Of a DNA stretch of 64,000 nucleotides, positions 1 through 64,000 are shown in pieces. The notes under the pieces are model-generated. The model saw only the letters and a program-made list of their open reading frames with translations. It was not told the origin of the DNA and did not search any database. A program made the translations under genes and the position numbers. Within the stretch, counting starts at the first letter, position 1; each line of letters opens with the position of its first letter. This stretch comes from Parafilimonas terrae (GTDB lineage: Bacteria > Bacteroidota > Bacteroidia > Chitinophagales > Chitinophagaceae): positions 62,001 through 126,000 of the forward strand of contig NZ_FOXQ01000011.1 in the NCBI RefSeq assembly GCF_900115755.1, given 5' to 3'.

Positions 1-805
1 CCAAACGGGTTTCTTCGGCAATGGGTAATTTATCTTCATGCAGCCTGCAACCTAAATTGCTTTGATTGCTTATGTGCAATACTTCACTGCTTAAACCATC
101 ACTTATATCCATCATTGCAGTTGGTACAATATTTTGCTCCGCGAAATATTCAATAATATCCTTTCTTGCTTCAGGTTTTAAAAAACGGCCAACTATATAG
201 CTTTCATTTTCGAGGTCAGGTTGTATCTGCGGGTTTTCAAGATAAATACTTTTCTCCCTTTCCAGCAATGTAAGGCCTAAAAATGCAGCGCCTAAATCTC
301 CGCTTACACAAATTAAATCGCCTTTATTTGCAGTGCTTCTTTTTACAAACTTATCAGGCGCAACTTCTCCTATTGCAGTAACAGAAATAATAAATCCTTT
401 CTGAGATGAAGACGTATCGCCGCCAACCAGGTCAACATTATATCTTTCACAGGCGGCATAAATGCCTTCATAAAATTCATTCAATGCTTCAAGGCTAAAG
501 CGGTTGCTTACGCCAATGCTAACAGTGATTTGCGCAGGTGTTGCGTTCATGGCATACACGTCGCTCAGGTTTACAACCACGCTTTTATAACCAAGATGTT
601 TTAAAGGCGTGTACATTAAATCAAAATGCACACCTTCAATTAAAAGATCGGTTGTAACAACAATTTGTTTTCCGTAATGATCAATTACTGCGGCATCATC
701 ACCCACACCTACAATAGTAGATGCGTTGCTTATTTCAAAATTTTTTGTAAGGTGATTGATCAACCCAAATTCTCCCAACGTTGATATTTCTGTGCGGTTA
801 CTCAT
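1..805 (-). CDS. thiL: thiamine-monophosphate kinase, C-terminus beyond window
   Basis: ThiL phosphorylates thiamine monophosphate to thiamine diphosphate with ATP, the last step of cofactor synthesis in the cytoplasm. The minus frame opens with ATG at 805 and stays open to base 1, giving 268 codons of an expected roughly 340. Visible family motifs, in order, are GEFGLI near the N-terminus, the Mg/ATP-binding GDDAAVI, TTDLL followed by GVHFD, the SDVYAMNA segment, and GGDTSS around residue 120. DISDGLS begins the second half of the AIR-synthase-like fold. The gene is only cut by the window edge; nothing suggests damage. The start is followed upstream by an array of 7-bp repeats. The family call is firm. 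Confidence 0.93.
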   Translation of the reverse strand, partial: MSNRTEISTLGEFGLINHLTKNFEISNASTIVGVGDDAAVIDHYGKQIVVTTDLLIEGVHFDLMYTPLKHLGYKSVVVNLSDVYAMNATPAQITVSIGVSNRFSLEALNEFYEGIYAACERYNVDLVGGDTSSSQKGFIISVTAIGEVAPDKFVKRSTANKGDLICVSGDLGAAFLGLTLLEREKSIYLENPQIQPDLENESYIVGRFLKPEARKDIIEYFAEQNIVPTAMMDISDGLSSEVLHISNQSNLGCRLHEDKLPIAEETRL

Positions 806-809
806 TGCT

Positions 810-837
810 ATTTACGATTTACGATTTTGGATGTACG
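810..837. repeat. four-unit 7-bp repeat array (array A)
   Basis: Four consecutive 7-bp units of the type ATTTACG (third unit ATTTTGG, fourth ATGTACG) lie 4 bp upstream of the thiL start. The stretch 823-841 matches the reverse complement of 1319-1337 at 17 of 19 positions, so it is one arm of an inverted pair that brackets the four-helix-bundle gene. Function unknown. Confidence 0.6.
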
Positions 838-878
838 ATTTAGGCCTCTTCAATATTCTGACAGTTTAATTATTTATT

Positions 879-1235
879 TTATAATTTTTTATTGTGCAAA
901 GTTTTCAGGCTTGCAACAATAATGGCAAGCAGTTCATCACCTTCTTTATGCAAAAGATTTATTGATTCACCAAAGGAAGGATTTAATTCAACTATCATTT
1001 CAAGAAAAAAAATTGATTCATCCAGTTCTTCTTCAACGATCTTTAATTTATTTATAAAATCTGCGTGTGATTTTGCACGGCAGGCTGCCCGGTAATTTGC
1101 TGTTGATGAAGATGCTGAACGGTTGCCCTGATCAGCGTAATTTTTATTAACAATATTATACGGAAGGCGTAAAACAAGTCTTGCATAACCTAAAGCATAT
1201 TGCTTTAATCTGTGCATTAAAATTTCTTTCGTCAT
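879..1235 (-). CDS. four-helix-bundle protein (S23/IVP-like)
   Basis: A 118-residue, highly helical protein of the four-helix-bundle family first seen as reading frames inside 23S rRNA intervening sequences and now known as scattered stand-alone genes in Bacteroidota. Visible features are the amphipathic first helix (residues 3-25, with YALGYARLVLRLP), a polar loop around residues 35-45, the SANYRAACRA-type second helix ending in AKSHADFINKL (residues 43-65), the acidic EEELDESIFFLEMI third helix and a C-terminal helix with DELLAIIVASLKTL. No catalytic residues are expected. It stands alone between two genes of metabolism and is bracketed by short inverted repeats, unlike its neighbours. The DGR accessory protein Avd has the same fold, but no reverse transcriptase or template repeat is nearby. 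Confidence 0.8.
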   Translation of the reverse strand: MTKEILMHRLKQYALGYARLVLRLPYNIVNKNYADQGNRSASSSTANYRAACRAKSHADFINKLKIVEEELDESIFFLEMIVELNPSFGESINLLHKEGDELLAIIVASLKTLHNKKL

Positions 1236-1245
1236 TTTGTTTAAG

Positions 1246-1350
1246 GTTTTAGATTTACAATTTATGATTAAACCCTTATTTTGAATTTATAAACCTATAA
1301 CGTAATCAGGCACTAAGCAAATCGTAAACCCAAAATCTAAAAATTGTACA
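1246..1350. repeat. two 7-bp-unit arrays facing each other (arrays B' and B)
   Basis: 1246-1273 reads as four 7-bp units (GTTTTAG, then three ATTnnnn words) in the same direction as array A. 1323-1350 reads as four units on the opposite strand (GTTTACG, ATTTTGG, TTTTTAG, TGTACAA). The two face each other across 49 bp, between the start of the four-helix-bundle gene and the end of the phosphatase gene. Units are degenerate, so the call rests on the constant 7-bp period. Confidence 0.45.
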
Positions 1351-2130
1351 TTATTCTACTTCCCCGCCCTGTACCACTTTCAAAAGATCATCATGTATAA
1401 TGCCGTTAGTGGCTATAATGCCCGGCTGGTAAGGGTTATAGTAATCCCCTTTCATATCGGTTACTTTACCGCCTGCTTCTTCAATTATCAAAAAACCTGC
1501 TGCGCTGTCCCAAGCATTCAGCTTATGTTCAAAGAATCCATCGAAGCGGCCTGCTGCAACATAACAAAGATCGATGGCAGCACTTCCAAACCGCCTTACC
1601 GGAACGCCTTTTCTTATAAACTTTCCAAACACTTCAAGCGGGCCGTTTGGCATATCAAGATAAGTATATGGGAACCCCGTAACCAGGCAACTGTTAACTA
1701 AATGCTGCGTTTTGCTTACGCGTATCGGCTGGCCGTTTAAGCTTGCACCCTGGCCGCGTTCTGCAAAAAAAAGTTCATCAATAAAAGGGTTATACACTGC
1801 TCCCAGTTCCATTTTACCGTCTTTTTCAATACCAATACTTACGCAGCATATTGGTATATGATTGGCATAGTTTACGGTGCCATCAATAGGATCAATTATC
1901 CATTTGTAGTTTGAATCCTGCACAATTTCACCGGACTCTTCACTTAAAATGTAATGATCAGGATAGTTTTTTTTGATGATCTCAAAAATTGCTTCCTCGC
2001 ATTTATGGTCCACTTCCGTTACAAGGTTATTAATGCCTTCTTTATTACTGATGGTGAAACTGCGGGTGGAATAGTCTTTCATAATTGCGGCTGCAGTTTT
2101 AACCGCTTCTAATAGTACCTGTTTAAGCAT
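1351..2130 (-). CDS. inositol monophosphatase family protein (SuhB/CysQ-like)
   Basis: A Mg-dependent phosphatase of the FIG superfamily, about 259 residues, normal for the family. It hydrolyses the phosphate of inositol-1-phosphate or a related small phosphomonoester in the cytoplasm. Metal-binding residues are visible: the EES triad near residue 65, the WIIDPIDGTVNY signature near residues 79-90, and AWDSAAG near residue 207. The longest frame starts with TTG at 2136, but that TTG is part of the promoter-like word TATATTTG (2141-2134). ATG at 2130 is the better start and leaves almost no leader. The substrate cannot be told from sequence; SuhB, CysQ and histidinol-phosphatase roles all occur in this family. 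Confidence 0.9.
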   Translation of the reverse strand: MLKQVLLEAVKTAAAIMKDYSTRSFTISNKEGINNLVTEVDHKCEEAIFEIIKKNYPDHYILSEESGEIVQDSNYKWIIDPIDGTVNYANHIPICCVSIGIEKDGKMELGAVYNPFIDELFFAERGQGASLNGQPIRVSKTQHLVNSCLVTGFPYTYLDMPNGPLEVFGKFIRKGVPVRRFGSAAIDLCYVAAGRFDGFFEHKLNAWDSAAGFLIIEEAGGKVTDMKGDYYNPYQPGIIATNGIIHDDLLKVVQGGEVE

Positions 2131-2133
2131 GCG

Positions 2134-2141
2134 CAAATATA
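2134..2141 (-). promoter_or_regulatory. Bacteroidota -7 box TATATTTG
   Basis: On the minus strand TATATTTG ends 3 bases before the ATG at 2130. It fits the Bacteroidota -7 consensus TAnnTTTG, and a TTG sits 17 bp upstream (complement of 2159-2161) near the -33 position. If it is used, transcription would begin at or within a few bases of the start codon. Confidence 0.45.
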
Positions 2142-2254
2142 TCTTACTTTATTTTGTACAACCGTTTATCCTATTGATTAGTTAAGAGCTAAATGAAATT
2201 GCTATGCTGATGTAAAATTTCCTTAGTTTCGTAAGTTGAATAAAGACCACCTGG

Positions 2255-3793
2255 ATGGCATTGTTTGATATCAAACTTCCTGAAACTATTCGTGCACGAC
2301 TTGGCCTGCCGCAAAATGATTTTAAAAGGCAGCAGGAACGTGTATTGCGGAAATTATTACATAAAGCAAGATTTACCGAGTTTGGCCAGCAATACCGTTT
2401 TGATGAAATCGGGTTGCAGGAAAACTGTGTTAAGCTGTTTCAGCAAAAGGTTCCCCTGTTTAATTATAACAAAATTTATGATGCCTGGTGGCACCGTTCA
2501 CTTCAGGGTTACCCGGATGTTTGCTGGCCCGGCAGAATAAAATATTATGCTTTAAGCAGCGGCACCAGCGAGGCTGCAAGTAAATATATTCCTATAACAA
2601 ACGATTTGCTTAAAGGCAACCGCGTGGTGATGATACGCCAGATACTTTCACTGCGTAACTATAACGATATTCCTGTTCGTTCCATTGGAAAGGGATGGCT
2701 TATGCTGGGTGGCAGCACAGCTTTGCAAAAAGGCGGTGGTTATTATGCCGGCGACTTAAGCGGCATTACAGCAAAAAAGGTCCCGTTCTGGTTTCAGCCG
2801 TTTTATAAACCGGGCAAAAAAATTGCACGGCAACGTAATTGGAACCGCAAGCTGAGGGAAATTGTAAAGAAAGCGCCTGAATGGGATATTGGTTTTATTG
2901 TTGGCGTACCGGCCTGGATACAAATGTGTATGGAGATGATTATTGAAGAATATAATCTTAAAACCATACACGATATATGGCCCAACCTTGCCTTTTATGT
3001 ACATGGCGGCGTAAGCTTTCAGCCTTATAAAAAAAGCTTTGAAAAATTGCTGGCTAAACCACTTACCTATATTGAAACCTATCTTGCAAGCGAAGGTTTT
3101 TTTGCTTACCAGGACAGGCCTAATTCAAAAGGCATGCGGCTTGTGACCAATGAGCATATTTTTCATGAATTTATTCCGTTTGATGACAAGAATTTTGATG
3201 CAAACGGAGACCCTGTTGAAAACCCGCAGGTATTAACCGTTGCAGAAGTTGAAGAACATAAAGACTATGTATTGGTAATTAGTACCAGCGCCGGCGCCTG
3301 GCGGTATATTGTAGGCGATACCATTCGTTTTACAGATAAACAACGCTGCGAAATTGTTATTACCGGCAGAACCAAACATTACCTGAGTTTGGTGGGCGAG
3401 CATTTGAGCGTGGAGAATATGAATAAAGCCATAGAGCTTGCCAGCAGCGATATGAATATTTCTATTCCCGAGTTTGCCGTGGTGGGCGAACCCTATCAAA
3501 ATTTATTTGCCCATCATTGGTATGTGGCCTGCGATGATGCGGTAAATGCAGAAACACTCCGCTTTAAAATAGATGATTATCTTAAACAGTTAAATGATGA
3601 TTATGCCACAGAAAGAGGCCATGCATTAAAAGAAGTTTTTCTGGATGTCTTGCCTGAAAAAACCTTTATACAATTCATGCGTTCGCTTGGCAAGATTGGC
3701 GGCCAGCATAAATTTCCACGTGTATTAAAAGGTAAAATGCTGGAAGACTGGAAAACATTCCTGGCAAATGAAATGATACCTGCAAAACGCTAA
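2255..3793 (+). CDS. GH3 auxin-responsive-promoter family adenylating enzyme
   Basis: A 512-residue member of the GH3 family (ANL adenylating superfamily), known in plants for joining amino acids to acyl acids such as auxin and jasmonate; the bacterial substrates are largely unknown. The ATP/phosphate-binding motif SSGTSEAASKYIP lies near residues 100-112. The hinge region has the family words YRYIVGDTIRF-like (here WRYIVGDTIRFT, near residue 350) and GRTKHYLSLVGEHLSVENM (about 372-390), where the mobile C-terminal domain begins. Cytoplasmic, with no signal peptide. It is transcribed alone and ends flush against the convergent YitT gene with no spacer. Family call is firm, substrate unknown. 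Confidence 0.9.
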   Translation: MALFDIKLPETIRARLGLPQNDFKRQQERVLRKLLHKARFTEFGQQYRFDEIGLQENCVKLFQQKVPLFNYNKIYDAWWHRSLQGYPDVCWPGRIKYYALSSGTSEAASKYIPITNDLLKGNRVVMIRQILSLRNYNDIPVRSIGKGWLMLGGSTALQKGGGYYAGDLSGITAKKVPFWFQPFYKPGKKIARQRNWNRKLREIVKKAPEWDIGFIVGVPAWIQMCMEMIIEEYNLKTIHDIWPNLAFYVHGGVSFQPYKKSFEKLLAKPLTYIETYLASEGFFAYQDRPNSKGMRLVTNEHIFHEFIPFDDKNFDANGDPVENPQVLTVAEVEEHKDYVLVISTSAGAWRYIVGDTIRFTDKQRCEIVITGRTKHYLSLVGEHLSVENMNKAIELASSDMNISIPEFAVVGEPYQNLFAHHWYVACDDAVNAETLRFKIDDYLKQLNDDYATERGHALKEVFLDVLPEKTFIQFMRSLGKIGGQHKFPRVLKGKMLEDWKTFLANEMIPAKR

Positions 3794-4756
3794 CTAATGT
3801 TTTAAAGGCCTTTTCTTAATCATTCCGCCTCTTGTATCTTTCACACTATTCATTACAATAAAAGCTTCACTGTCTATTTTGTCAATTTCAGCAGTGAGTT
3901 TGCTCAGCTCAAGGCGCGTTATAACTGTATAAAGAATATCCCGCTCTTTATTTGTGCCGCTCTTGCCAAAACCTTCGCTGCCTTTATAAATCGTTACGCC
4001 ACGGCCCATTACATTAATGATCATCTTTTTTATTTTTTCATTATGAACGGATATGATGGTTACGCCCATATATTCTTCAATGCCTTCAATTACAAAATCA
4101 AGCGTTCGTGAAGCTGCGAGATACGTTATCATAGAATACAAAGCAACCTCGATAGTCAAAAAATAAGCGGCGAAAGAAAATATAATGGCATTTATAATAA
4201 TGATAATATCTCCAATAGAAACATTTAGCTTTTTGCTTAAAAAAATTGCCAGTATTTCCGTGCCATCTAAAACAGCACCGCCGCGAATGGAAAGGCCAAT
4301 GCCGGCGCCAAGAAAAAAACCGCCGAATACAGCAACCAGCAATGCATCATGCGTTACTTCCGGGAGATTTAAAAAAGCCACAACAATTGCCAGCCCTGTT
4401 ATTGTTACGATTGTTTTTATAGCAAAAAAACGGCCTATAGTTTTATAACCGAGCAGTACAAAAGGGATGTTTACAATAATGAGTAAAATTGAAACCGGTA
4501 CGCCAGACACTTCAGCCGTAAGCAATGATATACCGGTAGCGCCGCCGTCAATAAAACTGTTAGGCAATAAAAAACTTTTAAGGCCACAGGCCGCAGAAAA
4601 AATACCGCATACAATAAGCGCCCAGTTTCTTATGCTGCGTATTACATTTTTCCTGAGTTGCTTTTTACCTTTTGCAAGTTCAAAAGTGGAGATATTCTTT
4701 TTTGACGAGCTTTCCCAACTATAAAACAGGATAAGCCACCTGTAAAATTTATCCAT
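3794..4756 (-). CDS. YitT family membrane protein (DUF161/DUF2179)
   Basis: A 320-residue inner-membrane protein. After a basic cytoplasmic stretch (residues 28-40, KKQLRKNVIRSIRN) come about five hydrophobic segments between residues 43 and 225, with the YitT hallmarks NSFIDGGATGISLL and GFFLGAGIGLSIRGGAVLDGTEILA. The C-terminal part, about 230-310, is the soluble DUF2179 domain (TIISVHNEKIKKMII ... ITRLELSKLTAEIDKIDSEAFI). Family members are widespread with poorly known function, and a transport role is usually assumed. It has the normal length. It is convergent with the GH3 gene, and 121 bp separate it from the kinase gene upstream. Confidence 0.88.
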   Translation of the reverse strand: MDKFYRWLILFYSWESSSKKNISTFELAKGKKQLRKNVIRSIRNWALIVCGIFSAACGLKSFLLPNSFIDGGATGISLLTAEVSGVPVSILLIIVNIPFVLLGYKTIGRFFAIKTIVTITGLAIVVAFLNLPEVTHDALLVAVFGGFFLGAGIGLSIRGGAVLDGTEILAIFLSKKLNVSIGDIIIIINAIIFSFAAYFLTIEVALYSMITYLAASRTLDFVIEGIEEYMGVTIISVHNEKIKKMIINVMGRGVTIYKGSEGFGKSGTNKERDILYTVITRLELSKLTAEIDKIDSEAFIVMNSVKDTRGGMIKKRPLKH

Positions 4757-4877
4757 TGTCGCAGCGTTTGAGTTACTCCAAATCTAATCAAATAAAAAAA
4801 ATTCAGGAAGATTAAAACCGCTTCAACAGGTTTTTTATAGATTGATTTTGCTGAATATGGCTTAGATAAAAATATCA

Positions 4878-6506
4878 TTATTTCTTATCCAGTTTACTTA
4901 GCCATTGTTCAGCGGTAACATCGCCCTGTACAGTTGATTGCATTAAAAGATCAGCGCCTTTGGAAACATTAAGCGGAAATACACAACGTGCATAATAATT
5001 CAGTTGTTTCAACGTGTTTTCGTCGTTGGCAAATGCGTATAGAAAGCCAAGTGTTGTTTTGGCCGGGAGATAATTTTTATCGCTTGCTTTAGTAAGCATT
5101 TCAAAAGCTTCATTACAATCGAGCCTGTCGTTCTTTCCCTGCAAGGCAAGGTTGGCATATTGAAACATTGCCTGCGCAATTTCCTGCTGCGACAACTGCT
5201 GGTAAATATCAAGCGCTGCATCTTTATTATTCGCTTTTAATAAATCCCTCGCATTGTTAAGTTGTTGCTGCTGCTCTGTTGTTATATGCAATAAAGAATC
5301 TGAAAGCACATTCTTTGCATTGTTATTTATTACATTGCTCTTATTATTTAACTGGATAGCATATATAAAAATGGCCGCGACAAATAAACCTGCCAGTATC
5401 CACAAAAAAGCTTTAGGTGCGCTGCTTTTCTTTTTTTGTATGATTACATTTTCACCTGATGCATTTTGATAAGATGTAACCGTTATTTTGCCGGAACGAT
5501 ATTGTTTCAATTCATTCTGCAGGTTCCTGTTTTCTTCAAGCAGCTTCCTGTTTTCCTGCTGCAATAATTTTACCTGGCCTGAAGCTTCGCCCTTCGCAAA
5601 TGACACGCTGTTCTTCACAATAAATTCATGCAAAGCCATGCCGCTTGCAAACCGCTCTTCCGGTTTCTTTTCAAGACAGCGATATACCATTGCAAACAAC
5701 CATTCCGGTATAAGCATTTCATTCTCTCTCTTCTCACTGCTCCACAATTCGGGCAAGGCTTTTCCACGCAAGGCAAAAATGTTTGGCGGCGTAGCTTCCA
5801 TGTGCGCCAGCATCACAGCATTGCGTGATGTTTCACCCTTATCTTTTAACGGAAAGGGAACAATGCCAGCCAGCAATTCAAACATCACCACGCCAAAACT
5901 GTACACATCTGTTTCAAACAGCATGCGGCCTTCATTCTGCTCGGGCGCCATAAACTCTATTGCGCCTGCATGGCGAAGGCTTGTACGCCTGTCTTCATCG
6001 CTCATTATTGCCAAACCAAAATCGAGCAACACGTAATTTCCGGTACGTTTATTAAATTTTATATTGTTGCTTTTAATATCGCCATGTTTCACATTAAAGC
6101 GATGGCAATGCGCCAATGCGCCCGATAATTGTTCTGCAACCTTCAAACATTCTTTTATAGTAAAAACAGGATCATGGGGTGGCTTTAATAATTCTTCCAG
6201 GTCAGGGCCTTCAATAAATTCCATTTCGATATAGGGGAAATTCCCTGTTTCTGTAATACCTGAACTAACGAGTTTTACAACGTTTGGGTTTGGTTGTTCA
6301 TTTACTTTCTTTAGTTTTTGAACCTCATTCTGAAAATGCGTAAAGTTTTTATCATCGGCGGTTTCGCTGTAAATAGGTGTGGGCAACAGTTTAATGGCAG
6401 TGATAATTTCGCCCATTCGCCTGCCTTTATACACAGAACCCTGGCCGCCTGTTTTAAGGGCGCCCATTGTTTCCAGGCCTGATGTTATGGTAAAAACTTT
6501 ACTCAT
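4878..6506 (-). CDS. membrane-anchored Ser/Thr protein kinase with TPR/Sel1-like C-terminus
   Basis: A Hanks-type kinase of 542 residues. In order: a glycine loop (GALKTGGQGSVYKG, 15-28), the ATP lysine in AIKLL (K39), the catalytic loop HGDIKSNN (141-148, Asp143), DFG (162-164) and APE (187-189). The usual HRD is HGD, so this is a non-RD kinase that may not need activation-loop phosphorylation. A short coiled coil (about 310-338) leads to one transmembrane helix (366-384). The extracytoplasmic tail (about 410-542) contains helical repeats of TPR/Sel1 character. There are no PASTA repeats. It lies downstream of the FHA, SEDS-PBP and PP2C genes on the same strand, which suggests that it acts with them in envelope signalling. 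Confidence 0.9.
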   Translation of the reverse strand: MSKVFTITSGLETMGALKTGGQGSVYKGRRMGEIITAIKLLPTPIYSETADDKNFTHFQNEVQKLKKVNEQPNPNVVKLVSSGITETGNFPYIEMEFIEGPDLEELLKPPHDPVFTIKECLKVAEQLSGALAHCHRFNVKHGDIKSNNIKFNKRTGNYVLLDFGLAIMSDEDRRTSLRHAGAIEFMAPEQNEGRMLFETDVYSFGVVMFELLAGIVPFPLKDKGETSRNAVMLAHMEATPPNIFALRGKALPELWSSEKRENEMLIPEWLFAMVYRCLEKKPEERFASGMALHEFIVKNSVSFAKGEASGQVKLLQQENRKLLEENRNLQNELKQYRSGKITVTSYQNASGENVIIQKKKSSAPKAFLWILAGLFVAAIFIYAIQLNNKSNVINNNAKNVLSDSLLHITTEQQQQLNNARDLLKANNKDAALDIYQQLSQQEIAQAMFQYANLALQGKNDRLDCNEAFEMLTKASDKNYLPAKTTLGFLYAFANDENTLKQLNYYARCVFPLNVSKGADLLMQSTVQGDVTAEQWLSKLDKK

Positions 6507-6536
6507 TTGTTGTTGCTAATTTTAAAAAACACTCAA

Positions 6537-6604
6537 TATCCCATGTTCAATAAACAATATTCAATTGAAAAACCACATGAATATTGATTATTGAATATTA
6601 AAAG
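6537..6604. repeat. inverted pair of 7-bp-unit arrays (TTGAATA type)
   Basis: 6537-6564 reads as four 7-bp units on the minus strand (TTGAATA, TTGTTTA, TTGAACA, TGGGATA). 6577-6604 reads as four on the plus strand (ATGAATA, TTGATTA, TTGAATA, TTAAAAG). The arms face each other across 12 bp, in the 165-bp gap between the FHA gene and the kinase gene. This has the same layout as the WTTNACG arrays elsewhere but with another unit sequence. Confidence 0.5.
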
Positions 6605-6671
6605 AAAAGAAACACTGCGCAAAGTTGCATGCTCTGCAAAGTCTCCTAACTTCATATAAACACGTCGTTCA

Positions 6672-7442
6672 TTATTCCAAATAACTAAATTCCAGCAACG
6701 CCGATTCCCCCAAAATTACCTGGTCGCCTTCTTTTAAATGATAACCAACTTCCGTGGTAATCAGTTTTATCTCCGACCCTTTTTCCGGCTTCACTTTCAC
6801 TTTATTGGCAGGCGGAATTCCGCCTTCATCTGCATATAAAAAAAATGCGCCAGCTTCTTCGCTCCATTCAATATGTGCATGCTGGCGGCTTACAGATTTA
6901 TTGCTTTTATGATTGCTGCTATCCGGAAAAGCAATTTGATTCTGTCGCAAATAACCATCAGCAACCTGCACATTTTTTTCACGGCCGATATTAATTTTTT
7001 TGCCCGATGATTTAAGCGTATAAACAGCTTGCTCTGCTTCACCATTCAATACTTTCAAATAAGCAATCGCTTCGCGCCTGATGGTTGGTTTCTGTTTGGT
7101 TGATATAAACAAAGCTGCGCCGAGATCTGCTGATTTAATAGCTTCCGGCGGCACTTCTTCATCACAAAAAACCTGGAACTGCCAGCCTGCGTGAAGATTG
7201 ATGTCAAAATCATCGGCAATGCGTTGTATCTCTTCTTTAAACAAATCTGTATTGTTTATATACACAGCGCTGTCGTATAAAAATTTATCCTGTGCATTGC
7301 AATTAATATATAAATGCATGCCTTTAATATCAGCGCCTTCGCCTTCCGCTTTTCTCAATTGATCTTTAATAAAATCAAGCAGGCCGCTCCTCAATGTTTT
7401 TACATCTTTAGGCTGTTTATCCTTTTTTAAAATGCTAAGCAT
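6672..7442 (-). CDS. FHA-domain phosphothreonine-binding protein
   Basis: A 256-residue cytoplasmic protein. The C-terminal half is a forkhead-associated domain, which binds phosphothreonine peptides: INIGREKNVQVA (150-161, with the key Gly153-Arg154) followed by SVSRQHAHIEW (183-193, with Ser185 and His188). The N-terminal part (about 15-115) has the position and character of the FhaA/DUF3662-type N-terminal domain (LSGLLDFIKDQL-like start), a resemblance I rate as tentative. It begins 11 bp after the SEDS-PBP gene on the same strand and so is almost certainly co-transcribed. Its likely job is to link kinase-phosphorylated partners to the peptidoglycan machinery. Confidence 0.88.
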   Translation of the reverse strand: MLSILKKDKQPKDVKTLRSGLLDFIKDQLRKAEGEGADIKGMHLYINCNAQDKFLYDSAVYINNTDLFKEEIQRIADDFDINLHAGWQFQVFCDEEVPPEAIKSADLGAALFISTKQKPTIRREAIAYLKVLNGEAEQAVYTLKSSGKKINIGREKNVQVADGYLRQNQIAFPDSSNHKSNKSVSRQHAHIEWSEEAGAFFLYADEGGIPPANKVKVKPEKGSEIKLITTEVGYHLKEGDQVILGESALLEFSYLE

Positions 7443-7453
7443 GTTATCATTAT

Positions 7454-10400
7454 TTATTGTTGATTATTTGCAGTTGGCTGATTACGGTTAACAGCAAGCT
7501 GTTTATTCGAAACAACCTTAGCAGGTTTCTTTTTCTCGTCGCCAAAACCTCTTATATAACCCATTTCTTTTAATATAGGAACAACGTGTTTGCCTGCCAA
7601 TTTAACGGCTATGCTTGATCCCTGGCAACTTTCAATACGCACACACACAACAATATGGCCGCTGTCTTTTGGGTTAGGCGCAAAGAAAACATACAAGCCA
7701 TCATTCACTCTTTCATTTTTTACAATGCGTTCCGGCGTTCCTGTTTTACCCGCGACACTCATTCCCAAATGCCAAACCTTTGGAAGGCTTTGTTCAATCA
7801 TATATTTCGTCATCAGCTTTGAGGCAGAATCGCTTGCCAATTCAATACCCGGCAACAGTTTTGTTTGCTGCCCGCTTACTTTTAAAACATAACGGCTTTG
7901 CATCATTGTTCCATTGTTTGCAATCCCCGATGCGATACGCGCAACGGAAGCAGGCGTTGCAATTAATTCGCCCTGTCCCCACGCCATTCCCGAAATGCCT
8001 TTACCGCGTGTTCTTTTAATGTTAGACGGATTATAGCTTTTCAAACTTGCAAATTCTGTTTTACGCCAGAGTTGTTTCCATTCTTCCTGCTGCTTTTTAT
8101 TATTCATATCATAGTCATAATAATAACCACCAACACCATGCAAAAACATGCCTGATTTTAAATACAGATCACCCATATATTCCTGCAACTGCGATTCATT
8201 GGCAAGCCTTATAAAGAATGAATTATTTGACCTTACAATAGCGCGTTCAATATTTATATTACCTGCTTCATCAGGTTCGTAACCTTTTGTACGAATAAGA
8301 TCAGCAGGATAAACCTTAATAATTTTTTTCGATGCAGCAAGTCCTAATTTATTAAATGCGGCAAGCGCTGTAACAAGCTTTGCTGTTGAACCGGGCTGTG
8401 AAGCAATGGTAAAACCAATGTCATTATCTGTAATCCAGCCAGGCAATGCGTTTTGCTGTTGTGGCGTAAGATTAAGCATATCCCAGTCATTCACCTGCGG
8501 TAATGGATAATTGGCAGAAGCAAGCACATCGCCGGTTTTATCTTCCATTACAACCACAGAAACACGATTGTTCACCAGTGAGTCATCGCTTTGTAAAGAT
8601 TGCTGTATCCTTGTTTGTAAAGCGGCATCGAGCGTTAAATGAACATCACGGTTTTTGTTTTTAAATGAATCAACGGCAGTACTGTTTATACCGGCAAGCA
8701 ACAGCGGCGCCAATGCACTGTAATCTTTCTTCTCCACACTCATTTCCGTTGAAGTTTCAGGAAGAAAACGTTGTTCGTGATAACGTGTTGCACTTACTGA
8801 AAAACTGTTTTTAGGAATAGGAAAGCCACGCATTTCAGCCGCTTCGCGGTATTCAGCAAAATAACCGTTAGATGCACCGTTAAAAATATTTGTGTTGGCA
8901 TCGCCTGTCCAGAAAAACATTTGTGCGCCGAAAGGATAATAACGGTCCTGGCGTTTATAAAACATTGCATTTATATCTTCTTCCGGAATGTTCAATGCCA
9001 GCAATGAGTCGCGTTGTGTGTTAATTAAATCCTGGTGGCTCGTTGCCAGTATCCGGCCATTCCTGTCTAATAAATTTCCTGCCTGCAGCCTGTTCATTAA
9101 AATACTGATGCGCGGGTTGTAACTAAACATCCTTGCGCCGCTTCTGTCGGCAACCAATGCCGGTTGCACAATCCATTTTGCATTACCAAGAATGTATTTT
9201 GTTACACTCACGCCAAGCAATATAATTGCGGCGCAGGCTGCTATCAATGCAGGCATAAGATTTCTATCTTGTTGCTGCGATATAAATTTCATTTGTACAG
9301 GCGACCCTTGTACAGTTGATGCAGATAATAAAAATCCTGCAGCCAGCATGTTTGCTATTAACGACGAACCGCCATAGCTCATGAATGGCAAGGCTACACC
9401 CGATAAAGGCAAAGCGCCAACTGACCCTCCTGCAATCAGCAAAAACTGGACGAATGTTGCAATACCAATTCCTGCACATATATAAAACAAAAACGGCCTG
9501 CCGGAATGCCTGCCGATAACAATGGAACGATGCAGGTAAATAAAGAATACAATAAAAACACTGATGATGCCTGCAAGGCCAAACTCCTCTCCCATTGCAG
9601 GTAAAATCATATCCGTGTGTGCTTCGGGAATTGTTTTGGCAAAACCTTCGCCGGCGCCCTGGCCTGTAATGCCGCCGCCTGACATGGCCCAGATGCCGTT
9701 TGCAATTTGATCGCCGCCAAACACTTCATTATTCCACGGATCCTGCCAGATAGCTTTGCGGTCAATTAATCTTTCCATCGGGCCGGGAAAATATTCTGCT
9801 ATCAATGGTATTTTATCCAGTAATAAAAACGCGGCAATAACCACCAGCGCCATAACAGATGATTCGCTTATTTTTTTTGTGACAACTAATGTATAAATAA
9901 CAAAAAACACAGCAGTAACAGCCGTTGCAGTCAATACATTATCCAATAACCAAACAGCCAGCACATAAAACAGCACTGATATTGCCATGTGGGCAAAATC
10001 GCCTCTTGAAAAAGAAAATAAAATAATAAAGGCAAAACAGCAAACCATTGCAGGGCCTAAATCGCCCAGCATTAGAAAAAGAAATATTGTTGCAAGTATT
10101 GCAATTAATGCAAATGCAAAGAAGCGGCTGCGTTTCGTCCATGTAAAATAAGAAGAGATGAATTTTTCATTCGTGGCAAAGAAGCCTGCAAGAAAAAATA
10201 CTATAACAAATTTTACAATTTCGCTTGGCTGAAAACCGAAGAGGTTTACTTTAACGCCGCTGCCTTCAGGGCCGGTACCAAACAGCAATGTCATAGCCAA
10301 TAAACCGGATGCAATAACAGCCCAGGGCCATCCATTTGAAGCAAGCTTCATTTTGCTGAAAACAAATAGACGGTAGAGTTTTGAATCTGTTGTAAAACGT

Positions 10401-11593
10401 TTTAAATCGAACAATAACAATAAGATTATTCCAACAATGCCTGCTATGAAATAGCCAATTGTATTTTTTGCCAAAAACCAATCCCGCAAAGGATCCTGGA
10501 GGCTGAATAAGGTTATGAATGATAAGCCTGTAATCACCATTATGGCTGGCAATATTAACTGGTCGGCATTTTTAAACCACAAGCTCATCACCACATGCAG
10601 CAACAGGAAACCTGCAATAAAAGAAATGGAGATTATCCAAAACCATTGCATTACTTCATCGGGCGTTCTTACAATAAATGCTTTTTCCTTTTTAAGCGAA
10701 CTGAAATCTTTTGTGGAAAAGAGTTTTAAGCGGTGTGGTGAACGATAAAAATTAAAAGAGGCATCATGATCCAATTTTTCTATTCCCTGCGAATAACCGA
10801 AAGCATAATTCAATTGCAGCGGCAATATTTTATAAGTCTTGTCACCAGGAAGATTTTTGAAAACAAAATTACCATGCGCGTCTGTTTGTGCGTATGCCGT
10901 GAGCGATTGCAGTTGCTTATTGTTTAATGAGTCAACTGCATACAATTTTTTTACAGTGGTTGTATTTTGCTGCAGCATACTGTCAACTTCTTCCACATTG
11001 TTGCTGTATAAACTATCCTGCGGCAAAATCAATTGCAGGCGCACGATAACGTTTGGCACAGCAATGCCGGCTTCGTGTATAGAACCGCTGATGCTATGGC
11101 TGCCTGCATGCAAATCGTTAACGCTGCTAACCGCTGAACGATCCTTTTGCTGTAATGCAAACAATGCAGTTTCTTCATCTGTTATGCCTAACGCAATTCT
11201 TTCGCCCTGCACTCTTCGCTTGAATGTTTCACCGCCCTGTGATAAAGCAGTTTCGGCAAGTACGCTGTATTGCTTTTTATTCAAGTCTCCGATGTTATCA
11301 ATGGACGCGCTATCTGCAAGCCTTGTTTTTTCAAAAGTTGAACTGATTAAATTTATATCCTTCTCATCGCTGAAATAACGGCCTTTTTGCAAAAGCGTTT
11401 TCATATTCCCGGCATAATGCACATCGTTCAGGTTAATCATTGTGCCGTTTTTCAAACGATCAGGCACCTCTTTAAAACCTGCGTTTATAACCAGGTACAT
11501 TTTATAAAAAAGCACGGCCATTACTGCACTTAAAAGCAGTAAAAAAATCCTTTCTGTATTCCTGTTTATATGCTGTTTTGCTGGTGCACTCAT
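7454..11593 (-). CDS. SEDS glycan polymerase fused to penicillin-binding transpeptidase
   Basis: A 1379-residue inner-membrane protein that combines two normally separate peptidoglycan synthases. Residues 15-36 form a membrane anchor. Residues 37-315 are extracytoplasmic and include a small beta-sandwich-like segment (about 168-257, with TDAHGNFVFKNLPG). Residues 318-765 are the FtsW/RodA-type domain: FQPSEIVKF (454-462), IPEAHTDMIL with the catalytic Asp661, and the SEDS signature LPFMSYGGSSL (735-745). After another membrane helix (about 780-797) comes the transpeptidase: SxxK with Ser1069, SNN at 1122-1124 and KTG at 1283-1285. All key residues of both enzymes are present. The start overlaps the PP2C stop by 4 bp (ATGA), which implies coupled translation. 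The FHA gene follows after 11 bp. Confidence 0.93.
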   Translation of the reverse strand: MSAPAKQHINRNTERIFLLLLSAVMAVLFYKMYLVINAGFKEVPDRLKNGTMINLNDVHYAGNMKTLLQKGRYFSDEKDINLISSTFEKTRLADSASIDNIGDLNKKQYSVLAETALSQGGETFKRRVQGERIALGITDEETALFALQQKDRSAVSSVNDLHAGSHSISGSIHEAGIAVPNVIVRLQLILPQDSLYSNNVEEVDSMLQQNTTTVKKLYAVDSLNNKQLQSLTAYAQTDAHGNFVFKNLPGDKTYKILPLQLNYAFGYSQGIEKLDHDASFNFYRSPHRLKLFSTKDFSSLKKEKAFIVRTPDEVMQWFWIISISFIAGFLLLHVVMSLWFKNADQLILPAIMVITGLSFITLFSLQDPLRDWFLAKNTIGYFIAGIVGIILLLLFDLKRFTTDSKLYRLFVFSKMKLASNGWPWAVIASGLLAMTLLFGTGPEGSGVKVNLFGFQPSEIVKFVIVFFLAGFFATNEKFISSYFTWTKRSRFFAFALIAILATIFLFLMLGDLGPAMVCCFAFIILFSFSRGDFAHMAISVLFYVLAVWLLDNVLTATAVTAVFFVIYTLVVTKKISESSVMALVVIAAFLLLDKIPLIAEYFPGPMERLIDRKAIWQDPWNNEVFGGDQIANGIWAMSGGGITGQGAGEGFAKTIPEAHTDMILPAMGEEFGLAGIISVFIVFFIYLHRSIVIGRHSGRPFLFYICAGIGIATFVQFLLIAGGSVGALPLSGVALPFMSYGGSSLIANMLAAGFLLSASTVQGSPVQMKFISQQQDRNLMPALIAACAAIILLGVSVTKYILGNAKWIVQPALVADRSGARMFSYNPRISILMNRLQAGNLLDRNGRILATSHQDLINTQRDSLLALNIPEEDINAMFYKRQDRYYPFGAQMFFWTGDANTNIFNGASNGYFAEYREAAEMRGFPIPKNSFSVSATRYHEQRFLPETSTEMSVEKKDYSALAPLLLAGINSTAVDSFKNKNRDVHLTLDAALQTRIQQSLQSDDSLVNNRVSVVVMEDKTGDVLASANYPLPQVNDWDMLNLTPQQQNALPGWITDNDIGFTIASQPGSTAKLVTALAAFNKLGLAASKKIIKVYPADLIRTKGYEPDEAGNINIERAIVRSNNSFFIRLANESQLQEYMGDLYLKSGMFLHGVGGYYYDYDMNNKKQQEEWKQLWRKTEFASLKSYNPSNIKRTRGKGISGMAWGQGELIATPASVARIASGIANNGTMMQSRYVLKVSGQQTKLLPGIELASDSASKLMTKYMIEQSLPKVWHLGMSVAGKTGTPERIVKNERVNDGLYVFFAPNPKDSGHIVVCVRIESCQGSSIAVKLAGKHVVPILKEMGYIRGFGDEKKKPAKVVSNKQLAVNRNQPTANNQQ

Positions 11594-13017
11594 CTTTCGT
11601 GTACAATAGTTTTAGCTGAATCAATTTTTAATAAAGCACTGTCTGAAATAACACCGGACACACGCGTATCAGCAGGCAAGCTGACAGCATAAGCAATAGG
11701 AACAACACAATTTTTAAACCGCACATCTTTTAAATGCACAGCGGTACCGCGGGCAATAAATGCCGTATTAAAATTTTCAAATGTTATACTGTCAAGCAGT
11801 ACGTACTTGCACTGCGGAAAGAAAATAAAGGCTGCATCATTATAGCTTGAATCAGCAACAAGCAAAGCATTATTGCCGTGTATGATTAACGTATCAGATT
11901 TGATAAGCAAAGAATCATTTATTACAACCTTAGGATTATTACCAAAAAGATTTCTTAATGAAATAATATTTGATGTTGAATTTTTAATACTGTCTGACAG
12001 TTTTACAACCTGGCTGTTTCTTTCCATACGGGGAGGGTCGGGCATAACAACAGAAGCGCTGTTATTACCAACATAATCTTTGTAAATAAACCAGGAAAGC
12101 ACTGCAATTAACAGCAAACAAAGCACTACGAGAAAACGAATGAAAGCGCCGCCATTTTTCTTAACAACAATTTCTTTTTTTATATATTCAACGGGAACTG
12201 CGGTGGCTATTTCTTGTTCCGGTTCCACTTTTTTAGCAACCGGTTTTGTAGCCTCATATTGTGAGGGCGATTTATCATTCTGAATTAAAACAACAGTTAT
12301 ATTATCTTTTCCGCCTGCAAGATTAGCGGCATCAATTAACGCTGCAGATTTTTGTTTTAATGTTTGTGGTGAACTTAAGATACCGGTTATCGTTCGGCTG
12401 TTGATCATATCATATAAGCCATCACTGCATAACAATAAAGTATCGCCCGGTAAAAAGGGAGACTCTCCTGTGTCAATATAATCCGGTTCAGAAAATTTTA
12501 CTTCATCAAAGCCAAGCGCTTTATTTATTTCATTGCGTTTGGGATGGCTCATGGCCGCTTCTTCCGTTAAGCGGCCGCTCTCTTCAAGAAAGCCAACAAA
12601 AGAATGATCGTGAGTAACTTTTACCAACGAGTTATCGCGGAAGAGATACAGCCTCGTATCGCCAATATGTGCATAATAAAATTTGTTATCATTAATATCA
12701 ACAAGCGCAAGCGTAACCACACAGGCCATCTGGTTATGCTTATCGCTTTTTTGTTTCTTTTCAAAAATCTTTTTGTTTGCTTCAGTAAGTGCTGCCTTGA
12801 GCAAATGAATTACATCGCCCGATGCATTTTTTAATGTATTAAGAATAGTTGCACGTGTAAGCGCTGCAGCAATTTCTCCGCCCTCATATCCGCCAACGCC
12901 ATCAATAACACAGCCAACAATATATTTATCGTGCACAATTTTCTGCGCTATAAAATTATCTTCATTATTGTCGCGCATTTTGCCCGTATCCGTATTGCCG
13001 TAAAAGTTATCAGCCAT
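11590..13017 (-). CDS. PP2C-type Ser/Thr phosphatase with membrane anchor and outer domain
   Basis: A 475-residue protein. Residues 1-247 are a PP2C (PPM) phosphatase, which removes phosphate from Ser/Thr with two Mn/Mg ions: RDNNEDNF (15-22), DGVGGYEGG (39-47), HIGDTRLYL (117-125), CSDGLYDMI (197-205) and GKDNITVVL (236-244), with all metal ligands present. A charged linker follows, then one transmembrane helix (291-313). Outside it lies a region of about 160 residues rich in short beta strands with repeated NNALLV/DSITFENF-like turns, reminiscent of a short right-handed beta-helix. It is the natural partner of the kinase at 4878-6506 and is translationally coupled to the SEDS-PBP gene by a 4-bp overlap. 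Confidence 0.92.
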   Translation of the reverse strand: MADNFYGNTDTGKMRDNNEDNFIAQKIVHDKYIVGCVIDGVGGYEGGEIAAALTRATILNTLKNASGDVIHLLKAALTEANKKIFEKKQKSDKHNQMACVVTLALVDINDNKFYYAHIGDTRLYLFRDNSLVKVTHDHSFVGFLEESGRLTEEAAMSHPKRNEINKALGFDEVKFSEPDYIDTGESPFLPGDTLLLCSDGLYDMINSRTITGILSSPQTLKQKSAALIDAANLAGGKDNITVVLIQNDKSPSQYEATKPVAKKVEPEQEIATAVPVEYIKKEIVVKKNGGAFIRFLVVLCLLLIAVLSWFIYKDYVGNNSASVVMPDPPRMERNSQVVKLSDSIKNSTSNIISLRNLFGNNPKVVINDSLLIKSDTLIIHGNNALLVADSSYNDAAFIFFPQCKYVLLDSITFENFNTAFIARGTAVHLKDVRFKNCVVPIAYAVSLPADTRVSGVISDSALLKIDSAKTIVHER

Positions 13018-13111
13018 CGTTCCTGTGCGTTTTTTTTACATCGCGAAAATTAGCCGCCAGCAATAACAGGCAAACTGCAAACAGCGATGATGAAAGAATA
13101 ATATTTAACAT
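13010..13111 (-). CDS. possible 33-residue single-pass membrane peptide
   Basis: An ATG at 13111 opens a 34-codon frame that ends in TGA at 13010-13012. The peptide starts MLNIILSSSLFAVCLLLLAA and continues with a short charged tail (NFRDVKKTHRNDG), so it has one hydrophobic helix and a basic cytoplasmic-type end. Its last codons overlap the start of the PP2C gene by 8 bp, a spacing typical of translational coupling. I recognise no family. Because it is so short, chance cannot be excluded; the support is the hydrophobic-then-basic layout and the overlap with the next gene. Confidence 0.4.
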   Translation of the reverse strand: MLNIILSSSLFAVCLLLLAANFRDVKKTHRNDG

Positions 13112-13137
13112 GATTGATGTTTATTGAATGTTTTTTT

Positions 13138-13321
13138 CGTCAATCGTCAATCGTGAAACGTGAATGCAACAGCGTTTATTTTTTTATTTTCCCTATTGAT
13201 ATATAACAGATCAAACTGTCAGACAACTTTAAACAGGCTGCATTCAACATTTAAAATATTTTGACTGCCACATTCTAAAAAGCCCTTCGAAGTTTTCACG
13301 TTTGACGTTTCACGTTTCACG
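13138..13321. repeat. inverted pair of four-unit 7-bp arrays
   Basis: 13138-13165 is four exact 7-bp units of the form CGTSAAW; 13294-13321 is four exact units of the form TTTSACG. The arms are inverted copies facing each other across 128 bp of AT-rich, gene-free DNA, and the right arm ends 1 bp before the stop codon of the FHA-like gene. Together with the small frame at 13010-13111 they fill the 305-bp interval 13018-13322. Confidence 0.7.
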
Positions 13322-13322
13322 T

Positions 13323-14273
13323 TCATGATTTAAAAATATTCACACCCACAATACCATTCAGCACAATACGCGAATTAAGCGGCAGCGGCACCCAAACCGG
13401 GTTATCTGTATTGCTTGCCACTACTTCATTTTCATTTACCAATGTTTTTTCACCAAACGAAGCCAGGTAAAATTTTTGGTCATCGTTATTAAACTTTACC
13501 CGCAAATGCGGCGTATTCACCCATTCTGAGGGTATGCGAAAAACATCTTCCTTATCCGCAGCTTCATCTTTACCTGAAATAAGAATATCAGTTTCCCGCA
13601 TATAATATTCAATCTTTTTTCCGGCAAATTCTTTATCTGGCACAATGGTTTCAAACCTTGCAAGTAATTTACTCTCACTGTTTTTTACGGCTTTATCGTG
13701 CATGCTAAAATGCTGGTCGTAAGCAATTTCATAATAGCCATCGCTGTAAAAAATAAAACCGTCCAATAACTCAGGGTTTACATCAAATGTTTCTGCAATG
13801 CCTGTTTGCCTTGGTATAAAAGTTACCCTTAAACTTTCTTTTTTTTGATGGATGCTGCCCGGCATTAATTTACCAATAACGCTTTTATCACCGCGTAAAT
13901 ATTCAGGGTGCGCTGCAAAGCGGAACACCCATTTACTGGAAGATGGAGCAACCACCTTTCCTTCATTGTTATACCGTTCAAGAATATTGTAAAATTGCTT
14001 TACACATTCCTGCACAATCAATCCGAAAATGCCTTTTTTGTTTTGCGTGAACTGTGTATAATCTTCTTCATTAAAACATACAATGTATTCATGAAAGAAA
14101 ACAATGCGGTTGGCAAATGACAGCTCTTTTACAGAGTCTTCAAATTTCTGAATAATGTATTTATATATATCATCGGCAGTAAGCGGCGGCGCCTGTTTTA
14201 TATCATAAGTGGCTTCCCGTTTCAAAAACCATTCGTGAAAACCCATGCGTTGCCAGAAAGAAGTTGTTTTCAT
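13323..14273 (-). CDS. protein with degenerate FHA-like C-terminal domain
   Basis: A 316-residue cytoplasmic protein with no signal peptide. Residues about 1-215 are an uncharacterised region. Residues about 228-316 follow the FHA fold pattern: ETDILISGKD, then TPHLRVKFNNDDQKFYLASF, then LVNENEV and a final hydrophobic strand VVGVNIF-like (GIVGVNIFKS). The Gly-Arg and Ser-x-x-His residues that hold phosphothreonine are not conserved, so phosphopeptide binding may be lost. The gene is upstream of the PP2C gene on the same strand, 305 bp away. The 32 bases before its ATG match those before the DUF4105 gene at 27 positions. The call is by fold pattern and context. Confidence 0.55.
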   Translation of the reverse strand: MKTTSFWQRMGFHEWFLKREATYDIKQAPPLTADDIYKYIIQKFEDSVKELSFANRIVFFHEYIVCFNEEDYTQFTQNKKGIFGLIVQECVKQFYNILERYNNEGKVVAPSSSKWVFRFAAHPEYLRGDKSVIGKLMPGSIHQKKESLRVTFIPRQTGIAETFDVNPELLDGFIFYSDGYYEIAYDQHFSMHDKAVKNSESKLLARFETIVPDKEFAGKKIEYYMRETDILISGKDEAADKEDVFRIPSEWVNTPHLRVKFNNDDQKFYLASFGEKTLVNENEVVASNTDNPVWVPLPLNSRIVLNGIVGVNIFKS

Positions 14274-14305
14274 TCGTGCATATTTATTTTTTCAGTTGTC
14301 TCATG
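14274..14305 (-). promoter_or_regulatory. shared leader motif before the FHA-like gene
   Basis: The 32 bases directly before the ATG at 14273 match the 32 bases before the DUF4105 gene (20197-20228) at 27 positions. They resemble those before the lipoprotein gene (14842-14868). The core on the coding strand is TGAAAAAATAAATATG, ending in CGA just before the ATG. Confidence 0.4.
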
Positions 14306-14385
14306 CCCGCCTGAACAGCTCAGTCGGCAGAGAACCTCGCTATGTATATTCCCATTGTTGGGAAAAATTATCATACCTGGTTTCA

Positions 14386-14841
14386 TTAGTTTTTATTTTT
14401 TTTTCCAAAAAGTCTTTTAAAAAAGCCGGGCTTTTTTTCAGGCTCTTTTTTTTGAGTTGTTGTACTTGCTGCTTTTTTTATTTTGCGTTCTGCTGCAAGT
14501 GCCTGGTTTGAAGCAGTGGTATCGCTTGCCAGCACATTCACTGCACGGCCATTATATTGCTGAATATGCTCCGCATTATTAAGCCAGATGCTATGCTGTT
14601 TACTATGTAAAATGCGTTTGGTGCCAAGTGTGCCGGGCTCTTTTCCTGAAGCCACAAATAAAGAATCCCAGGTTTCGCCGCCGTCTAAAGAATAGATATA
14701 TTCTTTATTCACAACATCATAATAAGTGTTTTTTTCAGGATAGTAATAAAACTCGTAATCTTTCTGCAACACATTATTGCATGAACAGATCATCAAACTA
14801 AAAACAACAGAAAAACAAAACAATATTGGCGTTTGTTTCAT
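14386..14841 (-). CDS. small lipoprotein with basic C-terminus
   Basis: A 151-residue protein that opens with a lipoprotein signal (MKQTPILFCFSVVFSLMICSC, lipid-accepting Cys at about residue 21), so it should sit in the inner or outer membrane facing the periplasm. The middle (residues about 28-85) has the word SLDGGETWDSLFVASG, similar to an Asp-box-type turn. The end is lysine-rich with GFFKRLFGKKNK. I recognise no family. It lies between the FHA-like gene and a membrane-protein gene on the same strand, and its leader resembles that of the FHA-like gene. Confidence 0.7.
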   Translation of the reverse strand: MKQTPILFCFSVVFSLMICSCNNVLQKDYEFYYYPEKNTYYDVVNKEYIYSLDGGETWDSLFVASGKEPGTLGTKRILHSKQHSIWLNNAEHIQQYNGRAVNVLASDTTASNQALAAERKIKKAASTTTQKKEPEKKPGFFKRLFGKKNKN

Positions 14842-14868
14842 TCGCAGATTTTTATTTTTTCAATGGGT
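14842..14868 (-). promoter_or_regulatory. shared leader motif before the lipoprotein gene
   Basis: The bases before the ATG at 14841 carry the same core as the leaders of the FHA-like and DUF4105 genes: TTGAAAAAATAAA, a few variable bases and CGA before the ATG. This copy is less similar than the other two are to each other. Confidence 0.3.
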
Positions 14869-15017
14869 TGACCGTTGAGAGTTAACTCAAAGATTATTCC
14901 ACTAAAACGAAAATTATAATAAATACTTATATGAAGACAGCGAAAGAATTGTTAGAAGAAATGTAATTTATGAAAATATATAAATACCCGCGACCTTAGT
15001 GGACTATATGTCTTTAT

Positions 15018-15539
15018 TCAGGTAAGCCCATCTGTTATTTTCTTTATGTTATGGCGATCTTTAAAAATTGTGAATGGTTGAAAAAAGGAGAACGTATTTC
15101 CATTGGGCCTGCTATTCACCAATATATAATCATCGTCAAATATTATTGTAACTTCTTCTCCCCATGAAAAGCCAGACATATTTGTTGTTGCAGTATAATA
15201 GCCTACACTATAATATTTTATATTATTAAACCCTGCTCGTTTCAGAGTTATTTCTATTTTATCTTGTGTCAACCCATGAATCTGAAATCGTTGAAAGATT
15301 TGATTTTGATAAAGTTTCTTGCCAACAAAAAAAGTCAAAAAAAATCCGGTCATCAAAATGATGATTGAACAAATTTTTAAACTTACAACGTTATTTTTAA
15401 ATCCGGAAAGCGCTGCAAAAGCACCCACAACCACAATCCCAAGCGGGAACAGAATGAAAAAAAATTTACTATAAGCATCTTGTAATGTTATTCGCCAACG
15501 TCCATGTTTCTTTATATTTATCAGGTCCTCTTTTGTCAT
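15018..15539 (-). CDS. two-pass membrane protein of unknown function
   Basis: A 173-residue protein. A basic, polar N-terminus (about 1-25) is followed by two transmembrane helices (about 27-47 and 55-75) and a soluble C-terminal part of about 95 residues with mixed alpha/beta character (DKIEITLKRAGFNNIKYYSVGYY ... VTIIFDDDYILVNSRP). No catalytic motif or named family is evident. It starts 65 bp after the CHU_C gene on the same strand and may be read with it. A PH-like or stress-sensing domain is possible but not supported. Confidence 0.6.
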   Translation of the reverse strand: MTKEDLINIKKHGRWRITLQDAYSKFFFILFPLGIVVVGAFAALSGFKNNVVSLKICSIIILMTGFFLTFFVGKKLYQNQIFQRFQIHGLTQDKIEITLKRAGFNNIKYYSVGYYTATTNMSGFSWGEEVTIIFDDDYILVNSRPNGNTFSFFQPFTIFKDRHNIKKITDGLT

Positions 15540-15604
15540 TTCAAAATGTATATTGTCAAGTCGAATCTGCTAATAAATACAAAAACTACCTGTAACATCC
15601 CCTC

Positions 15605-18241
15605 TTATCTTATTAAAACAAAACTGCCTTTCTTTAAATAGGGCTTATTGTTATAGTCCGTTGCTTCCACAACGTAAACATACGTGCCGCCTGGTTGTTT
15701 GTTCCCATTGTAGGTTCCATCCCAGCCTTTGTTTGGAGTGCCGGTATTAAACAGCAATTGTCCCCAACGGTTATAAATCCTGAAATAGAAAAACTGTTTC
15801 ATTCCTGCAACCGTTACTTTATATACATCATTTACGCCATCACCATTAGGTGAAAAAGCTGTTGGAATAAATACCTGTGGTTCTGTTTCAAAAATGTAGA
15901 TTTTAATGCTATCGTAACTGAAACAGCCTTCAGGCGTACTCACTTTTACTTTGTAGGAAACCGTATCCGGGCCGTCAGTAAATGTTGCAACAGGATTGGC
16001 TATAAACGGATCGCTTAAACCGGAAGCAGGCATCCACTGATAATTAGTGCCGCCTTTAGCCTCAAGCTGCAACGGTTGCTGGCGCACAATAACGGTATCA
16101 TTACCCGCATCTGCCATCACCCTTGGAATAACCGATATTATAACAGAATCACTTACAGGTTTGGGACAGCCAATTGTATCTGTAACCGATAATATATATG
16201 TTGTTGTTGACTGCGGCCCGGCAAGTGGTGACAAACTGCGTGAATTTACCAGTGAGTTTACCGGCGTCCAAGAAAAACCGGAGCCTTCTATATTAGCGTG
16301 CAATTGAGTTGTGGTGCCATAACATATACTTATATCATCGCCCGCATCAGCGGAAGGATAAGGCACTACAGTTACATTAATTGCATCTGTTGCCTTGCAT
16401 TTTCCAACTGAAGCGGTAACAGTATATTTTGTGTTTGATAACGGAACCGCTACCGGTGCTTTTGCAGTGTCGCTGCTTAAATTTTGTGCAGGCGCCCAGG
16501 AAAAATAAAGCGCGTTGGTGGATGGCGTAAGCAGTATGCTGTCTGTTTTACAAATAGCTGTATCGGCAGGCAATTCCAGCGACACTTTATCAATAACATT
16601 TACGACAACCGAGTCTTCAGCAACACAACCTTTATAGCTTACAGTAAGATTATATTTAGTGGTTTGTTTTGGATAAACATAAGGCTTCGCTGTGTTTGAG
16701 CCAATTAAATTGTAGGCTGGCAACCAATTAAAGGTTGCACCCTCCGTGGATGAAGATGCATTTAACCTGAGTGTATCAATGCTGCAGATGAGCGTATCCC
16801 TAAAACCCATGGCAACATTGGGGCCGGTATTAACCGCCAGCACTTTCGTAGCTGTATCAATGCAACCTTTTGAGCTGGTTGTAATTAATGTAATGATCTT
16901 CTGGCCGGTATCAAAATAGTTATGAGTTGGATATTGAACAGTATCACCAGGCGGAATAAAAATTCCGCCATCATTAATTTCATCCCCAAAATACCATTTC
17001 CAGGAATCAACAAATCCATACTTTGTTGTGGTTAAATCTTTTAAATTATACGGGTTGAATATGCAACTGCCATCAATAGAAAAATCTGTTTTAAAACCGG
17101 GGAATATTTTTACCTCCGCCTTCGCTGAATCTTCACAACCCTTATTGTTGTTAGCTTTAAGCCGCACCGTATAAACGCCTGTATCGGGGAAAGTATAAGT
17201 TGGAGAAGCTTCGGCAGAAGTATCAGAAGTAAGGTTGGTAATACCAAAATCCCATGAATATGTATAATTAGGATTATTGCCCGCTTTATTTACAAATGTA
17301 AAATCAAAACCATCACAGGTTATGTAAGACGGATCCAATTGAGCGCCGCCTAATTTACAATTAGACACTTCAAGATGCAGTTCTTTTCTTGTATGGCCAA
17401 TATACTTTCCATTCCTGTATTCATCAATACAAACTGCCGCAACATAGGTGCCTGTTTTATCGGGGGCTATGCCTGAAAGTACGCCTGTTTTTGAATCGAT
17501 TGAAACATTTGCGCCAAGCGGCCGTGTGCCGGAATAAGGGGAAATGTAAGAAATAGAACTATAGGGAGGCGCGGATGGATCTTCCACCACCGGTTCAAAC
17601 TGCGTGCCGCCGGTTAATCCGCTGCACAGTGAATATACGAGTTCATCCCCATCAATATCTTTAGCTGAAAAATCGAAAGAAAAAGGAGAGCCAACGCAAA
17701 TAGCTGATGCATCATTGAAACTAAAAACAGGGCTGTTATCGTTGCTGTTGCTCCCGCCGGGAATTGTAATGGTGTAAGTTAATCCAAAACTGTTTGAAAC
17801 CGGCACATTTGCAATGCCGGCAATACGGCAGCAACGTTGCACCGAAAGCGTATAACCGTCTTCATTTTCAGGAACACTGATGGTGGTTGTATATTCTGCC
17901 ACGAGATAGCATACATACGGAGGGTTTTGAAAACAAGGACCGAAATCATTTTTTGATTCAGTGGTTAAGGTGGCCTGAGGAATATATTTAACCATCGTTG
18001 GCTGTGAAGAATTTGCATCGAACACCGCCATGTAAATACCGGCATCCACCTTTTCGCGCTGGCTGCAGTCTGAATACTGATAGAAAGAAATTTTGTAATT
18101 AAGCGTGCTGCCAGTTTTACCTGTAAATGTATATTTCATCCAGCCACCTTTAAGATGGTCGGCATAAGATTTTTGTGCCGATAAAAGAATTATTAACACA
18201 AACAACAGTCTTAAAATATTTAAATTTTTATGCAGCCTCAT
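15605..18241 (-). CDS. secreted multi-domain protein with PKD-like repeats and CHU_C sorting domain
   Basis: An 878-residue secreted or surface protein. Residues 1-27 are a signal peptide (ends QKSYADH). An N-terminal region to about 290 has conserved cysteines and a cadherin-like segment (FDFSAKDIDGDELVYSL). At least two PKD-type repeats follow (YSWDFG with SPTYTFPDTGVYTVRL; WKWYFGDE with PTHNYFDTGQKIITL). Then come Ig-like repeats of the SWTPVNSL/NWLPAYNL/FSWAPAQNL type. Residues about 790-878 are the gliding-motility-associated C-terminal domain (IPTAFSPNGDGVNDVYKV, then YNRWGQLLFNT and GGTYVYVVEATD). That domain directs export through the type IX secretion system. Likely an adhesin or surface-layer protein. 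Confidence 0.88.
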   Translation of the reverse strand: MRLHKNLNILRLLFVLIILLSAQKSYADHLKGGWMKYTFTGKTGSTLNYKISFYQYSDCSQREKVDAGIYMAVFDANSSQPTMVKYIPQATLTTESKNDFGPCFQNPPYVCYLVAEYTTTISVPENEDGYTLSVQRCCRIAGIANVPVSNSFGLTYTITIPGGSNSNDNSPVFSFNDASAICVGSPFSFDFSAKDIDGDELVYSLCSGLTGGTQFEPVVEDPSAPPYSSISYISPYSGTRPLGANVSIDSKTGVLSGIAPDKTGTYVAAVCIDEYRNGKYIGHTRKELHLEVSNCKLGGAQLDPSYITCDGFDFTFVNKAGNNPNYTYSWDFGITNLTSDTSAEASPTYTFPDTGVYTVRLKANNNKGCEDSAKAEVKIFPGFKTDFSIDGSCIFNPYNLKDLTTTKYGFVDSWKWYFGDEINDGGIFIPPGDTVQYPTHNYFDTGQKIITLITTSSKGCIDTATKVLAVNTGPNVAMGFRDTLICSIDTLRLNASSSTEGATFNWLPAYNLIGSNTAKPYVYPKQTTKYNLTVSYKGCVAEDSVVVNVIDKVSLELPADTAICKTDSILLTPSTNALYFSWAPAQNLSSDTAKAPVAVPLSNTKYTVTASVGKCKATDAINVTVVPYPSADAGDDISICYGTTTQLHANIEGSGFSWTPVNSLVNSRSLSPLAGPQSTTTYILSVTDTIGCPKPVSDSVIISVIPRVMADAGNDTVIVRQQPLQLEAKGGTNYQWMPASGLSDPFIANPVATFTDGPDTVSYKVKVSTPEGCFSYDSIKIYIFETEPQVFIPTAFSPNGDGVNDVYKVTVAGMKQFFYFRIYNRWGQLLFNTGTPNKGWDGTYNGNKQPGGTYVYVVEATDYNNKPYLKKGSFVLIR

Positions 18242-19034
18242 CTATAAAATTCTTCAATACACTGTTTAATTCCACAGGCACTTCAAGCAAGCTTTGGTGA
18301 GCCATATTATTTATAATGTGAATGTATGCAATTTCAGGCGCATGCACCTGTTTTAATACATCATTCAAAGGGGCGGCAGCGTCTTCTGTTCCTGCAACAA
18401 ATAAAACCGGTAACACAGTGTTTTTAAGCACACTGGTTTTATCTGCACGGTTCATCATGGCATAGTAATATTGCTGCAGGTTTTCTTTTTTAAAATGCCG
18501 GCCTTCTTCTATTAATTCTTTTACTATTTCATTATGCTTTTTTTTAAAGCCTGTGGTAAATAAATTAGGAGTGGTTGTTTTAAGAAAAGCATAGCCGCCA
18601 TAAGTTTCCATTATTTCAATACCGCGTTTGCGGATTTGCTTTTTTTCTTCACTGTCTGCAAAAGCAGTTGAATGCACAAGGCCAAAGGCTTGTAATTTAT
18701 GAGCATATTTTTCAGCATAAGAAAGCGTAACGTATCCGCCCATGCTATGGCCAAGCATTATGCAACGCTCAATATTTTCATTTATTATTATTGAATGAAT
18801 GCTATCTGCAAGTTCATCAATGGTTAAATTATTCTTACCGGTTTCAAATAACGCGGATGCGCCTGAACCTGGCAAATCGGGTATTATAAGCCTGTAATAA
18901 TTTTTCAAAAAACCGGATTGATTTTTCCATATTGCGTATGTTTCTGCAAAGCCATGCAACAATACAACGGAGAAACCCTTGCCGCAGGCATAATATGATA
19001 AAGGAGTGTTTTTATACGTAATGGTCTTTATCAT
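18228..19034 (-). CDS. alpha/beta-hydrolase fold protein
   Basis: A 268-residue cytoplasmic hydrolase or esterase. Visible are the oxyanion strand VVLLHGFAET (23-32), DLPGSGAS (53-60), the nucleophile elbow GHSMGG (95-100, Ser97), the acid in AGTEDAA (about 215-221) and the catalytic His in NNMAHQSLLE (about 243-247). No lid-specific motif identifies a substrate; haloperoxidase/BioH-like esterases are the nearest group. Its 3' end overlaps the start of the CHU_C gene by 14 bp, and DUF4105 ends 1 bp before its start, so the three genes form a compact minus-strand unit. Confidence 0.88.
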   Translation of the reverse strand: MIKTITYKNTPLSYYACGKGFSVVLLHGFAETYAIWKNQSGFLKNYYRLIIPDLPGSGASALFETGKNNLTIDELADSIHSIIINENIERCIMLGHSMGGYVTLSYAEKYAHKLQAFGLVHSTAFADSEEKKQIRKRGIEIMETYGGYAFLKTTTPNLFTTGFKKKHNEIVKELIEEGRHFKKENLQQYYYAMMNRADKTSVLKNTVLPVLFVAGTEDAAAPLNDVLKQVHAPEIAYIHIINNMAHQSLLEVPVELNSVLKNFIDEAA

Positions 19035-19035
19035 T

Positions 19036-20196
19036 TTAAATTACCTTACGATACTTATTGGAAAGATTTATATACCTGTTTAACAGTAAAATTACCACAG
19101 GCAGCAAGGCAATATTTAACTGCTGTGGCACCCAGAACCATGTGGCAATAAATACTGCTGTAATAACGGCCACAATAAAAAAATAGTTGCTCAGCCAGGA
19201 AGGTTTTTTAATGAGGCAGAAAGCAACGGGAAGGTTGAATGGCAAGGCCCAAACTAAATTTATATTGTTTTTGCAAACGGTATGATCCGTAGCAAACCAC
19301 ATGAACAATAAAAGCAAGCCTATAAGGCCTGTTATATAAAGCAGCAAAGCATCAGCAAAGCTTGTGAATCTTTTTGCCCATTTTGCATGAAGCTTTGAAA
19401 CCACAAAAAGCGCCACCGAAATTATGGTAAGCGTAATAAGCGGAATGTATTTGCCCGAAGACCCATCTCCGTTATCTCCTTTTAATAAAACGGTTTTATT
19501 TTTTGCCACATAAACGCCTTTATCAGAAGAAGTGGCAAGGCCTTTCATAAAAAATTCGGGCATAAACATCGCTTCATCATTTGAAACAACCTGGTCAACC
19601 CTGCCACCAAGTAAAATGTCTATGCCAATCTTCGTCCAGTGCTGGCCGCCTCTTTCCAGGTAATAATGAATCAGGTCTCTCGAAGTAGTTCCGGCAGGAA
19701 CAATCCTGTTGTGTATGGTATCGCCCTGTATATTCTTTAAAACAATATCCTTTACCCTTGTTGTGCAGTTATCAAGCAGGAAATCATATTTATAAAAACG
19801 GTTATTGCCCTGCATATTGAAGTTAACGGCATTAATAATGTTTTGTTTTGATGCGCTGTCTATCTTCAATTCCTGTTCATAAACAGTTCGGTGGTCGTAA
19901 ATATATTCATACATGAATTCCGGGAAAGCATCTGCAGAAGAATAATACAGCAGCTTACCACGCATAAATTTTAAATAGAAATTAGGCTGATCGAAAGTAA
20001 AGCCACCCCAGTTATACACTACATCAGTATGATTTACGCTGTCAATTATACGCAATGCAGTGTGGCCGAATAAAGAATACAGCTCATTGCCCGGCCCGCA
20101 GGTTATAACACTAATGCGCATATGCGCACTATTATTTTGAGCGTTGAGCAATGGTGAAATACAAAGCAATAAAATGCCAAGAATAAAACCTTTCAT
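19036..20196 (-). CDS. DUF4105 (Lnb N-terminal-like) membrane protein
   Basis: A 386-residue protein with a signal peptide (ends PLLNAQN). Its periplasmic domain (about 20-235) has the DUF4105 hallmarks SLFGHTALRI (42-51) and FLLDNCTTRVKDI (about 140-152). The conserved His and Cys suggest a cysteine-peptidase-like active site, which is family-level inference. Four to five hydrophobic helices fill the C-terminus (about 250-380). Members are common in Bacteroidota and the biochemical role is not settled. It is the first gene of a unit with the hydrolase and CHU_C genes. Confidence 0.82.
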   Translation of the reverse strand: MKGFILGILLLCISPLLNAQNNSAHMRISVITCGPGNELYSLFGHTALRIIDSVNHTDVVYNWGGFTFDQPNFYLKFMRGKLLYYSSADAFPEFMYEYIYDHRTVYEQELKIDSASKQNIINAVNFNMQGNNRFYKYDFLLDNCTTRVKDIVLKNIQGDTIHNRIVPAGTTSRDLIHYYLERGGQHWTKIGIDILLGGRVDQVVSNDEAMFMPEFFMKGLATSSDKGVYVAKNKTVLLKGDNGDGSSGKYIPLITLTIISVALFVVSKLHAKWAKRFTSFADALLLYITGLIGLLLLFMWFATDHTVCKNNINLVWALPFNLPVAFCLIKKPSWLSNYFFIVAVITAVFIATWFWVPQQLNIALLPVVILLLNRYINLSNKYRKVI

Positions 20197-20228
20197 TCGT
20201 ACATATTTGTTTTTTCAATGGTTTCATG
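20197..20228 (-). promoter_or_regulatory. shared leader motif before DUF4105
   Basis: The 32 bases before the ATG at 20196 match the leader of the FHA-like gene (14274-14305) at 27 positions, including TGAAAAAA and ATATG followed by ACGA before the ATG. Confidence 0.4.
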
Positions 20229-20278
20229 GAACGCCCTGATCTACATTCCCCTATGTGAAAAAAATATTTTGCATGGGC

Positions 20279-20322
20279 GTTTCATCCGAATATTTTTTGA
20301 TTTTTTATTTGCCGGATGAAAC
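20279..20322. repeat. 10-bp perfect inverted repeat, 24-bp spacer
   Basis: GTTTCATCCG (20279-20288) is repeated in reverse complement at 20313-20322. It lies in the 227-bp gap between the end of the CDF transporter gene and the start of DUF4105, with T-rich DNA between the arms. It could be the CDF terminator or an operator for DUF4105. The word GTTTCAT also occurs at 20221. Confidence 0.5.
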
Positions 20323-20423
20323 CTCACATATTTATCTTTCTATGATTAGAATTTTTTTTATGTGCGGTTTCATAAAACAAAATAAGCAGGTACGGTTTTA
20401 AATAATATTAAGCCATAATAAAT

Positions 20424-21434
20424 TCAGCCGGCGGTATCAACTTCTATCTGCGACAGCCCAAACCGCTCGTTCTTCATTATATTTTCCAGTTTCCATTCTT
20501 TTCCCGGCTGAGAACCCGGGCAGGCCGATTTTTCTTCTTCATTAAATACAACAGCACAGCTTACCGGGTAGCTTCCATCTGTGTGAACAAACATTTCAAC
20601 CTGTTCCCCAAATTCTGAAATAATTAAATTTTCCAGCGCCACTACTTCATCATGCGCTTCCAGCACATTTAAATAAAAAGGAAGGGTAAGATGGCAATCA
20701 ATATGCAATACGCTGCCATATTTTATAATGCGCAGGTTATGTATATCAATCCAGTTTGGCCTTCTCTTTTCATTAAGCAACCGTACCATCCGCTGCAATA
20801 ACTTCGTATCGGCCTCATCCATTATCCCGGCCAGTGAGCTGCGCACAATATTATAGCCGTTAAAGATAATTGCGAAGGCAATAATGCAGGCAACTATTTT
20901 ATCAAGCCAATAAAATTTAGTGAATAAAATAATTACAAGCGTTGCAATAATAGCAAGTGTTGACCACGTATCAATTATTAAATGCCTGCCGCTCGACTGT
21001 AAAGCAAGCGAACTGTTGCGCCTGCCTATTCTTACACAAATAAAACCGGCAATAAAATTTACTACCGCTGTAAAGGCAATCAGCCACAGCCCTGTATCAA
21101 GCTTTTCAAGCGGCCTGTTTTGTATAAAATTTATAACAGCTTCGTAAAGAATAAGAATACCGGATGCAACAATCAATGTTCCTTCAGCCGCAGCAGAAAC
21201 AAATTCAGCTTTGCCGTGCCCGTAAGGATGATCGGCATCTTTAGGCTTTGCAGCAATATATAAACTATACAACCCTATAAAACCCGCTATTACATTTACA
21301 ATGCTTTCAAGCGCATCAGAAAGCACTGCCAGCGAATTTGTAAAATAATAGGCGATAATCTTTGCGGCAAAAAGTATTACAGACAAAGCCGTAATCCATT
21401 TTTGAACCCTGAAATTTTGTTGTGCTGTCTGCAA
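20424..21434 (-). CDS. cation diffusion facilitator family transporter
   Basis: A 336-residue inner-membrane antiporter that exports divalent metals (zinc, iron, manganese or cobalt) in exchange for protons. Six helices occupy about residues 12-205, with the metal-site words AVLSDALESIVNV (34-46) in helix 2, HPYGHGKAEF (69-78) and the helix-5 site HLIIDTW, whose His-x-x-x-Asp is typical of Zn transport. The cytoplasmic C-terminal domain (about 210-300) has DIHNLRIIKYGSVLHIDCHLTL. The frame has no ATG near its beginning: TTG at 21434 is followed directly by in-frame family sequence, and a stop lies three codons upstream, so a TTG start is likely. Confidence 0.9.
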   Translation of the reverse strand: MQTAQQNFRVQKWITALSVILFAAKIIAYYFTNSLAVLSDALESIVNVIAGFIGLYSLYIAAKPKDADHPYGHGKAEFVSAAAEGTLIVASGILILYEAVINFIQNRPLEKLDTGLWLIAFTAVVNFIAGFICVRIGRRNSSLALQSSGRHLIIDTWSTLAIIATLVIILFTKFYWLDKIVACIIAFAIIFNGYNIVRSSLAGIMDEADTKLLQRMVRLLNEKRRPNWIDIHNLRIIKYGSVLHIDCHLTLPFYLNVLEAHDEVVALENLIISEFGEQVEMFVHTDGSYPVSCAVVFNEEEKSACPGSQPGKEWKLENIMKNERFGLSQIEVDTAG

Positions 21435-21494
21435 TTGCCTTTATTAGATTTTAAAAACTGATACCGGAAATAAGTTTTATATAAATACAGTTTA

Positions 21495-22934
21495 TCAATT
21501 TTCAGGTTTGGCTTTTGCCCCCATCAACGACTTAAACTTTTTAAAAAACCTGAAATAAAACTCTTTATTAAACAACTGCGAATCCCTCATAGCTTTTGAA
21601 GTTAAAAATACGCCAACCGGTACCAGGATAATAGTGGAAAGCCACATTCCGAAAGCTGCACTGGTAACACCCTGCTTGGCAAATTTTTCGCCGAAGGTGT
21701 TCAGCAAATGAAATAAAACAAAGAAGATAACGGCAAACACAAGCGGTGAACCAAGACCGCCTTTCCTTATAATGGAGCCAAGCGGGGCGCCAATCATAAA
21801 GAGCACAATGCACGCAAAAGACAAACTGAATTTACGGTTCCATTCCACCCGGTTTTTGCGCAGCAGGTTTTGCCTGTCGCTGTATTCGCCCTGCGCAATA
21901 TCAACAAACCCTTTTACTGAATTTATGGCTGAAGATGACCTGTCATACACGGTTGTGGCCATACTATCGGGAATAATAGAACGAATATTTTTTAATGATT
22001 TATTTTTCAATGAATCGGGCAGCACCCAGGCACTGTCGCGGTATTTGTAAAAGACAAGCACGGGCTGCAACTGCGATTTCAAACGGTTTATATTTGAATC
22101 CCTCAGTTTTGAAATGGAGTCAATAGATAAATTAAGCTGATGAACTGTAAGCATTTTCGGGTCCCACTTAAACAGGCTGTCTTCTGTTCTGTTCATCTGG
22201 AAACTGCTTAAATCAAAATCTTTCTGGTAGTCTTTAAAGCCCATCCTTATAAAATCTGTATTGGTACTATAGCGGTTCCCGTTTTCCTGGTAGTTCCATC
22301 CGTCATGCAACGTAAATTGAAGAAAACGTTTATCCGGTGTTACTTTCATCACACCACTGTTGGCTACCAGGAATTGATCCTGCGGGCCATAATTCTTTTC
22401 ATAAATAACTACGTTGTGAATAGTGCTGTCGTCTTTTTCTTTTTTACCCACCTTTATTACAAAGCCTTCAATCTTATCATAAAAAACACCTTCTTTAATA
22501 TCCAGCGCAGGCTTGGTAACTATAATATCATATTTTAAAGCGTTTAGTTTAAGATTGGCAACCGGTATAATGTTATTGGCAAACAAGAAAGCAACAGAGC
22601 TTATAAGAATGGCCAGTATAAGCAGGGGCGCCATAAACCGCAGCAACGGAATGCCTGCAGATTTTATGGCAACAAGCTCAAAGCTTTCACCAAGATTGCC
22701 AAACGTCATGATAGATGAAAGCAGCAATGCAAGCGGTAATGCAAGCGGAACCGCTGTTGCCGCTACAAAACTTATGAGTTTTAAAATAGTAAATACATCA
22801 AGCCCCTTGCCTACAAGGTCATCAATGTACAGCCAGAAGAATTGCATCACCAATACAAACAATGAAATGAGAAAGGTGGCAATAAAAGGGCCGACAAATG
22901 CTTTAACAATAAGTATGTCAAGTTTTTTCAACAC
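21495..22934 (-). CDS. LptF/LptG family permease (YjgP/YjgQ)
   Basis: A 479-residue inner-membrane subunit of the Lpt transporter, which pulls lipopolysaccharide from the inner membrane with the ATPase LptB. Three N-terminal helices (about 12-32, 55-75, 95-122) begin with the family word VKAFVGPFIATFLISLFVLVM-like start; a periplasmic beta-jellyroll region (about 130-345) follows, then three C-terminal helices (about 365-455). It has the normal length for Bacteroidota. No ATG occurs at the N-terminus, and GTG at 22934 (or TTG directly after) is the start. Upstream it faces the divergent gene at 22961 with a 26-bp gap, so both promoters must overlap the coding ends. LptF versus LptG cannot be decided. 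Confidence 0.9.
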   Translation of the reverse strand: MLKKLDILIVKAFVGPFIATFLISLFVLVMQFFWLYIDDLVGKGLDVFTILKLISFVAATAVPLALPLALLLSSIMTFGNLGESFELVAIKSAGIPLLRFMAPLLILAILISSVAFLFANNIIPVANLKLNALKYDIIVTKPALDIKEGVFYDKIEGFVIKVGKKEKDDSTIHNVVIYEKNYGPQDQFLVANSGVMKVTPDKRFLQFTLHDGWNYQENGNRYSTNTDFIRMGFKDYQKDFDLSSFQMNRTEDSLFKWDPKMLTVHQLNLSIDSISKLRDSNINRLKSQLQPVLVFYKYRDSAWVLPDSLKNKSLKNIRSIIPDSMATTVYDRSSSAINSVKGFVDIAQGEYSDRQNLLRKNRVEWNRKFSLSFACIVLFMIGAPLGSIIRKGGLGSPLVFAVIFFVLFHLLNTFGEKFAKQGVTSAAFGMWLSTIILVPVGVFLTSKAMRDSQLFNKEFYFRFFKKFKSLMGAKAKPEN

Positions 22935-22960
22935 TTTGCAATAAGTTTTAAAATACGCTT

Positions 22961-23563
22961 ATGCCCGCTACAAATGTAGAGCTTTCAAAAAAGGAATTGG
23001 AACTGGTTGTAAACAGCGAATTTATTTTAACAAAGAATAGAATTATACAAAAGGTGTATGATTTATTTGGCGTGCTGAGTGAAGATTTCAGAAAGATATT
23101 AAACAGCTTTTCAAATTCACTGCCGGGTGAAATGCATTCATCATCGCCAAAAATTTATAAAGGAGAAAATTATTTGGGACTGCCTTATATAATGATGGAC
23201 CACCCAAGGTTTTTTAATAAAGATGATGCATTTGCCATAAGATGCTTTTTCTGGTGGGGAAATTATTTCAGTATAACACTTCAGCTTTCAGGAAAATTTT
23301 TCAACCAATATAAAGCTGCACTATCGCAATTCATAAAAAATAAACAGAACGAAGCCTATTTTATTTGCGTAAACACATCGCCATGGGTGCATCATTTTGA
23401 AGAATCAAATTACAAGCCTTTTAATGCTGTTCCTTCTGAAGAAATACTTCAAAAAGAGTTTATAAAAATAGCCGCCCGGCTTCCGTTAAATAAATGGAAT
23501 GATGCTGAAATATTTTTTAGAAAGCAATACAGGGAATTTATTGAAATGCTGATCAGGGCTTAA
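22961..23563 (+). CDS. conserved-looking cytoplasmic protein of unknown function
   Basis: A 200-residue soluble protein with no signal peptide or membrane helix. It begins with a helical stretch (VELSKKELELVVNSEFILTKNRIIQKVYDLF). A beta-rich middle contains YLGLPYIMMDHPRFF (residues about 70-84) and CFFWWGNYFSITLQLSG (about 94-110). The basic C-terminal helix ends EFIEMLIRA. I do not recognise a family. It is divergent from the Lpt permease with only 26 bp between starts, and is followed by 7-bp repeats and a hairpin. Its codon use and composition look native. Confidence 0.7.
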   Translation: MPATNVELSKKELELVVNSEFILTKNRIIQKVYDLFGVLSEDFRKILNSFSNSLPGEMHSSSPKIYKGENYLGLPYIMMDHPRFFNKDDAFAIRCFFWWGNYFSITLQLSGKFFNQYKAALSQFIKNKQNEAYFICVNTSPWVHHFEESNYKPFNAVPSEEILQKEFIKIAARLPLNKWNDAEIFFRKQYREFIEMLIRA

Positions 23564-23631
23564 TTTTTATAATAAGCAATATTCAATTTGCAGAAGTTTA
23601 CAATTGAACATTGCATATTGTCTTGTTCTTT
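23559..23631. repeat. inverted pair of 7-bp-unit arrays (TTGAATA type)
   Basis: On the minus strand, units TTGAATA and TTGCTTA end the left arm (23573-23586, with weaker units to 23559). On the plus strand TTGAACA, TTGCATA and TTGTCTT start the right arm (23604-23624, a weak fourth to 23631). The arms face each other across 17 bp immediately after the stop codon at 23563. The unit is the same as at 6537-6604. Confidence 0.45.
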
Positions 23632-23656
23632 CCCGGCTGATTCGGTCAGGCGGGGA
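23631..23656. terminator. imperfect hairpin downstream of 22961-23563
   Basis: TCCCGGCTGA and TCAGGCGGGGA form an imperfect stem around a 5-base loop, 67 bp after the stop codon. No T tract follows, so intrinsic termination is uncertain; it could instead be a dispersed GC-rich repeat. Confidence 0.3.
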
Positions 23657-23696
23657 ATATTGAGTATTTCTTTCGGAAGAAATAGTTAGATATGGA

Positions 23697-24077
23697 TTAA
23701 TTACCTAACCGGTGAAAAAGTTCTTTAACCTGGTATTCCCAAAGCTGGGTTTGATCTTTTATTTCATTCTTCTCAGCAAAATCTTTTATAACCAGTATAG
23801 TTTGATTGGTGATTTCAGTTTTCTCAATCTTAAATTCAAAATATTCATCTTTTGGTGCGGTAAGCCAGTGAAAACGTATGAACTTATCAAGCTCAGAGTC
23901 TACAACCTCAGCTTTTTCAATAGAGCCGTTCCATGAAAAAATAAATATATTATCTCTTTCATCAACTTTATCAGCAAACCACTCGCCTAACCCGGCCGGT
24001 GTAGAAAGAAATCCATACAGGATGCCTGGCGAGCACCTTACGGCATATTCGAGGGTAAAAATTTGTTTTTTTGGCAT
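23697..24077 (-). CDS. START/SRPBCC-like (AHSA1-type) domain protein
   Basis: A 126-residue single-domain protein with the SRPBCC ligand-cavity fold. The opening strand FTLEYAVRCSPGILYGFLSTPAGLGEWFADKV (residues 6-37) is typical of the AHSA1 branch: polyketide-cyclase-like strand, then a helix with a Leu-x-x-Trp-Phe word. The ending long helix is TQLWEYQVKELFHRLGN. The length is normal. Such proteins bind small hydrophobic ligands or act as co-chaperones, and the ligand is unknown. It is a single gene; the 205 bp between it and aroE contain nothing I can name. Confidence 0.8.
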   Translation of the reverse strand: MPKKQIFTLEYAVRCSPGILYGFLSTPAGLGEWFADKVDERDNIFIFSWNGSIEKAEVVDSELDKFIRFHWLTAPKDEYFEFKIEKTEITNQTILVIKDFAEKNEIKDQTQLWEYQVKELFHRLGN

Positions 24078-24282
24078 GATGCAACTTTAATTTGTGCTTC
24101 TCAAGTTTGCAATAATATTAAATTATTATTAGCGCAAAAATTTTTTTACAAACTCTTTCATCTGTTTATTTTTTTGCTTTTTTCAATTGCCAGACGGAAT
24201 ACGCTTTAAATAATCATTGCGTTGGGCATACCAGAGATTTAAGGGCATTTCATAACTGTTTTAAACCGGTGACACGTGTTTT

Positions 24283-25014
24283 TCAGCTATTCCAGATTTT
24301 CCAGTTTTCTTCTGCCTGTAATTCAAGCATTTCGTAACCGTTTTTAATGGTGCACCCCGCTTCCTTTCCATACTGCAAAAATTTGGTTAGTGGCGGGTTA
24401 TAAACGAGGTCATACAAGTAATGCTCCGGAGTTAATAAATTATAAGGCAATAAAGGAGCTTTGCCTGTATCAGGATAAGTGCCAAGGGGTGTACAATTAA
24501 TGATAATATTGAATTCAAGAAATATTGCAGGAGAAATATCGCTGTATGCAATTGCCTTCAAGGATTTATTTCTTGAAGCCAGCAAATATTCAATATTAAG
24601 CTTTTTTAATACATATTGTATGGCTGCGGAAGCACCGCCCGTGCCTAATATCAGCGCTTTTTTATGATGCGGTTTTAACTGTTTTACAAACGATTTTTCA
24701 AAACCAATTGTATCTGTATTAAATCCCGTTTTTATTTCGCCCCGTATTTTAATACAATTACAGGCAGACATTTCTTTAACGGCATCATCAACGCTGTTTA
24801 GATAAGGTATAACAGATTTCTTGTAAGGAATGGTTACTGCCAAACCCTGCAATGAAGGATGATCGCGGAATATGTTTTCAATATCTGCAATATCAGGAAT
24901 AGAAAAATTCAGGAAAGCCGCATCGGTAATATTTTCCTTCAAAAATTTTTCGGTAAAATATTTTTGAGAGAAAGAATGCGAAAGCGGAAAACCGATCAGG
25001 CCAAATTGCCGCAT
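24283..25014 (-). CDS. aroE: shikimate dehydrogenase
   Basis: AroE reduces 3-dehydroshikimate to shikimate with NADPH, the fourth step of aromatic amino acid synthesis. The 243-residue length is on the short side but normal for Bacteroidota. Visible are FGLIGFPLSHSFSQKYF (4-20, substrate-binding Ser residues), TIPYKKSVIPYL (catalytic Lys near 65), the NTDTIGF motif (catalytic Asp near 100), the nucleotide-binding LGTGGASAAI, and NCTPLGTYPD near residue 175. It starts 3 bp after the phosphosulfolactate-synthase-like gene stops and is clearly co-transcribed. Confidence 0.95.
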   Translation of the reverse strand: MRQFGLIGFPLSHSFSQKYFTEKFLKENITDAAFLNFSIPDIADIENIFRDHPSLQGLAVTIPYKKSVIPYLNSVDDAVKEMSACNCIKIRGEIKTGFNTDTIGFEKSFVKQLKPHHKKALILGTGGASAAIQYVLKKLNIEYLLASRNKSLKAIAYSDISPAIFLEFNIIINCTPLGTYPDTGKAPLLPYNLLTPEHYLYDLVYNPPLTKFLQYGKEAGCTIKNGYEMLELQAEENWKIWNS

Positions 25015-25017
25015 GGC

Positions 25018-25782
25018 TTAGTTTTTATTCAAAAACAAATGAAAACTATCACCTCTTAAACCCACCCGCATAGCTTCCAGTGGTATAACTTCTGTGGGGG
25101 CAATATTGCCAAGGTTTACGTTGGCGCCCAGCAGTTCAAGAAAATATAACTGCTGCGATTTTTGAGGCGCTTCCCATATAATTTTTTCCGCCGGTATTTG
25201 TGTAAGGATTTCCTGTACCAGGCCCTGCCTTACTTCTCCGGTGCCGCGGTATAAACCCACATTGCCCGCTTCCCTTGCCTCTGCAATTACGTAAGAAGAA
25301 CCAGCGCCAAGTTCTGCCCGCATCAGTTCAATCCATTTATAAGGCGGAAAAATGTTGGTTTCGTCTTTGGAGCCAACTTCGCTTAACACTGTCCCATGCT
25401 TAGCAAGCTTTTCTATATATCCACATTTTTCAGCATGCGGTATGGTGATGGAACCATCGCTTACTTCCATATAAGCAATGTTATAATTCTTACACATTTC
25501 TATGTAATCATTAAACTGGTTGCGGATGAGAAAAGCCTCAAACAAAGTACCTCCAAAATAAACAGGTATATCAAAAGACTGATAGACTTCTATTTTTTCC
25601 CGAAGGTTGGGCGTAACGAAGGCAGTTCCAAAACCAAGCTTTAAAATATCAACATGGGGATGAGCAATACTTAAAAAATTCTTTGCTTCCTCAATACTAA
25701 GCCCTTTATCCATAACCATTGTTATTCCACTTGCACGGGGCTTCTGATTCCTCTCCGGAATTTGAGTAAGATTAAAATTCAT
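25018..25782 (-). CDS. phosphosulfolactate synthase-like protein (ComA family)
   Basis: A 254-residue (beta/alpha)8 enzyme of the ComA family, which adds sulfite to phosphoenolpyruvate to give (R)-phosphosulfolactate. Family landmarks are GITMVMDKGLS (19-29), DILKLGFGTAFV (45-56), the PVYFGGTLFE strand (74-83), EVSDGSI (107-113), VLSEVGSKD (132-140), YVIAEAREAGNVGLY (164-178) and IIWEAPQKSQQ (199-209). ComA is known from coenzyme M synthesis in methanogens; this organism has no other coenzyme M gene in view. In Bacteroidota a sulfonate precursor of sulfonolipids (capnine type) is a plausible product; that link is inference. It is followed by aroE after 3 bp. Confidence 0.85.
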   Translation of the reverse strand: MNFNLTQIPERNQKPRASGITMVMDKGLSIEEAKNFLSIAHPHVDILKLGFGTAFVTPNLREKIEVYQSFDIPVYFGGTLFEAFLIRNQFNDYIEMCKNYNIAYMEVSDGSITIPHAEKCGYIEKLAKHGTVLSEVGSKDETNIFPPYKWIELMRAELGAGSSYVIAEAREAGNVGLYRGTGEVRQGLVQEILTQIPAEKIIWEAPQKSQQLYFLELLGANVNLGNIAPTEVIPLEAMRVGLRGDSFHLFLNKN

Positions 25783-25850
25783 GCAAACTTATTTGGGTCG
25801 CAAAAATAAGGGTATGAGGTATTATTATGATATGTAATGAAAAAAGCAAC

Positions 25851-27275
25851 TTATTTTTTGCGTTTTGATTTCCTGTAACGCGCCAGCAAATCTACAACAA
25901 AAGAATTTTGAAGTATGGATGGATTAAGGTCCACAAAGCTCTTTACAAGTGCAGGCGATTTCTTAAGCCCGGCTTCCAGTTGCATCAATGCTTCTTTTTG
26001 TTTGCCCGCAGCAAACAAAACCGCGCTGTATAAATAGTGAATTAACGGTTTCCCTTCCGTAAGTTTTAATGCTGTAATGCACTGCTGAATAGCCTCTTCA
26101 AAATATTCCGATTGATAAAGGCAGGTAATAAGCGCTTTCCAGCCGCGTACATTTTTAGGGCGGCTTCTTACAACCATGCTGAAATAATGCACAGCATCTT
26201 TATAGTTTTCAAGCTGCAGCACACACTGGCCCATGGCCAGGTTATATTCAGGAACGTTTTTATGAATACGCAATGCGTTTTCAAGATGTACAATTGCCTT
26301 ATCCCATTTTTTTTCATTAATGTATGTAAGGGCAATTTTATATTGAAGTTTACTGTCGCCGGTATTTATGTGGCTCGCTTTGCGATAATTAAACCGCGCC
26401 GATGCAAATTTTCCAAGCTTATGATAACAATGGCCGATGGCCTCAAAAATCACATCTTCAGGCCTGGTAATTTCACCCACTTTTTCCAGCACTTCTATCG
26501 CATCTTTATACCTGCGTAACCTTATATAGGCATCGCCCATATTACGATAGGCGTAATCAAACTTATCATTTATGGCAACTGCATACTGATAGGCATCAAT
26601 GGCCTTTTCATACAGTTTCAACCCCTGGTAAGCTGAACCAAGATTAAACCATGCCAGTTCAGAATAAGGATGATCTTCAATTATTTCCTGGTGCAGCTTT
26701 ATGCTCTCTTCATTACGGCCCGTAAAATCTGTCCAGAAACAAATTTTATACAGTGCTTCTTCATTGGCCGGTTCCTGCTTAAGTATTAAAACGAGGCAAT
26801 CAAAAACTTTATCAAAATCTTCATAATCATCATACACATCAGCCAGTTCAAATAAAAGATCAAGGCGGTCATCGCCTTCAAAAATCAACAAAGCTTCTTC
26901 GAGTAACGATGCAGCTTTTTGGGGCAAATCCAGCGCCAGGTAGGCATCTGTCTTCAGAATGTATATATCTATGTTATCATGATCGTAGAATTCAGCCTGT
27001 TTCAGGGCTTCAAGCGCTGCGGTGTAATTATGAATGGCAACAAGCAAATCTGCTTTTCTCACAAAAAGGTCCCCGGAATAAGGGAAATAATCAAGCGCTG
27101 TTTCCGTTATTTCAAGTGCTTTATGAAAACTGTTTTTTTCATTAAAATATTCTATCAGGATTTCGAAGGACTCTTCCTCAAGAAAGGAAGATTTTCTGCC
27201 GGCCCGTAAATCTTCATATTGCCTGATCAAATCATCAATTTCATCTGTATTTCCGCGAAAAGGACGGTCATGCAT
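25851..27275 (-). CDS. tetratricopeptide repeat protein
   Basis: A 474-residue all-helical protein with at least ten TPR motifs, for example FLNLGSAYQGLKLYEKAIDAY-like (WFNLGSAYQGLKLYEKAIDA) near residue 215, YRNMGDAYIRLRRYKDAIEVL near 250, and YNLAMGQCVLQLENYKDAVHYF near 350. There is no signal peptide or catalytic domain, so it is a cytoplasmic scaffold. The C-terminus is strongly basic (YRKSKRKK). It lies 68 bp upstream of the phosphosulfolactate-synthase-like gene on the same strand, so the order is TPR, ComA-like, aroE. The family is common in Bacteroidota and the partner is unknown. Confidence 0.85.
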   Translation of the reverse strand: MHDRPFRGNTDEIDDLIRQYEDLRAGRKSSFLEEESFEILIEYFNEKNSFHKALEITETALDYFPYSGDLFVRKADLLVAIHNYTAALEALKQAEFYDHDNIDIYILKTDAYLALDLPQKAASLLEEALLIFEGDDRLDLLFELADVYDDYEDFDKVFDCLVLILKQEPANEEALYKICFWTDFTGRNEESIKLHQEIIEDHPYSELAWFNLGSAYQGLKLYEKAIDAYQYAVAINDKFDYAYRNMGDAYIRLRRYKDAIEVLEKVGEITRPEDVIFEAIGHCYHKLGKFASARFNYRKASHINTGDSKLQYKIALTYINEKKWDKAIVHLENALRIHKNVPEYNLAMGQCVLQLENYKDAVHYFSMVVRSRPKNVRGWKALITCLYQSEYFEEAIQQCITALKLTEGKPLIHYLYSAVLFAAGKQKEALMQLEAGLKKSPALVKSFVDLNPSILQNSFVVDLLARYRKSKRKK

Positions 27276-27380
27276 AGGCGTGAGGTTGCGGAAAATTAAA
27301 AAATGATAATATATTTTCCAATTTCTGTAACAAAAGATTATTATTTACGTTATAGAAAAGTATATTTCGTGTTAAAGTTG

Positions 27381-27388
27381 TATATTTG
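27381..27388 (+). promoter_or_regulatory. Bacteroidota -7 box TATATTTG
   Basis: TATATTTG lies 4 bp before the ATG at 27393, matching TAnnTTTG. No good -33 TTG is present at the right distance. The predicted transcription start would be within a few bases of the ATG, as for the gene at 1351-2130. Confidence 0.38.
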
Positions 27389-27392
27389 CGCC

Positions 27393-27749
27393 ATGAAACA
27401 GATTTTATCTCCAAAAAGACTAATGCTGCTGCTTGCTTTTGCTTTCAGCGTACAGGCATTTGCCTCTTTTGTAGATAATAATAAAAGCAGGAAAAAAGGC
27501 GATACTACGGACTTAAGCCTTAAAAATTTTACCCGGACCACTTTAAAAAATACTGCTTATCCAAGTTTCAGGCTTTCCCAATTCCAATATAAAGGATCTT
27601 CAAACCTTTACCAGATAAATTCTTTAAATTCTGTTGAAGGCCAGTCAATGATACGTATGGAGCACGGTAATACCGCTTATGTTTATCCATACAAATACAA
27701 GGTGAAAACACCTTTTTTCAAAACGCCTTCCCGTCCTGGCACACATTAA
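27393..27749 (+). CDS. small secreted protein of unknown function
   Basis: The ATG at 27393 gives a 118-residue protein; the longer frame from 27303 adds 30 residues that run through a promoter-like box and was rejected. A signal peptide is clear (basic MKQILSPKR, a hydrophobic core, cut after AFA near residue 25). The mature part is about 93 residues, basic and Ser/Tyr-rich (SLKNFTRTTLKNTAY, YVYPYKYKVKTPFFKTPSR). There is no lipobox. It ends in TAA flush against the stop of the convergent gene, with no base between them. I recognise no family. Confidence 0.68.
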   Translation: MKQILSPKRLMLLLAFAFSVQAFASFVDNNKSRKKGDTTDLSLKNFTRTTLKNTAYPSFRLSQFQYKGSSNLYQINSLNSVEGQSMIRMEHGNTAYVYPYKYKVKTPFFKTPSRPGTH

Positions 27750-28364
27750 TCAGTGTAAAATTCTGTAACCGGTCTTAGGTATATCAAACAGGTGTGTAAT
27801 TACAGGCTTGAAATCAATTTTCTGTGCTGCGTAAATAATGTTTTCATTATCTCTGCCGGTTGATTCATATTCAAGTACAAGACCAGGTATATTTTTAGCT
27901 TCAAAGGGCATTTCCATAACCGATGGAATTAATCCCGGCACATAATAAACCGTGTAAACTTTGCCGTTTTTTAAAGTAAGGACTGCCTGCCTGCAATTAT
28001 AACCGAGAATATTTTTTACCGAGTCTTTTATTTCAACCCTGATGCTGTCATATATATGATTTAATTTTTTCCATTCCGCCGCATTGTATTGAGCAATATA
28101 TTTTGATGCGCCTATTTCTTTTAAAACAGTAGCATTGCCAGTGTTGTTGTTATAAAATAATGCTTGCTTAAAAGCTTTACCCGCAAGGTCAACCCGCATT
28201 TGTTTTCCTTTAATATAAAGTGTTTTCGATCCCATATCCCTGTGTTCCGAACCGGAGCTGTTTATTGAATATAAAATGGTGCAATCAGAAATTATTTTCT
28301 GGCTTTGCGCAAGCGAAACCATATAAAAAAATAATGCAGGAATTATGATGGCTATTCTTTTCAT
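27750..28364 (-). CDS. secreted GLPGLI/DUF4412-like protein
   Basis: A 204-residue exported protein with a signal peptide (MKRIAIIIPALFFYMVSLAQSQ, cut near residue 20). The mature part is beta-rich and follows the GLPGLI-type layout: KTLYIKGKQMRVDL near residue 46, ILGYNCRQAVLTLKNGKVYTVYYV near 118-141, and NIPGLVLEYES (about 158-168), a variant of the family's name-giving word. Such proteins are common in Bacteroidota and probably work in the periplasm or outer membrane; the function is unknown. The 200 bp upstream to the divergent DUF1345 gene hold a weak 6-bp hairpin (28509-28524) and nothing else I can name. Confidence 0.72.
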   Translation of the reverse strand: MKRIAIIIPALFFYMVSLAQSQKIISDCTILYSINSSGSEHRDMGSKTLYIKGKQMRVDLAGKAFKQALFYNNNTGNATVLKEIGASKYIAQYNAAEWKKLNHIYDSIRVEIKDSVKNILGYNCRQAVLTLKNGKVYTVYYVPGLIPSVMEMPFEAKNIPGLVLEYESTGRDNENIIYAAQKIDFKPVITHLFDIPKTGYRILH

Positions 28365-28564
28365 CTAAATAAGATCATCTTATACATGCAATTTAACACG
28401 CAATATTTAAAGGTGATTGCCTGCGCCCGGATATTAGGTACATTTTAAAGAAGCATAACATTTAATTTTACCTTCAGCTTAAGGAGTTGTTTGAGCCAGG
28501 TAAATTGATTATGAAAAATCATAACATTTTTTATTAACTCAAACATTTTCCAAGTATAAAAAAT

Positions 28565-29248
28565 ATGCAGTCAAAAAAAGAGAAAGATTTCGATAGTTAT
28601 CTTTTACGGATGCACCCTTTACAAAGGATTGCAATTAGCTTAATCATAAGCTTTATTGCCTTTTTTATTTTAAAGAAAACATCATCGCTCATAAAGATAA
28701 CGCTTATGTGGGATGCATTTGCATTATGCTATCTTATATTAAGCTGGATAGTGATTGCAAAAAGATCTGTTCCGCAAATAAAAAAATTGGCAACGAAAGA
28801 TGATGGCAGCGCTATTTTTGTATTTATGCTGATAGTGCTTTCGTCGCTGGCCAGTATGTTTACTGTTTTGCTGCTTATGCTTTCGCAGCAAAACAGTTCA
28901 GAAAGAGATATTCTTTACTTACCCGCAGCTATAAGCGGAATGATGCTTTCCTGGATAATGGTGCACTCTATTTACACTTTTCACTACGCACATATATATT
29001 ATGATGATGACGAAAACAACCCGGGCAAAGATGCCACAGGGCTTGAATTTCCGGGAAATACCAAACCTAACTATCTCGATTTTGCCTATTTTTCTTTTGT
29101 AATTGGCTGCACTTTCCAGGTTTCTGATGTAGAGGTATCATCGCCCAAAATAAGGCTCATTGTATTGTTTCATGGCTTGTTATCATTTGCACTCAACACT
29201 TTTGTCGTGGCACTTACTATTAATCTTATAGCAGGGCTCTCAAAATAA
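28565..29248 (+). CDS. DUF1345 membrane protein
   Basis: A 227-residue inner-membrane protein with about five transmembrane helices (about 18-37, 44-66, 79-105, 115-138, 195-222). It carries the DUF1345 words HPLQRIAISLIISFIAFF (16-33) and LEFPGNTKPNYLDFAYFSFVIGCTFQVSDVEV (about 160-191), the latter being the most conserved part of the family. Function is unknown for the whole family. It starts 200 bp from the divergent GLPGLI-like gene and is followed after 14 bp by the ThuA-like gene, so the two are probably co-transcribed. Confidence 0.85.
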   Translation: MQSKKEKDFDSYLLRMHPLQRIAISLIISFIAFFILKKTSSLIKITLMWDAFALCYLILSWIVIAKRSVPQIKKLATKDDGSAIFVFMLIVLSSLASMFTVLLLMLSQQNSSERDILYLPAAISGMMLSWIMVHSIYTFHYAHIYYDDDENNPGKDATGLEFPGNTKPNYLDFAYFSFVIGCTFQVSDVEVSSPKIRLIVLFHGLLSFALNTFVVALTINLIAGLSK

Positions 29249-29262
29249 ATCTTCTTTAATTC

Positions 29263-30108
29263 ATGGCATATATTAAATTACCAGGCGCCAGATCAATCAT
29301 AATTATTTTTTTTTCTGTTTGTTTTTCGCTGATGAATGCCAATGCGCAGAAAAATGACACAAGCTTTAAAGTAATAGCTTTTTATACGGCAAAGCACGAC
29401 CTTGCCCATATAAGTTTTGTGCACGAGGCTAATAAATGGTTCCCGGAAATGGCAAAACAATATGGCTTTATTTATGATTCAACCAGCGACTGGAGTAAAC
29501 TGAACATTGCATTTTTAAAACAATATAAAGTTGTAATGTTTTTAGATACCAGGCCCGAAGATTCGTTGCAGCGGCTGGCTTTTGAGCAATATATGAAAAA
29601 CGGTGGTGGATGGATAGGTTTTCATTTTTCGGGTTTTGCATTAACGCCTTCAGATTATCCGCAAAACTGGAACTGGTATCATAATGAGTTTATTGGCGCC
29701 GGTGAATACAAATCCAATACATGGCGGCCCACATCAGCCATATTACGGGTAGAAGATGCGGTTTCCCCTTCAACAAAAGGGTTACCTGAAATATTTAAAT
29801 CGGCTCCCAATGAATGGTATAGCTGGGAGAATGATATCCGAAAAAACAAGAATATAAAAATCCTGCTGGCTATTGATACAACCAGCTTTCCTTTGGGCAC
29901 CGGCCCCAAATTAAATGAGATATGGCATAGCGGCTATTATCCAGTTGCGTGGACAAACATCAACTATAAAATGGTGTACATTAATATGGGCCATAACGAT
30001 ATGGATTATGAGCATGGCACCAATGCACAACTTTCTTCAACCTTTTCAAGTGAAATGCAAAACCGGTTTATTATCAACACAATTCTTTGGATGGGAAGAA
30101 GCAGATAA
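29263..30108 (+). CDS. exported ThuA-like protein
   Basis: A 281-residue protein with a signal peptide (cut after NANAQ near residue 29) and one ThuA domain, a class I glutamine-amidotransferase-like fold tied to sugar metabolism. Landmarks are FKVIAFYTAKHDLAH (36-50), VVMFLDTRPEDSLQRLAFEQYMKNGGGWIGFHF (about 90-122), YHNEFIGAG (about 138-146) and the C-terminal GHNDMDYEHG (about 243-252). The glutaminase cysteine is not expected in this family. Exported ThuA proteins are frequent in Bacteroidota carbohydrate loci; the substrate is unknown. The gene ends 3 bp before the convergent YciI gene. Confidence 0.85.
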   Translation: MAYIKLPGARSIIIIFFSVCFSLMNANAQKNDTSFKVIAFYTAKHDLAHISFVHEANKWFPEMAKQYGFIYDSTSDWSKLNIAFLKQYKVVMFLDTRPEDSLQRLAFEQYMKNGGGWIGFHFSGFALTPSDYPQNWNWYHNEFIGAGEYKSNTWRPTSAILRVEDAVSPSTKGLPEIFKSAPNEWYSWENDIRKNKNIKILLAIDTTSFPLGTGPKLNEIWHSGYYPVAWTNINYKMVYINMGHNDMDYEHGTNAQLSSTFSSEMQNRFIINTILWMGRSR

Positions 30109-30111
30109 AAT

Positions 30112-30402
30112 TCAAACCTCTGCAATTTTAAAAGGCAATATTTCAACATGCTCCCATACATTACCTGTAATATAGGGGTCTTCATTTATCCATTGTCTCA
30201 CCGCTTCTTCGTTTTCAAGCTGCACCACTAACATAGAGCCATACATATTACCCTCTTTGTTAAGCTTGGCGCCGCCAACAATAAAGTGCCCTTCAGCCTT
30301 TTCCACACGCATTCTTTTTAAATGGGTTTCCCGAACAGAAAGCCGCCTCTGCAATGCATAGGCATCTGTATAGTCTTTGGCAAGAATTAAAAATTGAGGC
30401 AT
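30112..30402 (-). CDS. YciI family protein
   Basis: A 96-residue dimeric ferredoxin-like protein. The signature residues are visible: FLILAKDYTDAYALQRRLSVRETHLKRM (3-30, with the conserved Asp and His of the putative active site) and EGHFIVGGAKL (36-46), followed by GSMLVVQLENEEAVRQWINEDPYI (52-75) and EHVEILPF near the end. The family may bind small molecules or catalyse muconolactone-isomerase-like reactions; the role is unknown. It is a single gene in the minus orientation between two plus-strand genes. The 223 bp upstream contain a possible -7 box for the next gene. Confidence 0.9.
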   Translation of the reverse strand: MPQFLILAKDYTDAYALQRRLSVRETHLKRMRVEKAEGHFIVGGAKLNKEGNMYGSMLVVQLENEEAVRQWINEDPYITGNVWEHVEILPFKIAEV

Positions 30403-30596
30403 AGTAAAAATTTACCCGCCAATTTACAGATAGAATTACTCTTCTGTAATTTTTCCATTCTCACTTTATAAACACATAATTCTGTTATATCCTTCTCCCC
30501 TTTTCTCTCATAGCGCCAGCAATAAACCGGTTATAAGTTGTATTGTTTTTATACAGATTAATGTTACCTGTAAAATTATAGGCATTAGCATGTTAG

Positions 30597-30604
30597 TATA
30601 TTTG
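30597..30604 (+). promoter_or_regulatory. Bacteroidota -7 box TATATTTG
   Basis: TATATTTG lies 21 bp upstream of the ATG at 30626. It argues against the longer frame that begins at 30590, because that start would lie upstream of the expected transcript. No clear -33 TTG is present. Confidence 0.38.
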
Positions 30605-30625
30605 CGATCAGGCTGCAAGCTGTTT

Positions 30626-31246
30626 ATGAAATGTCTTAATCTATTTATTCCATTTCTTTTTACGATATTATCAAAATGTTCATTTGCTGGCAGTCATAAA
30701 CCCGTTCCTTATCATGATTCAAAAATTACTTACGACACAACTAACACTGACAGTATAAAATTTAAAGAAACATGGAATTCATTTGCAGATGCAGCCATTC
30801 ATAACGATATTAAACGATTGAGGGAATTATCAACCAATTGTATTTATTGTGCTTACTGCGTAATAGATACTGAATACAAGGATTCTTTATTCAAAGATTT
30901 TCAAAAGAGGAATAAAAAAATATGGTATAACAAATTTTACAATGAACTGTCTTATATCGCGGCTGATATTTTTTTTAAAGAAGATTATCAATTAATTTTT
31001 GACAGCGATTTAATCAGGCGAATAGCTGACCAGTCAAAATTAAATTTCTTAAACAGAGGCAACAACGCAATGACGAACATTCACCCTTGTTATAAGAATA
31101 TATTTAAAAATAAATTCCCCAACATACAAGAAGTTCTTGTTACACGGATTGACCCTTCTCCAAAATTTGAGGGGGCGCAAATTGCACTTGATTTTATAAT
31201 GACAAAAGATGGGTACAAATTTTTCTCTTTTTATACCATCCCTTAA
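30626..31246 (+). CDS. secreted protein of unknown function
   Basis: From ATG 30626 the protein has 206 residues and a clean signal peptide (MKCLNLFIPFLFTILSKCSFAG, cut near residue 21). The mature part begins with a polar linker. A helical stretch follows with two nearby cysteine pairs (STNCIYCAYCVIDT, residues about 72-85), and later come NNAMTNIHPCYKNIF and a beta-rich end (GAQIALDFIMTKDGYKFFSFYTI). This order resembles small exported DUF-type proteins of Bacteroidota with a final beta-hairpin, but I cannot name the family. It stands alone. Confidence 0.65.
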   Translation: MKCLNLFIPFLFTILSKCSFAGSHKPVPYHDSKITYDTTNTDSIKFKETWNSFADAAIHNDIKRLRELSTNCIYCAYCVIDTEYKDSLFKDFQKRNKKIWYNKFYNELSYIAADIFFKEDYQLIFDSDLIRRIADQSKLNFLNRGNNAMTNIHPCYKNIFKNKFPNIQEVLVTRIDPSPKFEGAQIALDFIMTKDGYKFFSFYTIP

Positions 31247-31494
31247 AGCAAATAGGCTAACATACTTTTTGATTTTTTTTGATAACACTAAAAATACCAA
31301 AGCTTCCCCATTCAAAATTTGTTGCTATCTTCAATTTTAGAATTACGTATTGTTTTGCCATGCCATTAAGTCAATGGCAGTTGCTTAAAAGGTTTTTAGC
31401 ACCGGCAGTTATCCTGATATTTCAAGCAGTTTGGTTTTGCGGATCTTGGTGAATGTATTCAAGGAAAAAAATTCAGGCCCGGTTAAGCAACCGA
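31247..31494. other. gene-free stretch with a 7-bp-stem hairpin
   Basis: No frame of note is present between the preceding stop and the promoter at 31495. A perfect hairpin, TGCCATT (31361-31367) and AATGGCA (31373-31379) with a 5-base loop, is the only structure I see. It has no T tract. Confidence 0.4.
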
Positions 31495-31524
31495 TTGCAT
31501 AAATTTGTCAAAACACTATATTTG
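31495..31524 (+). promoter_or_regulatory. promoter of the dehydratase-symporter-RraA operon
   Basis: TTG at 31495-31497, a 19-bp spacer and TATATTTG at 31517-31524 fit the Bacteroidota -33/-7 promoter (TTG, about 19 bp, TAnnTTTG) better than any other site in the window. Transcription would start near 31531, leaving a leader of about 75 bases before the ATG at 31606. Confidence 0.6.
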
Positions 31525-31605
31525 TAATAACACAAAATCAGCTTTTAGCATATTGTAAACGATTGTTTTTTATTATTCTGTATAACTATCTAAAACATCT
31601 TAAGA

Positions 31606-32880
31606 ATGACCAATTCAAGAAGATCTTTTTTATCCAAGACAGCTATTGCTGCAGCCATTACACCATTTGCACCGTTATCCGGTTTCGGCCAAACATACCA
31701 GCAAGCTATTGAGAGAACGCCGAAGCATTCACCGCCATCTGACTTAAAAATTACAGATGTAAAATGCGGTTATATACGCGGCAGCCTGTTTGTAAAAATC
31801 TATACAAACCAGGGTATCTGGGGTTGCGGCGAAGGCGTTGATGCCATACCCGGCACTTACTATCTCGTAAAAAATTTCGGCATGCGTTTAAAAGGAAAAA
31901 GCCCGCTGAATGTACACCGGCTTTTTGAAGACATACGCAGGCAGGGCTTCTTCCAGGGCGCTCAATCGGGTATGTATGTGGCAGTGCTTTCGGCCATTGA
32001 AACAGCTTTATGGGATTTAGCAGGTAAAGCTTTGAATTTACCTGTGTATCAATTGCTTGGCGGCAAATTCCGCGATAAAATAAGGGTATATTGCGATACA
32101 GCTTTATACCAGCGCAACCTGCCGCAACCGGAAGATTTTGCAGCCGCCGCTAAAAAGGCAACGGGCATGGGTTTTAATGCCATTAAATTCGATCTTGACC
32201 AGGCAAACGACCCCAATAAATATGATGCCTATAACTGGACGGCCAGTCCCGGTGAATTACAAAGAATGTATGACCAAATTGCTGCTGCACGGGAAGCTGT
32301 CGGGCCTAAAAATGATATTTTGGTAGATATGCATGGCCGGTACGATGCCGTTACAGCTCAAGCTATTTCCAAACGGCTGGAACCGCTGAACCTGTTGTGG
32401 CTGGAAGAGCCTATTCCCGCAGAAAATTCGGAAGCTTATAAGCTTATAACCGAATCCACAAGCACGCCAATTGCTGCCGGTGAAAATCATTACCTGGCTT
32501 ATGGTTTCAGGCGGTTGCTTGAAATTGGCGGCGTTGATATTATCATGCCCGACCTGCAAAAATGCGGGGGGTTGGGAGAAGGACAGCGCATTGCCAACCT
32601 TGCTAATTTATATTACACGCCTTTTGCGCCGCACATGGTGGCTTCTTTTCTCGGGGCAATGGCCTCCTGCCATGTATGCGCATCAGTACCTAACTTTTTA
32701 ATACTCGAATGGCAGTCATATTTCCATACCGATCCTATGTTTAAGGAAATTGTTACCTATGATGGTGAATGGGTGAAAGACAGTTTCATCACAATTTCAG
32801 AAAAACCCGGGATTGGTGTGGAGATAAACGAGGAAGGAATGAAAAAATACGCCATCAGGGATGTGCCTTTTTTTCAATAA
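31606..32880 (+). CDS. exported enolase-superfamily (mandelate racemase/MLE) sugar-acid dehydratase
   Basis: A 424-residue protein with a twin-arginine-type signal (SRRSFLSK, residues 4-11, then a hydrophobic stretch to FGQ), so it is probably folded before export. The mature enzyme follows the galactonate-dehydratase branch. The metal ligands and base are visible in AIKFDLDQA (about 185), LVDMHGRYD (Asp and His, about 241-249), LWLEEPIPAE (Glu, about 264-273), PIAAGENHY (Glu, about 288-296) and APHMVASF (His, about 344). This pattern abstracts the proton next to a carboxylate and removes water from aldonic acids. The exact substrate cannot be read from the sequence. It is first in an operon with a symporter and an RraA-like protein. 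Confidence 0.86.
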   Translation: MTNSRRSFLSKTAIAAAITPFAPLSGFGQTYQQAIERTPKHSPPSDLKITDVKCGYIRGSLFVKIYTNQGIWGCGEGVDAIPGTYYLVKNFGMRLKGKSPLNVHRLFEDIRRQGFFQGAQSGMYVAVLSAIETALWDLAGKALNLPVYQLLGGKFRDKIRVYCDTALYQRNLPQPEDFAAAAKKATGMGFNAIKFDLDQANDPNKYDAYNWTASPGELQRMYDQIAAAREAVGPKNDILVDMHGRYDAVTAQAISKRLEPLNLLWLEEPIPAENSEAYKLITESTSTPIAAGENHYLAYGFRRLLEIGGVDIIMPDLQKCGGLGEGQRIANLANLYYTPFAPHMVASFLGAMASCHVCASVPNFLILEWQSYFHTDPMFKEIVTYDGEWVKDSFITISEKPGIGVEINEEGMKKYAIRDVPFFQ

Positions 32881-32933
32881 ATATCCTTGTAAAAATATCC
32901 TGATTAAGAAGATTTAAACACTTAATAACGATT

Positions 32934-34070
32934 ATGCCTGCCGCAAAAAAAACTATCTATAATATTTTTTATGCTATTTCATGCACCTGCCTGCTTGTTT
33001 TTGTATTTACCACGATTAATAAAAATCATGACGTAGCCGGTTGGTTCCTGGCATTTTTCTTTGCAACGCTTGCCATTGCATTCAGGGGAAACCATTTTCT
33101 GAAAGGGCTTTCCTATACTGTAATGATAGTTTCTGTTGTAAGCATTGCTATGTACCACCCGCAGTATTTCACAACCATTGGCGACTTTAAATTATCGGCT
33201 TTAATCATTCCTTTATTGCAAATAATTATGTTTGGAATGGGCACCGAGCTAAGCCTGAAAGATTTTGCCAATGTTTTAAAAATGCCGAAAGGAATTATTA
33301 TCGGTGTAGCCTGTCATTACATCATTATGCCGCTGGTGGGTTTTGCCATTGCAAAGGCATTTAATTTCCCTGCAGAAATTGCTGCGGGCATTATATTGAT
33401 TGGCTGCTGCCCCAGCGGGCTTGCATCGAATGTAATGTGCTATCTCGCAAAAGGCAACCTTGCTTTGTCCGTATCAGTCACCACTATTTCTACCATGTTT
33501 GCACCATTTCTAACGCCTTTATTAATGCAATTGTTGGGCGGAAGTTTTGTGGAAGTGCATTTCTGGGATATGGTATGGGATATTACCAAGATTGTTATTA
33601 TTCCTGTTGTTGCAGGCCTCGCATTTCACTATCTCGTTCATGGTAAATTTCAATGGCTTGATAAGGCGATGCCGCTGGTTTCGATGGCGGGCATAGCATT
33701 CATTCTAACAATTATTACAGCCGCCGGGAGGGATAACCTGGTTAAAGTTGGCGCACTGCTGCTGATAGCAACTTTTATTCACAATTTAGCCGGTTATTTC
33801 CTGGGATACTGGTCAGCCCGTGTATTAAAATTCCAGGAAAAAGATTGCAGGACAATCGCACTGGAAGTGGGTATGCAGAATGCAGGGCTTGCATCGGGCC
33901 TGGCGCTGGCAATGGGCAAACTGGCTACTGCCGGTTTGGCGCCGGCTATTTTCGGCCCGGTTATGAATGTTACCGGTTCAACGCTGGCAAGCTGGTGGCA
34001 TAATCATCCACCGGATGGTTCAACAGTCTCAAGAACAAATAATAAAAAAGAGGTTATTACAATTAAATAG
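32934..34070 (+). CDS. bile acid:sodium symporter (BASS) family transporter
   Basis: A 378-residue inner-membrane transporter with about ten helices. Family words are GMGTELSLKDFANVL (about 99-113), HYIIMPLVGFAIAKAF (about 124-139), the conserved GCCPSGLASNVMCYLAKGNLALSVS segment (about 156-180, Na-site region) and GMQNAGLASGLALAMGKLA (about 313-331, the second Na-site region). BASS proteins take up organic anions such as bile acids, pantoate or 2-oxo acids with sodium. Here the neighbours point to a sugar acid or its breakdown product. It starts 53 bp after the dehydratase and ends 6 bp before the RraA-like gene. Confidence 0.9.
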   Translation: MPAAKKTIYNIFYAISCTCLLVFVFTTINKNHDVAGWFLAFFFATLAIAFRGNHFLKGLSYTVMIVSVVSIAMYHPQYFTTIGDFKLSALIIPLLQIIMFGMGTELSLKDFANVLKMPKGIIIGVACHYIIMPLVGFAIAKAFNFPAEIAAGIILIGCCPSGLASNVMCYLAKGNLALSVSVTTISTMFAPFLTPLLMQLLGGSFVEVHFWDMVWDITKIVIIPVVAGLAFHYLVHGKFQWLDKAMPLVSMAGIAFILTIITAAGRDNLVKVGALLLIATFIHNLAGYFLGYWSARVLKFQEKDCRTIALEVGMQNAGLASGLALAMGKLATAGLAPAIFGPVMNVTGSTLASWWHNHPPDGSTVSRTNNKKEVITIK

Positions 34071-34076
34071 TTATCT

Positions 34077-35021
34077 ATGTCAACACTTAAAAAAATATCA
34101 TTAGCCATTGTAATACTTGCTTTTTGCATACCAATGCAGGCGCAGCAGGTACAAATAAGTAAAGAACAATTAATTGCTTTAACACCTTTATGGAAAGGTG
34201 AACGTTTTCCGGATGGCCGCCCAAAAGTACCGGACGATATTATTCGCCGCATGAAATCGGTGAGTGTGGAAGAAGCCTGGGCTGTAATGAAAAACGCCGG
34301 TTACGGTTACCAGGTTGCTGAAGATTGGCAGGTAATAAATCCTGACAGCGTTTTAGTGGGCCGCGCCGTTACGGCAACCTTTATGCCCGCCCGCCCGGAT
34401 GTATGGAAAGCGATTGATTCAGCCGGCAAAAAAGAAGGCAAACGCGGGCAGAATACCTGGCCGGTTGATTTGCTGGTGAAGGGCGATGTGTATGTGGCCG
34501 ACCAGTTTGGCGCTCATCGCAATGGCCCGACTATTGGCGACAATGTGGGTAACGCTATTTACGCAAAATCCGGAAATGGAATTGTGTATGATGGTGCGCT
34601 TAGGGATGTGGAGGGATTAAAAGAAATTGGCGGTTTCACATCGTATTATACCAGTTACGACCCGTCTTATCATAACCCACCGGGCGATTTGAATACGATG
34701 ATCGTTGGTATAAACCAGCCAACCCGCATACGAACAGTTACTGTAATGCCCGGCGATGTGGTGCTGGGTAAACTGGGCGTGGTGATTTTTATTCCGCCAC
34801 ACCTTGCCGAAAAGGTGGTTACAACTTCAGAGATTGTACGGCTCAGGGATTTATTCGGGCACCAGCGTTTGCGCGAAGGAAAATATACGGCAGGCCAGAT
34901 TGATACAAAATGGGCAGATGATATTGAAAAAGATTTTTCGCAATGGCTTAATGAACATATTAACGAACTGCCCGTTGGAAAAGAACAGATTCAGGAATTT
35001 CTGAAAGACAGGACATGGTGA
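34077..35021 (+). CDS. exported RraA/HMG-aldolase-like protein
   Basis: A 314-residue protein with a signal peptide (cut after MQAQ near residue 23), unusual because RraA-family proteins are normally cytoplasmic and about 160-240 residues long. The family core is GDVYVADQFG (about 139-148), GDNVGNAIYAKSGNGIVYDGALRDVEGL (about 158-185, with the Arg-Asp pair that holds the metal and carboxylate) and VMPGDVVLGKLGVVIFIPP (about 222-240). Relatives are class II aldolases of 4-hydroxy-4-methyl-2-oxoglutarate or oxaloacetate decarboxylases; true RraA inhibits RNase E. With the dehydratase upstream, an aldolase or decarboxylase acting on a 2-keto acid product is the likely role. Confidence 0.85.
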   Translation: MSTLKKISLAIVILAFCIPMQAQQVQISKEQLIALTPLWKGERFPDGRPKVPDDIIRRMKSVSVEEAWAVMKNAGYGYQVAEDWQVINPDSVLVGRAVTATFMPARPDVWKAIDSAGKKEGKRGQNTWPVDLLVKGDVYVADQFGAHRNGPTIGDNVGNAIYAKSGNGIVYDGALRDVEGLKEIGGFTSYYTSYDPSYHNPPGDLNTMIVGINQPTRIRTVTVMPGDVVLGKLGVVIFIPPHLAEKVVTTSEIVRLRDLFGHQRLREGKYTAGQIDTKWADDIEKDFSQWLNEHINELPVGKEQIQEFLKDRTW

Positions 35022-35033
35022 TAGCAGAAAAAT

Positions 35034-35696
35034 TTATATCTCCACTAATTCTCCGTTCACAATGGCAAAAACGTGGTCTGCTTTCTTTTTGTTGATCAAA
35101 GCCAGCCCGCTGAATTTGGAAAATGCCGGTAAAATGGCAAATGCATCATTAAAATAAAAGCAGGGAAAGCTTAAATGCTGCCTGCTTTTCCCTTTAATGG
35201 AAATGCCGGGATGCAGGTGCCCGGTAAGAAAATAGGCATCTGTATGTGCAGTGTGTTTTTCAATGTCGGCACAATCATGCATAAAGGCAAACTGATTTAT
35301 GCGCAAAAGATCAGCATCAAACACATTGATTTTTGTTTGTGCATACCAGTCGCGGTGTAAAATATCGTGGTTGCCTTTTACCAGTAAAATTTCAAGCTGG
35401 GTAAAATCGTTGCGCCATTTTTCAAACAATAAATGTTCTTTATTGGAGCGGCTGTGAAAAAAATCGCCCACAACAATTAATTGTTCAGGTTTATAAAATT
35501 GAAGGAGATTAAAAAGACGTTGTAAATCTTCTATAAAAACGTATTGCGGCATAGGAATGCCGGCTTTTCTGAAATGGCCGGTTTTACCAAAATGGCTGTC
35601 GCTTAAAATGAGTGTTTTTTCATCTTCCCAAAAAATAGCCCGCTCCGGCGAAAGCCATAAATGCTGCTCCCTGAAATTAAAACAATGCTGCTTCAT
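35034..35696 (-). CDS. pdeM: ligase-associated DNA damage response endonuclease PdeM
   Basis: A 220-residue calcineurin-type phosphoesterase. Metal-binding words in order: LILSDSHFGKTGHFRKAG (about 29-46), VVGDFFHSRSN (about 74-84), LVKGNHD (about 105-111), MHDC (about 143) and LTGHLHPG (about 157-164). PdeM is usually found next to the DNA ligase/exonuclease/helicase genes of the ligase-associated repair system; none is in this window, so it is solitary here. The longest frame begins at a TTG (35708) that lies inside a TATGTTTG box, so ATG 35696 was chosen. It is convergent with the RraA-like gene (12-bp gap). Confidence 0.85.
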   Translation of the reverse strand: MKQHCFNFREQHLWLSPERAIFWEDEKTLILSDSHFGKTGHFRKAGIPMPQYVFIEDLQRLFNLLQFYKPEQLIVVGDFFHSRSNKEHLLFEKWRNDFTQLEILLVKGNHDILHRDWYAQTKINVFDADLLRINQFAFMHDCADIEKHTAHTDAYFLTGHLHPGISIKGKSRQHLSFPCFYFNDAFAILPAFSKFSGLALINKKKADHVFAIVNGELVEI

Positions 35697-35705
35697 CTGC
35701 TGCTG

Positions 35706-35713
35706 CAAACATA
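35706..35713 (-). promoter_or_regulatory. -7 box TATGTTTG before pdeM
   Basis: On the minus strand TATGTTTG ends 9 bases before the ATG at 35696 and matches TAnnTTTG. No clear -33 element is visible. A transcript from here would have a leader of only a few bases. Confidence 0.35.
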
Positions 35714-35820
35714 GTTCATCAGTAAAAAACTATTTGTGAAGGTGAATAAAACAATAATTAAGGAAGTTATGTAACTACAAAATGTACAAAACTTACAGGC
35801 CAATTATTTTTTTGAACAGT

Positions 35821-35828
35821 TACTTTTG
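35821..35828 (+). promoter_or_regulatory. -7 box TACTTTTG before glyA
   Basis: TACTTTTG lies 20 bp before the glyA ATG and matches TAnnTTTG, but no -33 TTG is at the usual distance. It is the only candidate in the 152-bp gap between the divergent pdeM and glyA starts. Confidence 0.35.
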
Positions 35829-35848
35829 CGGCAAATTGAATTAAAGCC

Positions 35849-37129
35849 ATGCAAAAAGATACAGCTGTATTTTCTCTCATTCAAAAAGAACTTGAACGCC
35901 AGCGCCGCGGTATTGAATTAATTGCCAGTGAAAATTTTACCAGCCTGCAAACCATGCAGGCCATGGGTAATGTAATGACGAATAAATATGCTGAAGGCTA
36001 TCCGGGCCGCCGCTATTATGGCGGTTGCGAAGTGGTGGATGAATGTGAGCAGCTTGCCATTGACAGGCTTAAACAAATTTTTAATCTTGAGTATGCCAAC
36101 GTGCAGCCACATAGCGGTGCACAGGCCAATGCTGCCGTTATGCTGGCCTTATTGCAACCAGGCGATCCCATTCTTGGTTTGGATTTAAGCATGGGTGGCC
36201 ATCTTACGCATGGTTCTTCTGTAAATTTCAGCGGAAAATTGTACCAGCCGCATTTTTATGGGGTTGGGCGTGAAACCGGTACGGTTGATTATGAAATGCT
36301 GGAAGCGAAAGCCCGTGAAGTAAAACCTAAATTAATTGTATGCGGCGCCAGCGCTTACAGCCGCGACTGGGATTATGCCCGCATTCGCAAAGTGGCCGAC
36401 GAAGTGGGCGCTTTGGTGATGGCGGATATTGCACACCCGGCCGGCTTAATTGCAAAGAAATTATTGAACGATCCTTTCGATCATTGCCATATAGTTACTT
36501 CTACCACGCATAAAACATTGCGTGGCCCCCGAGGTGGTATTGTAATGCTACGTAAAGATTTTGAAAATCCATTCGGCATAAAAGATCCAAAAGGCAATAT
36601 CCGTATGATGAGCAGCCTGCTCGACCTGGCTGTTTTTCCAGGCACCCAGGGCGGCCCGCTGGAACATATTATTGCTGCAAAGGCTGTTGCTTTTGGTGAA
36701 ATTCTTACGGATGAGTTTACCGTTTACGCAAAGCAGATTATTTCCAATGCGCAGGCCATGTCAAAAGCTTTTAATGATAAAGGTTATAAGAGCATAAGTG
36801 ATGGCACCGATAACCACTTGCTGCTGCTTGATCTTCGCAATAAAAATATTTCCGGCAAAAAAGCCGAACAGGTATTGGGCAAAGCAGATATTACTGTAAA
36901 TAAAAACATGGTGCCGTTTGATGACAAGAGCGCATTTGTAACATCGGGCATTCGTGTGGGTGTGCCGGCGGTTACAACACGCGGCATGAAAGAAGAACAC
37001 ATGCAGTTTATTGTTGACAGTATTGATGCTGCTTTAATGAATGCTGATGACGAGGCTTATCTTTCATCACTTAAAGGCAAAGTGAACGAGTTTATGACGC
37101 AGTTTCCTTTGTATCCTGAATTAGGATAA
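35849..37129 (+). CDS. glyA: serine hydroxymethyltransferase
   Basis: GlyA converts serine and tetrahydrofolate to glycine and 5,10-methylene-tetrahydrofolate, the main source of one-carbon units; it is a cytoplasmic PLP enzyme. The 426-residue length is normal. Motifs: [12 protein letters not shown] (18-29), [21 protein letters not shown] (about 44-64), [13 protein letters not shown] (about 91-103), [10 protein letters not shown] (about 198-207) and the PLP-lysine segment [13 protein letters not shown] (about 223-235). Its stop codon lies in the terminator hairpin that follows. It is transcribed alone, with a -7-like box 20 bp upstream. Confidence 0.97.
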
Positions 37130-37150
37130 AAGCTTCGCTTTTGTTTTTTT
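37128..37150 (+). terminator. intrinsic terminator of glyA
   Basis: AAAAGC (37128-37133), loop TTC and GCTTTT (37137-37142) form a perfect 6-bp stem followed by a G and seven T. The hairpin overlaps the last two bases of the glyA stop codon. The next 196 bp to the SusC end hold nothing I can name. Confidence 0.7.
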
Positions 37151-37346
37151 AGGTTGCCGGCAACAATGTTTCTTACCACGAGTATCATTATGCCGGCATC
37201 TGTCTTTATCTATTGATTCTGCCTATTGGTTCCTGGAAAAGAAAAAGCCTTTATTTCCATTTTATTCTTGCATCATCAATACTGTTATCACAGCGCTCAT
37301 TATAACTGTTGGCATTAAAAGTTGAAAACTTTTTCAAAAGTTATCA

Positions 37347-40300
37347 TTATAACCCTACCTGCAAACCCACATTAAATACACGTTGATTTAGGTAAGCATC
37401 ACCAACTGTATTGGTGGCCACTTCTGGGTCTTGCTGGTAAAGTTTAAAATTAGTCCATGTAAGCAGGTTATAACCACTGAAATAAAACCTTGCATTATTA
37501 ATTTTTAAAGGCAGCCATTTCTTTGGAAACTGGTAACCAATATCAACAGATTTCATACGCACATACATAGCATTTACGAGCCAGAAATCGGAAGGATAAG
37601 CAGTGGGGCTGCTTTCATACGATGCATTGCTGCTCAGCCTTGGAAATTTTGCATTAGCTGCAGTTGCTTCCGTCCATCTTAATTCATGCACCGGCTGCCA
37701 CTGGCTTTGAAAAGGCTGTATGCCAATACCTGTAACCTGGAAACTATAATCAAATGCGCCCTGGAACAATATACTTAAATCAAAACCTTTATAGTGAAAC
37801 CCAAATGTTATACCGGCATTCAAACTGGGTATATTGGGCTTTCCAATTGGCCCCTGGTCGCGCTCATCAATCACACCATCATTATTGAGGTCTTTATATT
37901 TAAGATCGCCGGGTTTAATAGAAGAAGGATCAATATTCGGCTTTGCGCTCTTATCAATATCTTCCTGGCTTTCATAAAAACCAATGGCCGTATAACCAAA
38001 TGGCTGGCCAATAGGATGGCCTGTTCTTGCCAGCCAGGGATAGGTTTGGTTTGGTTCATCTTCATAAATAATTTTATTCTTTGCATAATTGATAACGCCT
38101 GTAATATCATACGCAATATCGCCCACCTTATCCTGGAATTTTATCAATCCCTCAAACCCGCGGTTGCGTACGCTGGCAATATTGGCCCTGGCCAAACCAA
38201 CGCCTATAATGGATGGAACTGAACCGGGAAACCACAACTGGTCGTACCTGTATTCATTGAACACATCAAACTGCATGGATATTTTATCATGCACCATGTT
38301 AATGTCAAGGCCAATGTCTGCTTTTCTTGATTTTTCCCAGGTAACATTGGGATTGCCCAGGCTGCCTTCATAAAGGCCTTGTGTTATGTTGCTGTTAGTG
38401 CCGAAATAATAGAAGCTGCCTCTTGAATACACCTGCTGGTATAAATAGCGGTTGTCAATCACCGCATCAGAACCCACCAAACCATAAGAGCCACGAAGTT
38501 TAAACAGTTGGAAAACAGGGAAAGCATTTTTAAAGAAATCTTCCTGCGCCAGGTTCCAGCCAATACTGCCGGCAGGAAATATGCCATAACGGTGGCCTGC
38601 CGCAAAACGGTCTGAACCGTTATAGGCTGCGTTAAAATCAACTATATATTTTTGTTTATGATCATAGTGGAGGCTTAATGTAGTGCCACGCAGTTTTTGC
38701 GGTACCGCCAGTGTGCCGCCGCTTTTTGTAACATAACTTTCCTGGTTAAACAATGCAAATGCAGAAAAATGATCCTGGCCAAAAGTGCGGTCATAGGTTA
38801 TAAAACCCTGGATATTTAAACGTTTGTCAAAAAGATCGTTGCCGCCGCTTAAAGCAAATGGAGCCAGTTCATACAAGCCGTTTTTATCAAGCGTGTAACC
38901 GCCCGATGAATCGTAATGATAGGCAGGCGGCGTAGCCGTGCGTGCCTGCGTTCTTGTAATATCATTTGTACCTGCATAAGCAATGCGCAGGGAAGCGCCG
39001 AGGCCTTGTGTTATAAAATCGAAGCGCTGGTTTACATCAAATAAAACATTAAAATCGGTCCTGTTGTTTCTTGAATAACCCATGGTCGCAAGCCTTGCAT
39101 TAAGGGTAGGCACATTACTGAGGTTTGGCCCGAAAGCATAAGCATAACTTCCGTCAGGATTCAATACCGGCGCAGCATACGGCGTTATGATCTGGTAATT
39201 ATATATTTCAGACATAACGCTGTTAATGATGGTAGTGGGGCTGAGTGTTGGCGCATAGAATAACGGCGAATTCACCTGCCCGAACCTGCCCGAAACATCA
39301 AGCCTGAGCTTGGTTGTCCTCGTGGCCTGTATATCTAAATTGCTCCGGAAGTTATAACGGTTATAAAAATAGTTGTTATGAACGCCCTGGTTGCGCGGAT
39401 CGGAAAAATTATTCAGGTTGCCATTCTGCGTAAAGGCGCCGGCAGAAATAAAATATTTTACATTATCGGTTCCACCTGAAATATCAACGTTCGTATTGGC
39501 CTGCAGTGAACCTTTTTTAAGCACCACATCATACCAGTTCACATCGGGATAAACATAAGGATCGTCTTTTGTTTTATAATGATTTAACTGCGATTGTGTA
39601 AACTGCGGCTGCAGGCCATCATTGTTCAATGCTTCATTTACCAGTGTTGCAGATTCGTAAGCGTTTAAAAATTTGGGCACTCTTGTAGGTGTGTTGTAAC
39701 CGCTTTCCACACGCACATTCACCTGCGGCGCACCATTTGCACCGCGGCGTGTTTTTACAATCAATACGCCGTTGGCGCCTTTAATGCCATATACTGCTGT
39801 GGTAGAAGCATCTTTTAGAACAGAAATACTTTCAATTTCGTTTACATTTATTTGTGCAAGCTGCTCGTAAGTATATTCCACATCATCCACAATAATCAAT
39901 GGTTTATTGCCATCAGGATTTAATGAACTTATACCGCGTATAAAAAAGTCTGATGCGTCTTTGCCCGGCTGCCCGCCACGTTGTACGGAGAATACTCCAG
40001 GCACTCTTCCCTGTAAAGTATTTTGTACAGCTGAGGTAGGCACACGCCTGATAGATTCTCCCGAAATTGTGCTTACGGCGCCGGTATTGGTTACACGTTT
40101 TTTTGTTCCATAACCCACTACAACCACCTGGTCAAGTCCCTGGTCGTTTGGCTGCAGGATTATTTCCAATGTTTTTGATGCATCTTCAATTTTCACTTCC
40201 TGCGTTACATACCCAATGTTTGAAACTATCAATGTTTTTGATCTTCCTTTAAGAGTAAGCCTGAAGTTTCCATCAGCATTTGTGGCCGTGCCATTGGCCG

Positions 40301-40442
40301 GCAAACCTTTCTCTACAACAGATGCAGATGCCAGCGGCCCTTCTATATTTTTTACGCTTCCCCTTACTGTTTGCGCATGCACGCCAACAGTAAAACATAA
40401 ACAAATAAGTATTGGTAATATGAATGAAAAAGTTCTTTTCAT
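37347..40442 (-). CDS. SusC/RagA-type TonB-dependent outer-membrane transporter
   Basis: A 1031-residue outer-membrane protein that imports oligosaccharides using TonB energy, with a SusD lipoprotein as lid. Signal peptide 1-23 (ends GVHAQ), a carboxypeptidase-regulatory-like domain (about 25-100, TATNADGNFRLTL), the plug domain with VVVGYGTKKRVTNTGAVST (about 107-125), SVLKDASTTAVYGIKGANGV (about 207-226), then the barrel, ending RVFNVGLQVGL. It is full length. Oddly, no SusD gene follows it; it is the last gene of the locus on the minus strand and 248 bp from the preceding SusD. An orphan SusD (46906-48615) at the other end of the block is the likely partner. Confidence 0.93.
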   Translation of the reverse strand: MKRTFSFILPILICLCFTVGVHAQTVRGSVKNIEGPLASASVVEKGLPANGTATNADGNFRLTLKGRSKTLIVSNIGYVTQEVKIEDASKTLEIILQPNDQGLDQVVVVGYGTKKRVTNTGAVSTISGESIRRVPTSAVQNTLQGRVPGVFSVQRGGQPGKDASDFFIRGISSLNPDGNKPLIIVDDVEYTYEQLAQINVNEIESISVLKDASTTAVYGIKGANGVLIVKTRRGANGAPQVNVRVESGYNTPTRVPKFLNAYESATLVNEALNNDGLQPQFTQSQLNHYKTKDDPYVYPDVNWYDVVLKKGSLQANTNVDISGGTDNVKYFISAGAFTQNGNLNNFSDPRNQGVHNNYFYNRYNFRSNLDIQATRTTKLRLDVSGRFGQVNSPLFYAPTLSPTTIINSVMSEIYNYQIITPYAAPVLNPDGSYAYAFGPNLSNVPTLNARLATMGYSRNNRTDFNVLFDVNQRFDFITQGLGASLRIAYAGTNDITRTQARTATPPAYHYDSSGGYTLDKNGLYELAPFALSGGNDLFDKRLNIQGFITYDRTFGQDHFSAFALFNQESYVTKSGGTLAVPQKLRGTTLSLHYDHKQKYIVDFNAAYNGSDRFAAGHRYGIFPAGSIGWNLAQEDFFKNAFPVFQLFKLRGSYGLVGSDAVIDNRYLYQQVYSRGSFYYFGTNSNITQGLYEGSLGNPNVTWEKSRKADIGLDINMVHDKISMQFDVFNEYRYDQLWFPGSVPSIIGVGLARANIASVRNRGFEGLIKFQDKVGDIAYDITGVINYAKNKIIYEDEPNQTYPWLARTGHPIGQPFGYTAIGFYESQEDIDKSAKPNIDPSSIKPGDLKYKDLNNDGVIDERDQGPIGKPNIPSLNAGITFGFHYKGFDLSILFQGAFDYSFQVTGIGIQPFQSQWQPVHELRWTEATAANAKFPRLSSNASYESSPTAYPSDFWLVNAMYVRMKSVDIGYQFPKKWLPLKINNARFYFSGYNLLTWTNFKLYQQDPEVATNTVGDAYLNQRVFNVGLQVGL

Positions 40443-40462
40443 CGTATGAAGTTTATAATTTT

Positions 40463-40687
40463 CGTGAAACGTGAATCGTCAAACATGAATACACCAGGTT
40501 GATAATTCATCTTTCATTTTGTTATTTAAGTCTTTGTTATTCTTTTCGTGAATAATATATTTTGTTTTAATCCAGCTTTATATTTCTGTCCAGGTTTTTA
40601 TAACATGCATCGCCGGAAAAGGCTTTACAAAATCAAACCGTAAATCAGCTATCGTTTGCATTCACGATTCACGATTAACCATTCACG
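40463..40687. repeat. inverted pair of four-unit 7-bp arrays
   Basis: 40463-40490 is four 7-bp units of the form CGTSAAW (last unit CATGAAT). 40660-40687 is four units of the form ATTCACG (third unit ATTAACC). The arms face each other across 169 bp of AT-rich DNA without a frame, and the pair fills most of the gap between SusD and SusC. The layout is the same as at 13138-13321. Confidence 0.68.
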
Positions 40688-40690
40688 CCA

Positions 40691-42361
40691 TCACTGCCAT
40701 CCCGGGTTCTGCCGCATGTTTTCGTTACTCACCACTTCATTGTATGGAATGGGATAGAAATACATTTTCGATTCGTCAAAAGCTGTTGTAAGCACCGGCT
40801 GAATATTATACACGAGGCCATTGGGGCTGTTGATAATATTCATGGCATGTAAAGGCGCATCATTATAAACATGGCCCGCAATTTTCCAGCGGCGTATATC
40901 CCAGTAGCGCTGTTCTTCAAATGCCAATTCTTTATGTCTTTCATTGCGGATAACAGTTCGCAATGAATCTTTTGAAATACCATGATCCAAAGCATAAGGG
41001 TTTAATCCTGCCCGCTGCCTTATTTTTTCAACTGCTGCAAACACATCATCAGAAGGGCCTGCATATTCATTCATGGCTTCTGCATACATCAATAAAATAT
41101 CTGCATAACGGAAATAGATGAGATCGTGATAATGATCTTCGTAAGTAGTTGTATTTTCAAAATGCCCCATGAATTTGCGCAGGTAATAACCGGTTTGTGT
41201 TTGCACTGTTGCACCGCCCGGCCTGTTGATGCCGCCTATGTATGTTTGAATAGGCGTATTTAACCATTGGGCGCCATTGTACAATACTGTATATCCTAAA
41301 CGCGGGTCTCTGCCTGTGTATGGGTCTTCAGGATTATAACCTGAATTGGGATCATTAATCTCAAGGCCGTTTGCCATGCCATAAGCATCCACTAATTCCT
41401 GCGTTGGGCTTGTATTGCCGGAGCCCGGCGCTGTAGCATAATTGATAGGCCCGTTAGTAGTTTCTACCGTTTTGCCCGTAGTATTTGTTTTGGCATAAAT
41501 AACTTCCTTGCTGCGTTGCGAAATAAATATGTCGATAAAATTTTCTTCAAGATCATAAACGCCCTGGTTCATTATTTCTTTGGCAGCGTCAGCAGCCAGC
41601 TTCCAGCGGTTAGCATCATAACTATCGTAACCATTTAATGAATCAGCTATATTGCCGCCATTATACAAAGGGCTTGCAGCATATAATAACACCCGCGCTT
41701 TTAAAGCCCTTGCCGCATCTTTTGTAAAGCGGCCATAATTGGCATCATCAACGGGGTCATCCCTCAAACTGTCGGCTGCACGGTTGCATTCATTTACAAT
41801 ATAGTTTACGCAGGTTGCAAATGAACTGCGTGGTATTTCAATATTATCTTCCAGCGTTTTTAATGAATCGCCTAATATGGGCACGCCTCCATACCGCCTT
41901 ACGAGTTCCCAGTAAAAGAATGCACGCATCACCCTTGCTTCACCAAACCAGGAACGTTTTTCATTCACATTCTTTAAAGGCACTGCGCCAAAATTGTTGA
42001 GAAAATTCGTAGCCATTCTTATGCCTTTATAACTGCTGGCCCATGCATCATCAGGATTATTAAAAATGGTTATACCATTCGTGGCCAGCAGGGTGATGGA
42101 TTGCGCCGTTGTTTGCGATGTAACTGCATCATCAGAACCGGCATCCAGAAAATCGCGGCCAATGCGGTTGCTTGTAATCTGAGGTAAGGCCGCATAAATG
42201 GAAAACAAGTACTGGCTTGCATAGACTCCGTTCGAATCTTTTGCATCCCATATATAATCGGGCGTAACTGTTTCTACCGGAACGCTTTCATATTTTCTGC
42301 AGGAACTTAATGCTGCAACACAGCCTGCTATAACAATAAATATGGCAATATATTTTTTCAT
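40691..42361 (-). CDS. SusD/RagB-type glycan-binding lipoprotein
   Basis: A 556-residue surface lipoprotein that captures glycan and caps its SusC partner. The lipobox ALSSC (Cys at about residue 21) follows a typical signal. The TPR-type helices of the family carry NNFGAVPLKNVNEKRSWFGEARVMRAFFYWELVRRYGGVPIL (about 110-151; aromatic/Arg-rich helix and the YGGVP word). Further words are ALKARVLLYAASPLYNGG (about 215-232), ADILLMYAEAMNEY (about 420-433), IRQRAGLNPY and ERHKELAFEEQRYWDIRRWK (about 477-496). The end is QNPGWQ. It begins 12 bp after SusC 42374-45400, the canonical order, so those two are a pair. Confidence 0.93.
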   Translation of the reverse strand: MKKYIAIFIVIAGCVAALSSCRKYESVPVETVTPDYIWDAKDSNGVYASQYLFSIYAALPQITSNRIGRDFLDAGSDDAVTSQTTAQSITLLATNGITIFNNPDDAWASSYKGIRMATNFLNNFGAVPLKNVNEKRSWFGEARVMRAFFYWELVRRYGGVPILGDSLKTLEDNIEIPRSSFATCVNYIVNECNRAADSLRDDPVDDANYGRFTKDAARALKARVLLYAASPLYNGGNIADSLNGYDSYDANRWKLAADAAKEIMNQGVYDLEENFIDIFISQRSKEVIYAKTNTTGKTVETTNGPINYATAPGSGNTSPTQELVDAYGMANGLEINDPNSGYNPEDPYTGRDPRLGYTVLYNGAQWLNTPIQTYIGGINRPGGATVQTQTGYYLRKFMGHFENTTTYEDHYHDLIYFRYADILLMYAEAMNEYAGPSDDVFAAVEKIRQRAGLNPYALDHGISKDSLRTVIRNERHKELAFEEQRYWDIRRWKIAGHVYNDAPLHAMNIINSPNGLVYNIQPVLTTAFDESKMYFYPIPYNEVVSNENMRQNPGWQ

Positions 42362-42373
42362 AATTCTTCTTAC

Positions 42374-45300
42374 TTAGAACTTAACATTAAGGCCGAAATT
42401 GATGATGCGCTGATTGGGATAAGCCTGCTGATATACTTCCGGGTCAACACGGTCGAAGGCCGCATGCGTAAACAGGTTAAGGCCATTGGCAAATACCCTT
42501 ATCTGCGTCATCTTTAAACGGTTAACCAGCTTATAAGGCAATGAATAACCTATCTCTGCATTTTTTAAACGGAAGTAATTACCGTTGCGCATCCAGTAGC
42601 TGCTCCAGAGATCATTGTTGGCATTGATACCAGGCGTAAGCCGCGGAAATGCAGACGCAGTACCAATTTCGGGCGTCCATCTTCCAACTATGTAAGTATA
42701 TGCCTGCTGTGTGCCTGACCCGAATGAATTATCAATCAGCAAATATTTTCTGTTGGCAACACCCTGCAGCAATACACTTATATCAAAACCTTTGTAGCTG
42801 ATGCTGGCTGTTACGCCATAAAACATTAAAGACTTTGATTCGCCAATAGCTGTTTGATCGTATTGATTGATCAAACCATCATCATTTAAATCTTTATATT
42901 TTATATCGCCGGGCTGCAACGTATAACCTGCAGGCGCTGCTGCTGTTTCAGCTTCTTCCTGTGTTTGAATCAATCCATCGGCTATATATCCAAATTCAAT
43001 ATTTACACGCTGGCCGGTGCGTTTATTCCACCCATAAGCCTGTTCAATCTCATCACTGTAAATAACTTTTGATTGCTGCGAAGAAATATTGCCTGAAATA
43101 GCGTAATTAAAATCTTTGATATTATTCTGATAAGTAGCCTGCACTTCAATGCCTGAATAATTATTAATGCCAAGGTTTTCATACGGATAACCAATACCGA
43201 TCATGGATGATTGCTTGCCACGCAATTGCAATAAATCGAAGTAGCGGTTGTTATAATAATCGGCAGTTAATAAGAACTTATTCTTAAATAAAGCGGCATC
43301 TATACCCACATTATATTTATCAGCTTTCTCCCATGTTACATTCGGATTGGCAAGCGTGGTTTGCTGTGTTACGCCCTGTGAGGCCCTGTTTATACCAATA
43401 GGATAGGTTGGGTTAACGATATTCAACTGGTAGCTTTCACGCCATGTGAAATAGCCCACATTATCATTGCCTGTTCTGCCGTAAGTTGCACGGAGTTTAA
43501 GATTGTTTATCCAGCTAACATTGTCTTTAATAAAGTTCTCTTTGGCAAGGTTCCAGCCCAGGCCGGCACCATAAAATAAACCAAACTGGTTGCCTGGCGG
43601 ATAGTAATCCTGTCCGCTGTAATTCACGGCTGCTTCAAGAAAATATTTTCCATCAAAATCATACGTTCCTGCAAGTGCAATATTCTGCAGCGTTTTAGGC
43701 AGGTCGTAATTAAATATGCTTTCATACCTGTCGTAAAAAGCTTTTACAGTAAAGTTGTTTTTCCTGATGGAACGCGTATAACCTAAAGCACCCTGCAAAT
43801 ACCAGAACTGCGCACTGTAAGTGAGGTTGAAATTATTTCCCTGGTCGGTAAAATTTCCATAACGGTTATACGATGTATCGTTGCCGCTTACAGAGAATTT
43901 AAAAGAAGGAACACCTGCGCTCCTGTTGGTGGAATTGGCTGCATATACCGAAATATTGCTTTGCACTTTTGCCCATAAACCCGGCACAAACTGGTCGAAT
44001 TTATAATTGAGTTCCAGGTTTGAAAAAATATCCCTTTCATAATCTTCTATATAACCTGATTGGGTTAATTGCGCATACAAGTTTCTTTGAAAAGCCTGTG
44101 TGCCGCCAAAAGAACCATCAGGATTGAATACAGGATAAGCATTATTAGGCGTTGAATACATCTGGCTGATGATGGCATCTGTGCCGCCGCCGGGCTGGTT
44201 TTCTTCCTGCACCCGTGCAAACAATTGCAGCTTTGCATTAAAATACTTCGTTACATCCACATCAATATTGGAATTAACAGTGTAACGCTTTATCGTAGCG
44301 TTGGTTTCATAAGCAGGGTTACTGCCATTGAACAATGCATTGTCAGATAAATAACCCAGACCAATTGTATAACGTGCTGCTGTGCCGCCACCTGTTACAT
44401 TCAGGCTGTACCGGTTTATAAGCGAATTGTTTTTTAATATGGTATTAAACCAGTTTACATCGGGATGGCCATAAGGGTCCGAATGATCCCGGTATGCATG
44501 AAAGTCTGCTTCTGTGTAAGACAAAGGTTTGCCTTCATTGCTTTGCGCTTCGTTATACAAATAAGCATACTGGTATGCGGGCAAAGGATCGGGTAATTCA
44601 AGCGCCTGCTGTATGCCTGTTTGCGCCGTTAAAGAAATGTGCGGCTTACCTGCCACCGGCTTTTTTGTTGTAACCAGTATAACGCCTCTTGAACTTCTTT
44701 GCCCGAGCAATATGGTTGAAAGGCCATCTTTCAGCACGCTCACAGATTCTATGTTTTCAGGATCGATCGTATAAATATCGCGTTGCACGCCATCAACAAT
44801 TGTAATGGGTGATTGACCGCGCAGGGTAAGGTTTATCTCGGTATTATCATTAGGTGCACCGAGGCCTTTCTGGTTTGGATAAAACAATCCATCCACGTCA
44901 ACCGAGCCAAGTGCATTATCGTTGAAACCTTTCCAGCCGCGGTTTTGCTGCGTATATAAACCCGGCAGCCTTCCTGCCAGTGCATACGCATACAATGATG
45001 CCGGTGTTGTTGTAAGCTGGCCGTTATAAATGGTGGAAACAGATCCTAATATTTTTTGATTATCCCTTGTTTCATACAAAACATCTGTTGTGGCAGGCGC
45101 TGCAAATGCAGCGGGTGTAAGCTTTGCAATGATTATGGCTGATGAATCAGGTACGGCAATGCTGCTGGTTTTATAGTTGGAATAACTGAATTGCAGCACA
45201 TCGTTTGGCTGTATTGCAATGCTGAACACGCCATCTTCAGCCGAAGTTGTTACGGCGTTTGTTTTCTTTGACTGAATGGTAACGCCTGCCAGCGCACGCC

Positions 45301-45400
45301 CGTATTCATCAACCACATTACCCTTAACCGTGAATTGCTGGGCCATTGTTTGCGCACAATAACAGGTTATAAAAAACACCAGTATTAAAAATTTTTTCAT
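42374..45400 (-). CDS. SusC/RagA-type TonB-dependent outer-membrane transporter
   Basis: A TonB-dependent glycan importer of 1008 residues from ATG 45400. The longer frame (to 45496) would overlap the preceding gene and adds a non-signal N-terminus, so it was rejected. The signal peptide ends near residue 20 (QTMAQQ). A carboxypeptidase-like domain (about 22-95, VDEYGRALAGVTIQSK) and plug follow. The usual VVVGYG is replaced by TDVLYETRDNQKILGSVST. Plug words LRGQSPITIVDGVQRDIY and SVSVLKDGLSTILLGQRSSRGVILV are intact. The barrel ends RIINFGLNVKF. It pairs with SusD 40691-42361 downstream and is 49 bp from the DUF4961 gene upstream. Confidence 0.93.
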   Translation of the reverse strand: MKKFLILVFFITCYCAQTMAQQFTVKGNVVDEYGRALAGVTIQSKKTNAVTTSAEDGVFSIAIQPNDVLQFSYSNYKTSSIAVPDSSAIIIAKLTPAAFAAPATTDVLYETRDNQKILGSVSTIYNGQLTTTPASLYAYALAGRLPGLYTQQNRGWKGFNDNALGSVDVDGLFYPNQKGLGAPNDNTEINLTLRGQSPITIVDGVQRDIYTIDPENIESVSVLKDGLSTILLGQRSSRGVILVTTKKPVAGKPHISLTAQTGIQQALELPDPLPAYQYAYLYNEAQSNEGKPLSYTEADFHAYRDHSDPYGHPDVNWFNTILKNNSLINRYSLNVTGGGTAARYTIGLGYLSDNALFNGSNPAYETNATIKRYTVNSNIDVDVTKYFNAKLQLFARVQEENQPGGGTDAIISQMYSTPNNAYPVFNPDGSFGGTQAFQRNLYAQLTQSGYIEDYERDIFSNLELNYKFDQFVPGLWAKVQSNISVYAANSTNRSAGVPSFKFSVSGNDTSYNRYGNFTDQGNNFNLTYSAQFWYLQGALGYTRSIRKNNFTVKAFYDRYESIFNYDLPKTLQNIALAGTYDFDGKYFLEAAVNYSGQDYYPPGNQFGLFYGAGLGWNLAKENFIKDNVSWINNLKLRATYGRTGNDNVGYFTWRESYQLNIVNPTYPIGINRASQGVTQQTTLANPNVTWEKADKYNVGIDAALFKNKFLLTADYYNNRYFDLLQLRGKQSSMIGIGYPYENLGINNYSGIEVQATYQNNIKDFNYAISGNISSQQSKVIYSDEIEQAYGWNKRTGQRVNIEFGYIADGLIQTQEEAETAAAPAGYTLQPGDIKYKDLNDDGLINQYDQTAIGESKSLMFYGVTASISYKGFDISVLLQGVANRKYLLIDNSFGSGTQQAYTYIVGRWTPEIGTASAFPRLTPGINANNDLWSSYWMRNGNYFRLKNAEIGYSLPYKLVNRLKMTQIRVFANGLNLFTHAAFDRVDPEVYQQAYPNQRIINFGLNVKF

Positions 45401-45449
45401 ACAACAATTTGTTTTAGCTATGATGGCTTTATGCATGTTCAGGCTTTTA

Positions 45450-46448
45450 TCATTTGCATTTAAAAGTGTATTTAAACGGTGCATCCGTATTGCCATAACC
45501 TGTTTTAAGCGCCCCTGTTTGATCGGTGAAATAATATTGCAGTTGTTTCAGCTCAATGCCATCCGGCACGTTGAAAAACTTCTTTGGCCAGAAATCTATG
45601 CGCCATTGTTTTATATCAAAAGGCGTGAGCTGTGTTTGTGCCGACGGCTGGCAAACTTCTATGCTGTCGCCCGTGGTAGTAAAGGCTTTTGCACAGAAAT
45701 AAATATTGGCCTGGTTCTTTAATGCAGAGGTATCAAGATTGCCATTGTATTTGATAGTGATAATATCGTTGAGCGTGGAGCTTGACGGTTCTGCTGGCCC
45801 AATTTGCGGATTACAGAAATCCTGCACATCCACAGTGAGGTCATTTCCTATCACTTCCATACAGGTTCCAAACTGGCTTTGATAATAACCGGAATTTTCA
45901 TCAGACAAGCCATCTTCATCTTCACACATGGCATAACCAGGCTTAAAGCTTAAATAATCTTCGCCGGTTTTTATGCTGATGTATATAGTGCCATTTACAG
46001 TGGTTTGATTGGCTGCGAATAATTTATTGTCCGTCCAGAAAACAACCCATTCCATGTCATTGATATAGTTAGGGCCAATGCCAAACTTGTTCATCATTGC
46101 AGTGGGATAAGATAACCCGGTTGAAGGCTCTGTAATGCCATCGGGTATCACAACGAGTTTTCCATTTCCTACATCACTTGTATAAGTCATGGTGGTATTG
46201 AGTGCTGCATTCCATGATTTGGGCACACAAATACCAACCACCTGCCTGTCGTTGCGGTCGTAGTTTATTTCAGACCATTGCAACGCTATCACCATGTGTG
46301 CAGAATCGCCGGGCGTAACCAATGCATCCTGGCTTACAATGGTGAGCGTTGAAACACATGCAGTAATAATTAAACCTGCAAAAGCAATAAACAATAACAG
46401 GTATATCTTTCTCCTGATCGATCCTTTATTTTTTGATGTTGCCTGCAT
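45450..46448 (-). CDS. DUF4961 exported protein of a SusC/D locus
   Basis: A 332-residue protein with a basic N-terminus, one hydrophobic helix and a lipobox-like LIITAC (Cys near residue 31), so it is probably a surface lipoprotein. The rest is beta-rich: an N-terminal domain with VIALQWSEINYDRNDRQVVGICVPKSWN (about 52-79) and WVVFWTDNKLF (about 133-143), then a C-terminal domain with NDIITIKYNGNLDTSALKN (about 225-243). This is the DUF4961 layout, a family seen with DUF5004 and SusD genes; a glycan-binding role like SusE/SusF is inferred. The family assignment is from memory of this neighbourhood and word pattern. Confidence 0.65.
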   Translation of the reverse strand: MQATSKNKGSIRRKIYLLLFIAFAGLIITACVSTLTIVSQDALVTPGDSAHMVIALQWSEINYDRNDRQVVGICVPKSWNAALNTTMTYTSDVGNGKLVVIPDGITEPSTGLSYPTAMMNKFGIGPNYINDMEWVVFWTDNKLFAANQTTVNGTIYISIKTGEDYLSFKPGYAMCEDEDGLSDENSGYYQSQFGTCMEVIGNDLTVDVQDFCNPQIGPAEPSSSTLNDIITIKYNGNLDTSALKNQANIYFCAKAFTTTGDSIEVCQPSAQTQLTPFDIKQWRIDFWPKKFFNVPDGIELKQLQYYFTDQTGALKTGYGNTDAPFKYTFKCK

Positions 46449-46450
46449 GT

Positions 46451-46885
46451 TTAATTAGATTTTTCAAATGTGTAGATGTAAGTATTGGAGTGACATCCGG
46501 GACTGAATGTTATGCTTAATGTGCGCTGCCCTTTTGATACAGGCGTTGCAATGCTGCCGCTGAAACTGCTGGTGCTGTCAGCAGGTTTAAGTGTAATGTT
46601 GTAAGGATATTGCGGATCATCCGATGACCAGGTGCCGGCTGCATTGTTTACAAGAAACGGAATGTTGTTTCCTTCAAGCGTATAAGTATTATCGGGCGAT
46701 AATGTAAGCCTGAAATCAGCCGCATCAATGTATTGTGTTATGTCAACCGTATTCCTGGTAACATTTTGAATATGCCAGGTTGCATTCAGATCTTTCACCG
46801 GCTCGGCCATCATTTCTTTTTTTGTGGAGCAGGAAGCAGCGGCCATAATCATTATAACAGGAAAAAATATTTTTCTCGCAAGCAT
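46451..46885 (-). CDS. DUF5004-type lipocalin-like lipoprotein
   Basis: 144 residues from ATG 46885 (the longer frame starts at a TTG three codons upstream). The signal ends in a lipobox (MAAASC, Cys near residue 19). The mature part is a small beta-barrel-like domain with a conserved opening LNATWHIQNVTRNTVDITQY (about 36-55), then LTLSPDNTYTLEGNN (about 62-76), GTWSSD and a final strand YIYTFEKS. This matches the DUF5004 pattern of lipocalin-like proteins found beside SusD and DUF4961 genes. It is 20 bp after SusD and 2 bp before DUF4961, so it is within one transcript. Confidence 0.65.
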   Translation of the reverse strand: MLARKIFFPVIMIMAAASCSTKKEMMAEPVKDLNATWHIQNVTRNTVDITQYIDAADFRLTLSPDNTYTLEGNNIPFLVNNAAGTWSSDDPQYPYNITLKPADSTSSFSGSIATPVSKGQRTLSITFSPGCHSNTYIYTFEKSN

Positions 46886-46905
46886 ATATTTCAATTTTAT
46901 CTTTT

Positions 46906-48615
46906 TTAATATCCGGGGTTTTGCAACAAGTCAGAAGATTTGGCAACTTCGCTTTGCGGAATAGGCCATAAATACATAGCGGCCCTGAAACTGCGTTTAC
47001 GCACCGTTTCTTTTGAATAGCTGTAGTTGCCGTTTGCATCTTTTTGCACACGCATGCCATACATGGTTTGGTTATCTGTCTGATCTGCAATCTTCCATCT
47101 TCTTACATCCCAAAACCTTGATTCTTCAAATGCAAGCTCCACCTGTCTTTCATGCTGTATCGCCGTGCGCATTTCATCTTTATTCATTCCTTGTTTCAAC
47201 TGGTAAGGATCAAGGCCTGCACGCTGCCTTATTGCTTCAACGGCATCATATACTTCCTGCGACGGGCCTGCATATTCATTCATAGCTTCAGCATACATCA
47301 GCAAAATATCGGCATATCTTATCATCGGGTAGCACCGCTGCGATACATTAAAGAAGTAGTTAGGAATTACATTATCATTACACATTTTATTTCCATAATA
47401 ACCGGTGGGCGTGCCTGCGCCAAAGCCATCGCCGTTTGGCTCGCCGTCATACGTGTAAACAGGGCGCAGCTGGTCGTAAGCAACATAGATCATAGACAGG
47501 TTATGCGTAACGGTAAAGTCTAAACGCGGGTCCCTGTTGGTATATGGATCATCTGCGTTATAACCTGAAGCTGGATCAGTGATAGATAACCCGTTTTTCA
47601 TTTCAAAGGCATCAACAAGATTTTGATAAGGAAAAGAACCCTGCGTGGAACTTCCCCCGCGGGAAGGCGGCCTCCATAAATTTTCAAGATCTTTATTATC
47701 GGGTTCCATCCTTGCAAAAATGTATTCGCTGTTTACACGCTTTTGAAACAGGTTGTAAAAGCCATAACCGGGCTTTGTATCGTTATCAATATTTAAACTG
47801 TAAGCGCCAAGGTCAATAACCGCTTTAGCCGCATCTGCAGCCAGTTTCCAGCGGTTTACATCATAAGTGGGATAACTTATAATTGCTTTTAATGCAGCGT
47901 CATCTGTTTCTGCACCACCATTAAACAACGGGCTTGCCGCATACAGCAGCACTTTTGCTTTTAAAGCAAGCGCTGCGCCTTTTGTTGCCCTTCCATAATC
48001 AAGGCCGGCGTAAGATGCAGATAATAAAGAAGCAGCAAGATCGCATTGTTCCGTAATATAATTCACGCACTCTTCGTAAGTGTTTCTTACCGTATTAATT
48101 TTATCTGTTTCTGCATATACGGTATCGCCAATTACAGGCACACCGCCATAATGTTTCAGCATCAATGCATAATACCATGCACGTAAAAAAATGGCTTCGC
48201 CTTTTGTCCTGCTTTTTAAATGATCGGGGAAGGGAATAACAGCAAGATGTTTTAAATATTGGTTTACGGCCCTTATTTGCGTATAGGAATTATTCCATGC
48301 ATCTGTTGCAATACTGAATGCCGTTACGCCGCCGGATGCAAACTGGTTGTAGGTGGTAACGGTTGTTGACAAAGGCCCTTCGGCTTCATCGCTGCCGGCA
48401 TCAAGGCCTGCAGCACCGCCAAACCTGGAAAGGCTAAAACTGAAATCTACATTTGCATAAATATTCGAAAGAAAATCCATTGAACGGGCGCTGTCAGAAA
48501 ATACGGATTGTTCATCGAGATCGGTCGTTGCAGTTTTATCAAGGAAATTTTCTTTTGTGCAGGCTGTAATTAAACATGCGCAGGCAGTAATGGCACCAAA
48601 GAATAATCTTTTCAT
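46906..48615 (-). CDS. SusD/RagB-type glycan-binding lipoprotein (unpaired)
   Basis: 569 residues from ATG 48615 (the frame from 48639 adds eight unlikely residues). The signal ends in the lipobox LITAC (Cys near residue 19). Family words are SRTKGEAIFLRAWYYALMLKHYGGVPVIGD (about 136-165), ALALKAKVLLYAASPLFNGG (about 222-241), MIRYADILLMYAEAMNEYAGPS (about 432-453), IRQRAGLDPYQ, ERQVELAFEESRFWDVRRWK (about 487-506) and LQNPGY at the end. No SusC gene lies upstream: the neighbour is GH92 after a 273-bp gap. The other SusD has the same length class but is clearly a different paralogue. Confidence 0.93.
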   Translation of the reverse strand: MKRLFFGAITACACLITACTKENFLDKTATTDLDEQSVFSDSARSMDFLSNIYANVDFSFSLSRFGGAAGLDAGSDEAEGPLSTTVTTYNQFASGGVTAFSIATDAWNNSYTQIRAVNQYLKHLAVIPFPDHLKSRTKGEAIFLRAWYYALMLKHYGGVPVIGDTVYAETDKINTVRNTYEECVNYITEQCDLAASLLSASYAGLDYGRATKGAALALKAKVLLYAASPLFNGGAETDDAALKAIISYPTYDVNRWKLAADAAKAVIDLGAYSLNIDNDTKPGYGFYNLFQKRVNSEYIFARMEPDNKDLENLWRPPSRGGSSTQGSFPYQNLVDAFEMKNGLSITDPASGYNADDPYTNRDPRLDFTVTHNLSMIYVAYDQLRPVYTYDGEPNGDGFGAGTPTGYYGNKMCNDNVIPNYFFNVSQRCYPMIRYADILLMYAEAMNEYAGPSQEVYDAVEAIRQRAGLDPYQLKQGMNKDEMRTAIQHERQVELAFEESRFWDVRRWKIADQTDNQTMYGMRVQKDANGNYSYSKETVRKRSFRAAMYLWPIPQSEVAKSSDLLQNPGY

Positions 48616-48731
48616 ATCATCGTTATTGTATATAGTCACTCATTTTTTTTGCAACCGCTATTAAGTTCTAATTATTTCTTAATTATTTTTTAACCTGCGG
48701 TGCTATTAAATTATATAAAGAAAAGCCGAAC

Positions 48732-48812
48732 CGTCATTTCGACGATAGGAGAAATCTCTTGAATAATTAGCAACATAAATTTTATGAGACGTCTCGCTAC
48801 CCGGGCATGACG
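48732..48812. repeat. palindromic dispersed intergenic repeat
   Basis: CGTCAT (48732-48737) pairs with ATGACG (48807-48812). Inside lie GAGAAATCTC and the perfect palindrome GAGACGTCTC (48786-48795). The CATTTCGACG ... GAGAAATCTC wording is a familiar dispersed intergenic repeat of Bacteroidota genomes. It lies in the 273-bp gap between SusD and GH92. Confidence 0.5.
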
Positions 48813-48888
48813 CTCTGTCAACATAATTTAATACTAACATGCTCATAATTCTAACAGCACATCACGTTAGATATACCTAAAATTGTTG

Positions 48889-51192
48889 CTACCGGTCTGA
48901 GGCTTTTGAAGTGCCTGGCAGCGTTACGGAAACAGAATACGGTTTATCTGCATCATCAATGCCGCGTTTGGTATTGGGCGCATCACTCATTTCAAAATGC
49001 AATACGCCACCGTTAATAATATCATTATAAGTAATCCAGTTATGGTTATAGTTTACGCCATTCAGTTTGGCTGATTGTATATATACATTTTTAGCGCTGT
49101 TGTTATTTGCCTCAATAATAAACTGCTTACCATTTTCCAGCGTAATTGTAACCTTATTAAACACCGGGCTGCCAATTACATATTGATCTGTGCCGGGGCA
49201 AACAGCATATAAGCCCAAAGCGCTCAACACATACCACGATGAAGTTTCACCCTGGTCTTCATCGCCCGGAAAACCATTGGGGCCTGCATTATAAATCTTC
49301 GCCATTATTTCCCGTAATTGCCTTTGCGATTTCCAGGGCTGGCCGCTGTAATTATATAAATAAGCTGCGTGCTGCACCGGCTCATTGCCATGTGCATACT
49401 GGCCAATATCCTGCAATACCATTTCTTTCATTTCATGTATTTCGTGGCCGTAAGAACCATACTTTACAACATTCGGCGCTGTAAATAAACTATCCAGTTT
49501 TGCATTAAATTTTTGTTCGCCGCCCATCAGCTTTATTAAACCATTTATATCATGAAACACCGACCATGTCCATTGCCATGGATTGCCTTCGGTAAACGGG
49601 TCGCCCCATTCAACAGGATCAAAATTTTCAGGTACCCACTCCCCTGTTTTTGTTCTGCCGCGAACAAAGCCAACCGCAGTATCAAAAATATTTTTATAGT
49701 TAAACATTTGCCTTGCAAAAACATTTTCATAAAATGAATTGCCGGTAAGTTTTGCCAGTTGATAAGCGCACCAGTCATCATAGGCATATTCCAATGTTTT
49801 AGCGCCGCTTTCACCTACTTCTTTGTATGGAATATAGCCAAGCTGAAACCAGTATTGATGGCCTTCCCTCCCGCTTGAACCGCCCCAAAATCCTTTATTG
49901 GTGGCTTCATGCAAATAGGCTTCCAATGCTTTTTCCGGATCGAAAGTTTTTATGCCTTTTATCCATGCATCGGTTAATAATGATATAGCATGATTGCCTA
50001 CCATTACGCCGCTCATGCCAGGGTTTGACCATGTTGGATAAAAACCATATTGCTGCTGTGCATCCAGCAACGATTGCATATACCTTCCTTCCATGGTTGG
50101 ATGCAGGATATTGCTTAACGGGAATTGTGCACGGAATGTATCCCAGAAACCATTATCGGTAAACATATACCCATCATGTATTTTGGCATCATAAGGACTA
50201 AAATAATATGGACTTCCATCTTCCTTTATTTCATAAAATTTATGGCTGAATAAATTTGCACGAAACAGGCAGGAATAAAACGTGGCCTTTTCTTCTTCTG
50301 TGCCCCCTTCAACCTTTACGCGCCCTAACAATTCATTCCAGGTTTTATTAGCAGCAGCAGTGGCTTCTTTCAATTTTTTGTATTGGCCCAGCTCCTGTTG
50401 CAAAGTAAGCGCAGCCTGCTCCGGGCTTATATAAGACGAAGCGATTTTTACGTTCACCTTCGCGCCTTTTTTAAATTGTATATAAGCGCCGCGCTTTTGC
50501 CCTGAGTCAAACAAATTATTCGCAGTTATGCTGCCATCTTCCTGCTTCCAGGTGCCATAAGCAACAAAAGGCTGATCGAATTGTATAACAAAAAAGTTTT
50601 TAAATTCTTTGGGGATGAATGTGCCGTTGGTAACATAACCAATGATCTTTTTTTCTTCCGGTATTATTTGTATGGCGCTGAATTTTGTATAACCATCAAA
50701 CACCATAAACGCATCTTTTTTTGGAAAAGAAAAACGCATGAAAGCGCCGCGTTCCGTTGGGCTTATTTCAGTTGTAATACCATTATCGAATTTTACTTTA
50801 TAATAAGATGGCTTTGCAACTTCATTATCATGTTTAAAAGAGGAAGCGCGTTCATCTTCATTCACCAATAATTTTCCGGTAACAGGCATTAAAGCAAACA
50901 CGCCGTAATCGCCCATCCACGGGCTGCATTGGTGCACTTCCTGGAAGCCTCTAATGGTTGTTGCATCGTAAGTGTATTTCCAGCCATCGCCATTCTTGCC
51001 GGTTTGCGGCGACCATGAATGCATGGGAAACGGCAAGGCTATGGTTGGATAAACATTACCGTAAGATAAATCCCAGCTTGAGTTAGTGCCCTGCAATGTA
51101 TTTACATATTCAACCAATGGTTTTTGTGCATGTAAACAGCAGGTAATAAAAAGAAAAATAGCGATGAATTTAATTCGTATAAATGCAATCAT
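48889..51192 (-). CDS. GH92 family alpha-mannosidase
   Basis: A 767-residue exported glycoside hydrolase; GH92 enzymes are Ca-dependent exo-alpha-mannosidases that act on yeast mannan or N-glycan linkages. Signal peptide 1-22 (ends CLHAQ). The N-terminal beta-sandwich holds GTNSSWDLSYGNVYP (35-49) and HQCSPWMGDYGVFALMPVTG. The (alpha/alpha)6 domain holds TDNGFWDTFRAQFPL (about 343-357), NEPVQHAAYLYNY (603-615) and the catalytic-region word PGDEDQGETSSWYV (642-653). The length is normal. The gene begins 33 bp after the ECF sigma gene, so the two may be co-transcribed. Linkage specificity is not visible from sequence. Confidence 0.93.
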   Translation of the reverse strand: MIAFIRIKFIAIFLFITCCLHAQKPLVEYVNTLQGTNSSWDLSYGNVYPTIALPFPMHSWSPQTGKNGDGWKYTYDATTIRGFQEVHQCSPWMGDYGVFALMPVTGKLLVNEDERASSFKHDNEVAKPSYYKVKFDNGITTEISPTERGAFMRFSFPKKDAFMVFDGYTKFSAIQIIPEEKKIIGYVTNGTFIPKEFKNFFVIQFDQPFVAYGTWKQEDGSITANNLFDSGQKRGAYIQFKKGAKVNVKIASSYISPEQAALTLQQELGQYKKLKEATAAANKTWNELLGRVKVEGGTEEEKATFYSCLFRANLFSHKFYEIKEDGSPYYFSPYDAKIHDGYMFTDNGFWDTFRAQFPLSNILHPTMEGRYMQSLLDAQQQYGFYPTWSNPGMSGVMVGNHAISLLTDAWIKGIKTFDPEKALEAYLHEATNKGFWGGSSGREGHQYWFQLGYIPYKEVGESGAKTLEYAYDDWCAYQLAKLTGNSFYENVFARQMFNYKNIFDTAVGFVRGRTKTGEWVPENFDPVEWGDPFTEGNPWQWTWSVFHDINGLIKLMGGEQKFNAKLDSLFTAPNVVKYGSYGHEIHEMKEMVLQDIGQYAHGNEPVQHAAYLYNYSGQPWKSQRQLREIMAKIYNAGPNGFPGDEDQGETSSWYVLSALGLYAVCPGTDQYVIGSPVFNKVTITLENGKQFIIEANNNSAKNVYIQSAKLNGVNYNHNWITYNDIINGGVLHFEMSDAPNTKRGIDDADKPYSVSVTLPGTSKASDR

Positions 51193-51225
51193 GTTATAAG
51201 ATGAAATTATTATTACAGGTTGAAA

Positions 51226-51789
51226 TTATTGCAGGCAGGCATTGGTTTTTAAAAACTTCAGCGCTTTGCTGATATGTTTTTCTACCGTGCTTACAGAAAT
51301 ATTCAACTGGCCGGAAATATCCTTATAAGAAAGGTCTTCACTGCGGCTTAATAAAAAAGCCTGCCTGCATTTTTCAGGCAATAAATTAATGGAACGGCTG
51401 ATATGATAAGCCAGTTCTTTTGTTTCATAAGCATGGCAGCTTGTATTAACCGCGTAAGTATAAACATATCGTATATGCCTGCTGTACGTATCCCTAACCA
51501 CCTGCGACCGGAATTCATTCATCACCTTAAATTTTAAAGCCTGCGAAAAATAGGCACGCAGCGAAACCGTTAATTCAAACTTATGACGCCTGTTATAAAA
51601 GCTGATAAAGATTTCCTGCGCCATATCTTCCGCTTTTTGTTTCGACTGTAAAAGTTTCATTGCAAGCTGCATTAAAAAATCCCAGTAGCGGCTGTATATT
51701 TCTTCAAAAGCTTTTTTGTCATCTTCTTTTATAAGATCAAGCAGTTCCCTGTCTGAAAGTTGCTGGTGGCAGTTATTCATCATAATCAT
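51226..51789 (-). CDS. ECF-type RNA polymerase sigma factor
   Basis: 187 residues from ATG 51789 (the longest frame to 51852 adds 21 hydrophobic-basic residues without family match). Region 2 holds AFEEIYSRYWDFLMQLAMKLLQSKQKAEDMAQEIFISFYNRR, the classical sigma-70 region 2 pattern. Region 4 has INLLPEKCRQAFLLSRSEDLSYKDISGQLNISVSTVEKHISKALKFLK with a helix-turn-helix. It belongs to the Bacteroidota ECF expansion often paired with a FecR-type anti-sigma. Here no anti-sigma gene is adjacent; GH92 follows after 33 bp. Confidence 0.9.
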   Translation of the reverse strand: MIMMNNCHQQLSDRELLDLIKEDDKKAFEEIYSRYWDFLMQLAMKLLQSKQKAEDMAQEIFISFYNRRHKFELTVSLRAYFSQALKFKVMNEFRSQVVRDTYSRHIRYVYTYAVNTSCHAYETKELAYHISRSINLLPEKCRQAFLLSRSEDLSYKDISGQLNISVSTVEKHISKALKFLKTNACLQ

Positions 51790-51852
51790 GGCAATCAATT
51801 TTAAGTACTGGCGTATAGCTTTCTTACAAATGATAAGCAGTAACCGTAGCAA

Positions 51853-52297
51853 AAAGAAAAATTTATGCCCGTAGCAAGAAGATTTTTTGTTTCATGTTTG
51901 TACGGATTTGTCTCAAAATTGATAAAGCAATTACTTGAAACAATTGTATTGGTTAATATTGACAAAGATTATTACAGTTTGCCAGGTGGATTGAATAAGG
52001 TGATAAGGTTGAACAAAAATGATTGATCGTTCTGCTATTAAGATCAGCAAAACAATAAGGTTACATATTCATAAAATTTTTTAAAGAGAATGTGTTAAAC
52101 CTTAGTAGCAGAAAAAGTTACATCCCTCATTCCAACCTTATTCTCTGAAAATTTGCAGATTGTTATATTCAGGTTTTACGATTGACGTTTCACGATAAAC
52201 CTGCCATGCAATTATGCAGCATTAGGAATAAGTAACACTGCCATCTGCACAACTGCCGGTAATCAAACAATTCACTTTCACCGCATATTTGCCATAT
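51853..52297. other. divergent control region between sigma factor and sensor kinase
   Basis: About 450 bp of AT-rich DNA without a frame separates the minus-strand GH92/Sus genes from the plus-strand sensor kinase. It contains the single 7-bp array at 52174-52201. Near its right end CATATTTG (52284-52291), one base from the -7 consensus, lies 6 bp before the kinase ATG. Confidence 0.45.
52174..52201. repeat. single four-unit 7-bp array
   Basis: Four 7-bp units: TTTTACG, ATTGACG, TTTCACG and ATAAACC. They match the WTTNACG arrays at 13294-13321 and 40660-40687. No facing partner is seen within 400 bp. Confidence 0.5.
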
Positions 52298-55200
52298 ATG
52301 AGGAAATGCTTTGCATTCATGGTATTGTTATTTATTATGGCTGATGCCCGCAGCCAGCCTTACTATTTTACGCACTACCAGGTTGAAGATGGCCTTTCAA
52401 ACAATGCTGTGCTTTGCGTAATGCAGGACCATCTTGGTTTTATGTGGTTTGGCACAAGGGATGGACTGAACCGTTTTGACGGGCTTTCTTATAAAATCTT
52501 TCGTAATAATCCTTCAGACAAAAAAAGTATTGGCAGTAACGCCATCATGAGCTTATCAGAAACAGCAGATAAAAAAATTTGGGCGGGCACGGAAAAAGGT
52601 TTATTCATTTTTGATGAACTCACAGAAAGCTTTACAAAATTTGAGCCTGCAGGCAATGGCTCGGTGCAATCTGTAAAAGTTGTTGGCGACAACGTATATT
52701 ATATAACGCTGTATGCACTGTACCGGCACAACATAAAAACAAATGTTACCAGTGCATTTCAAATAAATAAAGAAGTAACGGCTTACAATATTTTAAAAGA
52801 TGGCAGTTTATGGGTAACCACTTCATCGGGCACCATTGCAAAATACAATGCAGCCAGCAACAGCTTCGATGAAAAATATGATCTCTTCAGCCATTCCGGT
52901 TATGTTGTTTCAAAATGGATTCAATCGCTGTACGATGCAGGCAATGGCACTTTGCTCATCGGCACATCTAACCAGGGTTTGAAATTATTCGATATAAAAA
53001 CATCAACGTATAAAGACCTGCTTACTTTAAATACAGACAAAACAGATATAATTGTACGCGACATACTGGCCATCAATAAAAATGAATACTGGATTGCAAC
53101 ACAGTCGGGCATTTATATTTTAAATATCAGCAACGGCAATTATTACAACCTTAAAAAACAGATTGAAGACCCTTATTCTTTATCAGATAATATTGTGCAA
53201 ACGCTTTGCATGGATAAACAAGGCGGTATATGGGCAGGCACTTATTTTGGCGGCGTAAATTATTATCCTAAACAGGATATTATTTTTAAAAAATATTTTC
53301 CCAAGGTAAATGAGAATGCCATAAGCGGTAATGCCGTGAGTGAAATTTATGAAGATGACCACGGCATGTTATGGATAGGCACAGAAGATGCAGGGCTCAA
53401 CAAATTCAATCCCGCAACCGGCAATTTCATCAATTACAACCCGGCGAAAAACAGGCAAACGGTTTCATATTCCAATATTCACAGCCTGCTTGCTTATAAT
53501 GATACGATATGGGCGGGCACTTATTTACACGGGCTCGATTTACTGAACAACGATGGTAAAAGGCTGCACAATTTTAATACGCTTAATGCCAATATAGGCA
53601 GCAATTTTATAGGGGCATTACTTAAAACAAAGCGTGGTGAAATAATTGCTGCCACTGATAAAGGCGCATTTAAATACCTGCCATCAACTAACAATTTTGA
53701 ACGCATTACCGCCTTGCCAAAAGGCTTTTTTCGTGCGCTGGGCGAAGATGATAAGGGCAATATATGGGGCGGCACTTATGGCGATGGCATCTACATTTAT
53801 AACCCCTCCACTAACAAAGCAGACCATTATTTTTTTTCTATCAATCACAACCAGGTTATTGCCTGCAACATTGTAAACTATATTTATTACGATAGCAAAA
53901 ACACGGTATGGTTTGCTACTGAAGGCGGGCTTTGCGCTTATAAACCTGAAAAAAAAGAGCTGCATATTTATACATCGAAAGATGGCCTGCCCGCAGATGT
54001 GGTGTATGCTATTCTTGAAGACAACCATAATAATTTATGGGTAAGCACTTCCAAAGGGCTGGTGAGGTTTACGCCTTCAACAAAGGAGATAAAAATATTT
54101 AATAAATCGCATGGGCTACTCACAGACCAGTTTAACTACCGGTCAGCCTGCAAGGACGATAAAGGCAATATGTATTTCGGCAGTGTTAAAGGCATGATTA
54201 GTTTTAATCCTGACTCCATCACTAACAACGATTTTATTCCACCTGTTTATATTACCGGTTTCCAGGTATATAACAAAGAGCTGGCGATAGATTCAACAAA
54301 GTCGCCGCTTAAACAATCTATCACGTTCACCAAAAAAATCACATTGGCGCATAATCAATCATCTTTCAATATTGATTTTGCTGCGCTTAATTATAACGCA
54401 CCTTCCACCATTGGCTATGCGTATAAAATGGAAGGGCTTGATAAAGGCTGGACTTATCTCTCCACCAACCGTAAAGCCTACTTTACAGAGCTGGCGCCGG
54501 GCAGCTACACCTTTCTTGTAAAAGCATTGGGCGAAAAAAATGCAGCCAGCAATTATGCAAAACTTGATATTGAAATATTACCGCCGTTCTGGCGCACCTG
54601 GCAGGCATACACTTTATATGTTGTGCTGGCTTTACTGGTAATATTTTTTACAATTAAATTTTTTATTGACCGGTCGAGGGCAAGGCAACAGCGCAGGCTT
54701 GAAAAACTGGCGTTTGAAAAAGAAAAAGAAAATTATGAAGACAAGATAAATTTCTTTACCAACGTGGCGCATGAAATTAAAACGCCGCTTACATTAATAA
54801 AAGGCCCGATGGAAAATATTATGGACCAGATTGATGAACTGCCTTCCATTAAAACAAGTGTTGAACTGATGAGCCGTAATACAGACAGGCTGATGCACCT
54901 GGCCAATCAATTGCTTGATTTCAGAAAAATTGAAATGAACGGCTTTCATCTCAGTTTTATTAAAACAAATGTTTCCGGCCTTTTGTATGATAATTATATA
55001 CGTTTTAAACCGGTGGCTGAGCAAAAAAATATCAGGCTTGATGTAAAGTCGGTTGAAAATTTATCTGCCTATGCAGATGAGGAAGCATTGAATAAAATAT
55101 TCAGCAACCTTATTGATAACGCGGTTAAATACGCAGAGAAATTTGTTTCCATCAGCCTGCATTATACGAATGACAAAAAAGAAAAATACCAGTTAATATG

Positions 55201-55435
55201 TTCCAACGATGGCTTTATTATTCCCGAAGAAAATAAGGAAGTGATATTTGATAGTTTTTATCGCCTTAAGGAAACATCTAATCATGCCGGCACCGGCATT
55301 GGTTTAACGCTAAGCCGCTCGCTGGCAGAAATGCATAGCGGCACGCTGGTGTTGGATACATCTGCAAAACACATGAATGTATTTGTGCTTACATTGCCGG
55401 TTCATCCCATCAATAATACACATAACAGCGACTGA
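52298..55435 (+). CDS. Reg_prop sensor histidine kinase (HTCS sensor half)
   Basis: 1045 residues from ATG 52298. After a signal peptide (cut near ARSQ, residue 20), residues about 25-690 are two beta-propellers of Reg_prop repeats (YYFTHYQVEDGLSNNAVLCVMQDHLGFMWFGTRDGLNRFDG is the classic first one). A Y_Y_Y domain follows (about 695-765, with TYLSTNRKAYFTELAPGSYTFLVKAL) and one transmembrane helix (about 770-790). The cytoplasmic HisKA domain has NVAHEIKTPLTLIKGP (His825) and the ATPase has LIDNAVKYAEK and GTGIGLTLSRSLAEM. It stops after the kinase: the receiver and AraC domains typical of a one-piece hybrid are in the next gene, 2 bp away. It probably senses a glycan fragment in the periplasm. 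Confidence 0.93.
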   Translation: MRKCFAFMVLLFIMADARSQPYYFTHYQVEDGLSNNAVLCVMQDHLGFMWFGTRDGLNRFDGLSYKIFRNNPSDKKSIGSNAIMSLSETADKKIWAGTEKGLFIFDELTESFTKFEPAGNGSVQSVKVVGDNVYYITLYALYRHNIKTNVTSAFQINKEVTAYNILKDGSLWVTTSSGTIAKYNAASNSFDEKYDLFSHSGYVVSKWIQSLYDAGNGTLLIGTSNQGLKLFDIKTSTYKDLLTLNTDKTDIIVRDILAINKNEYWIATQSGIYILNISNGNYYNLKKQIEDPYSLSDNIVQTLCMDKQGGIWAGTYFGGVNYYPKQDIIFKKYFPKVNENAISGNAVSEIYEDDHGMLWIGTEDAGLNKFNPATGNFINYNPAKNRQTVSYSNIHSLLAYNDTIWAGTYLHGLDLLNNDGKRLHNFNTLNANIGSNFIGALLKTKRGEIIAATDKGAFKYLPSTNNFERITALPKGFFRALGEDDKGNIWGGTYGDGIYIYNPSTNKADHYFFSINHNQVIACNIVNYIYYDSKNTVWFATEGGLCAYKPEKKELHIYTSKDGLPADVVYAILEDNHNNLWVSTSKGLVRFTPSTKEIKIFNKSHGLLTDQFNYRSACKDDKGNMYFGSVKGMISFNPDSITNNDFIPPVYITGFQVYNKELAIDSTKSPLKQSITFTKKITLAHNQSSFNIDFAALNYNAPSTIGYAYKMEGLDKGWTYLSTNRKAYFTELAPGSYTFLVKALGEKNAASNYAKLDIEILPPFWRTWQAYTLYVVLALLVIFFTIKFFIDRSRARQQRRLEKLAFEKEKENYEDKINFFTNVAHEIKTPLTLIKGPMENIMDQIDELPSIKTSVELMSRNTDRLMHLANQLLDFRKIEMNGFHLSFIKTNVSGLLYDNYIRFKPVAEQKNIRLDVKSVENLSAYADEEALNKIFSNLIDNAVKYAEKFVSISLHYTNDKKEKYQLICSNDGFIIPEENKEVIFDSFYRLKETSNHAGTGIGLTLSRSLAEMHSGTLVLDTSAKHMNVFVLTLPVHPINNTHNSD

Positions 55436-55437
55436 AT

Positions 55438-56211
55438 ATGAAGCCGGTAATTTTATTAGTGGAAGATAATGTGGAGATACTTGATTTTATTGAAAGCAAC
55501 CTGCTGGATTTATATGATATAAAAAAAACAATAAACGGGAAAGCAGCGCTGGATGTATTGAGAAATGAGGTGATCGACCTTATTGTAAGCGATGTAATGA
55601 TGCCTGTGATGGACGGTTTTGAATTATGCAGCATTATTAAATCTGATGTTGAACTAAGTCATTTGCCCGTGGTATTATTAACGGCCAAAAATACTTTGCA
55701 GGCAAAAATTGAAGGCCTTGAACTGGGTGCTGATGTTTATATTGAAAAACCTTTTTCGCCTAAATATTTAAAAACGCAAATAGCAAGTTTGCTGGCCAAC
55801 CGGAATAAGGTAAAACAATTCTTTGCAAACTCCCCGCTGGTAGCGTTAAAAACCATTGCACACACAAAATCTGATGAACATTTTTTAGATAAAGTAAACG
55901 AGGTAATTGTTGAACATTTGCAGGATACCGGCCTGGATGTTGACCGGCTTGCAAAATTTATGAATATGAGCCGGCCAACATTTTACCGTAAAATAAATTC
56001 CATTTCTAACCTCACCCCTAACGATCTCATTAATCTTACCCGTTTAAAAAAAGCGGCTGAGTTAATGGCAGAAGGCCACAACGTTAATGAAGTGTCTGAA
56101 ATTGTAGGTTACAATTCTCCCAAAATTTTCAGCAAGAATTTTGAAAAGCAATTTGGCATAATGCCTTCTGAATATATACACCATCGTTTGAAAGAGAAAA
56201 GCGATCGCTGA
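55438..56211 (+). CDS. response regulator with AraC-type DNA-binding domain
   Basis: A 257-residue two-domain regulator. Residues 4-120 are a receiver (LLVEDN, phospho-Asp52 in LIVSDVMMPVMDG, Thr82, Lys104 in IEKPF). Residues about 150-253 are the AraC/HTH_18 domain (VDRLAKFMNMSRPTFYRKI, NLTRLKKAAELMAEGHNVNEVSEIVGYNSPKIFSKNFEKQFG). This is the output half of a hybrid two-component regulator made as a separate protein. The start lies 2 bp after the kinase stop (translational coupling), and the gene ends flush with the DUF4139 gene. Its likely targets are the GH38-like gene and the Sus genes. Confidence 0.93.
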   Translation: MKPVILLVEDNVEILDFIESNLLDLYDIKKTINGKAALDVLRNEVIDLIVSDVMMPVMDGFELCSIIKSDVELSHLPVVLLTAKNTLQAKIEGLELGADVYIEKPFSPKYLKTQIASLLANRNKVKQFFANSPLVALKTIAHTKSDEHFLDKVNEVIVEHLQDTGLDVDRLAKFMNMSRPTFYRKINSISNLTPNDLINLTRLKKAAELMAEGHNVNEVSEIVGYNSPKIFSKNFEKQFGIMPSEYIHHRLKEKSDR

Positions 56212-58026
56212 TCAGTAAATATTAATTGTTTTGTCTTTGGGATATTTAACCGAATAAGAAAACCGGAGGGTTTTTGATTCATTCGGGCCAAGTTGCAGTT
56301 GCCAGGCCAGCGTACCATTATCTTTATCAGCCACAGCGCCTGAAGTTTCGTTTAATTCAACCTCAATATCCTTATTCGTACTTAGCGGGTATTGATCTTT
56401 TACAATAATATTTACCGCTTCTTTTTTATTATTCCTTACCACAATTTCATAAGTAAATTTTTGAAGTTTGTTGCTTCCTAAAAACTTTACACTGCTAAAG
56501 TCTTCAAGCTTTTTCCTGTTTACAACCACACGCTTATCGTTGCCCAGCGTTATATCAAGCGAATCAGATGTTTTTTCCGGGTTAATATAAGTTTTGCCAA
56601 CATAAGTGCCTTCTATTATTATATTGGCTTCACCCGGCAGCAGGTTCAGCCTTTCCCAGTTTTGCAGTTTCGCTATAAGGTAAACATCATTATCCATTTT
56701 AGGAACAGCAATGTGTTCGTATGCCGTACCGGCATCAATAATTTGCAAAGTGGCCGTTTGTTCTTTACCACTTGTTGGCACATCAAAAGGAATATCTATA
56801 TCGAAATTTACATTCAGCGTTTTATCGGTTACGGCAATATAATCCTGCAGGCCTTCTTTCAATTGCACAACAGTAGCCCCGCCTTCTGCAACGCTGCCAT
56901 ACATATTTTTTGCAGCAGCAGGTTTTAATTTATCAATACTTTTAATGCTGTTAGGGTCTATTTGCCGGAACACGTCATCGCTTACAACATTGCCATTTAC
57001 AACATATACAGGTTTAGGCGCAACATAATTACCGGCCATGTCGTCCTTCTTTTCGGCGCCATAACCAACAACAACTACTTCACTCAAATTTGAAGCGCCA
57101 CGTATTTGAATACCGGCTGCGCTGCCCGCTAAAGCACTATTAAGATTATTATGCTGATAACGATTAATATAACCGAGAAACCATGATTGCAACTCCGGCG
57201 CATTGCCTTTTTGCGATGGCGTTGCTGTTGACAAAGAAAGCTTTACATGCTTCCAGTCAATGCCGGTAGTTTGAACAATCTTTGCCTTATAAAAAATTTT
57301 TAAAGGAAGCTGAATATTGTCTGCACGCATGTCATAAAACGGCTGCCAGTAAGCATTCCGGGCAATATAAGAAACAACAAAATCTGCTTTTACAGGCATA
57401 GCGGCATTTAATTCAAGCGTTAACCTGCCCGCCGTATTTATATTCTTTTTATTTTCTTCATCTATTTGATCTTTTATTTTATCGATAAGAACAATTGCTT
57501 TATTTTTCTTTTCAGTTAATGCGGCAATGGTGTTTTGCAGTTCGGTTGATTTTGAGTAATAATAATCCATCAGCTTTTCCAGTTCAGATACACTTACACC
57601 ATTTTGTTCCCCTTTTATTTCCCGGTTCGCTTTAAGCACATCCAGCAATTCTTTTGCATTATTGATGGAAAGCGAAAGTTTATCAATATGGCTTTGCACC
57701 GTTTGCAAGGAATCGTCAAGCAGTTGCCTGCGCTGCGTTTTAGTTGTATTTACCAGGTAGTTTTTTGAAAATTCAAATCCAAGAATTGTAACAGAAGACG
57801 GCGCTTTTATTTGAATGCTGCTGCTGTCAATTGCATTACTTATGTTATCAATTATAACCTGGTTATTTCCTGCAACCAAAGTGGCGGAAACAGTATGTGT
57901 CATTTCCGCTCCGGACCTGTAAACGGTAACAGCGGTAAGGCTTGCCTGCACTTCATTTTTATTATCTGCTGCATAAATATTAAAGAAGGTAATAAGCAGT
58001 AAAAGGGTAATCATATTTTTCTTCAT
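56212..58026 (-). CDS. DUF4139 (MuiA-like) protein with inserted SusC plug-like segment
   Basis: A 604-residue exported protein. Signal peptide 1-20 (ends NIYAA). DUF4140-type N-terminal domain (about 28-125, TAVTVYRSGAEMTHTVSATL), a coiled coil (about 105-195), then the DUF4139 beta-rich domain (about 213-600, VVSYIARNAYWQPFYDMRAD; IDWKHVKLSLSTATPSQKG). Inside that domain, residues about 297-390 read like part of a SusC plug: SALAGSAAGIQIRGASNLSE, VVVVGYG (317-323), YVVNGNVV and IKSIDKLKPAAAKNMYGS. No barrel follows. MuiA/DUF4139 proteins are poorly understood and linked to envelope glycans. The insertion is in frame and the reading frame is intact. Confidence 0.82.
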   Translation of the reverse strand: MKKNMITLLLLITFFNIYAADNKNEVQASLTAVTVYRSGAEMTHTVSATLVAGNNQVIIDNISNAIDSSSIQIKAPSSVTILGFEFSKNYLVNTTKTQRRQLLDDSLQTVQSHIDKLSLSINNAKELLDVLKANREIKGEQNGVSVSELEKLMDYYYSKSTELQNTIAALTEKKNKAIVLIDKIKDQIDEENKKNINTAGRLTLELNAAMPVKADFVVSYIARNAYWQPFYDMRADNIQLPLKIFYKAKIVQTTGIDWKHVKLSLSTATPSQKGNAPELQSWFLGYINRYQHNNLNSALAGSAAGIQIRGASNLSEVVVVGYGAEKKDDMAGNYVAPKPVYVVNGNVVSDDVFRQIDPNSIKSIDKLKPAAAKNMYGSVAEGGATVVQLKEGLQDYIAVTDKTLNVNFDIDIPFDVPTSGKEQTATLQIIDAGTAYEHIAVPKMDNDVYLIAKLQNWERLNLLPGEANIIIEGTYVGKTYINPEKTSDSLDITLGNDKRVVVNRKKLEDFSSVKFLGSNKLQKFTYEIVVRNNKKEAVNIIVKDQYPLSTNKDIEVELNETSGAVADKDNGTLAWQLQLGPNESKTLRFSYSVKYPKDKTINIY

Positions 58027-58105
58027 ACAATTGTTTCAACAACAGATGCAGAAAAAAACTTTTTTACATAACCTGTAACATTATTGTTCGGCTAAAATAT
58101 TTTCT

Positions 58106-58201
58106 CCCGGGCTAAAGCCCTTTACGGCCTGCTTTTACTAACCGCAGGCTTAAGCCTGTGGTTATGCTTGAAATCCTTGTACAATGCGGCTTTAGCCCAG
58201 G
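58106..58201. repeat. cloverleaf-like inverted repeat element
   Basis: GGGCTAAAGCC (58109-58119) is a perfect inverted copy of GGCTTTAGCCC (58188-58198), extended by CC on each outer side. Between them CCGCAGGCTT/AAGCCTGTGG (58142-58161) is a second, nearly perfect palindrome. The element sits in the 507-bp gap between the divergent DUF4139 and GH38-like genes and resembles REP-type dispersed elements. Confidence 0.55.
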
Positions 58202-58500
58202 TTATACAGACAACAATGAACCTGTAATCCTGCTTTTAAAAACGGAAAAACCATTTCATATAAAGCAAGTTCATTCAACAGCTTTTATCTCAAAAACAAT
58301 TGCCGGTTAAACAATTCTTACCATGAATCCATAAATAAATTTTATGAATAGCGGGAAACGATTTTTAAGGTTACTTATAGCTGTGAAATGTAATTGAGAA
58401 AGAGCGGTTTTGCAGAGATTTATTAATCCCAATAACTATTAGAATTGTTACACATATCAACTATATATTTTTTGTCTCATACACAAGCAGTCGTAAAATT

Positions 58501-58526
58501 AAAAGGGGTATTCCTGCCCCTTTTTT
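58501..58526 (+). promoter_or_regulatory. terminator-like hairpin before the GH38-like start
   Basis: AAAAGGGG (58501-58508) and CCCCTTTT (58517-58524) form a perfect 8-bp stem with an 8-base loop, followed by more T. It ends 8 bp before the ATG at 58534. Its shape is that of an intrinsic terminator, but it lies in the leader of the gene; it could be an attenuator or the end of an upstream transcript. Confidence 0.5.
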
Positions 58527-58533
58527 AAACTAA

Positions 58534-61095
58534 ATGCCTGTGAGAAGAATAACTGTCTTTTCCCTGTTTCTTTTAATTGCTTTAACAACGTATCAACCGC
58601 TCACTGCCCAAACAAATTATTTTGTTGACGGTTATCATGGCGGCATTTATGGCCATTATCCTTTATGGGTAACAAAATTTATTGCCGATAGTTTGAACAT
58701 GCATAAAGACTGGAAAGTAAACCTTGAAATTGAGCCCGAAAGCTGGGATACCATTCAACTAAAAGATCCCGCCGGGTATGCAGCTATCAAAAAATTGATT
58801 GATGATTCTTCTGATAATGTTGCCATCGAATATGTAAACCCATCTTACGGGCAAAGTTATTTATACAATATTTCGGAGGAAAGCATCATTAGGCAATTTC
58901 AATATGGCATGCATAAATTGCAGCAACATTTTCCTGCCATAAAATTTACTACGTATTCATCGGAGGAGCCTTGCTTTACAAGCGCATTGCCCGGCATATT
59001 AAAATCGCTGGGTTTTAAATACGCTTCGCTTAAAAATCCCAATACCTGCTGGGGCGGTTATGTAAAAGCTTATGGCGGCGAATCATTGAACTGGATTGGC
59101 CCGGATGGAACAGGTATATTAACCGTTCCCCGTTATACTTCGGAAGATTTACAAAGAAGGTCAACCTGGCAAACAACAGCATGGAATAATTCGGAAGCAT
59201 ACATTAATGCTGCATTCAAACAGGGCATACAATATCCCGTTGGTATGTGCCTGCAGGATGCCGGCTGGAAAAACGGACGCTGGCTTGGCAACCATAAATC
59301 CGCGCTTACACAATACACCACATGGCGCAATTATTTCGGGCTGATAGAAAATAAAAAAAATATTGAAAATTGGCGGCTTTCACAGGAAGACATACAGGTA
59401 AGCCTTGTTTGGGGCGCACAGGTTTTACAGCGCATTGCACAGGAAGTTCGTGCAGTTGAAAATAAAATAACCATGGCTGAAAAAGCTGCTGCGCTGGCAA
59501 CGCTCTATGCAGGCGTTCCTTATCCTGAAAAAGAATTTGACGAAGCCTGGCGAACATTACTGCTGGCGCAACATCACGATTGCTGGATTGTTCCTTATAA
59601 CATGCACAATGGAAAAACCTGGGCTGCCCATGTAAAGGACTGGACAAATTTTACCGGCTCAACAGCCAATAATATTATACAGCAATCACTGCAGGCATTA
59701 ACTGCCGGAGCTTCAAATAACGATGGGCAAAACGTAATTGCATTTAATACAACAGCTATTAACAGGCATGAAATTATATCGGTACCGCTCGATGATAATT
59801 CTTTAGTTACAGGCATAGAAAAAGATGGCAACAATGTTCCCTCTCAAATCATCAGCAATAAAGATTCATCTAAAACATTATTATTTAAAGCAGATGTTCC
59901 TGCTTTGAGTTATAGCAGTTATTCATTCATCCAGGCAACAAAACAGGAACCATTAACAGGCGCTTCCATTATAAAAAATAAAGCCGGTGATTTTGTAATG
60001 GAATCCGATCTGTATAAATTAATAATTGATGCACAAGGTGGCAACATTAAACAACTCATCGCAAAAAATCTCGATAACAAAAATTTCGTGGCTGATGATG
60101 CAAACGATTTTAATACTTTGCGCGGGCATTTTTTTAATAATGGCGGCTATGCAGCAAGCACTCACAAACCGGTAAAAATTACCATTGTTGAAAACGGTCC
60201 TTTGCAAATAAAACTGCAGGTTGAAGGAACGATAAGCGGAAATAATTTTATTCAAACTATTACAATAACGCAAGGGCAAAAACGCATTGACGCAGGACTG
60301 CATATTGATTATAAAAAAGGTATTGGCATTGGTGAAGATTACAGGCAACATGGCGGCTACTATTCGGCCGACCGGCATAAAGCTTTTTATAATGACAGTT
60401 GCAAATTGCTGGCTGCATTTCCGCTAAACTTAAAACATCAAAAACTATATAAAGATGCACCGCTTGATGTAACGGAAAGTAAATTATCCAATACTTTTTA
60501 CAACCGATGGGACAGTATTAAAAACAATATTGTTTTTAACTGGGTTGATGTAACCGATGGTGATGGCAATTATGGTATGGCCTTGCTTTCAGACCATGTA
60601 ACCAGTTATTCGCATGGCGAAAATTTCCCATTGGCTTTAACCATTCAATATGCGGGTATTGGTTTATGGGACAGAAATTACAGCATTAGCGGGCCAACGG
60701 ATATACATTATGCACTTATACCGCACAGAGGCAAATGGAATGAAGCTGGTTTAAACAATGAAACGATTAAGTGGAACCAACCTGTTATTACAGCTTCAGC
60801 CAATGCCGGTAAAGCAGTTAATGATTTTATTAAAAGTGTGGATGATGGCCTGGCTGTTACAGCCATGTATTATAAAGGTGATGATCTGTATATAAGGTTG
60901 GTGAACAATTCTTCTGATGAAGCAAAACACCATATCAGGCTGAATTGTTATGCAGATGAATTGCAGTTTGTTGAACTGAATGATATCATAACTTCAACTG
61001 TTCAATTTAAAGAAAAGCAAAAAGTTAATTTTGAATGTAACATTCCGTTATTTGGTTTTAAAACAGTTAAACTGATAAATGCAAGGTATCAGTAA
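58534..61095 (+). CDS. GH38-like glycoside hydrolase (alpha-mannosidase family)
   Basis: An 853-residue exported enzyme, signal peptide cut near residue 25 (PLTAQ). The N-terminal catalytic region has DGYHGGIYGHYP (32-43) where GH38 enzymes have their His-x-Asp zinc site, EIEPESW (65-71), SEEPCFTSALPGILKSLGF (143-161) in the position of the nucleophile loop, and TLLLAQHHDCW (341-351), the conserved GH38 His-His-Asp. The C-terminal half is beta-rich (about 500-850), as in the family. The zinc and nucleophile motifs differ from textbook GH38, so specificity may differ. Its place beside two GH92 genes supports an alpha-mannoside substrate. Transcribed divergently from the DUF4139 gene. Confidence 0.72.
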   Translation: MPVRRITVFSLFLLIALTTYQPLTAQTNYFVDGYHGGIYGHYPLWVTKFIADSLNMHKDWKVNLEIEPESWDTIQLKDPAGYAAIKKLIDDSSDNVAIEYVNPSYGQSYLYNISEESIIRQFQYGMHKLQQHFPAIKFTTYSSEEPCFTSALPGILKSLGFKYASLKNPNTCWGGYVKAYGGESLNWIGPDGTGILTVPRYTSEDLQRRSTWQTTAWNNSEAYINAAFKQGIQYPVGMCLQDAGWKNGRWLGNHKSALTQYTTWRNYFGLIENKKNIENWRLSQEDIQVSLVWGAQVLQRIAQEVRAVENKITMAEKAAALATLYAGVPYPEKEFDEAWRTLLLAQHHDCWIVPYNMHNGKTWAAHVKDWTNFTGSTANNIIQQSLQALTAGASNNDGQNVIAFNTTAINRHEIISVPLDDNSLVTGIEKDGNNVPSQIISNKDSSKTLLFKADVPALSYSSYSFIQATKQEPLTGASIIKNKAGDFVMESDLYKLIIDAQGGNIKQLIAKNLDNKNFVADDANDFNTLRGHFFNNGGYAASTHKPVKITIVENGPLQIKLQVEGTISGNNFIQTITITQGQKRIDAGLHIDYKKGIGIGEDYRQHGGYYSADRHKAFYNDSCKLLAAFPLNLKHQKLYKDAPLDVTESKLSNTFYNRWDSIKNNIVFNWVDVTDGDGNYGMALLSDHVTSYSHGENFPLALTIQYAGIGLWDRNYSISGPTDIHYALIPHRGKWNEAGLNNETIKWNQPVITASANAGKAVNDFIKSVDDGLAVTAMYYKGDDLYIRLVNNSSDEAKHHIRLNCYADELQFVELNDIITSTVQFKEKQKVNFECNIPLFGFKTVKLINARYQ

Positions 61096-61110
61096 GACAA
61101 CGCTTCTCAA

Positions 61111-61200
61111 CTATTCAATGCCCGGTTCATTCAATGAAACATATATATTCTGAGGGCAGTAATATTCCGGGTTAAACCAGTCTGGCACATCTGCCGGGTA
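61111..61200 (-). pseudogene. C-terminal remnant of a DUF5005 gene
   Basis: On the minus strand this stretch codes for FNPEYYCPQNIYVSLNEPGI followed by Glu and a stop. The intact gene at 61835 ends FNPEYYRPQAIYVSLNELGI followed by Glu and a stop. Only about the last 30 codons exist; upstream the match is lost within 15 codons, near the start of transposase-like sequence. DNA identity between 61113-61180 and 61837-61900 is also high. A truncated duplicate is the simplest reading. Confidence 0.75.
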
Positions 61201-61201
61201 A

Positions 61202-61390
61202 TTGTTTCTAAAAATCAGTGTTGAGCTATTCAACCGTAAAAGAAAACCGGCGCACTTAATGGCAATTGAAAGAAAAATGTTGAAGTTATCTTATATCCTC
61301 TTCAAAAACAAAACAGAATACAACCCTCATTATGAAAAAGAAAAGAGAGCGGTTTTAGAAAACATGCTCTCTTCAGAAACTGGCTTTTAA
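61202..61390 (+). pseudogene. IS110/IS116-type transposase C-terminal remnant
   Basis: A 62-codon frame with no ATG start codes for FNRKRKPAHLMAIERKMLKL and YILFKNKTEYNPHYEKEKR. This resembles the very C-terminus of IS110/IS116/IS902 transposases, where a basic Lys-Lys-x-x-x-x-x-x-Ala-x-x-Arg-Lys-Leu helix precedes a Tyr-Asn-Pro-x-Tyr word. The catalytic DEDD and serine regions are absent. It lies directly beside the DUF5005 remnant, so an insertion probably truncated that gene and was later eroded. Confidence 0.55.
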
Positions 61391-61395
61391 CCGTT

Positions 61396-61686
61396 TTGTT
61401 TCATAAACCCGATGAATGGGACAGATTATTTAACGTTGATTTCTTTATTCAGGTAAAAGACAAATACATTGGACTTCAAATAAAACCCATTAATACAGGA
61501 ATTCAACTGCCTGAAATTTTCAAAGAATACGCATTACAAGAAAAGACACATCAAAAATTCACAGAAGTTTTTGGTGGCAAAGTATTCTATTTGTTTTCGG
61601 CAAAAGTTGGTGACAAGAAAGAAATCCAAAACAAAGAAGTAATTGACGAGATAATTGCGGAAATTAAACAGCTTGAACAATTGTAA
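61396..61686 (+). pseudogene. restriction-endonuclease-like C-terminal fragment (MjaI family?)
   Basis: A 96-codon frame beginning at a TTG right after the transposase remnant. DFFIQVKDKYIGLQIKP, then EKTHQKFTEVFGGKVFYLFS and NKEVIDEIIAEIKQLEQ have the Asp...Gln-x-Lys layout of a PD-(D/E)XK-type nuclease core, and the wording resembles MjaI-family type II restriction enzymes. Only the last third of such an enzyme (normally about 200-300 residues) is present and no methyltransferase gene is near. It is most likely a leftover of a lost restriction-modification gene. The family assignment is tentative. Confidence 0.45.
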
Positions 61687-61825
61687 CGAAAGCCACATAC
61701 TGCCAATAACTAAGCTCCCGTTGCGTCCGCAGGACGAACAATGAAAGCGCTGTTGAACGGAATCCGCCACGGCGGACAAGCTCTGCGGTTGCCAGTGTTG
61801 CACTGTAGAAGATTTTAGAACACGC
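61687..61825. other. GC-richer gene-free stretch with two hairpins
   Basis: This is visibly richer in GC than its surroundings. CGTCC-GCA-GGACG (about 61727-61739) and TCCGCC-AC-GGCGGA (about 61765-61778) are perfect short hairpins. There is no frame of note. It may be the foreign end of the element that brought the transposase and nuclease fragments. Confidence 0.4.
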
Positions 61826-61834
61826 AGGGCTGGT

Positions 61835-64000
61835 TCATTCAATGCCCAGTTCATTCAATGAAACATATATTGCCTGCGGGCGGTAATATTCCGGGTTAAA
61901 CCTGTTATCAATGCAGTTTTTAATACAAGGTTCATAACCATTAATGGAATAATGAATAAGCAATTCATTTTGATCGTTAATACAATCAGGATGCGCAATT
62001 GGTAAATAGAAAAAAGGATAATGGCCCTGCAATGTATCGCTGATGGTATAAATGATTTTAGGTTTTGAAAATGGCCCCTGGGGATGATCGCCAACAGCCG
62101 CATAAATATTTTTACCGCCATCGCAGCTTACACTGAATTCTGCTGTAAGTAAAAGGTATTTATCCTTCACTTTTGATACGGTGGTACTGTTGGATAAAGC
62201 TTCTGTAACAGATTTTGCATCCTTAATATCACTGTTCCATGATGAGCCGTTCCAATACATCCATTTCGCAGCAGGGTTATTGAACGGAAACCGGGCCGCA
62301 TATACATCCGCTGATATAAATTTTGCTTTTGCGCCATAGATATAAACAAACCCATTTTCTTTATCTTCAATTAAACCGTTGCCAAACTGTATGCTGTCGT
62401 TATCAGCCAATTCCTGTATAGCAATTGTTTTTAAAGAAGGATAGGAAAGCTTTATCCAAACATCGTTGCCGGCCTTGGCAAAACCCAAACCGCCCTTTGC
62501 ATTTTTCATGTTCATGCCATACACAAAAATGGTATCATTCAACTGATAACCGCAACCCGGCCAGAAGAAATGATTAGGATTATTTTTATCTGTTAAAAAT
62601 GTTTTGTCATTGCTTTTACTTCCGGTTAAAGGAATTGTATTAGCCTTTTTCCAATCATTTGCAGAAGGCTGTAATAAAGCACTGTTCCTTGCCTGGAATA
62701 AGCACGGAACTGTTTTAGTTATACTATCATATTCATCAATATAACTGTCGCCAAACAGCCATAATTTTTTGCCATCATTCAAGCTGATTGTATAACCGCC
62801 ATCCATAGCCACAACGCCTTTTGTTCTTTTAAAAAAACCGGTAATAACAGAATCCTTATAGGCAGTTTGCTGTGGTGCTATACCCCAATTTTTATTAGGC
62901 TTTTCGCCCATGGTTAATTCAAGTGTACCACCCTTCATTATATCATAATAATCAATATAACATTTGTTATACGGCCTCCCGTTCAGTAAAGCGCTTTGTA
63001 TATAAATATTGGATGAAGTATTATTATGTGCGATGATGGTAAACGTTTTATCATCTTTTAAATGAATTGCAGTTTCACCAAACAAAGGGCTTGTAATTTC
63101 CATTCTTGTTGATCCGGGGCAAACCGGGTGAATACCAGCAGACGCCAATACATACCAGGCGCTCATCTGGCCAACATCTTCATTCCCCACCAGGCCTTCA
63201 ACAGAATTGTGATAAGCACTGTCGCAAATAATCCTTGTCCAGTATTGCGTAAGCCACGGAGCGCCGAGACGGTTAAATAAGAATGGCACATGGTGCACCG
63301 GTTCGTTCGCATGATTATAATAACTATTCCATGAAAAAGTTTTTGGCGTTTTATTAAAAAAGTTTTCAAGATCGGCAATCACTTTTTCTTTGCCGCCCAT
63401 TAATGCAGTCATGCCATCCACATCATGCGGAACAAACCATCCCTGCTGGTAAGGATTGGTTTCAAACGTACCATACCAATCTGTTAAACGCCCTTCTTTT
63501 GGCCATGGCTCCCATGTGCCGTCTGCATTGCGTGGCCGGAACCAGTTATGTGCGGTATCCCAAATATTTTTATAATTCATTGAACGCAATGCATACTTTT
63601 TTGCATCAGTTGTTTTATGCAGGCTATCTGCAAGCTGCGATAAGCACCAGTCGTCAAAAGCATATTCCAGCGTTTTGGCTATGCTGCCTGCATCATAACC
63701 TATATTACCGTTTCCAAATTTTTCATTGGTATTTACGGCATACTGATATGCTTTTTGAACATCATAATTGCGAATGCCTTTTACGTATGCATCGGCCAGC
63801 ACCACAACAGCAGGATTGCCCAGCATGCAGCCACTGTATGCATTCAGCAATTCCCATCTTTCAAGATAATTGCTATCGCTTTCATCGGCCAATGTTACCA
63901 GCGAATTAATCATATCATTCACCAGCGTTGGGTTGATAATAGTTTGTAAAGGAAACTGGCTTCTGAAAACATCCCACCCGCTAAAAACAGTGCGCTTTTT
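61835..64000 (-). CDS. GH92 alpha-mannosidase fused to DUF5005, N-terminus beyond window
   Basis: At least 721 residues; the frame is open to the window end. The first visible part is the GH92 (alpha/alpha)6 domain: FSGWDVFRSQFPL right at the edge (about codons 6-18), then the NEPVHHVPFLFN and GNEDVGQMSAWYV motifs holding the catalytic residues. From about codon 395 a second domain follows: VVAMDGGYTISLNDGKKLWLFGDSYI opens a DUF5005 domain, a five-bladed-propeller-like fold also seen near GH43/GH-like enzymes, ending with FNPEYYRPQAIYVSLNELGI. So one polypeptide carries a mannosidase and a propeller. A remnant of a second DUF5005 end lies downstream at 61111-61200. Confidence 0.88.
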   Translation of the reverse strand, partial: KKRTVFSGWDVFRSQFPLQTIINPTLVNDMINSLVTLADESDSNYLERWELLNAYSGCMLGNPAVVVLADAYVKGIRNYDVQKAYQYAVNTNEKFGNGNIGYDAGSIAKTLEYAFDDWCLSQLADSLHKTTDAKKYALRSMNYKNIWDTAHNWFRPRNADGTWEPWPKEGRLTDWYGTFETNPYQQGWFVPHDVDGMTALMGGKEKVIADLENFFNKTPKTFSWNSYYNHANEPVHHVPFLFNRLGAPWLTQYWTRIICDSAYHNSVEGLVGNEDVGQMSAWYVLASAGIHPVCPGSTRMEITSPLFGETAIHLKDDKTFTIIAHNNTSSNIYIQSALLNGRPYNKCYIDYYDIMKGGTLELTMGEKPNKNWGIAPQQTAYKDSVITGFFKRTKGVVAMDGGYTISLNDGKKLWLFGDSYIDEYDSITKTVPCLFQARNSALLQPSANDWKKANTIPLTGSKSNDKTFLTDKNNPNHFFWPGCGYQLNDTIFVYGMNMKNAKGGLGFAKAGNDVWIKLSYPSLKTIAIQELADNDSIQFGNGLIEDKENGFVYIYGAKAKFISADVYAARFPFNNPAAKWMYWNGSSWNSDIKDAKSVTEALSNSTTVSKVKDKYLLLTAEFSVSCDGGKNIYAAVGDHPQGPFSKPKIIYTISDTLQGHYPFFYLPIAHPDCINDQNELLIHYSINGYEPCIKNCIDNRFNPEYYRPQAIYVSLNELGIE

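Follow-up and report, generated by a model that had tools for sequence, protein, structure and literature searches.

The closest described systems are the RodA-PBP2 and FtsW-FtsI complexes, the first of which is activated by MreC-type partner proteins, and an actinobacterial gene cluster of the order pknA-pknB-pbpA-rodA-pstP-fhaB-fhaA, in which the SEDS and PBP genes are separate and serve growth. The pkn/pbpA/rodA/fha content of this cluster is given in excerpts of PMC3989709. SEDS proteins and class B PBPs have been studied as separate partners, and they have been fused artificially for biochemistry and structures; according to excerpts of two papers, artificial RodA-PBP2 fusions polymerise lipid II (PMC10449877, PMC6207328) and bind bocillin (PMC10449877). 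Enterococcus faecalis contains SEDS proteins beyond FtsW and RodA, as is the case here. These proteins (FtsW2 and RodA2) are described in the abstract of PMC12724132 as real polymerases that are induced by wall stress, but unlike the present protein they pair with separate bPBPs and are under two-component control. Natural SEDS-PBP fusion ORFs are mentioned in one sentence, for Rhodococcus sp. RHA1, in the excerpts of PMC10449877; as far as this brief mention goes, SEDS and PBP share one ORF there as they do here. The original prediction for this locus had set it against most bacteria, in which the two proteins are separate; as a correction, such natural fusions have already been mentioned in print. 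We found no description of the fusion family or of its gene cassette in the titles and abstracts of the papers searched, most subscription papers lying outside this scope.

The window, a stretch of 64,000 nucleotides of Parafilimonas terrae, contains the fusion gene on the minus strand (11593..7454) as a single open frame of 1379 codons, with an ATG start and no internal stop (Table 1). The predicted protein begins with an N-terminal domain anchored in the membrane, which is followed by a SEDS polymerase and then by a class B transpeptidase. The FTSW_RODA_SPOVE domain (PF01098) was recognised in two stretches (E 2.8e-45; 155.3 bits for a cut-off of 26.4), and the PEAHTD motif that contains Asp661 corresponds to the HTD motif of E. 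coli FtsW and RodA. Hydropathy gave overlapping stretches at residues 346-735, from which the ten helices expected of a SEDS protein cannot be safely counted. The Transpeptidase domain (PF00905; E 1.2e-23) was above the Pfam cut-off, while GT51 gave no match in the Pfam scan; with its SxxK, SxN and KTG motifs, the protein thus has the features that define a class B PBP. The uninterrupted frame, the complete SEDS domain (Asp661 in PEAHTD, SYGGSS) and the complete transpeptidase (Ser1069, SNN, KTG) had all been predicted and were found at the expected residues; only the strand had not been given. The protein resembles the RodA-PBP2 and FtsW-FtsI complexes in having the two enzyme domains and the catalytic residues of E. 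coli FtsW/RodA and of class B PBPs. It differs from them in being one chain, with an added N-terminal domain, in belonging to separate clades and in being encoded next to signalling genes.

Table 1. Features of the fusion gene and of its neighbours in the window
Feature	Position	Strand	Basis
Hanks-type Ser/Thr kinase, 542 aa; one transmembrane helix (366-384)	4878..6506	minus	PF00069, hydropathy
FHA-domain protein, 256 aa	6672..7442	minus	PF00498, 23.0 bits vs cut-off 20.7
Fused SEDS polymerase and class B transpeptidase (predicted), 1379 aa	7454..11593	minus	open frame, Pfam, family alignments
Transpeptidase domain, residues 1012-1330	7604..8560	minus	PF00905, alignment, tree
KTG, residues 1283-1285	7739-7747	minus	
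SNN, residues 1122-1124	8222-8230	minus	
Ser1069 (SxxK)	8387-8389	minus	
Transmembrane helix linking SEDS to transpeptidase part, residues 779-797	9203..9259	minus	hydropathy
SEDS (FtsW/RodA) domain, residues ~346-760	9314..10558	minus	PF01098, TIGR02210 (346-760), Asp661, tree
Catalytic Asp661 codon	9611-9613	minus	alignment, 82/82
N-terminal domain, residues ~40-310	10664..11476	minus	AlphaFold2 model, Foldseek, sub-threshold Pfam
N-terminal transmembrane helix, residues 11-39 in model	11477..11563	minus	AlphaFold2 model, hydropathy
PP2C Ser/Thr phosphatase, 475 aa; one transmembrane helix (293-311), ~160-residue tail beyond	11590..13017	minus	Pfam, NCBIfam, hydropathy
X316, conserved cassette protein	13323..14273	minus	homologue at 19/20 loci and at 70/80 (best 80 of 571)
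X151, small protein, hydrophobic N-terminus	14386..14841	minus	frame, hydropathy

We aligned 82 frames: that of the window, a plasmid copy and those of 80 named loci, L117 and L121 being included as long pieces. For the named loci, we took the best 80 of 571 stretches confirmed against a Rhodothermia-type member. They do not represent a census, and two of them (L102 and L104), which lie on the same contig and share 99.96% identity, are counted as two. In this alignment (80 loci being the best 80 of 571), Asp661, Ser1069, Lys1072, Ser1122 and Asn1124 were invariant in all 82 frames, Lys1283 and Gly1285 were identical in 81, with one gap, and Thr1284 was replaced by Ser (KSG) in 6. The fusion was encoded in a single frame at 78 of the best 80 of 571 loci and at all 20 loci that were reread, including the window's own. 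It was also matched in all 7 other genomes of the same genus, the matches in G002, G003, G006 and G007 being cut by contig ends. Some rows of the genome search showed a stop within the match, but the same loci, where reread, gave one frame. A frameshift or an assembly join within 7454-11593, which the original prediction had named as one possible refutation of its reading, is therefore ruled out by the single frames and the same-genus matches. Comparison of the window with a copy from the same genus (L041) indicated purifying selection (pS 0.638, pN 0.123), which acts on both the SEDS half and the PBP half; together with the kept catalytic residues, this also rules out a degenerate copy. The same data bear on the idea that the SEDS-PBP body is a catalytically dispensable sensor, i.e., a receptor for lipid II or the wall that feeds the kinase pathway. 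The location of the gene beside the only PF00069 and PF13672 matches of the genome would fit with this, but in a pure receptor some catalytic residues should have been lost, whereas the two halves retain theirs across three phyla (best 80 of 571 loci) and purifying selection acts on each of them. We consider this explanation very improbable.

In an AlphaFold2 model (residues 1-345; mean pLDDT 94.4), helices (about 40-150) are followed by a beta sandwich (about 155-290), and the domain, located between two transmembrane helices, is presumably extracytoplasmic. The sandwich is tentatively CnaB/transthyretin-like in the model. This name is tentative because the CnaB-type and carboxypeptidase matches found with Foldseek were partial and local, with rmsd values of 5-10; the query TM-scores amounted to 0.16-0.23 among the 50 matches listed. 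Sub-threshold Pfam matches were to NOMO_3rd (E 0.0057) and CarboxypepD_reg (E 0.055). A catechol dioxygenase fold, at the top of the Foldseek list, was set aside, as it mostly matched the whole model at an rmsd of 13-22 (about 7 for two 2boy rows). Among the best 80 of 571 loci, the domain is shorter in Acidobacteriota members (168-203 residues vs 345 in the window), and the sandwich part is absent from the Roseithermus frame L069; its sandwich form is therefore not essential. The N-terminal domain of about 280 residues of the original prediction is present, but its description as foreign to both enzyme families needs to be qualified, part of it being tentatively CnaB/transthyretin-like and shorter in distant relatives.

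Elsewhere in its genome, P. terrae has an FtsW-type and a RodA-type SEDS gene (types assigned from the trees) as well as two class B PBPs, which settles whether separate rodA/pbp2 and ftsW/ftsI genes accompany the fusion. Separate SEDS genes were found in 36 of 36 fusion genomes (31, representing 30 distinct assemblies, plus 5), and two or more separate frames for class B PBPs in 11 of 11. The fusion is a predicted synthase additional to the separate FtsW/RodA and class B PBPs, and these genes rule out that it acts as the sole rodA and pbp2 in all relatives. In quick trees, the SEDS halves formed a clade of their own (SH-aLRT 100) and so did the PBP halves (SH-aLRT 100); these quick searches had SH-aLRT as their only support and covered neither Actinobacteria nor Firmicutes, and the E. 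coli rows and L149 were flagged as long branches. By its equivalog scores, the fusion is not an ortholog of FtsW/RodA (151.5 vs 337.5 and 130.6 vs 336.7 bits) or of PBP2/FtsI (PBP2, 84.5 vs 455 bits), and it fell outside the corresponding clades in each case. The separate clades of both halves in these quick trees rule out a recent fusion of the lineage's own ftsW/rodA and ftsI/pbp2.

The original prediction had missed a cassette of signalling genes: in most relatives, the fusion gene is found together with genes for a Hanks kinase, a PP2C phosphatase and FHA proteins. In the window, the PP2C stop overlaps the fusion start by 4 bases (ATGA) and the FHA gene starts 11 bases past the fusion stop. 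Gly153-Arg154, Asn181, Ser185-Arg186 and His188 of the FHA protein were identical in 16 of 16 sequences; we take these to be the phosphothreonine-binding residues. The kinase tail gave a weak, sub-threshold Sel1/TPR signal but no PASTA, the PASTA-kinase model scoring 139.3 bits for a cut-off of 450. The C-terminal part of X316 looks, from its sequence, like a degenerate FHA domain: in a Pfam scan of five members, FHA was above the cut-off in Spirosoma, below it in L050 and not found in the window, L045 or L056. Its N-terminal part had no Pfam identification. X151, whose homologues lie near the cassettes of some relatives only, is perhaps a lipoprotein, judging from a lipobox read in the sequence.

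At the 20 reread loci, the PP2C gene was upstream and the FHA gene downstream of the fusion in every case, the kinase was present at 20 and X316 at 19. Same-strand neighbours at the best 80 of 571 loci were FHA (79/80), PP2C (75/80), kinase (73/80) and X316 (70/80). Contig ends account for only some of the genes missing among these best 80 of 571, since the upstream flanks of L088 and L106 are complete and contain neither PP2C nor kinase. Still among the best 80 of 571, X316 was found at just 2 of 9 Acidobacteriota loci (E ~5e-5), and the full cassette at neither Rhodothermota locus. In seven genomes, the 14 neighbourhoods of ftsW and rodA genes contained none of the cassette families; unlike the fusion, these separate genes have no signalling genes nearby. 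These controls rule out chance clustering of the fusion with kinase genes. The PP2C is the only PF13672 (PP2C_2) match of the genome and the kinase the only PF00069 (Pkinase) match, and this, with their retention in most relatives, strengthens the earlier proposal of a third, signal-linked synthase.

In gene content (kinase, PP2C, FHA, FHA-like, SEDS and PBP), the cassette matches the actinobacterial pkn-pst-rodA-pbpA-fha cluster, except that SEDS and PBP are here fused and additional and that no PASTA part was recognised in the kinase. Descent of the cassette from a common fha-pstP-rodA-pbpA-pkn ancestor, with fusion of rodA and pbpA, would make it the Bacteroidota counterpart of that cluster and would be compatible with an accessory synthase. 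In its favour, both clusters hold a kinase and a PP2C along with SEDS, a class B PBP and two genes of FHA type, but the trees contained no actinobacterial sequences, the N-terminal part of X316 was not identified by Pfam, the kinase scored far under the PASTA-kinase cut-off and clustering may have been convergent. We regard such a descent as possible but doubtful.

A search for SEDS+Transpeptidase architectures across Bacteroidota, as had been suggested, detected the fusion in 15 of 395 genomes sampled from the phylum, and in 23 of 195 sampled from the Chitinophagaceae. It also occurs in Acidobacteriota, its hosts ranging from Rhodothermales to Acidobacteriota and Pedobacter (best 80 of 571 loci), and an entire cassette is carried by a Spirosoma plasmid. 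The E-value threshold was 1e-30 within the genus and 1e-40, 1e-50 or 1e-60 for the other genome samples, so that remote fusions may escape. The family is patchy, being present in only part of each clade, and the gene is therefore dispensable. Its patchy and once plasmid-borne occurrence would suit a backup synthase against wall-directed antibiotics, whose transpeptidase would go on working under inhibition of PBP2 and FtsI while the kinase reports wall damage. The extra SEDS proteins of E. faecalis serve cephalosporin resistance (PMC12724132, abstract). By sequence, the transpeptidase half mostly matched PBP2a-/PBP5-type low-affinity enzymes in the PDB, but this ranking mirrors which structures are solved, and on the fusion the mec models reached no more than 36.3 bits, compared with 84.5 bits for the NCBIfam PBP2 (mrdA) model. 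No resistance gene is among the identified cassette genes. We find this function rather unlikely. Presence in part of each clade only, and the dedicated signalling genes, would also agree with a synthase used at a single stage or place (cyst, resting cell, filament tip), for which SpoVE-SpoVD, used in sporulation, is a precedent. However, the hosts span Rhodothermales, Acidobacteriota and Pedobacter (best 80 of 571), we know of no developmental stage common to them, and such a role seems unlikely.

We favour the view, as reasonably probable on sequence grounds, that the fusion is a phospho-controlled accessory peptidoglycan synthase acting beside FtsW/FtsI and RodA/PBP2. The SEDS half would polymerise lipid II and the transpeptidase half cross-link the strand, the single chain keeping the two activities always at 1:1. 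The N-terminal domain, flanked by two transmembrane helices, probably senses the wall or activates the synthase in cis, a role that MreC-type partners have for RodA-PBP2. The kinase and the PP2C, both of which have a tail beyond a single transmembrane helix, would set a phospho-threonine signal, which the FHA protein would read, switching or placing the synthase whenever the cell requires additional wall synthesis. The kinase might act elsewhere than on the fusion. A bolder version, which we find rather improbable, is that of a self-contained third class of wall machine, in which the N-terminal domain would replace the activators, with its own kinase, phosphatase and FHA readers, passed between bacteria as a cassette (once on a plasmid). 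In P. terrae, the Hanks kinase and the PP2C, the only ones found, would then have this machine as their main client. We slightly lowered our estimate for it because distant members have a shorter N-terminal domain or lack part of it.

With its many natural fusions from three phyla (best 80 of 571 loci), the family is directly usable by biochemists. To our knowledge, the Ser/Thr kinases of such bacteria have been little studied; since a single kinase and a single phosphatase lie next to a single additional synthase in this genome, the link between phosphorylation and wall synthesis is testable by simple deletions.

As the original prediction had stated, the fusion is encoded by one uninterrupted frame of 1379 residues, and the positions proposed for its SEDS and transpeptidase motifs agreed with the sequence. 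Pfam recognized two domains, SEDS and transpeptidase, each exceeding its cut-off, and no further family at E 0.001. A match was also present in each of the seven further same-genus genomes searched, truncated at contig ends in four. Comparison with the same-genus copy L041 (1376 codons) gave a pS of 0.638 and a pN of 0.123, pN being low in each part of the protein (0.157, 0.085, and 0.110 for the N-terminal, SEDS, and PBP parts, respectively). In the comparison with a further copy, L042, synonymous sites were close to saturation.

Features in the window (X316, cassette protein with a C-terminal part like a degenerate FHA domain)
Feature	Position	Strand
Hanks-type Ser/Thr kinase	4878..6506	minus
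FHA protein (256 aa)	6672..7442	minus
SEDS-transpeptidase fusion	11593..7454	minus
PP2C phosphatase	11590..13017	minus
Hydrophobic 33-codon open frame	13010-13111	minus
X316	13323..14273	minus
Large secreted protein	15605-18241	minus
Apparent polysaccharide-uptake loci	37347-55435	

We also determined whether separate rodA/pbp2 and ftsW/ftsI genes accompany the fusion, as the prediction had proposed, and found both SEDS types as well as frames grouping with PBP2 and FtsI. The genome (44 contigs, estimated 100% complete) contains three SEDS frames, namely the fusion, an FtsW-type frame on contig C20, and a RodA-type frame on contig C43, as typed from the SEDS tree. Six frames matched the transpeptidase (695, 704, 839, 827, and 325 aa, and the fusion). 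The 695-aa frame immediately precedes rodA on C43, and on C20 about 5 kb lie between ftsW and the 704-aa frame; these two frames grouped with PBP2 and FtsI in the PBP tree. At least two separate SEDS frames were present beside the fusion in 31 of 31 fusion genomes searched (30 distinct, G385 and G741 being the same assembly), and 11 of 11 genomes had two or more separate frames of class B size. Five of five further fusion genomes, three of them Acidobacteriota, also had separate SEDS genes; in one (G744), the second was split in two pieces by contig ends. Thus, the fusion is a predicted synthase additional to the ordinary SEDS and class B PBP genes. The HTD shared by E. coli FtsW and RodA and the fusion is replaced in the organism's own FtsW (QAYNDSIY) and RodA (EQSTDFIF); the catalytic motif thus varies among SEDS types within one cell.

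The fusion was found in a conserved cassette. In all 20 loci of the first set, including the window, PP2C was upstream of the fusion, a homologue of the 256-aa FHA protein downstream, and a kinase present, its gene lying between PP2C and the fusion in seven. X316 was found in 19, the remaining locus (L059) starting at a contig end. Among the best 80 of 571 loci, which are relatives rather than independent observations, partners on the strand of the fusion were FHA (79), PP2C (75), kinase (73), and X316 (70). Missing partners lay partly past contig ends and were partly truly missing, L088 and L106 showing the FHA protein alone. The nine Acidobacteriota loci among these 80 had FHA (9/9), kinase (9/9), PP2C (8/9), and a weak X316 match (2/9). 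Of the Rhodothermota loci, L074 had FHA and, on the opposite strand and close to a contig start, PP2C, and L075 had kinase, X316, and FHA, with no separate PP2C. By eye, an upstream extension of the Roseithermus sacchariphilus frames (L069 and L075) resembles a PP2C tail (GGYDNITALVV), which would represent read-through, overlap, or a further fusion. On a Spirosoma oryzicola plasmid (NZ_CP089545.1), FHA, PP2C, two kinases, the fusion, and FHA are consecutive genes, the fusion being labelled by NCBI only as 'FtsW/RodA/SpoVE family cell cycle protein'. In 14 control neighbourhoods of separate ftsW or rodA genes, taken from seven genomes, no match to any of the four partner families was found (E 1e-4). 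In the window genome, the cassette PP2C and kinase were the sole matches to the PF13672 and PF00069 models (E 0.001). No description of the fusion family or of the cassette was found in the literature searched.

The PP2C gene shares an ATGA overlap with the fusion gene, which is followed after 11 bases by the FHA gene, an arrangement like that of a translation-coupled operon; there are 165 bases ahead of the kinase and 305 between X316 and PP2C. The 33-codon frame, which ends inside the PP2C start, perhaps encodes a small membrane peptide or arose by chance. Elsewhere in the window, the secreted protein has a C-terminal end like a gliding/type IX secretion sorting domain, and what look like polysaccharide-uptake loci comprise TonB-dependent receptor/SusD-like pairs, a probable glycosidase, a sigma factor, and a hybrid two-component regulator (both read by eye).

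Carriers of the fusion, with the centre genome counted each time, numbered 23 among 195 genomes in the family sample (14 of 101 genera), 5 among 198 in the order sample, 15 among 395 in the phylum sample (9 of 171 genera), and 8 among 151 in a class sample centred on one Acidobacteriota carrier. Five of the 15 phylum-sample fusions were distant (about 27-30% identity) and belonged to other classes of the phylum as delimited in sampling; one carrier, G385, is a Roseithermus, which NCBI places in Rhodothermota. When named genomes were scanned, 571 stretches were confirmed; by NCBI ranks, the best 80 of these comprised 69 from Bacteroidota (including Spirosoma, Larkinella, Pedobacter, Mucilaginibacter, Niastella, Segetibacter, and one Flavobacterium), nine from Acidobacteriota, and two from Rhodothermota. 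Two of 72,556 plasmid records matched, one full-length. Pedobacter panaciterrae NZ_LGEL01000011.1 carries two cassette copies in opposite orientation (L102 and L104; 99.96% identity across at least 19.9 kb), which represent either an extensive inverted duplication or an artefact of assembly. In Spirosoma panaciterrae (L149, G748), a second, highly divergent fusion shares its strand with X316 and PP2C, and FHA and kinase are on the opposite one; the Acidobacteriota-class genome G853 also has two fusions. In Flavobacterium sp. SUN052 (L106), the fusion is Spirosoma-like and its sole nearby partner a short FHA, indicating transfer or a mislabelled genome.

The fusions formed one side of a branch with an SH-aLRT of 100 both in the SEDS tree (26 fusions, 63 rows) and in the PBP tree (22 fusions, 49 rows), which fits an old fusion whose two halves travelled together. 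Both trees are unrooted and without Actinobacteria; Rhodothermota rows were placed differently in the two. Chitinophagaceae fusions fell into more than one group within Bacteroidota, one near Spirosoma and a Flavobacterium. Taken together, this scatter and the plasmid copy point to possible horizontal transfer.

Residues 1-345 of the fusion were modelled from a 55-row alignment (the window and 54 relatives) with a mean pLDDT of 94.4. The model comprises, in order, a transmembrane helix (11-39), helices, a beta sandwich, and a transmembrane helix (311-339). From the two flanking helices and known SEDS topology, we infer a position outside the membrane for this domain. Foldseek matched the beta sandwich locally to carboxypeptidase D, at an rmsd of about 5, and to pilin CnaB domains, at an rmsd of 7-10 (target TM of the SpaA C-terminal domain, about 0.5), and sub-threshold Pfam matches agreed with this direction; it gave no assignable match for the helical part. 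The region is shorter in distant members (168-203 residues aligned in Acidobacteriota loci versus 345 in the window), and the Roseithermus frame L069 is missing the beta sandwich. In the FHA protein, Gly-Arg, Ser-Arg-x-His, and Asn, which are known phosphothreonine-binding residues, were kept in 16 of 16. This set is absent from the FHA-like end of X316, which may therefore bind a different ligand.

RodA-PBP2 fusions made artificially show activity (PMC10449877 and PMC6207328), and the natural fusion is therefore likely to be active too. In E. coli, RodA is activated by changes in the PBP2 pedestal, which MreC is thought to induce (PMC6207328); the fused N-terminal domain could similarly activate the synthase in cis. 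For regulation, we propose that kinase and phosphatase would set a mark, that the FHA proteins would read it, and that the synthase would respond. The logic of such a switch would be the same as in Actinobacteria, where MviN is restrained by FhaA after phosphorylation by PknB (PMC3989709).
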